A stretch of 48,034 bases of DNA. Source: Ignavibacteriales bacterium. Lineage in GTDB: Bacteria > Bacteroidota > Ignavibacteria > Ignavibacteriales > Ignavibacteriaceae. Of this stretch, positions 1 to 48,034 are shown piece after piece; the first letter of the stretch is position 1, and every line of letters begins with the position of its first letter. A program made the position numbers and the translations under genes. The notes below the pieces were generated by a model that had not been told where the DNA came from, made no database searches, and worked only from the letters and a program-made list of their open reading frames with translations. The stretch spans positions 1 through 48,034 of the forward strand of contig JAGUYG010000036.1 in assembly GCA_020061465.1 (NCBI GenBank), read 5' to 3'.

Positions 1-101
1 CCAAATTAATTTTGTTAAAGTCGGAACGATCCTTTGGAAAATTTTATTGTGAATAATTAAAATATTACATTGTTTTTACACTACAATGGAACTCATCCCA
101 A

Positions 102-124
102 CCCTTCTCTTAAAAAGAGAAGGG
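102..124. repeat. Palindromic hairpin repeat
   Basis: Arms cccttctctt and aagagaaggg pair perfectly over 10 bp around a 3-nt AAA loop. It resembles a dispersed repeat or a terminator stem, but no long T-run follows. Confidence 0.55.
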
Positions 125-234
125 CTTATCCAAAGGATCTTTATGATTAAAACTTATGACTTGTATTAAATATTCTGCCTGTCTACTGCCAGGTAGATCA
201 GAACATAGTTATATAAGGTTTTATTGACAATAAG

Positions 235-257
235 TCTCTCTCTTTTTAAGAGAGAGA
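235..257. repeat. Palindromic hairpin repeat, related to the one at 102-124
   Basis: Arms tctctctctt and aagagagaga give a 10-bp perfect stem with a TTT loop. It shares the CTCTT/AAGAG core with the earlier hairpin, so both may belong to one repeat family. Confidence 0.5.
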
Positions 258-420
258 TTAGAGAGAGTTAAATTTATTTTGGACAGATATGGCTTTAACA
301 TAATACTGAAAATAAAACCTCCGAAGGCAGGCTCGCTTATCTATTCAGCAAACTTGGGGTTTGAACCGGTTAAAAATCTTTTGAAAATAATAATTCGGCA
401 TGGTACTATTTACCGCTCAC

Positions 421-439
421 TGTGTAATATAATTACACA
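421..439. promoter_or_regulatory. Short dyad just upstream of the FecR gene
   Basis: A perfect 8-bp inverted repeat (TGTGTAAT / ATTACACA, 3-nt centre) ends 12 nt before the ATG at 452. The position suits an operator or a leader hairpin, but nothing else in the sequence confirms a regulatory role. Confidence 0.3.
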
Positions 440-451
440 ATAGGATTTAAA

Positions 452-1564
452 ATGCCCCCGTTAGCTCGTACCATAGATTCTCAATTTCTTATTCGTGTAA
501 TACTAAATGAAATAGGCGTAGAAGAGAGAGAATATTTTGACCGATGGCTCGAAGAGTCTGATAAAAACAAGGAAGAATTCAGCAATCTGGTTTTGCTGTG
601 GGATAAGTTTGATAATTCTTTCGTCCCTCCTGCCCCGAATACTGAAGAACAGTGGGAAAAAATTAGAGAGAAGCTAAACTCTCCAGCACCTGTAACAAAA
701 GCAAATAACTTTCATCCGGTTCCCGGTATGGATAATTCACGTTCAATCTTTCATAGCCGCCACCAGAATTTTATTCTTAAGGAACGTAAGCATGGTTCCG
801 GTTTAACATGGATTACACGCGCGGCAGCATTAATAATTATTTCTGTTTCTCTTTTTGTTCTCTACAAGAATTTCGCTCCATCGCAAAAGCCAACTGAAGA
901 AATAACCCTTCAAAATATGACCCCGGCTTTGAAGAAATATACTCTTATTACCGAAAAGGGTGAACGAAGAACTTTTCCGCTGGCAGACGGCACGATAGTT
1001 TATCTGAATGCCGACAGCAAATTAATTTATCCGAATATTTTTTCGGACGACTCAAGGGAAGTTGAATTAGCAGGAGAAGCATACTTCTCCGTTGTTCCCG
1101 ATAAAACACGACCATTCAAAGTTATATCGGGCAGTACCATTACGGTAGTAACGGGCACCGAGTTCAACATAAAAAACAGAGATAATCGGGTAAGCGTTGT
1201 TGTAGCAAAGGGTTCGGTAAAAACATACTTGAAGAATTCATCAACCAGCGTTGCATTAACAGGCGGCGAAATGGTTTCCTTTACAGAGAAAAGCGGCTTC
1301 AGTAAAACCGTGAAAGTTAATTTAAGCCATTACCTCTCATGGCGGCAGGACCGTTTTTCGTTCTCGCATACACCGCTTCAGGAAGTGATGGAAGAAATTG
1401 AAAGATATTACAACATTCAGGTCGTTTTCCTTAATGATTCTGTAATGAAGAAGAGATTTACCGGAACGTTTAATGCCGATTCATTAGAACAAATATTTTC
1501 TGTAATAAGCCTTACTTTGGATGTTAAAATTGACCATAACGGTCGTAAAGTAATAATTAACTAA
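452..1564 (+). CDS. FecR-family anti-sigma factor with DUF4974 domain
   Basis: This is an inner-membrane anti-sigma regulator of the FecR type, which in this phylum relays a signal from an STN-bearing TonB receptor to an ECF sigma factor. The cytoplasmic N-terminal region (about 1-115) contains the RWLEES-type segment usual in Bacteroidota FecR proteins. One membrane segment lies at about 121-139. The periplasmic FecR domain follows at about 165-265 (FPLADGTIVYLNADS, ELAGEAYFSV, VVTGTEFNI), then a DUF4974/STN-like tail at about 300-368 (FSFSHTPLQEVMEEIERYYN). The next gene, 38 bp downstream, is an STN-containing receptor, which fits a signalling pair. No sigma gene is present between the left edge and this gene; it could lie outside the window. 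The ATG has a weak AGGA upstream. Confidence 0.9.
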   Translation: MPPLARTIDSQFLIRVILNEIGVEEREYFDRWLEESDKNKEEFSNLVLLWDKFDNSFVPPAPNTEEQWEKIREKLNSPAPVTKANNFHPVPGMDNSRSIFHSRHQNFILKERKHGSGLTWITRAAALIIISVSLFVLYKNFAPSQKPTEEITLQNMTPALKKYTLITEKGERRTFPLADGTIVYLNADSKLIYPNIFSDDSREVELAGEAYFSVVPDKTRPFKVISGSTITVVTGTEFNIKNRDNRVSVVVAKGSVKTYLKNSSTSVALTGGEMVSFTEKSGFSKTVKVNLSHYLSWRQDRFSFSHTPLQEVMEEIERYYNIQVVFLNDSVMKKRFTGTFNADSLEQIFSVISLTLDVKIDHNGRKVIIN

Positions 1565-1602
1565 TAATTCAATAATTGGCATAGTGGTAAAGGGAATTGC
1601 CA

Positions 1603-4593
1603 ATGAAACTATTTAGAATACAGTATATAGCGGCAGCAATCATTTTTTTACTTTCTTCTCAAACAGTATTTCTGCAGCAGGGAAGAGAAAATGTTGATTC
1701 TACCACAGGCGGCATAATAGAAGAGGAATCAATAAACCTTGACAAGGTGGGCGGCGATAAAAACTTAAAGCAAGGTAAAACTTGTCTTGCTTCAAAAGTT
1801 ACTTTTTCGCTTGTTAATCAAAGCCTTGCCGAAGGATTGAAGCTTATCTCCAAATCAACCGATGTGAACTTCGCTTATGATGACCGGATATTAACGATTG
1901 ACGGCATTACGCATTTAGCCGATAATGAACCGCTCCACAGTGTGTTGGATAAAATGTTAGAGCCTTATGATATAAGTTACTTTGAATATGAACCCGGCAA
2001 AGTTGCCCTGGCAAAAAAAACAAAAATAGATGAGAGAACAGGCGGAGTAAAAGGTGTAATTAAAGATGAATCCGGCGAAATTCTGATGGGTGCGAATGTT
2101 ATGATTAAAGAGCTGCAAATAGGCTGCGCATCCGATTTGAAGGGTGGTTACGCTATTAGAAATATCAAACCCGGACAGTATAATCTCGAAGTATCGTTTG
2201 TCGGTTATGAAAAAAGCACAAGAAAAATTAACATCCAGGCTGGGATGATTATCGAAATTAATTTTAGGCTGAAGCAAAGTGCATTTCAAATAGGCGGAAT
2301 TGAAGTTGTCGGAACGACCGATTTGATTCCGAAAGATGCAACTACGAAAACCATTATTCAGAGTGGAGAGATTGAGCACTACCAGGCTTCCAGCTTAAAG
2401 GATGTTCTTGACCTTGTACCTGGAGTTCAAAAAACTGATAACCCCGGACTTGCTAAGACAAGCCAAATTGCAGTCCGTGGCGATGAGGGCGATGCTCTCT
2501 CAGCTTTCGGTACCCTCATTGTAGTTGATGGTACTCCGATTTCCAATAATGCAAATCTTCAATTTGAAAGACTTACCGGTTCTAAATTCGGAACGTCAAA
2601 TCTCGGAAGAGGTGTCGATTTAAGAACAATACCTGCAGATAATATCGAATCGATAGAAGTTATTACCGGTTTACCGTCTGTCCGCTACGGTGATGTTACT
2701 GCAGGTGTTATAAATGTTCAAACGAAAATTGGTCCGGCGCCGCACCGGCTAAAAGTGAAAGATAATCCCGATACCAGAGAAGCAAATTTCGGCGGCGGAA
2801 TAATGTTAGGAGAAACGGGACTGAGCTACAACGTTAATTTAGCTCAGAGTGAAAGAGACATCAGAAAAACCGGCGACGAGTATGTAAGGTTAACCGGTCA
2901 AGCGGTATTCTCTAGTGTTTTATGGGATAATGCTTTGAACATGAATAATAAATTCAATTTCCAAACAATCTATGATGAAGAAGAGCCAAAAGGCGATGTT
3001 CAGATGACGCGTAACTATAACAGAGGTTTTACGTTAGGGCTTTCTTCATGGGGAAAATATAAACCGATAGATGAAGTCTCTTCAATCGATTATAACGTAT
3101 TCGTTAATATGCGAAGAGAGAATACTATGAAATCGTCTTTAAGACAATCCGACCTTCGCATACTTCCCAGCGGCGATACAATTTCAACTTATCTTGGCAA
3201 AGTTGAAACGAGAGGTGTTGAATGGACGATAGGCGGAAGACTGGAATGGAACAGAGTTTTTTACACGGGCGATATTATTCATAAAATATTAATCGGTACC
3301 GATCCTCAATATAATGCAAACACAGGCGAGGGCGTTGTCTTCGATACTTTGTTCAGCTATTACGGTGTTGAATCAGGCAGAAGACCATATAATTTCGACG
3401 ATATACCGGGGCAATTCTTAGTTAACTTTTATGCGGAAGATAAAATGACCGGACATTTTGTTTTTGATTTTAGTTTGATGTTTGGTGTAAGATACGAAAT
3501 GTACAGACCGTACAAATTTAATTTCTCCGGCTTATGGGGAGACGGAAATCTTATCGAATCGCACCAGGGAACTTTCTTCAATCCGCGGTTAAATCTTATG
3601 GTTTTCTTATCCGAGAATAATCAAGTAAGGCTGAATGCGGGAACAACATCCAAATCTCCTTCAATGAGTCTCATCTATCCTGTAGAAGAAGTTTTCACAT
3701 GGCGAAACCCGATCGATAGCACCATTTCATATTTTAGGTTCGATAGACGTGTTCCCGATCTTAAAGGATACCGCGAAGCTCAGTATGAAATATCTTACGA
3801 TCATAAGTTCTCAAACATGATCGGTACTTCCCTTTCTGCATATTACAAACGAAGAGGGAACGAACCGAAATCGCAGACTCAGCCTGCATTCACTTATGCA
3901 ACCTTGGATGATAAAGTTTACGTTTATTATTTAGGGAATAGATCGATAAGCGAAAACCTCGGAAATACCGAAAGCAAAGGGATTGAATTTTCTCTCCGCA
4001 CTGCAAAAGTACGTCCGCTGAATATGGAATTTCAAGTAGTAGGCTCTTATAATTTTATTAAAAATTGGCGCGGCGGTTATTATTACAGCTCAACACCGGA
4101 TACTGCCAGAGGGCAATATCCAAATTATACAGTTCCGGATGTTCCGATTGATACTACAATGGGATGGGCGTATGCGCCAACAAGCCACAATTGGAGCGAC
4201 CGCCTGCAATTAAATTATTACATTAAATATACATGTGCGCCGTTAGGCTTGTGGGTAACCCTGCGTGCCGAACAGCTTTTATTTGAAAGAAACCAGAGCC
4301 TGGATAGAGCACCGCAGGATTTCGATAAATTGAATGAAACGCAAAAAATACAGTATCTGTTCGATAGAGAGATAAGAAGAAAACCTGTTAAGTGGTTGTT
4401 TAATTTGAACATCAGCAAGTCTCTCTTTGCAGGAGCCGAAGTTTCATTCTATGTTAATAATTTTTTAGATGATCCTGCAATCAGAACTTATAGTTCAACT
4501 CCTACGAACATTACCGAGGAAGTAAGAAATCCGGCGCTTACGTACGGGCTTGAGTTCAGCATGATGTTAGATAAATTCTTTGGCGGCAATTAG
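1603..4593 (+). CDS. TonB-dependent receptor with STN, carboxypeptidase-regulatory and plug domains
   Basis: This is an outer-membrane TonB-dependent transducer/transporter. Domains from the N-terminus are a signal peptide (about 1-28), an STN/secretin signalling domain (about 65-140, VTFSLVNQSLAEGLKLISKS), a CarboxypepD_reg-like domain (about 150-228, GVIKDESGEILMGANVMIKE), a plug (about 245-375, SSLKDVLDLVPGVQ, LIVVDGTPISNNAN) and a 22-strand-type barrel to the C-terminus. The STN domain explains the adjacent FecR gene. I prefer ATG 1603 over TTG 1597 because AGGGA lies at a good distance and the peptide then begins as a normal signal sequence. The stop is separated from the following lipoprotein's GTG by 2 bp, so the two are probably co-translated. 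The receptor has a paralogue at 26298. Its ligand cannot be read from the sequence. Confidence 0.92.
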   Translation: MKLFRIQYIAAAIIFLLSSQTVFLQQGRENVDSTTGGIIEEESINLDKVGGDKNLKQGKTCLASKVTFSLVNQSLAEGLKLISKSTDVNFAYDDRILTIDGITHLADNEPLHSVLDKMLEPYDISYFEYEPGKVALAKKTKIDERTGGVKGVIKDESGEILMGANVMIKELQIGCASDLKGGYAIRNIKPGQYNLEVSFVGYEKSTRKINIQAGMIIEINFRLKQSAFQIGGIEVVGTTDLIPKDATTKTIIQSGEIEHYQASSLKDVLDLVPGVQKTDNPGLAKTSQIAVRGDEGDALSAFGTLIVVDGTPISNNANLQFERLTGSKFGTSNLGRGVDLRTIPADNIESIEVITGLPSVRYGDVTAGVINVQTKIGPAPHRLKVKDNPDTREANFGGGIMLGETGLSYNVNLAQSERDIRKTGDEYVRLTGQAVFSSVLWDNALNMNNKFNFQTIYDEEEPKGDVQMTRNYNRGFTLGLSSWGKYKPIDEVSSIDYNVFVNMRRENTMKSSLRQSDLRILPSGDTISTYLGKVETRGVEWTIGGRLEWNRVFYTGDIIHKILIGTDPQYNANTGEGVVFDTLFSYYGVESGRRPYNFDDIPGQFLVNFYAEDKMTGHFVFDFSLMFGVRYEMYRPYKFNFSGLWGDGNLIESHQGTFFNPRLNLMVFLSENNQVRLNAGTTSKSPSMSLIYPVEEVFTWRNPIDSTISYFRFDRRVPDLKGYREAQYEISYDHKFSNMIGTSLSAYYKRRGNEPKSQTQPAFTYATLDDKVYVYYLGNRSISENLGNTESKGIEFSLRTAKVRPLNMEFQVVGSYNFIKNWRGGYYYSSTPDTARGQYPNYTVPDVPIDTTMGWAYAPTSHNWSDRLQLNYYIKYTCAPLGLWVTLRAEQLLFERNQSLDRAPQDFDKLNETQKIQYLFDREIRRKPVKWLFNLNISKSLFAGAEVSFYVNNFLDDPAIRTYSSTPTNITEEVRNPALTYGLEFSMMLDKFFGGN

Positions 4594-4595
4594 AC

Positions 4596-5690
4596 GTGAA
4601 AAAGTTTTTATTAAATATTGGGCTTCTGATGTTAATTATCTTTGGCTGCAATCAAGAACCTCCAACAATGGTTGACGGCGAAGCAAGCTTGCAGATAATT
4701 GCTTTGTGGGATTCATCCCCTACAGATGATATTACCGATATCGTACCGCTAAAAAATGCAAAAGCAATTATCAACTCGGAATACGGAGTTCAAATTCATT
4801 ACACCGATGAGGAAGGAAATCTGACGATTAATAATTTGCCGGTTGCTACTTATAATGTATCGATAAGGATGCAGCATCCCGAAGACCCGAACATTTTACT
4901 GATTGGAAATATGAGCGGTATCGAGCTTCCTGCAGGCAAATGCTTTTGCGATACAATTTTTGCGAAACCGATTTCCAGCTTTGGAATTGCTATCAACGAA
5001 ATATATACAGTCGGTCCGGTTAACAGCATTTTCTTTTTCTTCGATCAATATCTTGAATTATATAACTCAAGCGACAGTGTAAAATATTTAGACGGTATGA
5101 TCGTGATGCGCTTTAGCAGCAATTCCGATGGGAAAGGACCCGGTGCAGATGAATACGATGACGGACGTATTTGGGGTGTAACGTATATATTCAAATTCCC
5201 CGGAAGTCCGGGTGAGGAGAATCATCCGTTTTATCCGCGAACTTTTCTTGTGTTAGCGTCGGATGCGGTTAATCATAAGAGTGTTGTTTCGACAAGCATC
5301 GATTTAAGTAATGCAGATTGGGAGTTCTATAATCAATTTTCTGCAACTGATATAGACAATCCCAACGTGCCTAATTTAATTAATCTGAGGTCGGATAAAA
5401 CTTCGGACTTTTTGTTAGGATTGAATAACGATGTTGTGGTTGTTGCAAGCGGAGAAGATTCAACATGGGAAGACGGAATTGATATCTCCACTGTGATTGA
5501 CGGCGTAGAATTTCAATCCGGTCCGGGGAGTAAAAAAACATTGGATTACAGAATAGACAGAAGCTATGCGCTTAGCCCCGGCAAATACAGCGGCAACTCA
5601 ATGCAAAGAAGAGAACCCGGAGGAGATACAAATGATTCTCTTTTGGATTGGGAAATAATTCCATTTCCCACTCCGGGTTATCATAAATAA
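4596..5690 (+). CDS. DUF4876-like surface lipoprotein (first of a tandem pair)
   Basis: This is a lipoprotein of unknown molecular function, probably an accessory to the preceding receptor. The signal peptide ends with FGC, so the lipidated Cys is about residue 18. A carboxypeptidase-regulatory/Ig-like segment (about 30-125, LKNAKAIINSEYGVQIHYTDEEG) precedes a lamin-tail-like region (about 130-360) with FFFFDQYLELYNSSD and SVKYLDGMIVMR. I place it with the DUF4876 family from memory, because such proteins sit beside TonB receptors in Bacteroidota. The start codon is GTG, 2 bp after the receptor stop. It is strongly similar to the next gene, with near-identity in the central part and divergence at both ends. 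Confidence 0.75.
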   Translation: MKKFLLNIGLLMLIIFGCNQEPPTMVDGEASLQIIALWDSSPTDDITDIVPLKNAKAIINSEYGVQIHYTDEEGNLTINNLPVATYNVSIRMQHPEDPNILLIGNMSGIELPAGKCFCDTIFAKPISSFGIAINEIYTVGPVNSIFFFFDQYLELYNSSDSVKYLDGMIVMRFSSNSDGKGPGADEYDDGRIWGVTYIFKFPGSPGEENHPFYPRTFLVLASDAVNHKSVVSTSIDLSNADWEFYNQFSATDIDNPNVPNLINLRSDKTSDFLLGLNNDVVVVASGEDSTWEDGIDISTVIDGVEFQSGPGSKKTLDYRIDRSYALSPGKYSGNSMQRREPGGDTNDSLLDWEIIPFPTPGYHK

Positions 5691-5732
5691 GTATGTGAGA
5701 AATATTTTATAAATAATTTTTAAAAAATTAAA

Positions 5733-6860
5733 ATGATAAATCAACAAAAAAATATTTTAAGGCTTCTAAAAGCTGCTGCTGCATTCTCTGCCGCTCTGCT
5801 TATATCAATTGCTGGCTGTAAAGAAACTCCGCCGGTTATGGTTGACGGCGATGCGCATATTGAAATTTTGGCGGTATGGAATATTTCTCTTGACGATTCA
5901 CTACCCGAATATATGCCCTTAAAGAATGCGCAGGTAATTCTTTCTTCAGAGTACGGTTTGCAGGTTAAGCAAACCGACAGTAACGGAATGTTAAATGTTT
6001 CGGGTCTTCCTTCATCCACCTATAATATTTCTGCCCGGATGCAGCACCCTGAAGACCCGAATATTATTATTGTGGGCAACATCCGTGATATCGAAATTAT
6101 TTCGGGAATCACTTACAGAGATACAATTTATGCAACGCCAATCTCGAGTTTCGGAATTTCAATTAATGAAATTTATTCCTGCGGGCCGGTTAACTCGATC
6201 TTCTTTTTCTTCGATCAATATCTTGAATTATATAATTCGAGCGACAGCGTGAAATATCTCGACGGTATGATTGTAATGCGCGTATCGGGTAATAACGAAG
6301 GGAAAGGACCCGGCGCAGATGAATACGACGATGGTCGAATTTGGGGAGTGACATATATTTTTAAATTCCCGGGCAGCCCGGGTGAAAAGAATCATCCTTT
6401 TTATCCCAAAACTTTTATCGTGCTTGCTTCCGATGCAGTTAATCATAAAAGTGTTGTTTCTACAAGCATAGATTTAAGCAATGCCGATTGGGAATTTTAT
6501 AATCAATTTTCAGCTACGGATATAGACAACCCCAATGTTCCGAACTTAATAAATATGCGATCCGACCGAACTGTTGATTTTTTAATTAATCTTGTTTCAG
6601 ATGTAATAGTTATTGCATCCGGTGTAGATTCGGTTTGGGAGGACGGCATTGATATCGAAACCATTATAGACGGTGTTGAATATCAATCGAATACCACGAG
6701 TGCAAAAACTTTAGATAAAAGAGTTGATAGAGGATTTATGCTAAGTCCGCCCCGATACAGCGGACAGTCCATGCAAAGACACGAACCCGGCTTAGATACA
6801 AACGATGCATCATTAGATTGGGAGATTATTCCTTATGCAACGCCGGGGTATCATAGGTAG
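5733..6860 (+). CDS. DUF4876-like surface lipoprotein (second of a tandem pair)
   Basis: This is a paralogue of the gene directly upstream, of the same length class and layout. The signal peptide ends in SIAGC, giving a lipidated Cys at about 29. A regulatory-like domain (about 45-140) precedes a lamin-tail-like region (about 145-375) containing FFFFDQYLELYNSSD and GPGADEYDDGRIWG. The segment corresponding to about 150-285 is almost the same as in its neighbour even at DNA level, while the N- and C-terminal parts differ much more. This suggests recent duplication with gene conversion of the core. It is the last gene before a repeat-rich spacer. The function is unknown; surface binding of the receptor's substrate is a reasonable inference. 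Confidence 0.75.
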   Translation: MINQQKNILRLLKAAAAFSAALLISIAGCKETPPVMVDGDAHIEILAVWNISLDDSLPEYMPLKNAQVILSSEYGLQVKQTDSNGMLNVSGLPSSTYNISARMQHPEDPNIIIVGNIRDIEIISGITYRDTIYATPISSFGISINEIYSCGPVNSIFFFFDQYLELYNSSDSVKYLDGMIVMRVSGNNEGKGPGADEYDDGRIWGVTYIFKFPGSPGEKNHPFYPKTFIVLASDAVNHKSVVSTSIDLSNADWEFYNQFSATDIDNPNVPNLINMRSDRTVDFLINLVSDVIVIASGVDSVWEDGIDIETIIDGVEYQSNTTSAKTLDKRVDRGFMLSPPRYSGQSMQRHEPGLDTNDASLDWEIIPYATPGYHR

Positions 6861-6940
6861 TGGGTAGTAGGTGGTAGTTTCTTTGTCGTCAAATTCTGCG
6901 TAAAATGGAAAGGAATTAGAAAATAATGCACATTGTCATT

Positions 6941-6970
6941 TGTAGTCATTTGTAGTCATTTGTAGTCATT
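6941..6970 (+). repeat. 10-bp tandem repeat, three perfect units
   Basis: The unit tgtagtcatt is repeated three times in a row, with a partial fourth (cattgtcatt) just upstream. Inverted forms (aatgac) recur about 40-50 bp downstream. Confidence 0.8.
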
Positions 6971-7054
6971 TAATTGTTTAAACCATGAATGACAGCAAAA
7001 CGAATGACTATTAATGACTTTGATCATTTTGGTTCCGGCTTGACTGGATTAGGG

Positions 7055-7152
7055 AGTCAGAAGTAAGAAGTCAGAAGTAAGAAGTCAGAAGTAAGGAGTA
7101 AGAAGTAAGAAGTAAGAAGTCAGAAATCAGAAATCAGAAATCATAAATAAGA
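7055..7152 (+). repeat. 7-bp microsatellite-like array (AGTMAGA), about 14 units
   Basis: Heptamers AGTCAGA, AGTAAGA, AGTAAGG and AATCAGA follow one another in register for about 98 bp. The same heptamer family forms a second array at 13791-13846, so it is a dispersed tandem repeat in this genome. Confidence 0.85.
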
Positions 7153-7175
7153 ATGAGGAAAGAAATAATTAATTA

Positions 7176-8063
7176 ATGGAAAATGTTGTAGAAGTAAAAA
7201 ATTTAACCCACTATTACGGGAAAAAGCTTGTTTATGAAAATCTCAACTTCAATATAAAGAAGGGGAGTATTTTCGGTCTTCTCGGGAAAAACGGAACCGG
7301 GAAAACAACAACTATAAATATTCTTAACGGTTATCTTAAACCGACTTCAGGGCAGTGCTTGATGTTCGGTGAAGATTCGTACAGACTTTCTCCTGAAACA
7401 AAAGCACGCGTGGGTTTTTTAATTGAAGGTCATATTCAATATAATTTTATGACGATTAAACAAATCGAAAAATTTTATTCGGCTTTTTATCCTAAGTGGA
7501 AAAAGGAACCTTACTTTGAGCTGATGGCAAAGCTGCAGGTTACCGAAGATCAAAAGATCGCTAAGATGTCATGCGGGCAGCGTTCGCAGGTTGCGTTAGG
7601 ACTTCTGTTAGCTCAAGACCCCGATATTTTAATACTCGACGATTATTCAATGGGGCTTGATGCAGGCTACAGAAGACTCTTCCTCGATTATCTGCTTGAA
7701 TACACTAAAGGAGACAGTAAAACAATCTTTATTACATCGCATATAATTCAAGACCTCGAGAACTTTCTTGAGGACTGTGTTATTATGGATTACAGGTCCG
7801 TGCTGGTTAGCATGCCTATGAAAAAGTTTCAGCAGGAATTCAAGCAATACAGGTTTACAACTCCGGTGCACAATCTTACAATTAAAAAGAATGAATTCAT
7901 TAAAAATTTTGAAATCATTCGCGGCAAAGCAAGCCTGTTTACTTTTGCCGATAAAACTGAAGTCGAAAATTTTTTAACAAAAGAAAGCATTCCGTATTCT
8001 GATTTAAGTCAGGTATCAATGACTCTCGAAGATGCTTTTATCGGAATAACCGGAAAATATTAG
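7176..8063 (+). CDS. ABC transporter ATP-binding protein with atypical motifs
   Basis: This is the cytoplasmic ATPase subunit of an ABC-2-type transporter. Walker A is GKNGTGKTT at 37-45 and the H-loop His is 189 (ITSH). The signature is MSCGQ at 131-135 instead of LSGGQ. Walker B reads LILDD (152-156), with Asp156 where the catalytic Glu normally is. The C-terminal tail (about 215-295) resembles the accessory domain of CcmA/YhaQ-like ATPases. The permease gene starts 9 bp after the stop, with its ribosome site overlapping this stop codon, so they form a pair. The altered motifs may mean slow or regulated hydrolysis rather than bulk transport. The overall layout recalls NosF-type ATPases, but that is a weak comparison. 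Confidence 0.88.
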   Translation: MENVVEVKNLTHYYGKKLVYENLNFNIKKGSIFGLLGKNGTGKTTTINILNGYLKPTSGQCLMFGEDSYRLSPETKARVGFLIEGHIQYNFMTIKQIEKFYSAFYPKWKKEPYFELMAKLQVTEDQKIAKMSCGQRSQVALGLLLAQDPDILILDDYSMGLDAGYRRLFLDYLLEYTKGDSKTIFITSHIIQDLENFLEDCVIMDYRSVLVSMPMKKFQQEFKQYRFTTPVHNLTIKKNEFIKNFEIIRGKASLFTFADKTEVENFLTKESIPYSDLSQVSMTLEDAFIGITGKY

Positions 8064-8072
8064 GAGGCAAGT

Positions 8073-8735
8073 TTGTTCAAAGCTTTAGTATATAAAGAAT
8101 GGTTAAAAGTCAGATGGACGTATATAAGCCTAAGCTTAATTTCTATGCTTGCGATACTTTATATTTTTCTAAACGTATCTCACGGCATCGAACTAAACGG
8201 CTCGGTTGCTTTTTGGAGTTTCGTTATTTATAAAAAATATATGTTCACTGCGGATATAACTTACCTTCCTTTTATTATCGGAGTTGTAATTGCTTTAGTG
8301 CAGTTTTATCCCGAAATAAACAGCGGCAGGCTTAAGCTTACCTTGCATCTGCCAATGAAAGAAAATAAGATTCTTCTTCAAACCGTTTTAATAGGCGGCG
8401 GATTAATTTTATTTCTTACTGCGTTCAATTTATTGTTAATCGGCGTATTCTCCGCTTCATATTTCCCTGTTGAAGTAGCAAAAAACACTTTGCTTACTTT
8501 GATACCGGCTTACCTTGCGGGTCTAATTGCCTACTTTGCCGTATCAGCCATAATGGTTGAACCGATATGGAGCAGAAGAATTCCGATGATAATTTTTTTC
8601 GCCGGATTTGTTTCCGTTTTATTCGGCTTTGGAGATTACACCTCAACGTTGTTGTTATTTTATCTGATTACAGGTTCGTTTGCCGTGGTTACTATAATTC
8701 TTTCGGGGTTTTATTTTAAGAGAGGAATTAAATAA
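8073..8735 (+). CDS. Small ABC-2-type permease
   Basis: This is a polytopic inner-membrane protein of 220 residues with about six hydrophobic segments (for example 18-35, 60-80, 105-130, 138-160, 168-185, 190-212), and is the membrane partner of the upstream ATPase. It has no recognisable substrate-specific motif. The start is TTG at 8073, supported by a strong AGGAGG at 8062-8067 that overlaps the upstream stop. The stop codon overlaps the ATG of the next gene by one base (TAATG), so translation of the three genes is probably coupled. It is shorter than usual ABC-2 permeases but in the range of NosY/CcmB-like partners. Confidence 0.75.
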   Translation: MFKALVYKEWLKVRWTYISLSLISMLAILYIFLNVSHGIELNGSVAFWSFVIYKKYMFTADITYLPFIIGVVIALVQFYPEINSGRLKLTLHLPMKENKILLQTVLIGGGLILFLTAFNLLLIGVFSASYFPVEVAKNTLLTLIPAYLAGLIAYFAVSAIMVEPIWSRRIPMIIFFAGFVSVLFGFGDYTSTLLLFYLITGSFAVVTIILSGFYFKRGIK

Positions 8736-9967
8736 TGCTGATTCGTATTTCCCGGTTTCTGCTGCTCATTATAATTGTAATTGCATGTGCGCATTTTATT
8801 CCGAAATTATATTGGATGAAGTTTGAAAAGAGCATCCGCACACCTTTCGTTGCCTACAGCCCGGTGTTAAACGATTTTCTCATTTCATCTGAATCTATCT
8901 CCGACTATAAGTGGAAAGATTCAAAAGATAATCTTTACGGCAGAGAAGAATACGACTCGCTTCTTCCTTTCTTTAACTATCGTCAGCTTGCGGCAACCGA
9001 TAAAATGCCCGATTTACTTAACGGAATTGAAATAACACTTGAAAAAGTACGATTAAATAATTTTATGTACAGAATCTCTCCGGCAGATATCGATTACATA
9101 GCAATACCTTTATACTCGATGCTTGAATCGAAATCAGGAAGAGTAAATCTTGAAATGCCGGACGATTTTTTCCGTATTACGCAGCGAGTAGAGTTTATTG
9201 ACAGTAAGACAAATAAAATAGATGAGGAGAAAAGTATTCTCTTTACTAATGAACTCATAGAGAATGGTTTTTCATTCCCGGCAAAATTAATTGCAGGCAA
9301 TCCCACAACGCGTAAACCTTTTGACGAAGGCTATTTTGTAATCGATTCTAATAATAAACTTTTCCATATCAAAATGGTTAAAGGCAAACCTTTCTGTGTA
9401 AATACAAATGTACTGTCTAATCTTGGAATAGTTCATATATCCGCTCTCGAAATGAACCTGAGAGAATTTTATGCATACATCATTACCGGTGACAACAAAA
9501 TATTTTTATTAAGCTACGATAATTACAAGCTTATTGAGCTGCCAGTAAAAAATTACGACTATAAAACCGACGTCCTGCGAATAATCGGGGACTTGTTTTA
9601 CCGGACAATCTCCGTTATCAAATATGACAATATCGAAACTTTTGTTACAGATAGAGATTACAATTTGATTAATCAGTACACCGAAACATGGCAGGGTAAA
9701 TATGAAAGCACCGCAGGGCTAATATCAAACTACCTGTTTCCGTTTTCTATCAACTTCGGAAGCAGCAGAAGTTCGCTTAGCAATTTGTTTATAAGAATTC
9801 CCGGCTATCAATCGATATTCCTGTTATTAGCATGTGTCTTAATTGCAGTTGGTTTGATAAAGTATAGAAAAGAATCATTCAAGAAATCTTTTACGGATTT
9901 ACTGCTGGTTCTTTTTACCAGCATTTATGGCTTGATAGCAATTATCGCCATTAAAAATGTAGAATAA
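8735..9967 (+). CDS. DUF4857-like membrane-anchored periplasmic protein
   Basis: The function is unknown. An N-terminal membrane segment (about 5-24) is followed by the family-like stretch LYWMKFEKSIRTPFVAYSPV, a large extracytoplasmic region (about 30-350), and two C-terminal membrane segments (about 352-370 and 383-405). I match it from memory to DUF4857, a Bacteroidota family found next to ABC ATPases and TonB receptors. Overlap with the permease stop and the tight spacing to the barrel gene (15 bp) make it part of the same operon. It may act as the periplasmic face of the ABC complex, which is inference. Confidence 0.65.
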   Translation: MLIRISRFLLLIIIVIACAHFIPKLYWMKFEKSIRTPFVAYSPVLNDFLISSESISDYKWKDSKDNLYGREEYDSLLPFFNYRQLAATDKMPDLLNGIEITLEKVRLNNFMYRISPADIDYIAIPLYSMLESKSGRVNLEMPDDFFRITQRVEFIDSKTNKIDEEKSILFTNELIENGFSFPAKLIAGNPTTRKPFDEGYFVIDSNNKLFHIKMVKGKPFCVNTNVLSNLGIVHISALEMNLREFYAYIITGDNKIFLLSYDNYKLIELPVKNYDYKTDVLRIIGDLFYRTISVIKYDNIETFVTDRDYNLINQYTETWQGKYESTAGLISNYLFPFSINFGSSRSSLSNLFIRIPGYQSIFLLLACVLIAVGLIKYRKESFKKSFTDLLLVLFTSIYGLIAIIAIKNVE

Positions 9968-9982
9968 ATTTTAAGAGAAAAA

Positions 9983-11452
9983 ATGAAAAGATATATTTTA
10001 TTTATCGTACTCTTAACAATCGGGTTTACATCCGTTCGATACGCCCAGATTAGCAGAACAACCGCTATGGGCGGCTTAAGCTATTCGATAATCGACAAAG
10101 ACCACTCATTCAATCCGTACGACCTTGGAGGAAACCCGGCATGGTTGTATGCTGATGAAACAGAAACCTATTTAAAATTTATTCCATCACTGAAATCTAC
10201 AAACGGCGATTATCGAAGATACTACGACCCGAGAAGTTCGAATCTATATAACCTCGGATTTAAGGGAATTAAAACCATGGATACTGACGGTACCTTCCTA
10301 GGCGAAACATACTATATGTATGATAGAAGGGTAGATGTAAACCGTACATTAAAATACAATACATACTCCGGTGAAGCTTTCTTCTTTACGGATACGACTA
10401 CAGGAGGATTTACATACAATGGACCTTCGGTAAGATTTATGTACAGCTTTGAACCTTTGAAAAATTTATACGCCGGTGCGATGATAAATTATATGATCTT
10501 CAAAGGATTGAAAGATATATATTCAAGAGCCGATGCGCTTTACAGAGACGTTGACGGAAGCCTTGGTATTGCATATAAATTCCATGAAAACTTTGCCGCT
10601 GCTGTAAGCGCAGTTATTTACGATGAACAGGAGAAAATCGAATCCAAAAGTGAAGACCTGATGGATGTAGAAATTTATAACTTCAGAGGCGAGACATATT
10701 CGATAAGAAAAAGAGCAAGTTCGGTAAATCAAAAAGTGAGGAAGGAAGGTAAAGGATTAACATCTCAAATTTACTGGTTTTTGGATCCCAAATTCGAAAT
10801 TGGTTTGCACGGTGATTTAAGCTCTTGCGACTTAAGAGTTTTAATACCGTTTTCAACTGCAACAGAATCCTTTAAAGAATATGAAGAGGGTTATACAAAC
10901 TTTTACCGCTACAGCTTAAAATTCAGAGCGCGGTATATGCTAACCGATAATTTATTAGCCGGAGCTTCAGTTAATCATTATTACAACTCAAGCTGGTCGA
11001 AAAATCCCGCAAGAAATTTATTGCTTTGGGAATGGGAAGTAAATCAAACCACATTCGGTATAGGCGGTTCGTATAAATTTTCTCCCTCGCTGCTCATCGG
11101 ATTGGAATATGAGCTTGGAATGGTTAAAAGCGACTCATCCAAATATATCGATTCAAGAATTACAAATGTTGAATCGCAAAACCACCTGGTTAAAATAGGT
11201 GCTGAGTACGAAATGTTTGAAAATCTTTTTTTGCGAGCCGGTTATAACTACGGAATTCTTGAACATGATTTGCTCGGCGGTGGAAAGGATGTAAAATATT
11301 TTCTGATCAGCGGAGGCATAGGATTAAAAATCTTTAAATCATTTTCTGTCGATCTTCGCTTCGATTACTCGAATTACAAACCCGATTTGCCGGCACAGAC
11401 GAACAGAAGCTCATTCGGAACTTACATAGAAGCGAAGTTATTTGAATTTTAA
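9983..11452 (+). CDS. DUF6850-like outer-membrane beta-barrel protein
   Basis: This is a predicted outer-membrane barrel. It has a signal peptide (about 1-21, ending YAQ) and then alternating hydrophobic/polar strands rich in aromatic residues through to a C-terminal Phe (AKLFEF), the usual barrel end. The N-terminal GGNPAWL and DPRSSNLYNLGFKGIK segments have counterparts in the protein at 30171 (GNNPAVL, DPVSNRDYQLIASGKK), so the two are paralogues that each accompany a DUF4876-like gene. The family name DUF6850 is from memory. It is the last envelope gene of the operon starting at 7176, with the T9SS propeller gene 38 bp downstream. A partner role beside the receptor is inferred. Confidence 0.7.
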   Translation: MKRYILFIVLLTIGFTSVRYAQISRTTAMGGLSYSIIDKDHSFNPYDLGGNPAWLYADETETYLKFIPSLKSTNGDYRRYYDPRSSNLYNLGFKGIKTMDTDGTFLGETYYMYDRRVDVNRTLKYNTYSGEAFFFTDTTTGGFTYNGPSVRFMYSFEPLKNLYAGAMINYMIFKGLKDIYSRADALYRDVDGSLGIAYKFHENFAAAVSAVIYDEQEKIESKSEDLMDVEIYNFRGETYSIRKRASSVNQKVRKEGKGLTSQIYWFLDPKFEIGLHGDLSSCDLRVLIPFSTATESFKEYEEGYTNFYRYSLKFRARYMLTDNLLAGASVNHYYNSSWSKNPARNLLLWEWEVNQTTFGIGGSYKFSPSLLIGLEYELGMVKSDSSKYIDSRITNVESQNHLVKIGAEYEMFENLFLRAGYNYGILEHDLLGGGKDVKYFLISGGIGLKIFKSFSVDLRFDYSNYKPDLPAQTNRSSFGTYIEAKLFEF

Positions 11453-11490
11453 AAAATCGTTCACATAAAAATTTTATTTGGAGCTTTAAC

Positions 11491-13695
11491 ATGAAAAAAT
11501 CTTTACTAATAATTTTTGCAGTTGTATTATCAATTTCATTCTCCCTCTCTCAAAGCTGGAGAAAAGCGGTAACTGCAACTTATCCTTCCATCAACGACGT
11601 GTGTTTTATTTCTGAAAACGAAGGATGGATAGTTGGTTCGGCCGGTGCTATTTATAAGAGTATCGATGGGGGATTAACTTGGTCCGAACAAAACAGCGGC
11701 ATTTCAGTCTCTTTAAGTAGCGTCTACTTTCTAAATGCGCAGCAAGGATTTATCGGCGGTGCTAATAGATATTTTTTAAGTACAGTTGATGGTGGAAATA
11801 CGTGGGCGGTTGATTCAATTGAAGCAATTCCTAATGCCTCTGCTTCCATTAGGTCAGTTTATTTTGCTGATAATTTACGCGGTTGGGTAATGGCTTCAAC
11901 TTCTTCTGCGGGCTGGGTGGCAAGAACTACCGACGGTGGGGCAACCTGGTTGCTTGACTTAGATTTTTCCGGCGGTGATTTGGAGGCTATGTCATTTTAT
12001 GGTGCAAGTAATGGAATCGTTACCGGCGGCGGTGTTGGAAAGGTTGATTTATTTTATACAATTGATGGCGCAACATGGACAAAAGCCCCTGTACCCGCGT
12101 TTCCTCCGGTTTATACTAGAAGCGATATTCGGGGTGTATATATGGTTGATGCAAACACCGCATATACATGCGGCTGGGGTTCTATGATCGGCTTACAACC
12201 AAGCATTTATCTTAAAACTACTGATGGCGGGGCAACATGGGAATATTTAACACAGGCTGAGGAAAATAGAACTTATGATAATGTAAACAGCATTTGGTTT
12301 AAGGACAGCAACAATGGTATATCGGTTGGCGGGGCTACGCGTGGCAGCGTTGTTACAAGAACTACCGACGGTGGTGTGAACTGGATACCAATCAGAGCAC
12401 CATTCGGTGCAACTCTGCAAAGTGTTACAGGCATCGGAAACAAAATTTGGATAGTCGGAAACGGCGGTTTGATAGCGACTTCATCCGACTTTGGAGATAG
12501 CTGGCAGTTAATTACTCCCATCCCTTCAGGTACGCTATATAGAATTCAATTCTCGGGAGCCGGTACAGGATTCGCCGCAGGCTTTGACGGCGTTTTTTTG
12601 AAAACAACAAACGGGGGTCAAGACTGGATGGGCGGTTATCTGACGGCAGGATTACGAACTATAAATATTCAGGATATTTACTTTGTTAACGAAAATGTTG
12701 GTTATGCAGCTCACTCTTATCGAATGGTTGCAAAAACTACAAACGGCGGAACAGATTGGTTTGCGGTAATAGCTGATACCATGTCACCTACAACAACCAG
12801 CTATGGCGTTCATTTTGTTGATGAAAATTATGGATTTGTAGTTGGAAGAATTGCCAGTGGTGTTGATATCATTTATAAAACAACCGACGGCGGATCAACG
12901 TGGTCTACAAAAACAGGATTAGTCGGAAAAGATTTACGAGGCGTCGAATTTGTGAATCAAAATCGAGGCGCAATTGTAGGTGATGGTTTGAACACCATCT
13001 ATACAAATGACGGCGGTGAAACCTGGACTCCTGCAACGTTTTCTGATGTACCCTCAGAGCTTCAAACAGCGAACATCCGCTCGATCACCTTTCTTGATGA
13101 AAACACTGCCGTTGCAGTTGGTGATAAGATTATATTAAAAAGTGTAAACGGTGGTGCTGAGTGGAAATTTATTCAAACCGGTTCAAACATTTTACTTAAT
13201 ACAGTTCATTTCCATGATCAAAATGCCGGTTATGCAGTGGGGCAAGGTGAAGTGTGGAAAACAATTGATGCCGGCGAAACATGGACAAACATTCACGATA
13301 ACGATGTGATAACCGGAAATCTGTATGGAGTTACTACTGATCAGGCAGGAGATGTTTGGATAACTTCATCAGGCAGCAATATCTTCACAAATAAAGAACC
13401 TTCAGGTATCATAGACAATTATATCGGCATGTCGGATTTTAGTTTAAACCAAAATTACCCCAATCCGTTTAATCCGTCCACTACAATTGAATTTGAAATT
13501 AATAAAGGTTCTAATGTTACGCTTGAAGTATTCGATTTGTTAGGTAGAAAAGCAGCAGTGCTTGTAAATGAATATAAAGCGCCTGGCAGTTATAAAGCAA
13601 ATTTTAATGCTGGCAATTTAGCCTCCGGAATTTATTTATATGTGCTTAAAGCAAATGGTAAAATAATGAGTGGTAAGATGACGTTGTTGAAATAA
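11491..13695 (+). CDS. T9SS-exported YCF48/BNR-type beta-propeller protein
   Basis: This is a secreted or surface-attached repeat protein. The signal peptide is about 1-20. Many YCF48-like propeller blades follow (about 25-625), marked by repeated TTDGG-x-TW motifs and FVNENxGY-type turns. A linker then leads to a T9SS type A sorting domain (about 650-734) with NYPNPFNPST, LEVFDLLGRK and a lysine-terminated end. Cargo of this kind is exported by the Por machinery, and the domain is removed or anchored at the surface. It lies 38 bp behind the barrel gene, so it may belong to the same operon. A similar propeller also ends the second receptor locus (31710), which suggests the propeller is part of the system. 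Confidence 0.88.
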   Translation: MKKSLLIIFAVVLSISFSLSQSWRKAVTATYPSINDVCFISENEGWIVGSAGAIYKSIDGGLTWSEQNSGISVSLSSVYFLNAQQGFIGGANRYFLSTVDGGNTWAVDSIEAIPNASASIRSVYFADNLRGWVMASTSSAGWVARTTDGGATWLLDLDFSGGDLEAMSFYGASNGIVTGGGVGKVDLFYTIDGATWTKAPVPAFPPVYTRSDIRGVYMVDANTAYTCGWGSMIGLQPSIYLKTTDGGATWEYLTQAEENRTYDNVNSIWFKDSNNGISVGGATRGSVVTRTTDGGVNWIPIRAPFGATLQSVTGIGNKIWIVGNGGLIATSSDFGDSWQLITPIPSGTLYRIQFSGAGTGFAAGFDGVFLKTTNGGQDWMGGYLTAGLRTINIQDIYFVNENVGYAAHSYRMVAKTTNGGTDWFAVIADTMSPTTTSYGVHFVDENYGFVVGRIASGVDIIYKTTDGGSTWSTKTGLVGKDLRGVEFVNQNRGAIVGDGLNTIYTNDGGETWTPATFSDVPSELQTANIRSITFLDENTAVAVGDKIILKSVNGGAEWKFIQTGSNILLNTVHFHDQNAGYAVGQGEVWKTIDAGETWTNIHDNDVITGNLYGVTTDQAGDVWITSSGSNIFTNKEPSGIIDNYIGMSDFSLNQNYPNPFNPSTTIEFEINKGSNVTLEVFDLLGRKAAVLVNEYKAPGSYKANFNAGNLASGIYLYVLKANGKIMSGKMTLLK

Positions 13696-13735
13696 AAAAA
13701 CAATAAAATCCTTTAGTACTATGAACGCCTCTCAC

Positions 13736-13762
13736 CAACCCGCAGGGTGGTGCTGCGGGTTG
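13736..13762. repeat. GC-rich hairpin after the T9SS propeller gene
   Basis: The arms caacccgcag and ctgcgggttg form a perfect 10-bp stem with a 7-nt loop, about 40 bp after the stop. It is strikingly GC-rich compared with its surroundings. No T-run follows, so it looks more like a REP-type palindrome than a classical terminator. Confidence 0.55.
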
Positions 13763-13790
13763 AGGGGTGTAGGAAAGCAGAGGAATTAGA

Positions 13791-13846
13791 AGTCAGAAGT
13801 AAGGAGTAAGAAGTCAGAAGTCAGAAGTAAGGAGTCAGAATTTAGA
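13791..13846 (+). repeat. Second 7-bp AGTMAGA tandem array, about 8 units
   Basis: Units AGTCAGA, AGTAAGG, AGTAAGA, AGTCAGA, AGTCAGA, AGTAAGG, AGTCAGA and ATTTAGA follow in register. It is the same family as the array at 7055-7152. Confidence 0.8.
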
Positions 13847-14038
13847 AATAGAAAGAATAAAATTTCACAATTGCATTAAGTTCTCTGAAATGATTGATAA
13901 TAATTTTGGTTAATAGAATTTCGAACTCGTGCTTGTCATCGTGTAGATAGAGGTCGAATTATTGTAAAAATTAATATTAGCTGAAATTCAAATCCTTGAA
14001 GAGGATTAACAAAAAATAAGAAAGAACAATTAAACTAA

Positions 14039-15805
14039 ATGAATAAAAACGCACGTTTATTTCAATTTATCGCAGCAATAATTTTTTTCTGCCTCGGATA
14101 TTTATATTCACAAATTCCCGGTGGATACAAAAGCGGGCTGGATTATATCAACAAGGAAGATCTTCACACTTACATTACTTTTTTAGCATCCGACAGTTTG
14201 AAAGGACGATCTGCCGGTTCACCCGAAAATTTCGAGGCTGCGAAATTTATTGCACAAAAATTCAGCAGCTTTGGACTTAAACCTTATGTCGAACCTAAGT
14301 CTTCGAGTTCAAAAACTGAAATTGCCGCTGATGACGATGATAAAGATGTTCCGATGTACGTAACTCCAAAGCATGAAGAAACTCCGTTCGAAAAGTACTT
14401 TCAAAAATTTTATATACTCGATTCAAAAATCGATCAGGAAAATACAGCGTTAAGCATAAGCACTAAAAATGAATCAATCTCCAAAAAATTGTCATACAAC
14501 TTCAAAAAAGATTTTTTAGTCGATTACAGGGAATTAAAAAATCTCGCAATGGAAGCTAAAGTGGTTTTTCTTGGCTACGGTATTGAGAAAGGTGAAGAGA
14601 GCTACAGCGATTATGTAGATGCAAACGGAAAAGAGATTGACATTAAAAACAAAATTGTCCTCATCGTAGAAAGTTTCCCGGGTGAAAAGGATTCGTTGAG
14701 TCCTTTCAACAAAGTGAAAAATCATATTTATAAAAATACTAGAAGAAAAGCCGAGACTGCTTTCGAAAAAGGTGCTGCTGCTGTATTAGTAACTAAATCG
14801 CCTTTTAATGATTTTCCCCCCTTCCCGGTGCACTATGAAGGTTATGCAAACGCATTTTCAAAATCTAATTTCACATTGCCCGGATTAAAAAGAAAAGAAT
14901 CCGTTCCGATTTTTTATGTTGACGATGCAGTGGTTACTGAGCTTTTCGATCAAAGCGGAAAATCATTTCTTAAAGTACTTGCTGAAATAGATTCGAGTTA
15001 TAAAGGGAAACCGTTCGAGCTGAATAATAAAACAGTTGCATTCGACATCAAGTTTGACAATAAGCTTGTGCCGGTGCAAAATGTTATCGGGTACATTGAA
15101 GGAAGCGATCCGGTTTTGAAAGACGAATACATTGTAATAGGTGCGCACTATGATCATGTTGGTTTTGCTTATTACGGCGCGATGGATAAGAAAAACATCG
15201 GTCAAATTCATAACGGTGCCGACGATAATGCATCAGGCACTTCCGGAATAATTGAGCTTGCCGAAGCTTTCTCAAAAACAAAACCAAAGAGAAGTATAAT
15301 CTTTATTGCTTTTACTGCCGAAGAAAACGGTCTGCTTGGCTCAAGATACTATGCTTATCAAAATCCGTTTAGAAGCACCGAAAAAACTGCAGGCATGATT
15401 AACCTTGACATGATAGGCAGAAATGAAGACAACGTACTTTGGGTAGGCGGAATATTTTATAGCGATGAAATGAAATACCTTGTTGAAGAAGCCAATAAAG
15501 AAATAGGATTCGAGCTGCTTTATAATGTCGGCTTATTAACATTTGGAAGCGATCAAGGACCTTTTATAAGAAAGGAAGTTCCATCTATCTTTTTCTTTAC
15601 AGGTTTGCATGACGATTACCACACACCGTTGGACGACGTTGAAAAAATTAATTTCGCCAAATCGGAAAAGGTTGTCAAGCTCGCTTTTATATCGGGGTGG
15701 ATGCTCGCAAACAAAAATGAAACCCCAAGGTACCGCGAGCTCACGATGGATGAAAAAATAGCGCTCGTAAAACATTCATTAGAGCGGCAGAAAAAATTTA
15801 AATAA
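14039..15805 (+). CDS. Secreted M28-family zinc peptidase with PA-type insert
   Basis: This is a predicted exported aminopeptidase of family M28. A signal peptide or anchor (about 1-26) is followed by a region with a PA-like insertion (about 150-330) containing a run of charged residues near 90-100. The catalytic domain (about 345-575) shows the co-catalytic zinc ligand pattern: His370 (GAHYDHVG), the Asp395-Asp396 pair (GADDNASG), Glu428-Glu429 (TAEENG), Asp457 (NLDMIGR) and His528 (DDYHTP). All expected motifs are present, so it should be active. There is no T9SS domain. The gene stands alone with repeat-rich spacers on both sides, and its neighbour is another peptidase, consistent with protein scavenging. 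Confidence 0.9.
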   Translation: MNKNARLFQFIAAIIFFCLGYLYSQIPGGYKSGLDYINKEDLHTYITFLASDSLKGRSAGSPENFEAAKFIAQKFSSFGLKPYVEPKSSSSKTEIAADDDDKDVPMYVTPKHEETPFEKYFQKFYILDSKIDQENTALSISTKNESISKKLSYNFKKDFLVDYRELKNLAMEAKVVFLGYGIEKGEESYSDYVDANGKEIDIKNKIVLIVESFPGEKDSLSPFNKVKNHIYKNTRRKAETAFEKGAAAVLVTKSPFNDFPPFPVHYEGYANAFSKSNFTLPGLKRKESVPIFYVDDAVVTELFDQSGKSFLKVLAEIDSSYKGKPFELNNKTVAFDIKFDNKLVPVQNVIGYIEGSDPVLKDEYIVIGAHYDHVGFAYYGAMDKKNIGQIHNGADDNASGTSGIIELAEAFSKTKPKRSIIFIAFTAEENGLLGSRYYAYQNPFRSTEKTAGMINLDMIGRNEDNVLWVGGIFYSDEMKYLVEEANKEIGFELLYNVGLLTFGSDQGPFIRKEVPSIFFFTGLHDDYHTPLDDVEKINFAKSEKVVKLAFISGWMLANKNETPRYRELTMDEKIALVKHSLERQKKFK

Positions 15806-15814
15806 CGTCCCGTA

Positions 15815-15835
15815 GCACAGAGGACTCCTCTGTGC
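15815..15835. repeat. Palindromic repeat, copy 1 (GCACAGAGG/CCTCTGTGC)
   Basis: A perfect 9-bp stem with ACT loop lies 10 bp after the M28 stop. The same palindrome recurs at 15929-15947 in the same spacer. Confidence 0.75.
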
Positions 15836-15928
15836 GACAAAAAAGAAAGCTAACTATGGAAGAGAAAATGCTCATAAAAAATATATAAGAGACAAAAAAA
15901 AGTTAAATAACATTACATAATTACATAA

Positions 15929-15947
15929 CACAGAGGACTCCTCTGTG
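15929..15947. repeat. Palindromic repeat, copy 2 (CACAGAGG/CCTCTGTG)
   Basis: This is a second copy of the palindrome at 15815-15835, with the same ACT centre and an 8-bp stem, 63 bp before the M16 peptidase start. Confidence 0.75.
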
Positions 15948-16010
15948 CTTAAAGAATTGACAAAATAAAACTAATTATTCTACTCAACCAGACAAAATGA
16001 GGCAATCTAA

Positions 16011-18827
16011 ATGAACTATGCTCGTTTAACTAAATACTTTTACGGTTTACTTGTTTTCTTATTTATTCTTCAAATTCAAAATTTTGCTGCTGAACCGCCA
16101 AAATACGAAGAAGGAAAAGTATATCGTCATCAGCTAAGTAACGGATTAACCGTATTAACTATGGAAAGACATATTGCCCCGTTGATCTATCATCAGCTTA
16201 CGTATAAAGTAGGTTCAAGAAATGAAAGATTAGGAATAACCGGCATCTCGCACGTCGTTGAGCACCTGATGTTCAAAGGAACGGAAAAATACGGCAAAGG
16301 CGAAGCTTCAAAAACTATATCTAAAAACTCTGGCATATTCAACGCATTTACATCGAATGATATGACGAGCTACTATGAATATCTTCCCAAGAATAAAATT
16401 GAAATTGCACTCGATATCGAATCGGATAGAATGCAAAACAGCATCTTCGATCCTGAAGAATTTAAATCTGAAATTGAAGTGATACTTCAAGAGAGAAGAA
16501 TGAGATCTGAAAGCCAGGCAAGCGGAATTCTAAGAGAAGAATTAAACTCAGTTGCATATTCTTCTCATCCAAACCGCGATCCGATTATCGGCTGGCCCAG
16601 CGATTTACGAAATATGACACGCGACGAAGCTTATGAATACTATAAAACATACTACACGCCTAATAATGCATTCCTGGTTTTAATAGGCGACTTTGAAACC
16701 GATGAAATGTTAAAATTAGTAGAGAATTATTACGGTAAAATCCCGAGCGGTCCTGATGTAAAAGATACTTGGGCATATCAAGAGCCGCAGAAAGTTAGAA
16801 AATCTCTTACTCTTCATCATGCAGATATTACTCAGCCCTCATTAAGAATGTCATTTCACGTTCCTACTTACGAAGATCCCGATGCAACGGCTTTAAGATT
16901 GGCAGGAATGATCTTATGCGAAAAAAGCCGTGATGCAAGGCTTTATAAATTGATGGTAGATCAAGCCCAAATAGCTACTTCTGTTGCAGGGGGTTTTGGA
17001 ATGAGCAAAGATCCAACTTTGTTTTCTATTAGCTGCACATTAAGACCCGACAGCAGTGTTGATAAAGCAGAAGCAATGATTTGGGAACAAATCAACAAAA
17101 TGCAAAACGAAGATGTAACGGATCATGAGCTTCAAAAAGTAAAGAATAGATATAAGTTTACTCAGGTTACAAGTTATACAAAGAATGCAGATATCGGCGG
17201 AAGAATAAACCGTTACGAAACTTATTACGGATGGGATTTTTACTACGAATTTGATAAGAGAATTTTTGAGGTAACTAAAGATGACATTAAGCGTGTGATG
17301 AATAAATATTTTGCGCCTGAAAAAGTTACTGTTGCTTACACTTTCCCGAAGGAAGGTGCAGAAAAGAAGGGGAGAAAACCGGTTGATGATGAAAATGAAA
17401 CTGAAGAAGATACCGAGAATCTTTACTTAGAAGATCAGGATAAATTTTACTTTCTTCCGCCTGCTGAAGCAATTGAATTAACCGCCGCGATTGCTTCAAA
17501 CTCAATTGATGAAATTATTAAACCCAAACCGATTGCGCCATTAATTAAAACGATGAAGCTAAAGAACGGCATCACGCTTCATACGATAGAAGACCATTTG
17601 GTTCCTGCTGTAACTATAGTCGGCATGATTGAAACAGGATACATACCTGAAAATCTTGAGGGCAGACAGCCGGGCATAGCGACACTTTTAGCCGACGTAA
17701 TGAACCGCGGCACAAAAGAAATGAACTATGAACAAATCTCTGAAAGAATGGCTTTCGTACCGTTTTCATTTTCGGTAAGCGGCAGTTACCGCGGTTTTTA
17801 CTTCCAGGGGTATTCACTGCTCGAAAATGCCGATGAAATGATGAGCATCGGATACGATATGGTAACCGATCCGCCGGTAAGGCAGGAAGATATTGATAAG
17901 CTGAAACCGAGGCACATAATCGGTGCAAAGAACAGATTCAAAAAAACCGGTGTGCGGGCTTTCTATCACATGTTCAATAATATTTTCAGCGATCATCCGA
18001 TAACTAAATACAACAGCACCGAAGAATCGATAAAAAGCATTGTAAGGGATGATCTGCTTGCTTTGCACAAAAAATATTTTAATCCGGATAACGTTACCAT
18101 CCTTATGTTAGGAGATATGACTCCCGAACAAATGAAAGAGCTTGCCGATAAATACTTCGGCGATTGGAAAAATCCCAACGGGCTAACAGATATGCCCGAA
18201 ACACCTGCTGTGAAGGAATTATCTAAGAAAGAAATTAAAGTGTTTCCGGAAAAAGATTACACCGAATGCACAATCAATGTCGGATTTGCCCCATTCAATA
18301 ATATCGATTCGGGTGAAGCTGAGACGGTAAGCGTATTAAATTACATTCTTGCTGCAAGTGCACTTACTTCAAGAATGGGTGTTGAGCTACGGGATAAGCA
18401 GGGATTGATTTACGGAATTAAAAGCGAACTGTGGTCCACAAGCGATAACTTCGGCTATTGGAAATTTAATACAAAAACCGGGCCCGAAAACACTGAAAAA
18501 GTTATATCCGGAATCTTTACGGAAATTAGAAAACTGCTTGCAGACGGAATTACCGACGAGGAATTAGAAACAGCAAAGCAAAGACAATTAGGATTGCTTC
18601 CATTCTTCGTCGAAACTCCCGACGATGTTGCACAGCGGGTTTACAATTTAATAAAAGAGAAAAAGCCGTTCGATTATTTCGATAAAAAAGCGGAGAGAAT
18701 TTTAGCTGTAACCAAAGACGATGTATTAAGGGTTGCAGAAAAATATTTCACTCTTGATAATTTTATTATTGTAGTCGACGGACCAATAGAAGAAAACTCA
18801 TTGGATGGATTAGAAGAAAAATTATAA
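16011..18827 (+). CDS. M16-family zinc metallopeptidase, fused two-half form
   Basis: This is an exported pitrilysin-like peptidase of 938 residues containing both the active and the inactive half in one chain. After a signal peptide (about 1-27), the N-terminal half carries the inverted zinc motif HVVEH at 81-85, with the third ligand among the Glu residues of EIEVILQE (154-161). The second half (about 500-930) lacks an HxxEH and keeps the substrate-binding Arg/Tyr pattern (LRDKQGLIYGI). An acidic linker (DDENETEEDTEN, about 463-474) joins the halves. It probably degrades peptides in the periplasm or outside the cell. A terminator hairpin follows at 18838. Confidence 0.92.
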   Translation: MNYARLTKYFYGLLVFLFILQIQNFAAEPPKYEEGKVYRHQLSNGLTVLTMERHIAPLIYHQLTYKVGSRNERLGITGISHVVEHLMFKGTEKYGKGEASKTISKNSGIFNAFTSNDMTSYYEYLPKNKIEIALDIESDRMQNSIFDPEEFKSEIEVILQERRMRSESQASGILREELNSVAYSSHPNRDPIIGWPSDLRNMTRDEAYEYYKTYYTPNNAFLVLIGDFETDEMLKLVENYYGKIPSGPDVKDTWAYQEPQKVRKSLTLHHADITQPSLRMSFHVPTYEDPDATALRLAGMILCEKSRDARLYKLMVDQAQIATSVAGGFGMSKDPTLFSISCTLRPDSSVDKAEAMIWEQINKMQNEDVTDHELQKVKNRYKFTQVTSYTKNADIGGRINRYETYYGWDFYYEFDKRIFEVTKDDIKRVMNKYFAPEKVTVAYTFPKEGAEKKGRKPVDDENETEEDTENLYLEDQDKFYFLPPAEAIELTAAIASNSIDEIIKPKPIAPLIKTMKLKNGITLHTIEDHLVPAVTIVGMIETGYIPENLEGRQPGIATLLADVMNRGTKEMNYEQISERMAFVPFSFSVSGSYRGFYFQGYSLLENADEMMSIGYDMVTDPPVRQEDIDKLKPRHIIGAKNRFKKTGVRAFYHMFNNIFSDHPITKYNSTEESIKSIVRDDLLALHKKYFNPDNVTILMLGDMTPEQMKELADKYFGDWKNPNGLTDMPETPAVKELSKKEIKVFPEKDYTECTINVGFAPFNNIDSGEAETVSVLNYILAASALTSRMGVELRDKQGLIYGIKSELWSTSDNFGYWKFNTKTGPENTEKVISGIFTEIRKLLADGITDEELETAKQRQLGLLPFFVETPDDVAQRVYNLIKEKKPFDYFDKKAERILAVTKDDVLRVAEKYFTLDNFIIVVDGPIEENSLDGLEEKL

Positions 18828-18831
18828 ATCA

Positions 18832-18867
18832 AATAAAGCTGCCGGTAAAAGCGGCAGCACTTTTATT
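18832..18867 (+). terminator. Rho-independent terminator after the M16 peptidase
   Basis: The arms GCTGCCG (18838-18844) and CGGCAGC (18852-18858) enclose a 7-nt loop and are followed by a T-rich run. An A-rich stretch precedes the stem, so it could work in both directions. Confidence 0.75.
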
Positions 18868-18888
18868 CGTTAAAATTAGGAGGCTCAG

Positions 18889-20859
18889 ATGAGAATTTTT
18901 ACAGCCAAAGTAAAGCTCATTGCAGCAAGTGTTATTTTGTTTTCATCAATCGCACTCTCTCAGATACCCGATTTCCATTGGAGTACCAAAGGAAGCGGAA
19001 CACTTAATGATCAAGGGATGGCAATTGCTGTCGACCAAATGGGATATGTTTATGTAACGGGTCAATTCTTTTCTACTGCACTCTCCTTTGCACCCGGTCT
19101 TACTATCACAATGCCGGGAGGCAGCGGCAATTGCGATTTCTTCCTGGCTAAATTCGATCCGATGGGAAATGCAATTTGGGGTATGAATGGCGGCGGTACT
19201 TTAACCGACCGCGGCTACGGCGTCACGTTCGATCATCAAGGACAATTATTAGTTACCGGTCATTACTTCGGTACTGCAACTTTTGGATCGCATACGATGA
19301 CAAGCTCGGGCAACCTCGATGCTTTTACATTTAAAGCAGATACCGCCGGAAATATAATCTGGATGAAAGAAGGTAAAAGTGTATCGCAGGTTTCTACCCG
19401 CGGAATCGCATCCGATTATTACGGTAATGTGGTTATAACAGGTTATTATGGAAGTGCAACAGTAGACTCAGTTCGGTTTGATGACATAAAATTAGTTACA
19501 AACGGTGCAAGAGATGTATTTACAGTTAAGTATAACAATAACGGCGATGTTTTGTGGGGACGAACAGGCGGCGGCGTATTAAGCGGTGAAGAAGGCAAAG
19601 CGGTTGCAGTTGATATCGCCGGGAATGTTTATGTAACCGGTATGTATAACGACACAGCATCTTTCGGATCAGTCACTCTCAACGGCAACGGCGGCTCCGA
19701 AATATTCATAGTGAAATATGATGCCGACGGTAATTTAGCCTGGGCAAAAACTGCAGGCGGTCTTAAAACAGATGTCGGTTATGGAATTGCTTTAGATGGA
19801 TTAGGAAACTTATATGTATGCGGAAATGTTGACAGCGCTGCTACGTTTGAAAGCACTAATGTTTTAACGGCAGGCGGATACGATGCCTTTGTTGCTAAGT
19901 ACGATACTTCCGGAAATCTTATTTGGGTTAGTCTTGCAGGCGGTGCCGCTAATGATGTTTACTTGGATATTGCGGTTGACCGCTTTGGATATTGTGTAAC
20001 AACAGGATACTTCAACGGTCCGGCAACTTTCGGTTCATTCGTGCTAGATGGTTATGCCGGCGATGATGCAAGTTTTGTTAAATATGATCAAAGCGGCGGT
20101 GTATTATGGGCAAAGGAAGGAATCGGGACAGATAACGATCGTGGAATTGCAGTAACAGCCGATGGCGGCGGTAATCTTATTGCATCCGGTTATTTCAAAA
20201 GCTGGGTAAAATTCGGCAGCGATTCTCTTGTATCAGCCGGCGTTGAAGATGTGTTCATTATAAAAATTGGCGATAACATCATCCCCGTTGAACTTGCATC
20301 ATTTACCGGAAATTTTGAAGACGGTATGGTTACGCTTAAATGGTTAACAGTTACAGAACTGAATAATTACGGTTTTGAAATAGAAAAAAGTTTTGACAAA
20401 ACAAATTTTGATAAGATAGATTTTGTTAAAGGAATCGGAACTACGACCGAAAAACAATTTTATACTTACATCGATAATGATGTAAAAACCGGTAAGACTT
20501 ATTACAGGCTTCGTCAAATTGATTTCGACGGCACGTTTTCATATTCCAATATTATCGAAGTGGATATAAATATTCCATCGAAGTTTGAACTTGAACAGAA
20601 CTATCCGAATCCGTTTAATCCTTCAACATCAATCAAATACAGCCTTGCTGCAAAATCCAAGGTTGAGTTGAAGGTTTATAACATTCTAGGTAAAGAAGTT
20701 GCACTGCTTGTTAACGATACTCAAGATGCAGGCAGCTATGAAGTTCAATTTTCCGTAGGATCCTTTGGAAATGCAGAAAAATTATCCAGCGGAATTTACA
20801 TATACGAATTGAATGCAGGAGCTTTCAGCGCGAAGAAGAAGATGATGTTAGTCAAGTAA
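18889..20859 (+). CDS. T9SS-exported SBBP-type beta-propeller protein
   Basis: This is a secreted repeat protein. The signal peptide (about 1-25) precedes SBBP-like blades (about 30-460), recognised by repeated GN-x-Y/V-VTG-x-F/Y and FxAKYD-type motifs. An Ig-like linker follows (about 465-560; VELASFTG), then a T9SS type A domain (about 570-656; NYPNPFNPST, KVYNILGKEVALLV). A strong AGGAGG precedes the ATG. The last 250 bp and the following spacer are nearly the same as at the end of the gene at 23418, including the tail KKKMMLVK, but this copy has a small insertion (SVGSFG) in the sorting domain. The function of the propeller is unknown. Confidence 0.87.
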   Translation: MRIFTAKVKLIAASVILFSSIALSQIPDFHWSTKGSGTLNDQGMAIAVDQMGYVYVTGQFFSTALSFAPGLTITMPGGSGNCDFFLAKFDPMGNAIWGMNGGGTLTDRGYGVTFDHQGQLLVTGHYFGTATFGSHTMTSSGNLDAFTFKADTAGNIIWMKEGKSVSQVSTRGIASDYYGNVVITGYYGSATVDSVRFDDIKLVTNGARDVFTVKYNNNGDVLWGRTGGGVLSGEEGKAVAVDIAGNVYVTGMYNDTASFGSVTLNGNGGSEIFIVKYDADGNLAWAKTAGGLKTDVGYGIALDGLGNLYVCGNVDSAATFESTNVLTAGGYDAFVAKYDTSGNLIWVSLAGGAANDVYLDIAVDRFGYCVTTGYFNGPATFGSFVLDGYAGDDASFVKYDQSGGVLWAKEGIGTDNDRGIAVTADGGGNLIASGYFKSWVKFGSDSLVSAGVEDVFIIKIGDNIIPVELASFTGNFEDGMVTLKWLTVTELNNYGFEIEKSFDKTNFDKIDFVKGIGTTTEKQFYTYIDNDVKTGKTYYRLRQIDFDGTFSYSNIIEVDINIPSKFELEQNYPNPFNPSTSIKYSLAAKSKVELKVYNILGKEVALLVNDTQDAGSYEVQFSVGSFGNAEKLSSGIYIYELNAGAFSAKKKMMLVK

Positions 20860-20900
20860 ATATTCTTAAGCCTTTGAACGACAAAGGAGGTTTGAATATC

Positions 20901-20940
20901 AAAAACCTCCAACGTCACTGTTTTAGATGTTGAAGGTTGC
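20901..20940 (+). terminator. Terminator-like hairpin after the SBBP gene
   Basis: The stem cctccaacgtc/gatgttgaagg is imperfect in this copy and is followed by TTTT. The GGAGGTTT just upstream could pair with the same AACCTCC arm, giving two exclusive folds. Intact copies lie at about 25880-25922 and 26131-26172. Confidence 0.5.
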
Positions 20941-20955
20941 TTTTAATCGTTTAGT

Positions 20956-20984
20956 TGTAGGTCAACTTGCCAAGTTGACCTACA
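20956..20984. repeat. Palindromic repeat TGTAGGTCAACTT/AAGTTGACCTACA, copy 1
   Basis: The arms are 13 bp, perfect, with a 3-nt centre. Further copies lie at 21196-21224, 25946-25966 and 26197-26217. Confidence 0.8.
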
Positions 20985-21004
20985 GTTTCAGCTTTGATTA
21001 ATTG

Positions 21005-21050
21005 AGAATGAGTGCGCAGAACGAATCGATTTTAGTCCTGCGCTTATTCT
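21005..21050 (+). promoter_or_regulatory. Leader hairpin copy A upstream of a truncated receptor start
   Basis: AGAAT/ATTCT forms the base and GCGCAG-AC/GT-CTGCGC the upper stem, ending 10 nt before an ATG. The same structure precedes the intact receptor start (26239-26284) and a second truncated start (25991-26036). Paired base changes between copies keep the stem. Confidence 0.45.
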
Positions 21051-21060
21051 TCAAATTATT

Positions 21061-21104
21061 ATGATTAAAAAAATACTACTTGCATATCGTTTACTAATTA
21101 GTAA
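21061..21104 (+). pseudogene. Truncated 5' end of a TonB receptor gene, copy A
   Basis: The codons read MIKKILLAYRLLIS, matching the start of the intact receptor at 26298 (MKKILLAYFLLIG). After about 14 codons the match is cut off by the palindrome at 21104. An open frame of 71 codons continues through repeat DNA to 21276 but has no protein-like character, so I treat it as a remnant. Confidence 0.6.
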
Positions 21105-21136
21105 CCTTCGAGGTCTTAATCATCGACCTCGAAGGT
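21104..21136. repeat. Palindrome ACCTTCGAGGTC/GACCTCGAAGGT, copy 1
   Basis: This is a 12-bp perfect stem with a 9-nt loop, placed exactly where the truncated receptor start loses homology. A second copy lies at 26089-26121. Confidence 0.8.
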
Positions 21137-21195
21137 TTGAATATCAAAAACCTCAAACGTCACTGCCTTGGACGTTGGAGGTTGCTTTTAATCGT

Positions 21196-21224
21196 TGTAG
21201 GTCAACTTGCCAAGTTGACCTACA
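21196..21224. repeat. Palindromic repeat TGTAGGTCAACTT/AAGTTGACCTACA, copy 2
   Basis: This is the same 29-bp palindrome as at 20956-20984. The homology to the other spacer ends at about this point. Confidence 0.8.
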
Positions 21225-21419
21225 AAACGCGTTACACAAAGAAATTCGAAGAGTAGAGATGACATCTTTTATTTAATAATCAAACTTGTAGCATAATATC
21301 GTCGACACTCGAATATTGATGATTGATGGTACAGCAAAAAAGATATCATCTCTTAACTGTAAGTAAGGTAACTTATTAGCTTTTTTTATTGTTGAACTAT
21401 TACTCTTGTAGGGGAATGA

Positions 21420-23372
21420 ATGAAAAATAAAGTGCGGCTCTCGATCCAGATTATTATTCTCGGGCTGATTGCTTACGTAGCAATCAGACCATTATTCGAC
21501 AGCAGCTATTTAGCAGACTTTGAATCTTATTGTCCTTTTGGGGGATTAGCATCTCTCGGAAGCAAACTAAATCAAGGAACGATGTCCTGCAACATGAGCG
21601 AGGTTCAGTTGCTGCTTGGCATCGGTTTGATTGTAGGAGTTATTCTGGTGGGAAAATTATTTTGCGGTTATATATGTCCGATAGGTTCGGTAACAGAATG
21701 GCTGGGAAAGTTAGGTGAAAAATTAAGAGTTCGAATCGATATGCCATCGCTAATCGATAGACCGCTTCGTCTGCTAAAGTACGGAATTCTATTTGCAGCA
21801 CTTTACTATACCATGACTTCAAGTGAATTATTCTGCAAAGAATTCGATCCGTATTTCGCAAGTGTCTATCTGTTCGATAACACAGACATTACTTTATATT
21901 TTGCAATTCCGGCATTTGCCTTAACGGTGCTCGGTGCTATTTTCTTTAGACTATTCTGGTGCAAGTACTTATGTCCGCTTGGTGCATTAAGCAACATATT
22001 CTTAAATGTAGCGGGCGCCGGTGCAGTAATATTAATATTCGTAATTGCAAATCTTTTAGGCGCTCAGTTAAGCTATGTTTGGCTCGTATTAGGAATTATA
22101 ATTGTCGGTGCCGTTACGGAATTAGGTTTTATGCGAAGCTTTTTGCTTCCTGCACCTAAGATTACACGTGATACTTCATTTTGTTCTGACTGCGGTATTT
22201 GCGATTCAAAATGTCCGCAGGGAATTAAAATTTCTGAATTTGAAAAAGTAAACCACATAGATTGTAACTTGTGCTCGGATTGTGTATTCGAATGCCCCAC
22301 ATCAAATTCATTAACAATCGGCAGCAAAGAGAAATATAAGTATTTGGCACCCGCTGCAGTTGTTCTGCTTATTGCACTTAGTCTTGGTGCGGCGTCAGAT
22401 TTTGAACTTGCAACCATTTCGGAAAAATGGGGTGATTATGAAAATGTTAATACAATGCAAGTATACGAACAGTCGGGAATAAAAAATGTGAAATGCTACG
22501 GCAGTGCGATGTCGCTTAAAAATAATCTTGTAAATGTGGATGGAATTTATGGAATAGATGCATTCGCAAAATCCCACACTGTAAAAATATTTTACGATCC
22601 TGCTGAGATATCAGAGACGAAGGTTAAAGCATCAATCTTTACTCCTATAAAGATGGAAACGCGTAAAATGAAAGAAGGAGAGCTTGCTGAACTTAGTGTT
22701 TGGGAAGCACACGTTTATGGTTTGTTCGACTTGATAGACTTTAACAATATGTTTTATACATTAAGAGAAGATGAAGGGGTTTACGGATTTGAAACCCACT
22801 TTGGAGAGCCCGTAATTGCGAACATCTTTTATGATCCGGTAAAAACAAATCCTATGACGATTAAAAACCAAATAGAAAAGAAAAAGATTACAGTTAAAAA
22901 ACAAACCGGTACTGAAACTATCGAATTAAACTTTAAAGTGGATAAGAACAGCAAAGAGAGTGGTACAATTAACATTGCAGATTACAGACAGAGAATATTC
23001 AGAACTTACGATAGGAAATTCAATAAGTATAAAGAATACGATTTCAACCGGCTTTCTGTCCTTGTCTTTCCGATGCCCGAAGCCGGTGTTCCTGCTCTAA
23101 GAAGATATTTTGGTTCATTAACAAGTCATCTTTCTGCCGATGATGGAATTGTGAGATTTTCAACAAGATACAATGAAATGCCTATGGCTTATGTATTCTT
23201 CGATCCTAATCAAACCGATGCGGAAAAAATAAAAACTGCCTTAGTTAAGGAGAAATTAACTGTCTTTATAAGCGAAACGGAAACTAAGGATATTGATAAT
23301 CCCTTCAAGATTAATCCCAAGGGAGAAATTTATCCCGCCGGAGAAATCCCGATAGACAAGGAAAATTTATGA
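21420..23372 (+). CDS. NapH/NosR-like membrane ferredoxin with degenerate HMA-like domains
   Basis: This is an inner-membrane iron-sulfur protein. About five membrane segments lie in the first 235 residues. The hallmark CxxxCP pairs are Cys82/Cys86 (CGYICP) and Cys181/Cys185 (CKYLCP), and an early conserved SYCPFGG holds Cys38. Two 4Fe-4S motifs follow: Cys255, 258, 261, 265 and Cys282, 285, 288, 292. After another hydrophobic segment (about 305-325) come three HMA-fold-like repeats (about 340-405, 425-490, 540-615), each ending in an F-x-DP strand. The first keeps only Cys359 and Met364 (CYGSAM) where metal-binding HMA domains have CxxC. Electron transfer across the membrane to an envelope partner is likely from the family. 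The link to the receptor locus is by position only. Confidence 0.85.
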   Translation: MKNKVRLSIQIIILGLIAYVAIRPLFDSSYLADFESYCPFGGLASLGSKLNQGTMSCNMSEVQLLLGIGLIVGVILVGKLFCGYICPIGSVTEWLGKLGEKLRVRIDMPSLIDRPLRLLKYGILFAALYYTMTSSELFCKEFDPYFASVYLFDNTDITLYFAIPAFALTVLGAIFFRLFWCKYLCPLGALSNIFLNVAGAGAVILIFVIANLLGAQLSYVWLVLGIIIVGAVTELGFMRSFLLPAPKITRDTSFCSDCGICDSKCPQGIKISEFEKVNHIDCNLCSDCVFECPTSNSLTIGSKEKYKYLAPAAVVLLIALSLGAASDFELATISEKWGDYENVNTMQVYEQSGIKNVKCYGSAMSLKNNLVNVDGIYGIDAFAKSHTVKIFYDPAEISETKVKASIFTPIKMETRKMKEGELAELSVWEAHVYGLFDLIDFNNMFYTLREDEGVYGFETHFGEPVIANIFYDPVKTNPMTIKNQIEKKKITVKKQTGTETIELNFKVDKNSKESGTINIADYRQRIFRTYDRKFNKYKEYDFNRLSVLVFPMPEAGVPALRRYFGSLTSHLSADDGIVRFSTRYNEMPMAYVFFDPNQTDAEKIKTALVKEKLTVFISETETKDIDNPFKINPKGEIYPAGEIPIDKENL

Positions 23373-23417
23373 TTCATCTTAATAAACTATTCACCATAAC
23401 AAAATAGTGAGGTCACA

Positions 23418-25838
23418 ATGAAAAAGTTATTTACCGTTTTAATCGTTTGTGCTTTTACGGTAATTACGTTCGGTCAAGTATTTGACTGGCAGTGGCAGAA
23501 TCCCAAGCCTCATGGAAATACCATGAGAGCAGTGAAGATTCTAGGTCCCAATACAATCGTTGCCCTTGGTGCAGCAGGTACAGTTCAAAAAACAACCAAC
23601 AATGGGATTACGTGGGAAGTTTCCTATGTAGATCTGCAAGGACGCGAATTCAGAGGAATTGATTTCGTCAGTGCCTCTATAGGTTACGCATGCGGATCAA
23701 TCGGACTGCTTGCAAAAACCACAGACGGCGGCAGTACATTTACCATATTAGATGGCTCAACTACCGAGCTGTTATATGATATTGATTTTATCGATGCAGA
23801 CACAGGTTTTGTGAGCGGGGCTAACGGAACTTTGTTAAAAACTACCGATGGAGGTACAACATGGAACCCTGTTACAACTCCGGTTACAAATGCAATCTAT
23901 GCGGTCTGTGCACAAGCGCCGGATAATCTTTTTATCGGTACAGTTTCAACCGGTGCTACACAGCGTTTAAGCCGCTCTACTGATTACGGTGCAACCTGGG
24001 TTGAAATTACACCCGCAGGTTTGGCACAAACTATCTGGGATATAAATTTCATCAATACCACTATAGGCTGGGTTGCAACTCAAAACGGCGGCAGAGTTTA
24101 TTATACCACCGATGCCGGCGCTACATGGGGTAATACTGTGGTAAACGGGCTTATCGTACCCAACACAGTTAAATTTAAAGATGCTTTAACAGGTTTTGTG
24201 GTTAATAATAACAACGGTGATGTATATAAAACTACCGATGGCGGACTCACCTGGGCTGCATCAGGTACCGCAGGTGAACCTCTTTATGCTGTTGATGTAA
24301 GCAATAGCACGGTCTACGCTGTGGGCAGAAGCGGTTCAACCTGGAAGAGCACCGATGAAGGAAATAATTATTTTGCTGCCTTCGATGCTGTTACAGTTGG
24401 TCAAGTAAGGTATATCCGTTTTGTTAATTCAACCACTGGTTATGCTTCTACGGGTTCAACAACCACAACAGATTCTCTGGGTTACTTACTCAAAACTACT
24501 AACGCCGGTATGACCTGGACAGATGTTGGATATAACTTTAAACATTTAGTCTATTCATTTGCATTAGCTTCAAGCAATGTTTGGTACATCGGCAGAGGCA
24601 GAAATGCTATATTTAAAACTACCGACGGCGGAGCTACTTTTGTTGAGCAGGCTCAGCCAATCACTTCGGCAACTGCACACTTTTATGATATTGGTTTTGT
24701 CGATGAGAATAATGGTTACGCATCTACTTCGACCGGAGGTATAATAAAAACAACTGATGGAGGCACTACCTGGGAAAATGCTAATTCTCCGTTTGGAACA
24801 ACCGCCGTATATGCCATAAATGTTTTTAGTGCAAATAAGGTTCTGGCTGTTGGCGGAAGCGCTAAAGCATTTATGACTACCGACGGAGGTGCTACCTGGG
24901 AAGCAGTTACTACTAATATCCCGGGTAATTTCTTTACTACAAGATTCTTAAATGATAATTATGGTATTATCGCAGGATTTAATTCGCCTAACCCCGTCGC
25001 GGCTAAAACTACTGACGGAGGTACAACTTGGACTCCATTAAACTTCCCGGTTGAATTCGACGGTAATAGTTTGTGGGCTATCGGATATAGAGATGAAAAT
25101 TATATCTGGTTAGGCGGAATAAATGGATCCATTTATTTCACTACCGATGGAGGAACATCCTGGACTAGTTCGAAACCAGTTTCAGGAAATGCTATGTATA
25201 GCATCAGTATCGTGAATAATGACATGTGGATTTCAGGCGGTAACGGTACTATTCTGAAAGGTTACTCCGATCCAAACATTCCTGTAGAGCTTGTTTCTTT
25301 CAATGCAAGTGTGAACGGTAAAGACATTAATCTTGTTTGGAAAACTGCAACCGAATTAAACAACAGCGGATTTGAAGTTGAAAGAAGATATGCAAACGCA
25401 GGCTGGGAAAAGATTGGTTTTGTTGCAGGCAAGGGAACCACTACGGAAATCTCTCATTACTCTTATACCGATACTCCTGCTAAAACAGGTGTAATTCAAT
25501 ACAGATTAAAACAGGTTGATTACGACGGAACATTCGAATATTCCCAAATCGTTGAGGTCGATTTAACAGCACCAGTTAAATTTGCTTTGTCACAAAATTA
25601 TCCGAATCCGTTTAATCCTGCAACCTCGATTAAATACAGCTTAGCGGCAAAATCTAAGGTTGAGTTGAAGGTTTATAACATCCTCGGTAAGGAAGTTGCA
25701 CTTCTTGTAAATGAGACACAAGATGCAGGAAATTATGAAGTCCAATTCAACGCAGAAAAATTATCAAGTGGAATTTACATATACGAATTGAATGCAGGAG
25801 CGTTTAGCGCGAAGAAGAAGATGATGTTAGTCAAATAA
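23418..25838 (+). CDS. T9SS-exported YCF48-type beta-propeller protein
   Basis: This is a secreted propeller protein. A signal peptide (about 1-19) precedes about a dozen YCF48-like blades (about 22-620) with the repeated KTTDGGxTW motif. An Ig-like linker (about 630-715; VELVSFNASV) and a T9SS type A domain (about 720-806; NYPNPFNPAT, KVYNILGKEVALLV) follow. The final 250 bp and downstream spacer are duplicated at the end of the gene at 18889, although the propellers themselves are of different types. It lies 45 bp behind the membrane ferredoxin with its own ribosome site (GTGAGGT), so the two may be co-transcribed. The blade count is approximate. Confidence 0.88.
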   Translation: MKKLFTVLIVCAFTVITFGQVFDWQWQNPKPHGNTMRAVKILGPNTIVALGAAGTVQKTTNNGITWEVSYVDLQGREFRGIDFVSASIGYACGSIGLLAKTTDGGSTFTILDGSTTELLYDIDFIDADTGFVSGANGTLLKTTDGGTTWNPVTTPVTNAIYAVCAQAPDNLFIGTVSTGATQRLSRSTDYGATWVEITPAGLAQTIWDINFINTTIGWVATQNGGRVYYTTDAGATWGNTVVNGLIVPNTVKFKDALTGFVVNNNNGDVYKTTDGGLTWAASGTAGEPLYAVDVSNSTVYAVGRSGSTWKSTDEGNNYFAAFDAVTVGQVRYIRFVNSTTGYASTGSTTTTDSLGYLLKTTNAGMTWTDVGYNFKHLVYSFALASSNVWYIGRGRNAIFKTTDGGATFVEQAQPITSATAHFYDIGFVDENNGYASTSTGGIIKTTDGGTTWENANSPFGTTAVYAINVFSANKVLAVGGSAKAFMTTDGGATWEAVTTNIPGNFFTTRFLNDNYGIIAGFNSPNPVAAKTTDGGTTWTPLNFPVEFDGNSLWAIGYRDENYIWLGGINGSIYFTTDGGTSWTSSKPVSGNAMYSISIVNNDMWISGGNGTILKGYSDPNIPVELVSFNASVNGKDINLVWKTATELNNSGFEVERRYANAGWEKIGFVAGKGTTTEISHYSYTDTPAKTGVIQYRLKQVDYDGTFEYSQIVEVDLTAPVKFALSQNYPNPFNPATSIKYSLAAKSKVELKVYNILGKEVALLVNETQDAGNYEVQFNAEKLSSGIYIYELNAGAFSAKKKMMLVK

Positions 25839-25861
25839 ATATTCTTAAGCCTTCGAACGAC

Positions 25862-25928
25862 AAAGGAGGTTTAAATACTAAAAACCTCCAACGTCACTGC
25901 CTTGGACGTTGGAGGTTGCTTTTAATCG
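25862..25928 (+). terminator. Terminator-like hairpin after the YCF48 gene
   Basis: The stem AACCTCCAACGTC/GACGTTGGAGGTT is 13 bp, perfect, and followed by TTTT. The GGAGGTTT at 25866-25873 can pair instead with AAACCTCC, so two exclusive folds are possible. Confidence 0.6.
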
Positions 25929-25945
25929 CAATAAGTTTATGTGAT

Positions 25946-25966
25946 GGTCAACTTAACAAGTTGACC
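25946..25966. repeat. Palindrome GGTCAACTT/AAGTTGACC, copy 3
   Basis: The arms are 9 bp, perfect, with an AAC centre. This is a diverged copy of the palindrome at 20956-20984. Confidence 0.75.
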
Positions 25967-25990
25967 TGCAGTTTCAGCTTTGATTAATTG

Positions 25991-26036
25991 AGAATGGGTG
26001 CGCAGGGCTAATTGATTTTCGCCCAGCGCTTATTCT
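25991..26036 (+). promoter_or_regulatory. Leader hairpin copy B
   Basis: The base is AGAAT/ATTCT and the upper stem is GCGCAGGGC with GCCCAGCGC (one mismatch), 12 nt before a truncated receptor ATG. The GGC/GCC pair here replaces AC/GT pairing in the other copies, a compensatory change. Confidence 0.5.
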
Positions 26037-26048
26037 TCAAATGATAAT

Positions 26049-26132
26049 ATGAAAAAAATACTTCTTGCATATTGTTTACTAATTAGTAACCTTCGAGGTC
26101 TTAATCAGCGGCCTCGAAGGTTTGGATACTAA
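26049..26132 (+). pseudogene. Truncated 5' end of a TonB receptor gene, copy B
   Basis: The frame reads MKKILLAYCLLIS, then continues through the palindrome at 26089 to a stop at 26130, 27 codons in all. The first 12-13 codons match the intact receptor gene that starts 249 bp downstream. It could still be translated as a short leader peptide, but its origin is clearly a partial duplication. Confidence 0.65.
26089..26121. repeat. Palindrome ACCTTCGAGGTC/GGCCTCGAAGGT, copy 2
   Basis: This is a 12-bp stem with one G-T type wobble position, interrupting the truncated receptor start exactly as in copy 1 at 21104-21136. Confidence 0.75.
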
Positions 26133-26178
26133 AAACCTCCAACGTCACTGCCTTGGACGTTGGAGGTTGCTTTTAATC
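26131..26178 (+). terminator. Second copy of the terminator-like hairpin
   Basis: The stem AACCTCCAACGTC/GACGTTGGAGGTT with a TTTT tail is identical in its stem to the copy at about 25880. It now lies inside the leader of the receptor gene, where it could attenuate read-through. Confidence 0.55.
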
Positions 26179-26196
26179 GCAATAAATTTATAAGAT

Positions 26197-26217
26197 GGTC
26201 AACTTGGCAAGTTGACC
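26197..26217. repeat. Palindrome GGTCAACTT/AAGTTGACC, copy 4
   Basis: The arms are 9 bp, perfect, with a GGC centre, 101 bp before the start of the intact receptor. Confidence 0.75.
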
Positions 26218-26238
26218 TACAGTTACTTTGATTAATAG

Positions 26239-26284
26239 AGAATGGGTGAGCAGGACAAATTGATTTTAGTCCTGCGCTTATTCT
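26239..26284 (+). promoter_or_regulatory. Leader hairpin copy C, directly before the intact TonB receptor
   Basis: AGAAT/ATTCT forms the base and GAGCAGGAC/GTCCTGCGC the upper stem, ending 13 nt before ATG 26298. Its closeness to the start could affect translation. No known riboswitch consensus was recognised. Confidence 0.45.
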
Positions 26285-26297
26285 TCAAATGATAATA

Positions 26298-28967
26298 ATG
26301 AAAAAAATACTTCTTGCATATTTTTTATTAATTGGCTGTGTTTGCTTTGCTCAAACGAACATTGCAACTCTAAGCGGAACAATTACCGATGAGCAAGGCG
26401 AGCCTTTGCCGTTCGCTAATATTCTTTTAAAGGAAACAAATAACGGCGCCGCAGCCGATAGTAAGGGTAAATACAAAATTATTTCACGCGCTGGTGTATT
26501 TACCGTTGAAGTTTCTTTTATTGGTTATGAAAAAGTTTCAGAAAAAATTGAACTGTTTGAAAACAAAACGGTTGAAAAGAATTTCAAACTAAAATATACC
26601 TCATTCGAAATCGGCACTATAGTAGTGGTTGCAAAATCGGATTTTCTGCCAATCTCTCCCGAGACAAAAACCACCGTTACCTCGGGCGAAATTGAACACA
26701 TTCAGGCTTCAAGTCTTAATGATGTAATGAAGCTTACGCCAGGTGTTGAAACAACTAACCCCACCTTAAACACTGTTGAAAAAGCACAGATAAGAAGCGG
26801 TGATGCATTAGGCACACAAATTATTCTCGATGGAATTCCGATTACTAATAATGCAAACATGCAGGTAGGTATAGGATATTCTTCTGCAAACAGCGGCATC
26901 GACCTTCGCTCTATTCCGGCTGAAAATATTAAAGAAGTTGAAATTATTCGCGGTATTCCCTCAGTTCAATACGGCGATTTAACCGACGGGCTTTTACTCG
27001 TACGAACCAAAGCATCTGCCGATGCACCAAAAGCAAAAGTAAAATATAATCCGCAGCTTTATGAAATGAACTTCAGCGGCGGAATGTTCTTAGGTGACTG
27101 GATATTGAATGCTAATTTTAATTTAGCATCTTCCGAGCGTGATATCCGTGTGCAGGGCGACGGTTATACAAGAATTGCCGCTCAGCTTTCTCTCGAGCAG
27201 GATAAAGAAGAATTCAATTGGAAAAACATCGTTTATTTTACAAGAGCTTTCGATGAGTATAAGGAAAAACCTGGTTATGCTTTAAGAGAAGCATGGTATA
27301 ACCGCGATGTTAATATTAAATATACGGGAAACTATTCGAGATATTTTGATTCTTTTAATAAGCTGTCGGCAAAATTATCGGTCTCTTATACAAGGCAAAA
27401 TTCGTACGAACAGAGATTAGTTTCGCGCGACAATATTGTTATATCCAATAGGCTGACCGAAGGAACGCAGGAAGGAAGAATAGTTTTCGGTTCTTACTTA
27501 GGCAATAGAAATATTCGAGGTGATGTTTGGAATATTTTTGCAGATGCAAATTACAGCTATAAATTTTTTACATTCGATTATCTGAACGGTTTAATAGCAG
27601 GCGTTACTTACAGAAATGATTTTAACAAAGGCGAAGGAATTATTTTCGATCCGCTTTTTCCTCCCTCCGTTTCGGTTACTACACCGCGCTTAAGGACTTA
27701 CAGCGATATCCCCGGCTATACAATTCTTAGCCTCTATGCCGAAGATAAAATTACCGGAACATTATGGAAGCCGTTTACATTGCAAGCCGGTGTACGCTAT
27801 GAGGCATATCGCCCGAGCGGTGTGAACTTAAAAGGATTAATCGGGCAGGCAGATTTAATCGAATCGGACAACGGAAGTTTTCTTAATCCAAGAGTTGCTT
27901 TCTCGATGAATTTAGCTGAAGACACTCAAATTCGATTAGGTTACGGTGTTACTTCAAAATCGCCGCCGTTGGGAATGATCTTCGCGCAAGAAAAATATTT
28001 TGATATTATCGATACGGTCTCGGTTGTAAATCCGCAGTATCCGGACAGCAATTTTTCTCTTGTTTCAACATTTATTCGTCAGCAGGCGAATCCCGATATA
28101 AAAGGGTATAAACAAACAAAGTATGAGTTGAGTATTGATCAGCAGTTTGAGTTTTTTGGTATCTCGGTAACGGGATATATCAATGAAACGAAGGATATGT
28201 TTCAAGGATTTGGTGAGCCGATGACTTATTATAAGCGGGCTTACCCCAATTGGCCCGATCTCGACGGTTCACATGTTACGCGTTACTATCTCGATTCATA
28301 TTCAAAGTATGCTAACAACGGCTGGCAAAATGTAAAAGGAATTGAAGCAGCATTTACAACGAAAAGAATTCCTGTTGTAAATACAGTACTAAAAATTGAT
28401 GCGGCATATACATATTCCGACAATGGAACAAATAACGGTTTCTATTTTTCTTCTGCAAGATTCGTCCCAACACTCAACGAAGAAGTTATGCCGATGTACA
28501 CGTCCCACGAAAATTATTACAAAGATTTACTAATCAATTACCGCTTTGAAATTCAAGCAAAAACTTTAGGTTTATGGCTGACGCTTCATTTGCAGCAAAA
28601 GCTGATCGAAATAAACGGACGAAGAAAATACGACGATACACTCGCTATTGGCTATTATACAATCGGCGGTGAATTGGTTATGCTTTCTCCGGAACAGAGA
28701 ACCGATGCGCAATATGCCCCGTTGAAAAGGACAGTTCAATGGTACGATTTGCTTGAAGAAGATAAACCTAACAAATGGCTGTTTAACCTGAAGGTAAGCA
28801 AATCATTGTGGAAGGGTGCGGCAATTTCATTTTATGTAAATAACTTTTTTAACAATCAACCGCTTTATAGAAGACAGAGAAGCTCACCTGCTTCACCGAG
28901 TTATGAAAGAAGAAATCCCAATATATTTTATGGAATAGATTTCAGCAGTGCAATTAATTTGAGGTGA
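26298..28967 (+). CDS. TonB-dependent receptor without STN domain
   Basis: This is a second outer-membrane TonB receptor. The signal peptide (about 1-19, ending CFAQ) is followed by a carboxypeptidase-regulatory domain (about 23-105, TLSGTITDEQGEPLPFANIL), a plug (about 120-250, SGEIEHIQASSLNDVM, IILDGIPITNNANM) and a barrel. It resembles the receptor at 1603 in plug and barrel but lacks the STN domain, so it should not signal through FecR. I start it at ATG 26298, not the in-frame ATG 26289, because the truncated duplicate starts at 21061 and 26049 align to this codon. The C-terminal region YGIDFSSAINLR ends the barrel. It is followed directly by a DUF4876-like lipoprotein gene. Confidence 0.9.
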   Translation: MKKILLAYFLLIGCVCFAQTNIATLSGTITDEQGEPLPFANILLKETNNGAAADSKGKYKIISRAGVFTVEVSFIGYEKVSEKIELFENKTVEKNFKLKYTSFEIGTIVVVAKSDFLPISPETKTTVTSGEIEHIQASSLNDVMKLTPGVETTNPTLNTVEKAQIRSGDALGTQIILDGIPITNNANMQVGIGYSSANSGIDLRSIPAENIKEVEIIRGIPSVQYGDLTDGLLLVRTKASADAPKAKVKYNPQLYEMNFSGGMFLGDWILNANFNLASSERDIRVQGDGYTRIAAQLSLEQDKEEFNWKNIVYFTRAFDEYKEKPGYALREAWYNRDVNIKYTGNYSRYFDSFNKLSAKLSVSYTRQNSYEQRLVSRDNIVISNRLTEGTQEGRIVFGSYLGNRNIRGDVWNIFADANYSYKFFTFDYLNGLIAGVTYRNDFNKGEGIIFDPLFPPSVSVTTPRLRTYSDIPGYTILSLYAEDKITGTLWKPFTLQAGVRYEAYRPSGVNLKGLIGQADLIESDNGSFLNPRVAFSMNLAEDTQIRLGYGVTSKSPPLGMIFAQEKYFDIIDTVSVVNPQYPDSNFSLVSTFIRQQANPDIKGYKQTKYELSIDQQFEFFGISVTGYINETKDMFQGFGEPMTYYKRAYPNWPDLDGSHVTRYYLDSYSKYANNGWQNVKGIEAAFTTKRIPVVNTVLKIDAAYTYSDNGTNNGFYFSSARFVPTLNEEVMPMYTSHENYYKDLLINYRFEIQAKTLGLWLTLHLQQKLIEINGRRKYDDTLAIGYYTIGGELVMLSPEQRTDAQYAPLKRTVQWYDLLEEDKPNKWLFNLKVSKSLWKGAAISFYVNNFFNNQPLYRRQRSSPASPSYERRNPNIFYGIDFSSAINLR

Positions 28968-28972
28968 TGAAA

Positions 28973-30151
28973 ATGAAAAACAAGATATTAATATTTATCT
29001 GGCTCGGCTTACTCTCATTAAGCTGCAGCGAATTTTTAAGTGTAGATCCCAAGCCTGAAGTAACAGAACGAGAAGTTACGTTTAAAATTGTATTTAAAGA
29101 TAAATCCGGCTTTATGAATACATTATACGGCAGCGATTTTGTTCGCGATGCATTTGTAACGCTTAAATCAAATCTTCTCGGTTCGGAATATAATTTAACA
29201 TCCGATTCAACCGGCACTATAAAGATTGAAGGAATAATTTCCGATGTTTATCTCATCACCGCATCAAGAGAAATGACTCCTGAAGAAATGCAGATAATCA
29301 GCGGAACAATGGCAACTAATGTAAGGCTGGTTAATAAAAGTAAAAGAATTATAGAATTGAATGCAGGCGATAATCAAACCATAGAAATTGAAATGGAAAT
29401 GGTCGTGGGAACATCTCCGCTGGTTATAAGCGAAATTTATGCAAGCGGTCCTCCCGGTGCAGGATTGTATTACCACGATAAGTATGTGGAAATTTTTAAT
29501 CAATCCGATTCAGTATGGTATCTTGATGGATTGATGATCGCAGTAGTTTACGTATATGCTCCTACGTGGTCGCACTACAGAGATGATCCGGAATTTGTTC
29601 ACTCTAAAAATATCTGGATATTTCCCGGCAGCGGAACGGACTATCCGATTCAACCCGGACAATTTATTCTTTGTGCCGAAGATGCAATAGATCATCGCAT
29701 TAATGCACCGAACAGCGTCGATCAATCTCACGCGGATTTTGAATTCTACAAAGACGATGCACCCGATGTGGATAATTCTGCAGTTCCGAATATGATAAGG
29801 ATTTATCAACCCGCAGGAAATGACTGGCTGATTGGCGGTGAAAAAGGTGCTCTTGTTCTTGCTCAATTTCCCGCTGATCAACTGATACCTTTTGACGATC
29901 AATTTCTAATTCCTTACAGTTCAATATTAGATGGAGTTGAATATTTAGACGATCCTACTCAGCTCGATAAAAAAATATTAAATGAAAGCATCGATGCCGG
30001 CGCAACCGGAGGAATACAGTTTTACACGGGTAAATCAATGGAAAGAATTTTGATTTCGGATATCGATAGAAAAATATTAAAGGATGAAAATAATTCGTCG
30101 GTAGATTTTGTAATTATCAGTCCGCCGTCTCCGGGAAGGTATCATAAGTGA
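28973..30151 (+). CDS. DUF4876-like lipoprotein of the second receptor locus
   Basis: This is a lipoprotein with its signal peptide ending in SLSC, related to the pair at 4596/5733. It has an N-terminal regulatory-like domain (about 28-140) and a lamin-tail-like region (about 145-390) with KYVEIFNQSDSVWYLDG and an FEFYKDDAPDVDNSAVPNM segment matching the pattern of the other two. Starts at GTG 28964 and ATG 28967 are also in frame. I prefer ATG 28973 because GAGG (28961-28964) lies at normal distance and the signal peptide then begins cleanly. It is coupled to the receptor, whose stop overlaps the start region. The function is unknown; surface substrate binding is inferred. Confidence 0.75.
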   Translation: MKNKILIFIWLGLLSLSCSEFLSVDPKPEVTEREVTFKIVFKDKSGFMNTLYGSDFVRDAFVTLKSNLLGSEYNLTSDSTGTIKIEGIISDVYLITASREMTPEEMQIISGTMATNVRLVNKSKRIIELNAGDNQTIEIEMEMVVGTSPLVISEIYASGPPGAGLYYHDKYVEIFNQSDSVWYLDGLMIAVVYVYAPTWSHYRDDPEFVHSKNIWIFPGSGTDYPIQPGQFILCAEDAIDHRINAPNSVDQSHADFEFYKDDAPDVDNSAVPNMIRIYQPAGNDWLIGGEKGALVLAQFPADQLIPFDDQFLIPYSSILDGVEYLDDPTQLDKKILNESIDAGATGGIQFYTGKSMERILISDIDRKILKDENNSSVDFVIISPPSPGRYHK

Positions 30152-30170
30152 TTTTATTCTAAAAAATTAA

Positions 30171-31688
30171 ATGAAAAAAATTATAATTCTATTAGTCGTT
30201 GTTTTATTAAGTGCGGAAGTTTATTCGCAGCAATATAAAGAGTTTAATACAGGATTTATTACCATCTTTAAAAATCCGGCAGAGATTAATTCTTATTACT
30301 TTGGCAACAATCCTGCCGTGTTAAGCTTTGAACCTGAGGATGAGCTTCTTTCGCTTAAAACGCAAGTTGATGTTGATGACGGAAAATTCAAAAGATTCAT
30401 CGATCCGGTTTCCAACAGAGATTATCAGCTAATCGCTTCAGGCAAAAAAGCAATTGACGAATCGCAGCGTTTCAAAGGCAGCTTTGCTTTTCAAAGGTTT
30501 GAAAGAAAAAATTGGACATGGTTCTTCACAAGAGATTATCAGACCGGCAATCCTTTCTTATTAGGCGACAGTACAACCGGCGACACAAGAATTAACGGAA
30601 TCGCAATGAACGCCGAGTATTCAATTAACTTATCTGAAAAATTTTCCGCAGGTGCATCGCTCGATTATTCGGTTGATGAAACCTTAAAAGAAATTTCTCC
30701 CCGCCCAACTTCGGTTCATCGAAATATTCATTCTAGAATAGCGCTGAATTATTTATTTACGTCTTCGATTAGCTTAGGTATAATTGCGGATGTTTATGAT
30801 AAGATGGAAAGAATTGCTTACCGTGAAGATGAAGGTGCATTGCTGCAGGAGACAATCATCTTAAAATTTAAAGGTTATGATTTTCCGAATGTATTCAGAA
30901 AGAAAACCGAAACACGTTACTCATATATAAATGGCTATGCGGCGGGATTAACTTTTTCGCATATTCTCCCGCATAAATCTTCTTTGGCGGGCTACATCCT
31001 TACAGGTTTTGATAAAACAAACATTAAGGATGATGCCGTCCTTCCGAAAGCAGAAGGATTTTGGAAGAACGATTATTTAAATGCAGGCTTGCAGCTATTA
31101 ATGCATCCCTTTAATAATTATCAAATCGGATTCAAATATAATTTTCATAGCAGTGACGGCTGGGCAAAGTATTCGCCGTTTAATGTACTCTATTATGAGA
31201 GAAATTTTGATATTCATTCCTTTACGGGAGGAATTCAATATGCCTTAAGCAGGAAAATTGCAGCCGGTATTGAAGGCGGAATATCTTTAACTGCATTAAA
31301 AGAAGAAGATCATTACTCCGCTCTCTTCAATAACGTTAAAGAAAATATCTTGTATGCGAGAACCGGTTTTTCTATTGATTGGAATGATGATATCTCTTCG
31401 ATAATATCTTATGGTTATTCTAATAAATCTGTGCCGGAATATTCGTACAATGCGGAAGGTGAATCTGATTATTTTATTAATTACAGGCAGTATGATTTAA
31501 CTTACTTACGCACAGGATATAACAAGCATAATATTGTAATTGCGTCAAAAATAAATCCGTGGTTTGGAGGGTATATTTATCTGTACCTGGACTATTCATT
31601 AATTAATCCTGAAAGCGGCTCAGCTTTTGGCAATGAAAATAAAAGTCAATTTAAATCAACAATTGAATACCGCGTAAAAGTTTTTTAA
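30171..31688 (+). CDS. DUF6850-like outer-membrane beta-barrel protein, second copy
   Basis: This is a predicted barrel of 505 residues with a signal peptide (about 1-20, ending VYSQ) and a terminal aromatic residue (YRVKVF). It shares GNNPAVL, the DP-x-S-N-x-x-Y-x-L segment and the LGDSTTGDTRINGIAM region with the protein at 9983, so the two are paralogues. It sits 19 bp after the lipoprotein gene and is followed within 21 bp by the propeller gene, so an operon from the receptor through the propeller is likely. The family name is from memory; the barrel assignment rests on composition and the C-terminus. Confidence 0.68.
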   Translation: MKKIIILLVVVLLSAEVYSQQYKEFNTGFITIFKNPAEINSYYFGNNPAVLSFEPEDELLSLKTQVDVDDGKFKRFIDPVSNRDYQLIASGKKAIDESQRFKGSFAFQRFERKNWTWFFTRDYQTGNPFLLGDSTTGDTRINGIAMNAEYSINLSEKFSAGASLDYSVDETLKEISPRPTSVHRNIHSRIALNYLFTSSISLGIIADVYDKMERIAYREDEGALLQETIILKFKGYDFPNVFRKKTETRYSYINGYAAGLTFSHILPHKSSLAGYILTGFDKTNIKDDAVLPKAEGFWKNDYLNAGLQLLMHPFNNYQIGFKYNFHSSDGWAKYSPFNVLYYERNFDIHSFTGGIQYALSRKIAAGIEGGISLTALKEEDHYSALFNNVKENILYARTGFSIDWNDDISSIISYGYSNKSVPEYSYNAEGESDYFINYRQYDLTYLRTGYNKHNIVIASKINPWFGGYIYLYLDYSLINPESGSAFGNENKSQFKSTIEYRVKVF

Positions 31689-31709
31689 TTGAAGAAAAGG
31701 AGGAACGAA

Positions 31710-33986
31710 ATGCTGCATACAAATATTATTGGAATGATGGGAAAGAAAATTTGGTTTTTATTTGTTGTTATACTTCTATCGCAGGCTCTTAGCGCACAAG
31801 ATTTACAGATACTCAGCCAGCCGGATATTAGAGAAATTATTCGCGATGTAAAATTTGTTGATACTCAAACCGGCTGGATTTCAGGAAATAAAGGCGTAAT
31901 TTATAAAACAACAGACGGCGGTAAGAGCTGGGTGGAACAAAACTCCGGTACGGCTAAAGACCTTGTAAAAATTTCTTTTGTTGATGCGAACCATGGCTGG
32001 TCAGCTACCATTGACGGCAGCGTATTTAAAACATCCGACGGCGGCGAAACCTGGCAGAAGTTAAGTTATTCGGATGCTGTACCGGGGATGGTTTTCAGCA
32101 TCTGCGATTTGTTAAAATTCTTTGATGAGAATACCGGTTTTATAATTGCCGGAAAACTAAGAAACATTTATTTGTTAAAATCGACTGACGGCGGTGAAAC
32201 CTGGAGTGTTAAAGATTCATTAGTCTCTGCAACTTTGCTGCGGCGATGGTACGATATTGATTTTTATGGCAGCAGGGGAGTGCTTGTCGGCGATAAAAAA
32301 GAAATTCAAAAGTATTCTACAGATTTTGGCGAAACATGGACCTTCTCAACCGCAATTGTTGACGGCTTCTTCAGAGATTTGAAGTACGTGAAGTTTTTAA
32401 CAGAAACTGAGATTGTTACCATCGGCGAGGGAAACGAGTTCTCTGGTGTTCCGGTTCCGGTTTATAAATCTTATGACGGAGGAGTAACCTGGGTAAAGAA
32501 AAATCAATCATTAAGTACCATTTATGACCGTGTGCGCAGTGCGTATTTCAAAAATGAACTTGAAGGAATCGGAGTCGGCAGCGATGGTTTCAGTAAAGCC
32601 TTCGTAGTTAAAACCAGCGACGGCGGCGAAACATGGAGCCATACTGTGCTTGATTATGCATTCGGTCTACAAGTAATAAATGGCATCGGAGATTTTTTGT
32701 TCGTAATGGGCACGTCGACTCATTTTATTTATTCAACCGATTTTGGTGATAGCTGGCAGAATCTGCCGCTTAAACCCCCGACATCTGTTGTAAGCATTAC
32801 TTTTAAAGAAGAAAAAGGTTATGCCATTACCCGGAACGGCGATCTTCTTTACAGCAGCGACGGAACAGGCAATTCATGGGAATATCTATCGCACACCGGA
32901 AAAAATAATTCAGGTGCAATTGTATTTCTTTCGGCAGATACAGGATTGGTTCTTAAAGAGAACAAACATATTGTAAAAACAACAGACGGCGGACAAACAT
33001 GGCAAACTGTTTTAACGCCTGTTAATCCATCTTCACGTAACCTGGTAGGCGGGATGGACTTCGCCGATTTACAAACCGGTTATGCATGGTTCAGCTTGAA
33101 TGATTACGGAGAATATCATGTTTATAAAACAACCGATGCCGGAGATACGTGGGAATTATCAAAAGTATTCGGCGGTCCCGGTTATATTTCCGGGGATATA
33201 ATTGCGTTCGATGCAGACAATGTTGTAATCCTAGGTCCCGATACATGGACACAGCGCACTACAGACGGCGGTATAAGTTGGGAGCCTGCGGTCCTGAATA
33301 ATTTCGATCCCTACTTTGCCTCAAAAGATTTTGAAGGTGCTGCTAAGGTTGATGAAAACAGAGCAATTGTCATCGGTGAATTATTTATTTGTACTACAAC
33401 CGATAAAGGTGCAACGTGGAATTATTTAAATCACGGATTGAATGATATTGATTCTAATTTTTACAAGATTGCTTTTTTTGCTGATACGCTTGGATACATC
33501 GGGCTTTACGGCGGGACAATAATCAAAACTACCGATTTCGGTGAAAACTGGTCGGTTGACGAAACATTCAAAGATCAATACCTTCTTTTTTCTGCTGCAA
33601 TAAATGAATACGGCAAACCTTTCTTCGGAACTTCTAACGGTTATATAATCGGAGAGGAAACGATAACGAGCATTAAAGAAAGTGTACCAATAATCAGCAG
33701 CTTTAGTCTTGAGCAGAATTATCCGAATCCTTTTAATCCAAGTACAAAAATTAAATTCACAATTCCAACAATCGTAGAGACGGGGCATGCCCCGTCTCTA
33801 CAGCCGGTATCATTAAAAGTATTTGATTTGCTGGGAAGAGAAGTTGCAACACTTGTTGATGAACCAAAAGCACCCGGAACTTATAAAGTTGAATTTAATG
33901 CAGCCGGATTACCGAGCGGGGTGTTATTCTACAAATTGCAAGCGGGAAACTATGTGTCTGTTAAAAAAATGGCGGTTATAAAATAA
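31710..33986 (+). CDS. T9SS-exported YCF48-type propeller with a palindrome inserted in its sorting domain
   Basis: This is a secreted propeller closing the second receptor locus. The signal peptide is about 1-30 and YCF48-like blades with KTTDGGxTW or KTSDGGETW motifs span about 35-640. The T9SS type A domain (about 665-758; NYPNPFNPST, LKVFDLLGREVATLV) contains an extra stretch, VETGHAPSLQP, encoded by the perfect palindrome at 33774-33801. The reading frame is kept. I choose ATG 31710 over TTG 31689 because AAGGAGG (31697-31703) fits it well. In both receptor loci this type of gene follows the DUF6850-like barrel. Confidence 0.87.
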   Translation: MLHTNIIGMMGKKIWFLFVVILLSQALSAQDLQILSQPDIREIIRDVKFVDTQTGWISGNKGVIYKTTDGGKSWVEQNSGTAKDLVKISFVDANHGWSATIDGSVFKTSDGGETWQKLSYSDAVPGMVFSICDLLKFFDENTGFIIAGKLRNIYLLKSTDGGETWSVKDSLVSATLLRRWYDIDFYGSRGVLVGDKKEIQKYSTDFGETWTFSTAIVDGFFRDLKYVKFLTETEIVTIGEGNEFSGVPVPVYKSYDGGVTWVKKNQSLSTIYDRVRSAYFKNELEGIGVGSDGFSKAFVVKTSDGGETWSHTVLDYAFGLQVINGIGDFLFVMGTSTHFIYSTDFGDSWQNLPLKPPTSVVSITFKEEKGYAITRNGDLLYSSDGTGNSWEYLSHTGKNNSGAIVFLSADTGLVLKENKHIVKTTDGGQTWQTVLTPVNPSSRNLVGGMDFADLQTGYAWFSLNDYGEYHVYKTTDAGDTWELSKVFGGPGYISGDIIAFDADNVVILGPDTWTQRTTDGGISWEPAVLNNFDPYFASKDFEGAAKVDENRAIVIGELFICTTTDKGATWNYLNHGLNDIDSNFYKIAFFADTLGYIGLYGGTIIKTTDFGENWSVDETFKDQYLLFSAAINEYGKPFFGTSNGYIIGEETITSIKESVPIISSFSLEQNYPNPFNPSTKIKFTIPTIVETGHAPSLQPVSLKVFDLLGREVATLVDEPKAPGTYKVEFNAAGLPSGVLFYKLQAGNYVSVKKMAVIK
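33774..33801. repeat. 28-bp perfect palindrome inside a coding region
   Basis: The arms GTAGAGACGGGGCA and TGCCCCGTCTCTAC pair over the full 14 bp. It is GC-rich against an AT-rich background and adds residues to the T9SS domain without breaking the frame. It looks like a dispersed REP-type element. Confidence 0.85.
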
Positions 33987-34395
33987 ATTGTTAGAACTGT
34001 TTTAATTCTTGCTCTTGTTCTTAATCTTAATCGTATTCTGAATTATAACCTGGTGTAACTAGAACCAAACGGATTATTTTTTTTTAATTTTAATAAAGAA
34101 ATGTGGCTAAAGCCATATACACTTATGGTTAATTTATCCGTTCACTAAAGTGAACGGTAATTGAGTTCAACAAAGAAGTCATTATATAAATAATATCTCA
34201 ATTACCGTCAGATTTATCTGACGGGAAAAGAAAACACCTGAACAATCTGGCTTTAGCCACACGTAGAACCTTATTTGTAAGGGATTAATCTGATTTAGGT
34301 AAACGAGATTAAGAGTAAAATTATAGTTAAGACTAATAAACACTTTTATGCAAAACTAATTTTTTGAAATTATTATTCATTTGTAAGGAACTATT
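33987..34395. other. Spacer containing a MITE-like palindromic element
   Basis: No gene is seen. The central 160 bp (34102-34261) form a nested palindromic element. The rest is AT-rich without recognised signals. Confidence 0.65.
34102..34261. mobile_element. MITE-like nested palindromic element, 160 bp
   Basis: The outer arms TGTGGCTAAAGCCA (34102-34115) and TGGCTTTAGCCACA (34248-34261) are perfect 14-bp inverted repeats. Inside are two hairpins, CCGTTCACT/AGTGAACGG (34138-34157) and CCGTCAGAT/ATCTGACGG (34205-34224), flanked by an inner inverted repeat GGTAATTGAG/CTCAATTACC. There is no coding capacity and no clear target-site duplication. It could be a non-autonomous element or a cluster of REP repeats. 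Confidence 0.65.
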
Positions 34396-36621
34396 ATGTT
34401 GTTAAGGATCAATCTTATCGTCTTCTCGCTGATTGCAATTCTACAAATAGCAATTGCGCAGCCAAAAGAAATTAAGCCGGAAAAAATTCATCCAACTTCA
34501 TTTGCCATCGTCGTGGATGAAAAGACGTTCGATAATTGCCAGCCTGCTTTAACGGAATATAAAAAGGCAATCGAGAATGACGGGCTTTCGGCTTATATAA
34601 TTATTGATAATTGGCAGAAGCCGGATGATATTAAGAAAGAATTAATCAGACTCTACAACCAAAAGCCCCCGCTTGAAGGGGCTGTGTTTGTTGGGGATGT
34701 TCCGATTCCGATGCTGCGAAACGGACAGCATTTCACTTCTGCATTTAAGCTTGATGAAGATAGATATCCTTGGTTCAGGTCATCCGTGCCATCCGATCGT
34801 TATTACGACGATTTCGATTTGATGTTCGAGTATTTAGGACAGGACAGCGTTCACACACTTTCTCACTATTATGCCTTTCTGCCCGGGTCACCGCAAAGAA
34901 TTGAAAGAGAAATTTATACTGCAAGAATAAAACCTTCGGGTAAAGATATAAACAAGTATGAAGCCATTTCGAAATATCTTTTAAGAATTTCAAAACAGAA
35001 GAAAGAGAAGAAAATAATTAACAACGGATTTGTTTTTACCGGTCATGGTTATCATTCACAATCGCTTACAGCCTGGGCTGATGAAAGATTATCGCTTCGC
35101 GAGCAGTTCCCGCAGTTGTTCAAAGCAGGCGGAAGAATTAAGAATCTAAATTTTGCAATGAGCGATGAGATGAAGGAAATTCTCTTAATTGAATTGCAGC
35201 AGGATGATTTGGATTTTGCATTGTTCCATGCCCACGGCGATACCAATATGCAATTAATTTTATCTTATCCGAAAGCTAACAGCGTAAATCAAAATATTGA
35301 AGCGGTTAAGCTTTATTTAAGAAGTAAATTAAGAACTGCGCAAAGAAGAAATCAGGATATAGAGAAGACAAAAGAATATTTTATGCGTGAATTAAACGTG
35401 CCCGAATCCTGGTTTGACGGAACGTTTGGCGATTCGCTTACTATTGCCGATTCTATTTTAAATTATAAGCTCGACATTCATCTTGAAGATATTCGAATGA
35501 TTAAGCCGCAGGCAAAGTTCATCATGTTCGACGAATGCTTTAACGGCTCATTTCATCTTGACGAATACGTTGCGGGAGAGTATGTCTTTGGAAATGGTAA
35601 TGTAGTTGTTGGTGAAGCGAATACTGTAAATTGTTTACAAGATAAGTGGGCGGATGAGATGCTCGGTCTGCTTAATCTGGGTGTTAGAATTGGATTAAGG
35701 CATAAAGAAATAAACATTCTCGAATCTCACTTAATCGGAGATCCTACTTTCCGGTTTGCATCAACTTCGAAAATAGATTTTAATAAAAAGTTAGTGCTCG
35801 AAAAAAATAACATTGAGTTTTGGAGGAATCAGCTAAAATCCTCCGAAGATGAAGCAAGAGCGTTAGCGGTTAGATATCTGTATAAAAATCTTAAACAAAA
35901 ATTTGAAAAGGAACTCGTTGATAATTATCTGAATGATCATTCAATTAACGTCCGTTTAAATGCACTAAAATATTTAGCCGAATTGAATACGAAAGCATTT
36001 CACGATGTGTTAAAATTATCTGTTAACGATCCTTACGAATACATTAGAAGAAAATCGGTGGAATGGATGGGTGAAGTAAGTTTACCTGAGTTTTTGCCGT
36101 TTCTTGCAAAACATACTATAACCGATGAATCGCCGAGAGTTTCGTTTAACGGTAAGAGCGCTTTAACATTTATCGGATCATTAAAAGCTAAAGAAGAGTG
36201 TGAAAAGTTTATTGACAGCATGCCCGATGTTGCTTCAAAAGAAATATTAAAAGGACAGATGGGCGGTTACCTTAAAAGAAGCCATGAGTGGCTGAACAAT
36301 GAAATCATTCCGAATATCATGAACGATACTTTAAAGATGAGAAGCAGACTGCAGGAAATAAGAACTTTTAGAAATTATAAATTTTCCGATGCAATACCGT
36401 TCTTATTGGAACAAATGAAAAACGATGAGCAGCCTGATTCAGTTAGGAAATATATTGCGGAAGCTTTGGGATGGTTCACATTTTATTTTGATAGAGCTAA
36501 AATTGTTGAAACTATGGAAGAAATTTTGAATTCTCCCCAAACAGCGGTAGAAATTAAGAAGGAAGCACTTAGAACAAAGAACAGATTATCAGCCGGTCAG
36601 AACGATGTAATGCTTCCATAG
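34396..36621 (+). CDS. Secreted clan-CD (gingipain/C25-like) cysteine peptidase with HEAT repeats
   Basis: This is a predicted exported cysteine peptidase. A signal peptide (about 1-21) precedes a caspase/gingipain-like domain (about 30-455). The likely catalytic dyad is His280 in FHAHGD and Cys381 in FDECFNGSF, each after a hydrophobic strand as in clan CD. EGAVFVGDVPIPM near 95-107 is typical of the C25 fold. The C-terminal third (about 475-735) is alpha-helical with HEAT-like repeats (VRLNALKYLAEL, IRRKSVEWMGEV, VRKYIAEALGWF). No T9SS sorting domain follows, unlike most gingipain-type enzymes, so it may remain periplasmic. It stands alone between a MITE-like element and the efflux genes. 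Confidence 0.75.
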   Translation: MLLRINLIVFSLIAILQIAIAQPKEIKPEKIHPTSFAIVVDEKTFDNCQPALTEYKKAIENDGLSAYIIIDNWQKPDDIKKELIRLYNQKPPLEGAVFVGDVPIPMLRNGQHFTSAFKLDEDRYPWFRSSVPSDRYYDDFDLMFEYLGQDSVHTLSHYYAFLPGSPQRIEREIYTARIKPSGKDINKYEAISKYLLRISKQKKEKKIINNGFVFTGHGYHSQSLTAWADERLSLREQFPQLFKAGGRIKNLNFAMSDEMKEILLIELQQDDLDFALFHAHGDTNMQLILSYPKANSVNQNIEAVKLYLRSKLRTAQRRNQDIEKTKEYFMRELNVPESWFDGTFGDSLTIADSILNYKLDIHLEDIRMIKPQAKFIMFDECFNGSFHLDEYVAGEYVFGNGNVVVGEANTVNCLQDKWADEMLGLLNLGVRIGLRHKEINILESHLIGDPTFRFASTSKIDFNKKLVLEKNNIEFWRNQLKSSEDEARALAVRYLYKNLKQKFEKELVDNYLNDHSINVRLNALKYLAELNTKAFHDVLKLSVNDPYEYIRRKSVEWMGEVSLPEFLPFLAKHTITDESPRVSFNGKSALTFIGSLKAKEECEKFIDSMPDVASKEILKGQMGGYLKRSHEWLNNEIIPNIMNDTLKMRSRLQEIRTFRNYKFSDAIPFLLEQMKNDEQPDSVRKYIAEALGWFTFYFDRAKIVETMEEILNSPQTAVEIKKEALRTKNRLSAGQNDVMLP

Positions 36622-36632
36622 TCACTTTTAAT

Positions 36633-36662
36633 TGCAGGGCGAAATTCCATTTCGCCCCTGCA
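36633..36662. repeat. Hairpin after the C25-like peptidase gene
   Basis: The arms GCAGGGCGAAAT and ATTTCGCCCCTGC pair with one bulged base around a TCC loop, 12 bp after the stop. It lacks a T-run. It may be a terminator substitute or a dispersed palindrome. Confidence 0.55.
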
Positions 36663-36712
36663 CTCTTCTGAGAACTTTTATCCTTCAAAAACATCTAACA
36701 TGGAGAGAACTC

Positions 36713-36787
36713 ATGAATAAATGGGTTTTATTTAATTATCTTTATCAATATAATTTCAAACAAATTTGTAAAATTCCTGAAGATTAG
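36713..36787 (+). CDS. Possible 24-codon leader ORF before the efflux operon
   Basis: An ATG with GGAGAG about 6 nt upstream opens a 24-residue frame rich in Tyr, Phe and Asn that ends 12 bp before the adaptor gene. No homology is recognised. It may be a regulatory leader peptide or a chance frame in AT-rich DNA. Confidence 0.2.
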   Translation: MNKWVLFNYLYQYNFKQICKIPED

Positions 36788-36799
36788 AGGAATTAAATA

Positions 36800-38179
36800 A
36801 TGAATGAAAAAACAATACCCGCCGAAATAAATAGAAGCACTTTTATCACCACACTGAAAGAAGCCGGACGTAAAATTGAAAACAAAATACAAACGATGAA
36901 AATCCCGCCATTACTAAAAAACCGAAAAACATTACTGATAATCGGAAGCATTATAATTGTCCTGGCAATTCTTTTAATGATACCATCGAATAGTGCTGCG
37001 AGAATTCCAACTTTTACTGTAAAGAAAGATAAATTTTTAGTAGCAGTAACAGAAAGCGGTGAATTGCGCGCAAAAAATTCAGTTTCAATTTCAGCTCCCC
37101 GTATAAGAGGAAATATCAAAATAGTTTATTTGGTACCCGAAGGAACTTACGTAAAAGCGGGTGATCCTGTAGTTCAGTTCGATCCTACCGAAGCGTTAAC
37201 CAATCTTAAAGAAGCTGAATCGAAATTGGAAATTGCGCTATCGGAAAAAGAAAAGGTGATTGCAAATCAAAAAGCGGAAATGACGAGGCTTGAATCAGAC
37301 TTGAGAAGCGCAGAGCTGAGTTATGAATTGTCAAAGCTGAATTTAGAACAGATGAAATTTGAAGCTGAAATCAAACAGCAGGAAGCAAAGCTGAATCATC
37401 AAAGGAATGAGTTAAGCTTTATCAAATCAAAGCAAGATCTCGAATCGCGAAAAATTATACACCAATCTGAAATGCACAAAGTTGATATTGATGTGCAGCA
37501 GCGGCGTGCAGATTTGGAAAGGGCAAAACGGGATCTTGAAATGTTGACCCTTACATCACCCGAAGAAGGATTGGTTGTTTATGAAATAAATTGGTCTACC
37601 GGACGTAAAGTTATTTTAGGCGATGCCGTATGGCCAGGAATGACATTAGTGAGCCTTCCCGATCTTTCAACAATGGAAAGCCTTACTTATGTGAACGAAG
37701 TTGACGTAAGCCGTGTTAAAAAAGGTCTTGAAGTTTTAGTGAAGCTTGATGCTTTTCAAGACAGCAGCTTTAAAGGAAAAATCTCTTCTGTTGCGTTACT
37801 CGGTAAGAATAAGGACAGAGATTCGAATATAAAAGTATTCGAAATTACAGTGGACATTGAATCGCAGTCCGAAATTCTTAGACCCGGTATGACTACAAGC
37901 AATAAAATAATTATAAATGAAATTCCCGATGTAATTTTTATTCCGCAGGAAGCGGTATTTGAAAAAGAGGGAAAAAAGATTGTCTTTGTTAAAAATGGTT
38001 CAAGCTTCGATGAACAAACAGTTGAAGTGGGAGAGAAAAGCGAAAATTATATTGTAGTAACAAACGGTTTGAATCCGGGGGAAGAAGTAGCTTTGAGAGA
38101 CCCTAACATAAAGCTTGATGAAGAAGAAACACCGATCGAACCGGGTTCTTCAGTTCAGCTTCCGGCTGTGATGGAATGA
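36800..38179 (+). CDS. HlyD/MacA-type periplasmic adaptor of an efflux system
   Basis: This is a membrane-fusion protein linking an inner-membrane transporter to a TolC channel. The cytoplasmic N-terminus (about 1-45) precedes a single membrane segment (about 49-66). A split lipoyl-like domain (GTYVKAGDPVVQFDP, about 114-128) flanks a long coiled-coil hairpin (about 130-245, rich in Glu, Lys and Gln). A beta-barrel domain and a C-terminal membrane-proximal domain (about 290-440, PGMTTSNKI, FIPQEAVF) follow. The long cytoplasmic N-terminal extension is unusual for MacA. It is followed by a MacB-type permease and a TolC-family gene, so it forms a tripartite set. Substrate unknown. Confidence 0.87.
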   Translation: MNEKTIPAEINRSTFITTLKEAGRKIENKIQTMKIPPLLKNRKTLLIIGSIIIVLAILLMIPSNSAARIPTFTVKKDKFLVAVTESGELRAKNSVSISAPRIRGNIKIVYLVPEGTYVKAGDPVVQFDPTEALTNLKEAESKLEIALSEKEKVIANQKAEMTRLESDLRSAELSYELSKLNLEQMKFEAEIKQQEAKLNHQRNELSFIKSKQDLESRKIIHQSEMHKVDIDVQQRRADLERAKRDLEMLTLTSPEEGLVVYEINWSTGRKVILGDAVWPGMTLVSLPDLSTMESLTYVNEVDVSRVKKGLEVLVKLDAFQDSSFKGKISSVALLGKNKDRDSNIKVFEITVDIESQSEILRPGMTTSNKIIINEIPDVIFIPQEAVFEKEGKKIVFVKNGSSFDEQTVEVGEKSENYIVVTNGLNPGEEVALRDPNIKLDEEETPIEPGSSVQLPAVME

Positions 38180-38280
38180 TGAATATGCCGATTCTAAAAG
38201 ATTCGACTATTAATTGTTCGACTTTGACTTCAGGTCAAATTGAAAACGTTTTAATTAAAACATATCATTAAAGTGCTTCG

Positions 38281-39585
38281 ATGAATAATCTTGAATCATT
38301 CGTAATCGGAATAAGGGGTCTTCAATCCAATAAGCTAAGAGCTGCACTTACAATGCTTGGTATTGTTTTCGGTGTGGCTGCTGTAATTGCTATGATGTCG
38401 ATTGGTGAAGGTGCCCGGCAGGAAACTCTTCAGCAAATCGAGTTGATGGGAACGAACAACATAATTATTAACAAGATAGCGGTAAAACAAAACAGCGGAA
38501 ACAAAACGGCTTCGTTCAGTCCCGGGCTTACATTAAAAGATGCAGCAGCAATTAAGGAGCTTAATCCGCTCGTAGAACACATCACACCGATGAGGGAGAT
38601 GGCAGTTCAGGTTATATATAAATCAAGTGTGTTAGAAACAAAACTTGTAGGAACTACCCCTGAATATCTCAATGCATTCAATACGAGATTGGCTGCGGGT
38701 TCATTCTTTAAGTCGTTTCATTTAGATTCTTATTCCAACGTGTGTGTTATAGGTACCGGAATAAAAAATAAGCTGTTCAAATTTGAAAATCCTATTAATA
38801 AAAAAATTAAAATCGGCGAGCTTTGGTTTACTATCATCGGTGTTGCATCTCCCAAAAATGTTGCTGCCTCATCCATAACAGGTCTCGGCGTAAGAAATTT
38901 TAATGAAGATATTTATATACCTATCACAACGATGATGTATAAAACGGAAAAGATTGAAACAGAAAGTTTTTTTATCACTACCGGAAGAGGCATGATGATT
39001 TTTGGCAATCAGGATCAGGCGAAAGTAGTTGATAGAAATTCACTTGACCAGCTAACAGTAAAAGTAACAAATTCAGATCAATTAAAAGAAGCGGCTCATT
39101 TGGTTTCAAGAATAATGGAACGACGGCATTACGGCGTAAAAGATTACGAAATAGTTTTACCCGAGCAACTGCTTGAACAAAAACAAAAGACTCAAAAAAT
39201 ATTCAACGTAGTAATGGGAGCGATTGCCGGTATCTCGTTATTGGTTGGAGGAATCGGTATAATGAATATTATGCTGGCAAACATTATGGAACGCACAAGA
39301 GAGATTGGAGTTCGACGTGCAGTGGGGGCAACCCGCACCGATGTGCTTAAACAATTTATTTTTGAAGCGCTTACTATAAGCGTGCTCGGCGGATTTATCG
39401 GAATTTTCATAGGATTTGTTTTGACTTCTTTAATTTCAACTTATGCTGATTGGAAGACCATTATTTCGCCTTTTTCAGTAGTGCTTGCTTTTGTAGTATC
39501 GGTTGCAACCGGATTGATATTCGGAATATATCCTGCTAAGCAAGCTGCAGATAAAAATCCAATTGAATCGCTGCGTTATGAATAA
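38281..39585 (+). CDS. MacB/FtsX-type ABC permease without its ATPase
   Basis: This is an inner-membrane mechanotransmission permease of the MacB family. The N-terminal membrane segment (about 20-40, AALTMLGIVFGVAAVIAMMS) is followed by the periplasmic MacB_PCD domain (about 42-290) and three C-terminal membrane segments (about 310-330, 355-380, 395-415) with the FtsX signature MERTREIGVRRAVGATR. The 434-residue chain has no nucleotide-binding domain, and no ATPase gene lies next to it. The 100-bp gap before it contains no trace of one. A separate ATPase must be supplied from elsewhere. It works with the adaptor at 36800 and the TolC at 39909. Confidence 0.87.
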   Translation: MNNLESFVIGIRGLQSNKLRAALTMLGIVFGVAAVIAMMSIGEGARQETLQQIELMGTNNIIINKIAVKQNSGNKTASFSPGLTLKDAAAIKELNPLVEHITPMREMAVQVIYKSSVLETKLVGTTPEYLNAFNTRLAAGSFFKSFHLDSYSNVCVIGTGIKNKLFKFENPINKKIKIGELWFTIIGVASPKNVAASSITGLGVRNFNEDIYIPITTMMYKTEKIETESFFITTGRGMMIFGNQDQAKVVDRNSLDQLTVKVTNSDQLKEAAHLVSRIMERRHYGVKDYEIVLPEQLLEQKQKTQKIFNVVMGAIAGISLLVGGIGIMNIMLANIMERTREIGVRRAVGATRTDVLKQFIFEALTISVLGGFIGIFIGFVLTSLISTYADWKTIISPFSVVLAFVVSVATGLIFGIYPAKQAADKNPIESLRYE

Positions 39586-39908
39586 TTTATTCGTGCCCAA
39601 TAAGCATTAATAAAATCGATAAAATCTAACCAAAGATATTTGAAATTTTAATTGTAAGTAAAAAACAAATAACAAAACTCAAATTGCAAATAAACACCAA
39701 ATAACAAATTCAAAATCTAAAAAGCTTGTTAGCCTGCGGTTTGATTTTTTGATATTTGAAGGTTGAATATTATTTGTCCTATGGATCCTACGGATAATTT
39801 GTTTTTTGAGATTTGGGATTTTATATCTAAGAGATTTTCTCTTAGTTTCGAAAGATTAATAATCAAATTCAAAGTTTTGCTCATAAATTATGCGGAGTAT
39901 ATCAGCTT
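39586..39908. other. AT-rich spacer with a CAAATAACAAA-type repeat
   Basis: No gene is seen. At 39661-39722 lies a low-complexity stretch built from CAAATAACAAA-like words, with partly complementary words (ATATTTG, TTATTTG) at about 39750-39800. A related stretch occurs at 41453-41519. Confidence 0.55.
39661..39722 (+). repeat. CAAATAACAAAACTCAAA-type dispersed repeat, copy 1
   Basis: Words CAAATAACAAAACTCAAA, GCAAATAAACACCAA and AAATTCAAAATC appear in the same order as in copy 2 at 41453-41519. Confidence 0.55.
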
Positions 39909-41348
39909 ATGAGAATCATAATTCAAATTTTCTTTTCTCTGCTTTTATTTTCTCAATTCTTGCCGGCTCAAAGAATATTGACTCTTGAAGATGCACTTTC
40001 GATAGCATTGAAAGAAAGCTATGGAATTAAATCAGCCGGGTATTCATTAATTAGCTCGCAGAAAACGTTGGAAGCAGCTAAGCTGGGGCTTAGAACTTCC
40101 GTAAATATGGAATTTGATCTGCCGCGTTATGCAAGAACACTTTCAAGTCAATTCAATCCTTCAACAGGTATTGAAGAGTTTTTTGAGGTGGGTTACACTA
40201 CATTCGAAAGCAGATTATTTTTTTCGCAGCCCATTGTTTTTACTAACGGAACTTTCTCGCTCGTAGGTTCTCTTTGGCGGAGGGATCAGTTTAAACAAGA
40301 TCAGGATATTCCGATTGATTATTATACAAACTTAAGCCTTCGTTTAAGGCAGCCGCTTTTTACGTTTAACTCGCTATCGGCAAATTTATCTCGTGCTGAA
40401 ATCAATTTAAAAAAATCAGAAAGGAACTACACACGAGCAAAAAGAGGTGTTATATACGATGTAACATCAGGATTTTATCGGCTATATCAGGCAAAGAAGA
40501 ATGTTGAAATCACGCGAGAAAAGGTAAATCAGACCAAGGCTTCATATAATACTGCGGCGAACAAATTTAAAGCGGGACTTATCGCCGAAGTAGAAGCATT
40601 GCAGCTTGAGGTTGATCTTGCATCCAGTAAGAATGAGCTGTTGAATGCCGAAAGAAATTTTAATGAAGAGAAAGACGAGTTCAAGCTTTTAATAGGCTTA
40701 CCGCTGGAAGAGAGTATAGATGTGATTGCCGAAATTGATTACAGTCCTATCGAAGTAAACGTTGAAACTGCAATAGAGTATGCAATTACAAACCGCTCTG
40801 AATTATTAAACGCCGAATCGGATATTGATCTGCGAAATTTAGCGGTAGATGAAGTTGATTCGCGTGGTAATATCAGCGCTTTGCTTTCGGCTAATTTCGG
40901 AATAAACAAAAACGATAATACTTTTCGCGATATTTTTAGAGATTTTGCCGAGGATAGAAGTCTTGTTCTTACATTATCCGTTCCTGTAGTTGATTGGGGA
41001 AGAAACAGACGTGAAGTTGAGTCGGCTAAAGCTGATTTAGATTTAGCAATCTTATATTACTCGAATCAAAAACAGCAGGTACAAAAAGAAATTATAGCTA
41101 TTGTAAACAAAATTGAATCGGCAAAGGCGCGTGTAGAAGTATTGAGTAAAAGTGTGGAAGTAGCACAAAAGAGCTACGATATAAGTCTTGCACGTTTCCA
41201 GGCAGGAACGATCACAAGTTTTGATCTTTCGCAAATGCAGCTTCGGTTAACGGATGCAAAAACTAATAGTTTAAATGCGTTGATAGATTATAAGCTTTCA
41301 GTTGCCGATCTTGCAAGAAAAACTTTACATGATTTTGAGGGGAGATGA
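39909..41348 (+). CDS. TolC-family outer-membrane efflux channel
   Basis: This is an outer-membrane efflux protein of 479 residues. The signal peptide (about 1-20, LPAQ) precedes LTLEDALSIALKES-type repeat starts, beta-strand segments near 85-145, and long helices with many Ala, Glu and Lys (about 155-265 and 355-475). The two-fold repeat is visible in the motifs LEVDLASSKNELLNAERN and KSYDISLARFQAGTITSFD. It is the exit channel for the adaptor/permease pair upstream, although a 323-bp spacer separates it from the permease, so it may have its own promoter. Confidence 0.9.
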   Translation: MRIIIQIFFSLLLFSQFLPAQRILTLEDALSIALKESYGIKSAGYSLISSQKTLEAAKLGLRTSVNMEFDLPRYARTLSSQFNPSTGIEEFFEVGYTTFESRLFFSQPIVFTNGTFSLVGSLWRRDQFKQDQDIPIDYYTNLSLRLRQPLFTFNSLSANLSRAEINLKKSERNYTRAKRGVIYDVTSGFYRLYQAKKNVEITREKVNQTKASYNTAANKFKAGLIAEVEALQLEVDLASSKNELLNAERNFNEEKDEFKLLIGLPLEESIDVIAEIDYSPIEVNVETAIEYAITNRSELLNAESDIDLRNLAVDEVDSRGNISALLSANFGINKNDNTFRDIFRDFAEDRSLVLTLSVPVVDWGRNRREVESAKADLDLAILYYSNQKQQVQKEIIAIVNKIESAKARVEVLSKSVEVAQKSYDISLARFQAGTITSFDLSQMQLRLTDAKTNSLNALIDYKLSVADLARKTLHDFEGR

Positions 41349-41452
41349 TCATCTTTCCGGAATCAACATTTTTTTATTTGAAGTAAATCATATTTCGGTT
41401 ATGAACAGTTTTATGAGAAAATATTGTAAAGAAATAGAGGTGTAGGATAAAG

Positions 41453-41519
41453 TTCAAATAACAAAACTCAAACTACAAATAAGTACCAATAGATAAATCC
41501 AAAATTCAAAACCAAAATA
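41453..41519 (+). repeat. CAAATAACAAAACTCAAA-type dispersed repeat, copy 2
   Basis: This is a diverged copy of the stretch at 39661-39722, between the convergent TolC and methylglyoxal synthase genes. Confidence 0.55.
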
Positions 41520-41540
41520 CTTTCTCCAAATCCGATTTGA

Positions 41541-42026
41541 TTAAAAATCTAATCCAAGCTTCTTTAACTCCTCAGCGCGGTTTATTCTATCCTCGTAATC
41601 GATAAGCAGGCGTTCATATTCTTCCGACATTAATGGAGAAGAAATAATAAAATCGGCGGAAGAACGATTACAGGCTACAGGTATATTATAAACCACCGCA
41701 ATTCTTAGCAGCGCTTTAATATCCGGATCGTGGGGAAGCGGCTCTAATGGATCCCAAAAGAAAATTAAGAAATCAATTTCGCCTTCAGAAATTTTTGCTC
41801 CGACCTGCTGATCTCCCCCAAGCGGTCCGCTTTTAAACCTATGTACATTCAACTTTAATTCATTAGCTAAAATACCGCCTGTCGTTCCCGTTCCGTAAAG
41901 TTTGTGCTCAGCTAACAAACCTCTATTGAACTTTGCCCATTCAAGTAAATCTGTCTTTTTATTATCATGCGCAATCAAGGCGATCTTTTTCCTCTTTGCT
42001 GTTTTGATGATTTTTTTAGTCATCAT
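41541..42026 (-). CDS. mgsA: Methylglyoxal synthase
   Basis: This cytoplasmic enzyme converts dihydroxyacetone phosphate to methylglyoxal and phosphate, a relief valve for sugar-phosphate stress and phosphate limitation. At 161 residues it is slightly longer than the E. coli enzyme. The expected motifs are all present: LIAHDNKK (His20, Lys24), the phosphate-binding GTGTTGG (45-51), [11 protein letters not shown] with catalytic Asp72, and LEPLPHDPD with His99. It is the only clear minus-strand gene in the window and is convergent with the TolC gene. It neighbours a sucrose operon, but a functional link beyond sugar-phosphate balance is not shown. Confidence 0.95.
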
Positions 42027-42350
42027 TAATTCCTTCGTTTTTTAATTATGAAATTATCATGAGAAAAGATACGTGTTAAGCGCTGATGTTTCAATGAATG
42101 TTTGATTATGTATTTGTTAAAATTATCCAGGTACAATGAATTTTACACCAGCGCTGTCCAAAATAATTTTGAACTTATAAATGAGTCTTCTCTAAAAAGG
42201 TATTTTTGTTATAGAAATGTTCGATTATTAAGAATATTCGAATACAAAATTTCTAAATATGACCTTTTTAGATACGCCTCATAAATAAAATTAAAACGTC
42301 TCAAAATTTCTAATCAACTTTCTTCATTTCAACATCAGACCCCTATTTCA

Positions 42351-42370
42351 TCCCCGAAAGCTTTCGGGGA
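42351..42370. repeat. 20-bp perfect palindrome (TCCCCGAAAG/CTTTCGGGGA)
   Basis: It has perfect dyad symmetry without a loop, in the long spacer upstream of the sucrose operon. It is probably a dispersed palindromic repeat; an operator is possible but unsupported. Confidence 0.75.
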
Positions 42371-42516
42371 TTCTGATATTACAGCGATTAAATTGTCTAT
42401 AAATATATTGTCCCTACCGGGACAAAAACACGTTTATTTTTCTTGAGAGAAAATAATAGCCCCTTTAGGGACCAAGTATTTTTAGAATTATTTAATCACC
42501 ACAAGATTTCAAAGAT

Positions 42517-42541
42517 CCGCCTGCCTGGCGGCAGACAGGTG
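42517..42541. repeat. GC-rich near-palindrome (CCTGCCTGG..CAGACAGG)
   Basis: Imperfect inverted arms CGCCTGCCTG and CAGACAGGTGG surround GCGG. It resembles the CTGCC/GGTAGA-type near-palindrome at about 176-202, so the two may be one repeat family. Confidence 0.5.
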
Positions 42542-42662
42542 GAAGGATATTTTGTACAGGAATGTTTTACTCATAACTTTTCCCATACATTTTATCAATC
42601 CGTTTGCTTTTTTATGAAATTATTTTATAATGTTATAAATACAAACTAATCATAGTAGAATT

Positions 42663-43556
42663 ATGTTTAGAATTACATCAATCGGGGAAATATTGTTCGA
42701 TGTTTATCCAAATGAAAAAAAAATTGGCGGTGCTCCGTTCAATTTTCTTTATCATGTTTTTAAATTAACGGGAGAAGGAATCTTTGTAAGCAGAATTGGC
42801 AGGGATGAACCCGGCGAGGAAATATTGAGATTTTTAAAATCACAAAACATAAGCACCCGGTTCATTCAAATTGATGACAAATATCCTACCGGAGCCGCAA
42901 AACCTTATTTAGATGAACATAAAGTACCTTCATGGAAAATAGAAGAACCTTCCGCATACGATTTTATCGAACTAAATGATAAGATATTGTCAGTAGTAGA
43001 AAACCAAACTGATTGCCTTTACTTTGGAACATTAGCACAGCGAAATGAAAAATCAAAGAATACAATAAAATCGCTGCTCGGTAAAAAGATTAAATACTTC
43101 TGCGACCTTAACCTCCGGCAGAATTTTTATACGAGCGAAATTATTCAACATGCGCTTCTTACTTCCGATATTGTAAAAATGAACGTTGAAGAACTTAAAT
43201 TAGTTAATGAGATGCTTATTAAACAGCCATTCGAAATAGAAAGAACCGCAGGCGATGTAAAAAATAAATTCAACATTGATTTGCTTTGCATAACGATGGG
43301 AGAAGAAGGATCGATATTGCTAAGTAAAAATATAGCCGATTATTACAGAATAAAAGTTGATAATATAATCGACACCGTCGGTGCAGGCGATGCTTATGCG
43401 GCAATTCTTTGCATCGGATATTTAGCCGGATTGCCTTTTGAGAAAATAAATAAATTAGCTTCAGAATTCGCAGCTGAAATCATTCAGATTAATGGAGCTA
43501 TTCCCCACGATGAAACTATTTACAATAAATATAAAGGAAGATTGGTAAATGAATAA
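42663..43556 (+). CDS. PfkB-family sugar kinase, probably fructokinase
   Basis: This cytoplasmic carbohydrate kinase most likely phosphorylates fructose. It has 297 residues with the PfkB N-terminal signature IGGAPFNFLYHV (about 22-33) and the C-terminal signature DTVGAGDAYAA with catalytic Asp243 and the GAGD anion hole (240-243). Its stop overlaps the next start by 8 bp in the sequence ATGAATAA, so translation is coupled to sucrose-phosphate synthase. In this operon the enzyme would recycle the fructose released by sucrose synthase or return it to sucrose-phosphate synthase as fructose-6-phosphate after isomerase steps. The substrate call rests on family plus context. Confidence 0.88.
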   Translation: MFRITSIGEILFDVYPNEKKIGGAPFNFLYHVFKLTGEGIFVSRIGRDEPGEEILRFLKSQNISTRFIQIDDKYPTGAAKPYLDEHKVPSWKIEEPSAYDFIELNDKILSVVENQTDCLYFGTLAQRNEKSKNTIKSLLGKKIKYFCDLNLRQNFYTSEIIQHALLTSDIVKMNVEELKLVNEMLIKQPFEIERTAGDVKNKFNIDLLCITMGEEGSILLSKNIADYYRIKVDNIIDTVGAGDAYAAILCIGYLAGLPFEKINKLASEFAAEIIQINGAIPHDETIYNKYKGRLVNE

Positions 43557-45738
43557 CGATAACGAATCGAAGGAAAAATTATACATTCAGTTATACAGCA
43601 TACACGGTTTAATCAGAGGACATAACCTTGAGCTTGGCAGAGATGCCGATACAGGAGGACAAACAAAATATGTTGTTGAACTTGCCGATACACTAAGCGA
43701 AGACCCGCGCGTTGAGAAAGTAGAGCTTGTAACACGATTAATTAAAGACAAAAATGTATCTGCCGATTATTCTGTTCCCATTGAAAAAGTAAATGAAAAG
43801 TTTAGCCTAATAAGAATTCAATGCGGCGGCGGAAAGTACATCAGAAAAGAACTATTGTGGCAGCATTTAGAAGAGTTTGTGGACAAAAGCATAAAATACA
43901 TTAAGTCACAGGGCAGGCTGCCGGACATTATCCACAGCCATTATGCCGATGCCGGGTATGTTTGCAGCGAGCTTACAAAATTTTTCGGTATACCTTTTAT
44001 TCATACCGGTCATTCATTAGGAAGAGACAAATTACGCAAGCTGTTAAATGACGGTGTCCGCATGGAAGATATAGAAAAACGTTATAAGATTAATCATCGC
44101 ATAAATGTTGAAGAAGAAATAATATATTTTGCAGATATGATAGTTACCAGCACCCGGCAGGAAATAAAAAACCAGTACGGCGATTATAACAACACCAATG
44201 AAGAAAAATTCAGAGTTATACCACCCGGTGTTGACCTTGAAAAATTTTATCCTTATAACGATCCCGATCAAGTTCAACCGGAGGCTGAGAAATACAAAGG
44301 AATAATTGCAACAAAGCTAAAAAAATTTTTATCTGACGTAGATAAGCCGTTAATTCTAACAGTCTGCCGTCCGGATAAAAAGAAAAATATTACAGGATTA
44401 ATAAGCGCATACGGTGAGGATTTGGAACTGCAAAAAAAAGCCAACCTTGCCATCTTTGCAGGAATAAGAGAAGACATCCAAACAATGTCGGATAATGAAA
44501 GAGAGGTTCTAATAGATATTCTGCTTTTTATGGACAAATATAATCTCTATGGCAGAATGGCTATTCCTAAAAAACACGAGACTGAATATGAAGTACCCGA
44601 ATTATATAGAATTGCCGCTGAATCCGGCGGTGTTTTTTGCAACGTTGCTTTGACCGAAGCATTCGGACTTACAATAATAGAAGCTGCTGCCGCCGGCGTT
44701 CCCGTTGTTGCTACAAATGACGGCGGACCGAGAGATATAATTGCTAACTGCAACCACGGTCTTCTTGTCGATGTATCGGATGATAAAAACATTTCACAAG
44801 CATTGAATAAAATATTGGATGATAAAAATTTGTGGCAAACATTTTCTGAGAACGGGATAAAGAACGTAAAAAAATATTACTCGTGGGAAGCTCACTCCGA
44901 TGCTTATCTTGATGAAATTAAGAAACTGCTTGCAAATGAATTGGAGAAAAAAGATACTTTCGCCCCGGTAGGGAAAAAATTATTAGATGTTAAAAAAATT
45001 ATTATTACCGATATCGATTATACATTGTTGGGTGATGATAATTCACTAAAAGAATTTATTGACATGCTTGACAAGTACCGTGATATTATCGGTTTTGGCG
45101 TTGCCACAGGAAGAACTTCCGATTCGGCTGTGCAAGTTTTGAAAGAACATAATGTACCGGTGCCGGACTTAATTATTTCTTCCGTGGGTTCAGAGTTATA
45201 TTATAATCACGATGAGAAATTAATTTATTCAAAAGGATGGGAGTCGCATATCACTTACAAATGGAATAGGGAAGCTATTATTAAACTCCTTAAACAATTC
45301 GATTTTCTCGAATATCAAGAAGAAGATACACAGCGGAAGTTCAAAATAAGCTATTATGCCGATGAGAGCAAAAGCAATTTGAACAAAGTAAAAGAAGCGT
45401 TGATAACAAATAAAATAAAAGCCAATGTAATTTACAGCCATGGTAAGTTTCTCGATATTCTTCCATACAGAGCATCGAAGGGGAAGGCGATAAGATATCT
45501 CTCCTACCGCTGGAACATTCCTTATGAAAACATTCTTGTCGCAGGCGATTCGGGTAACGACAGGGAAATGTTAAAAGGAGATTTATTAGGTGTTGTAGTT
45601 GCAAACTACAGCAGTGAGCTTGAAAGTCTGAAGGGAAGCAGCAGATTATACTTTGCAAATAGAAAGTATGCGGGAGGCATAATCGATGGAATAAAGTATT
45701 ATGGGTTTTTATCGGAAGGGAAAAATAAATATGAATAA
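43549..45738 (+). CDS. Bifunctional sucrose-phosphate synthase / sucrose-6-phosphate phosphatase
   Basis: This enzyme makes sucrose-6-phosphate from a nucleotide-glucose and fructose-6-phosphate, and probably dephosphorylates it. The GT-B glycosyltransferase part (about 1-465) has the sucrose-synthase-family hallmark GRDADTGGQTKYVVELA, GHSLGRDKL, RPDKKKNITGLI and the nucleotide-sugar motif EAFGLTIIEAAAAG. The C-terminal HAD-IIB phosphatase part (about 480-729) retains the nucleophile motif DxDxT (Asp488, Asp490, Thr492) and GDSGNDREM (about 666-674), so it should be active, unlike some cyanobacterial fusions. It overlaps both neighbours by 8 bp. A sole SPS without phosphatase activity is unlikely given the intact motifs. 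Confidence 0.92.
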   Translation: MNNDNESKEKLYIQLYSIHGLIRGHNLELGRDADTGGQTKYVVELADTLSEDPRVEKVELVTRLIKDKNVSADYSVPIEKVNEKFSLIRIQCGGGKYIRKELLWQHLEEFVDKSIKYIKSQGRLPDIIHSHYADAGYVCSELTKFFGIPFIHTGHSLGRDKLRKLLNDGVRMEDIEKRYKINHRINVEEEIIYFADMIVTSTRQEIKNQYGDYNNTNEEKFRVIPPGVDLEKFYPYNDPDQVQPEAEKYKGIIATKLKKFLSDVDKPLILTVCRPDKKKNITGLISAYGEDLELQKKANLAIFAGIREDIQTMSDNEREVLIDILLFMDKYNLYGRMAIPKKHETEYEVPELYRIAAESGGVFCNVALTEAFGLTIIEAAAAGVPVVATNDGGPRDIIANCNHGLLVDVSDDKNISQALNKILDDKNLWQTFSENGIKNVKKYYSWEAHSDAYLDEIKKLLANELEKKDTFAPVGKKLLDVKKIIITDIDYTLLGDDNSLKEFIDMLDKYRDIIGFGVATGRTSDSAVQVLKEHNVPVPDLIISSVGSELYYNHDEKLIYSKGWESHITYKWNREAIIKLLKQFDFLEYQEEDTQRKFKISYYADESKSNLNKVKEALITNKIKANVIYSHGKFLDILPYRASKGKAIRYLSYRWNIPYENILVAGDSGNDREMLKGDLLGVVVANYSSELESLKGSSRLYFANRKYAGGIIDGIKYYGFLSEGKNKYE

Positions 45739-48034
45739 TAATAGCGCCCGCAAAATGATAGAAAACAACCTGCCCAATTTCTTTAGCTATTTAAATAAGG
45801 TAGCTCTGAATGAAAGCAAGCTGCTGGTTAAAGGAAATCTTCTCGAAATTCTTGAAAATTATGCTTCGGAAAATGAAGAAATTGATTGCAGCGAATTGAG
45901 AGAAATAATAAAAAAGGTTGACGAATCGGTTTGTATTGATAACTACATTTATATTGAAATAAGAGAAAAAATAGGCTACACCGATTATTATCTTTTTAAC
46001 CTTGAGGAATTATACAATGAAAAAGTTACTGTTGAGGATTACCTAAAAGCAAAAGAATTTTTTATTGACGGCGGCAACTCAAACGACATCTTAACAATCA
46101 ATTTTAAGACTTTCTACGATAAATTTCCCAACGTGAAAGAACCAAAAAGTATCGGCAAGGGGGTCGAATATCTAAACAGATATCTCTCCAGCCACATGTT
46201 TACACAGCCGGAAAAGCTGAGAACCGCTTTATTTAATTTTCTGTTCGTTCATAAGTATAAATCGATGCAGCTAATTCTCAATGATCGTATTTCAAATCCG
46301 GAGGAGTTAAGCGCAAGCATCGATAAAGCGCTGGAATTTTTAGGTAAAAAAGAGCCCGATGAAGATTATTCAAATTTTAAAAATGATTTGCAGTCGTTCG
46401 GTTTCGAACCAGGATTAGGAAATAATGCAGGCAGAATAATTGAAAGCCTTGAAATGTTAGATAGACTGCTTCAGTCACCCGATCATGAAGCGTTAAAAGA
46501 ATTTCTATCACTTATTCCGATGATATTTAATATTGCAATTATCTCACCTCACGGATATTTCGGGCAGGAAGGTGTGTTGGGTTTACCGGATACAGGCGGG
46601 CAAGTCGTCTACATTCTCGATCAAGTTAAAGCGCTTGAGAGAGAAATTACTGAGTCACTAATCGAAGCCGGCTTGGAAGAAGTGGTTCCAAAATTAATTA
46701 TACTTACAAGACTTATTCCTAACGCTGCTGGCACTAAATGTAATCAACGGCTCGAGAAGGTTCATGAAACTCATAACTCGTGGATTTTGCGCGTGCCTTT
46801 CAGATCATTCAATCCCAATGTAACAAATGATTGGATTTCACGGTTTGAAATATGGCCCTACCTAGAAAGCTTTGTTGACGATGCATATAATGAATTATTA
46901 GCCGAATTCGGTGAACGCCCGGATTTCATTATCGGCAATTATTCCGACGGAAACATGGCGGCTTTTATGCTTGCAAGAAAATTCGGTGTAACGCAATGCA
47001 ACATTGCTCACGCACTCGAAAAGAGCAAATATCTTTACAGCGGTTTGTACTGGAAAAATCTCGAGCCTCATTACCATTTCTCAATTCAATTCACAGCAGA
47101 TCTTATCGCAATGAATGCGGCTAACTTTATAGTTACATCTTCATATCAGGAAATTGCAGGTACCGAAGACAGCATCGGGCAGTATGAATCTTATTGCCAA
47201 TTTACAATGCCGGGGCTGTACAGAGTTCCCGGCGGAATAAATCTCTTTCATCCTAAATTTAATATTGTTCCGCCGGGGGTGAATACGAAAATATTTTTCC
47301 CTTTTACCGAAACGGAAAGAAGACTAACCGACATTAAAAACTATCTTGAAAAGTTAATCTTCGGAAATATTGAAGATGATGATGTTGTAGGGCAGCTTGA
47401 AGACCCGGATCTGATCCCAATCTTTTCATTGGCAAGACTTGATAAAATCAAAAATCTTACTTCGCTTGTTCAATGGTTTGGCGAGAGTAAAGAATTACAG
47501 GAGCTTACAAACCTAATCGTAGTTGCAGGATGTGTCGATGTAAATAAATCGAATGATCAGGAAGAAAAAGAGCAAATAGAGTTAATGCGCCGGCTTATTC
47601 AAAAATATGATTTGTATAAAAAAATAAGATGGATTGGTAAACTATTCAGGAAAGATCAGACAGGCGAGGTTTACCGGGTAATAGCAGACCACAAAGGAAT
47701 TTTTGTGCAGCCCGCGCTCTTCGAAGGCTTCGGCTTAACTGTTTTAGAGGCAATGAAATCCGGGCTGCCTGTGTTTGCAACATTGTACGGCGGACCGAGA
47801 GAAATTATTCGCGATACTGTTTCCGGTTTTCACATAAATCCTATTAATTCGGTTGAAACTACTTCGAAGATTCTTGAATTCTTAAAGCGATGTAAATCCA
47901 ACGAAAATTATTGGGAAAAGATTTCCTCCCAGGCAGTAAAAAGAGTTGATACAGCTTTCAATTGGGAGCTTTATGCTAAAAAGCTGCTCTCACTGGCAAA
48001 GATTTACGGCTTTTGGAAATACACTACTAATATC
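45731..48034 (+). CDS. Sucrose synthase, cut by the right edge of the window
   Basis: This GT4 enzyme reversibly converts sucrose and NDP to NDP-glucose and fructose. The frame is open for 768 codons to the window end; bacterial and plant enzymes have about 800, so only the extreme C-terminus is missing. The N-terminal regulatory regions (about 1-260) are present. The hallmark SPHGYFGQEGVLGLPDTGGQ lies at about 269-288, the donor-site ARLDKIKNLTSLV at about 569-581, and EGFGLTVLEAMKSGLPVF at about 664-681. Its ATG overlaps the upstream stop in ATGAATAA. Sucrose synthase is rare in bacteria but has been studied from Melioribacter roseus, which supports the host guess. The nucleotide preference was not determined. 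Confidence 0.93.
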   Translation, partial: MNNNSARKMIENNLPNFFSYLNKVALNESKLLVKGNLLEILENYASENEEIDCSELREIIKKVDESVCIDNYIYIEIREKIGYTDYYLFNLEELYNEKVTVEDYLKAKEFFIDGGNSNDILTINFKTFYDKFPNVKEPKSIGKGVEYLNRYLSSHMFTQPEKLRTALFNFLFVHKYKSMQLILNDRISNPEELSASIDKALEFLGKKEPDEDYSNFKNDLQSFGFEPGLGNNAGRIIESLEMLDRLLQSPDHEALKEFLSLIPMIFNIAIISPHGYFGQEGVLGLPDTGGQVVYILDQVKALEREITESLIEAGLEEVVPKLIILTRLIPNAAGTKCNQRLEKVHETHNSWILRVPFRSFNPNVTNDWISRFEIWPYLESFVDDAYNELLAEFGERPDFIIGNYSDGNMAAFMLARKFGVTQCNIAHALEKSKYLYSGLYWKNLEPHYHFSIQFTADLIAMNAANFIVTSSYQEIAGTEDSIGQYESYCQFTMPGLYRVPGGINLFHPKFNIVPPGVNTKIFFPFTETERRLTDIKNYLEKLIFGNIEDDDVVGQLEDPDLIPIFSLARLDKIKNLTSLVQWFGESKELQELTNLIVVAGCVDVNKSNDQEEKEQIELMRRLIQKYDLYKKIRWIGKLFRKDQTGEVYRVIADHKGIFVQPALFEGFGLTVLEAMKSGLPVFATLYGGPREIIRDTVSGFHINPINSVETTSKILEFLKRCKSNENYWEKISSQAVKRVDTAFNWELYAKKLLSLAKIYGFWKYTTNI

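Follow-up and report, generated by a model that had tools for sequence, protein, structure and literature searches.

In this study, we analysed a 48,034-nucleotide stretch of DNA from an Ignavibacteriales bacterium (contig JAGUYG010000036.1), hereafter the window. Our results are best explained, at a probability of roughly 0.8 as judged from sequence comparison, by a one-way, gene-conversion-like copying in which the type IX secretion tail of a YCF48-like gene, together with the spacer that follows it, was written over the end of a neighboring gene encoding an SBBP beta-propeller protein. Both genes are in their ancestral places, the flanking order is kept, and the copied spacer includes a piece of a third gene that appears to mark the direction.

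A gene end and its spacer are present twice in the window

The locus contains four genes on the forward strand: the SBBP gene (18889–20859; Pfam SBBP and Por_Secre_tail), the proposed tail recipient; an unrepeated gene for a 4Fe-4S (ferredoxin-type) membrane protein (21420–23372; Fer4_5); the YCF48-like gene (23418–25838; PSII_BNR and Por_Secre_tail), the proposed tail donor; and an intact TonB-dependent receptor gene (26289–28967; Plug and CarbopepD_reg_2). The type IX secretion C-terminal domains of the SBBP and YCF48-like proteins scored 35.5 and 45.4 bits, respectively, above the Pfam cut-off of 27.

When the window was compared with itself by blastn, positions 20370–21224 (copy A) matched positions 25367–26221 (copy B) in the same orientation with 78.3% identity over 874 columns and an E value of 0.0 within the window, far above chance, and the longest exact run common to both copies was 39 nt. 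The start-to-start spacing is about 4980–4997 bp, so what a preliminary description of this DNA had called a 5-kb direct repeat is indeed a direct repeat, but its repeated unit measures 0.86 kb and 5 kb is the spacing. The sharing of a gene end plus spacer likewise stands, with the correction that the match opens some 230 bp before the start at 20600 given there; the part proposed to have been copied runs from about 20602 on. Downstream of the stop codons, the noncoding spacers are 85% identical (365/383 bp aligned, 384 columns), and the low identity that would have spoken against a repeat was not seen.

Both spacers carry a dead receptor start and palindromes

The first codons of the receptor gene are present in both spacers, as MIKKILLAY at 21061 and as MKKILLAY at 26049, and in both they are interrupted at the same palindrome, AACCTTCGAGG...CCTCGAAGGTT (21103–21137 and 26088–26122). 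This agrees with the preliminary description in full, and the repeat with its receptor start accounts for the odd open frame noted at 21061. The dead start in spacer A (MIKKILLAYRLLIS) occupies 21061–21102 on the forward strand.

The earlier description overlooked that the donor spacer is itself tandemly duplicated: unit B1 (25867–26084, forward strand), which ends in the dead receptor start, and unit B2 (26118–26333, forward strand) are 90% identical by blastn, and B2 extends into the true receptor gene and holds its start. Self-comparison of spacer A shows the corresponding units A1 (20888–21099) and A2 (21133–21224), both on the forward strand, the latter cut after a palindrome designated P2. 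P2 occurs at 21200–21220, where copy A finishes, and again at 20960–20980, and in the donor spacer in unit B2 (26197–26217) and at 25946–25966. A second palindrome, P1, is found at 26134–26168 and 25883–25917, and spacer A holds diverged versions of it near 20904 and at 21149–21183. Both spacers fold far better than shuffled sequences (z of −13.9 and −9.4). Strict intrinsic terminators numbered 0 in 20800–26350, where shuffled sequences average 3.9, and a search of the whole window against Rfam gave zero matches at the gathering score.

Conflicting trees point to copying from YCF48 to SBBP

When the coding region common to both genes is divided at the motif QNYPNPFNP, trees built from its two parts disagree. 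With the upstream part, the window SBBP gene clusters with its orthologs; with the downstream part, it clusters with its neighbour YCF48. Linker trees separate SBBP from YCF48 (97/90 for protein, 99/96 for DNA), and an arrangement with the two window genes as sisters was rejected (p-AU of 0.0042 and 0.00013, respectively). In the tail trees, the window SBBP is the sister of the window YCF48, inside the YCF48 side (95/90 for protein, 99/98 for DNA), and the YCF48 tail remains with its own orthologs, as befits an unchanged donor. Grouping the window SBBP tail with SBBP orthologs was rejected for DNA (p-AU of 0.0144 and 0.0188) and not rejected for protein (p-AU of 0.14, with 6 SBBP orthologs and 7 rows in all). 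In two relatives, L101 and L102, the SBBP tail likewise falls on the YCF48 side, so tail history is noisy. Tail identity between SBBP and YCF48 is 75–94% in the window pair versus 41–73% in the pairs of eight relatives.

The SBBP spacer carries receptor codons although it is remote from the receptor gene, and this fragment appears to show the direction of copying as a natural tracer. Taken with the trees, these sequence features give strong support to a transfer from YCF48 to SBBP. Identity windows place the coding-side end of the copied tract within a conserved coding motif, where there is no palindrome, as homologous pairing predicts.

A plausible order of events can be proposed from the sequence comparisons. 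REP-like palindromes would first have colonised the spacer between YCF48 and the receptor gene in this lineage. About 250 bp, from the palindromes through the receptor's first dozen codons, may then have been duplicated in tandem, which would have left the donor spacer with a dead receptor start. YCF48 and SBBP presumably had secretion-tail coding sequences alike enough for pairing, and recombination would have overwritten the SBBP end with the YCF48 tail and about 365 bp of spacer, the tract terminating at P2. SBBP would thus have acquired a YCF48-type secretion signal, and this signal should still be functional; in Porphyromonas gingivalis, type IX tails are described as exchangeable between cargoes (PMC11285876). 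That palindromes serve as stopping points or second anchors is our conjecture, as is the nature of the enzymes involved.

Palindromes at other tail-gene ends and in relatives

Genes with secretion tails make up about 4% of the genes of this genome, given an estimated total of about 3,600; 142 of the 143 tail matches were used, one being without a stop codon in the retrieved stretch. In 20 pairs of tail-gene ends, the two members have both coding tail and 3′ flank in common. In 15 of these pairs a palindrome lies close to where the homology stops; for random positions within those ends the rate is 31% per end, so support for palindromes as end points is weak. Exact matches to the pattern AAACCTCNGAGGTT numbered 66 on the forward and 54 on the reverse strand (120 strand-wise), against none in the reversed control. 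Among the 100 matches listed, on contigs up to C99, 21 of 45 palindrome islands lie just downstream of tail genes. In six relatives, 4 of 31 AAACCTCNGAGGTT islands among the matches listed lie no more than 300 nt beyond the 3′ end of a tail gene (1/13 in G003, 2/10 in G017 and 1/8 in G019, G020, G023 and G041 together) and 3 of the 31 are inside tail genes, a count that left out two other pattern-rich genomes, G062 and G028. The association between palindromes and tail genes is thus much weaker in the relatives than in this genome. P2, allowing at most one mismatch, is found in 3 of 79 genomes: this one (G000), G037 and G068.

Alternative explanations

The alternative that survives best, although we consider it improbable, is that a REP-associated transposase (RAYT) acting on the palindromes moved the tail and spacer segment with no homologous recombination in the tail. 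Of this genome's 10 Y1_Tnp genes, 2 have AACCTC/P1 palindromes on either side, as does one in G017, and copied tracts end at P2 in three of the clearest pairs, both of which would suit such a mechanism. Against it, the remaining 8 loci have neither AACCTC/P1 nor P2 palindromes, P2 is absent from all 10, and the coding-side tract end is free of palindromes. REP palindromes would be expected to bear a GTAG (or CGTC) tag at one end; by eye, GTA(G) adjoins at least one end of all 10 P2 sites outside the window, and the AACCTC/P1 family has no GTAG tag. Involvement of a RAYT transposase, proposed from position alone, is a conjecture.

Shared protein homology of the secretion domain, combined with independent insertions of mobile palindromes, might by itself have made the spacers alike, given that both genes encode Por_Secre_tail and that the palindromes recur elsewhere in the genome. 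This is very unlikely: non-palindromic spacer sequence and the receptor codons are also common to both copies, and the tail and linker trees disagree.

The preliminary description had suggested a recent insertion or amplification of a module with the ferredoxin and YCF48 genes, whose ends would be the direct repeats on both sides of them. Among 78 relatives, none of the same genus, the order M16, SBBP, ferredoxin, YCF48, receptor is identical in six genomes from five genera (L094–L099), so that each of the 6 relatives in which the stretch is complete has both supposed module genes in position; two further relatives keep the order from M16 to the receptor and lack just the ferredoxin gene at that place. 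Spacers in the six are short and do not match those of the window. The linker parts of SBBP and YCF48 have separate, old histories in the trees, and the copies are 15–22% diverged (about 15% in the spacers). With conserved order and spacers this diverged, recent insertion is unsupported, and we give an inserted 5-kb module very little credence. In the best reading of the sequences, what moved would be the 3′ terminus of a single gene together with the spacer behind it, by in-place copying. Deletion through recombination between copies A and B, also raised earlier, is possible in principle but was not seen. Least credible is an assembly artefact, which a draft genome of 122 contigs might invite, since the copies differ at 15–22% of positions and the gene order agrees with relatives.

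Discussion

REP and REPIN elements are described as short palindromes that occur many times between genes, often in pairs, mostly 3′ of genes and sometimes inside them, and RAYTs as Y1 transposase genes flanked by REP palindromes (PMC3733652, PMC6006769, PMC12306157); further papers on these elements are PMC3116915 and PMC8266576. The present palindromes resemble that system in being short, intergenic and numerous, often paired, mostly 3′ of genes with some intragenic, and in flanking a Y1 transposase gene. They differ in that nearly half of the counted islands, among the matches listed, lie behind type IX secretion tail genes, and in that P2 adjoins none of the Y1_Tnp genes found; any mobility of theirs is putative. 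Higgins et al. reportedly proposed gene conversion in 1988 as the way in which REP sequences evolve. As in gene conversion of repeated genes and REP sequences, copying here would be one-way between similar stretches, with palindromes carried along; what is different here is that pairing would come from homologous secretion-tail coding sequences, and that the receptor fragment would reveal the direction.

In P. gingivalis, type IX-secreted surface proteins are reported to undergo domain rearrangement and allelic exchange, for which the authors invoke gene conversion (PMC5266723). In both cases type IX cargo genes vary through segment exchange; as described there, adhesin and other domains and whole alleles differ between P. 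gingivalis strains, while here a tail and 3′ spacer would have been copied within one genome. Among the papers listed, with most subscription journals outside the scope, titles and opening lines of abstracts yielded no description of palindromes at the ends of secretion-tail genes.

We tentatively suggest, as a possibility that we hold to be less probable than its opposite, that a secretion tail, its stop codon and the downstream palindrome form a copying cassette. REP-like palindromes that settled behind type IX genes may have spread mainly by hitch-hiking on tail recombination, helping to set the tract end while secretion signals are swapped between unrelated cargoes. If the cassette reading is true, it would offer a specific path for the passage of secretion signals from one protein to another, unrelated one, and would explain the clustering of a REP-like repeat behind a single functional class of genes.

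Direct repeat and duplicated receptor start

Comparison of the window with itself in the region of interest revealed one long direct repeat, 20370-21224 against 25367-26221, with 78.3% identity over 874 columns. The "5-kb direct repeat" of the preliminary description is therefore real, with the 5 kb being the approximate spacing of the copies and not their length. The repeat begins within the coding 3' ends of the genes for an SBBP beta-propeller protein (18889-20859) and a YCF48-like protein (23418-25838), both of which end in the type IX secretion C-terminal domain Por_Secre_tail, and extends with 85% identity through 365 and 383 bp, respectively, of the following spacers. As described earlier, both spacers contain the first codons of the TonB-dependent receptor gene (26289-28967), MIKKILLAY at 21061 and MKKILLAY at 26049, interrupted at the same palindrome (21103 and 26088). 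The longest exact run common to the copies is 39 nt, and deletion through recombination between them is possible, although none was observed.

The YCF48-receptor spacer consists of about 250 bp duplicated in tandem, with units 25867-26084 and 26118-26333 being 90% identical and the true receptor start located in the second. Each unit contains palindrome P1 (AACCTCCAACGTC...GACGTTGGAGGTT), palindrome P2 (GGTCAACTTNNCAAGTTGACC), another hairpin and the receptor's first codons; inspected by eye, this further hairpin resembles in position the hairpins in the short spacers of relatives. In the P1-to-P2 block, units within one spacer (92.0% in the SBBP spacer, 92.4% in the YCF48 spacer) are more alike than units across spacers (84.7-90.3%), which suggests that units were homogenised later within each spacer.

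Other repeats were observed in the window. Two adjacent DUF4876 genes (4596-5690 and 5733-6860), with 75% DNA identity across about 820 bp, follow a second TonB receptor gene (1597-4593); there are two receptor-DUF4876 clusters in the window. Spacers 7036-7172 and 13756-13861 contain degenerate, AGAAGTCAGAAGTAAG-type short tandem repeats, and a ACACAGAGGACTCCTCTGTG-like palindrome occurs twice at 15738-15948, in the interval separating the M28 peptidase gene from the M16 peptidase gene.

Conservation of the gene cluster

The receptor was detected in 26 of 79 genomes including the window's own (E up to 1e-60), and the ferredoxin gene in 23 of 79 (E up to 1e-40). Most of the 13 named loci with the receptor are titled as Ignavibacteria, Ignavibacteriales or Ignavibacteriaceae MAGs. 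Among 17 relative loci fetched for gene-order comparison, six from five genera (L094-L099) show the order M16 peptidase, SBBP, ferredoxin, YCF48, receptor, DUF4876; two from one genus (L101 and L102) show it without the ferredoxin gene, and the remaining nine have the receptor, preceded in seven by a YCF48-like gene. The cluster is old, and its conserved order contradicts the proposal that the module was recently inserted or amplified. The spacer 5' of the receptor measures 57-136 bp in all 15 relative loci measured versus 450 bp in the window; between SBBP and ferredoxin, six of six loci have 51-127 bp versus 560 bp. Neither window spacer gave a blastn match at E up to 1e-3 within the 17 loci; among the relatives seen, the palindromes and the duplication are limited to the window's lineage.

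Probable direction of copying

Identity between the SBBP and YCF48 ends was scored in windows of 25 codons, with the pairs of eight relatives for comparison. The window pair (51-65%) resembles the relatives' pairs (39-68%) as far as alignment column 130; from column 120 onward it reaches 75-94% versus 41-73%, and no SBBP ortholog exceeds 68% identity to the window SBBP there. Protein and DNA trees of 20 rows, divided at the QNYPNPFNP motif (column 127) into a linker part, the shared coding part upstream, and a tail part, conflict. Linker trees place SBBP and YCF48 in separate groups (97/90 protein; 99/96 DNA), and the window genes as sisters are rejected (p-AU 0.0042 protein; 0.00013 DNA). In the tail part, the window SBBP falls on the YCF48 side, as sister to the YCF48 gene of the window (95/90 protein; 99/98 DNA); constraining it with all nine SBBP rows gave p-AU 0.0144 for DNA and 0.0495 for protein, and with seven SBBP rows 0.0188 and 0.14. 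Together with the identity pattern, this conflict makes it look as if a YCF48 tail had taken the place of the SBBP tail. An independent pointer to the same direction is the set of receptor codons found in the SBBP spacer, since the only junction they match is the one between YCF48 and the receptor. The proposed copied tract extends from about position 20602 as far as 21224.

The tail tree, with weak support, likewise places the SBBP tails of L101 and L102 (genomes G006 and G031) on the YCF48 side; these are possibly further replacements.

Palindromes behind tail genes

P2 occurs in 12 spacers of the window's genome, G000: both window spacers and 10 other sites. At eight of these 10, a tail-gene reading frame ends 10-119 nt away, C1:31988 adjoins a 10-codon tail remnant (LLSRKMQLLK plus stop), and C30:46853 has neither end nor remnant. 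The C1:31988 remnant with its P2 (L160) is solitary; a full tail gene with the same tail end, likewise carrying P2, is situated 3.9 kb away at C1:35928 (L153).

For AAACCTCNGAGGTT, the 100 matches listed group into 45 islands in G000; 21 of these follow a tail-gene stop at a distance of at most 300 nt, against an expectation of 1% by area (p 4e-30; 7e-18 at 4%; 5e-7 at a harsh 15%), p values that presuppose independent islands, which copying would not leave independent. A palindrome of the AACCTC family, which includes P1, lies within 300 nt of 28 of 139 tail-gene ends. The concentration is far weaker in relatives, where four of 31 islands examined among the matches listed are downstream of tail genes and three inside them. 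Our literature search found no description of such a concentration behind tail genes.

Paired AACCTC palindromes also lie in frame within coding sequence at the same place, just 5' of the secretion tail, in three genes from two genera (L312, G017 C14:31585-31633; L313, G017 C132:3502-3550; L330, G003 C27, locus 674-724), translating to the near-identical peptide FEVERA-NLRGL...NLGGF-TIGF. A perfect 28-nt palindrome (33774-33801) lies in the coding end of a third YCF48-like tail gene of the window (31689-33986).

Two of the 10 Y1_Tnp genes of G000 (C1:283-852 and C7:71882-72451) and one in G017 (C114), all three Y1_Tnp by Pfam, have AACCTC/P1 palindromes on both sides; the other eight G000 loci have none of these, and P2 is absent from all Y1_Tnp loci examined. 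Translations of the two flanked G000 genes contain NHFH and YILLNP/YILENP, resembling motif forms in the tabulated part of PMC6006769. The palindromes and flanked genes are like REP elements with their RAYT as treated in the cited part of PMC3733652, which places REPs mostly downstream of coding regions and some inside genes, and names GTAG repeats for other phyla and CGTC repeats for Bacteroidetes and Chlorobi. The arrangement fits putative REP elements with a RAYT.

Other tail-gene pairs in the genome

G000 has 143 Por_Secre_tail matches, of which 142 had their ends compared; over 10,011 pairs, identity in the final 99 coding bases averages 43% (sd 8.7). Twenty pairs, not independent since they have genes in common, show a single alignment that covers 60 nt or more of the coding tail and continues for 25 nt or more beyond the stop. 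The clearest are C22:11219/C22:13066 (-239 to +195, 90%), C23/C116 (-143 to +204, 91%), C50/C83 (-233 to +113/115) and three that end at P2: C72:17729/C95 (-270 to +141/111), C22:58494/C122:545 (-177/-198 to +33) and the window pair. The window case is thus not isolated in this genome. Homology ends within 12 nt of a palindrome 3' end in at least one member of 15 of the 20 pairs and in both members of 12, supporting palindromes as end points of copied tracts weakly, because random positions in the same ends qualify 31% of the time per end. A second rule, requiring 45 nt or more of downstream homology that starts at most 15 nt from both stops, gave 39 further pairs (25 ends), most of which do not exceed random pairs in coding-tail similarity and have only the 3' element in common.

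The neighbouring genes C22:46360 and C22:48026 show 90% identity of their coding tails, starting at -295 and reaching the stop, but have no common 3' flank, a tail replacement without the palindrome.

Proposed order of events

Most likely, four steps took place. Palindromes would have settled in the YCF48-receptor spacer, where a tandem duplication would then have trapped the receptor start; recombination anchored in homologous tail-coding sequences would have copied tail and spacer into the SBBP end, and the units within each spacer would have homogenised afterwards. Gene conversion and REPs are each of a known kind; our literature search found no description of the two combined with secretion tails. 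The new SBBP tail still matches Por_Secre_tail, and secretion tails are exchangeable between cargoes according to the cited part of PMC11285876, so the new tail should be functional.
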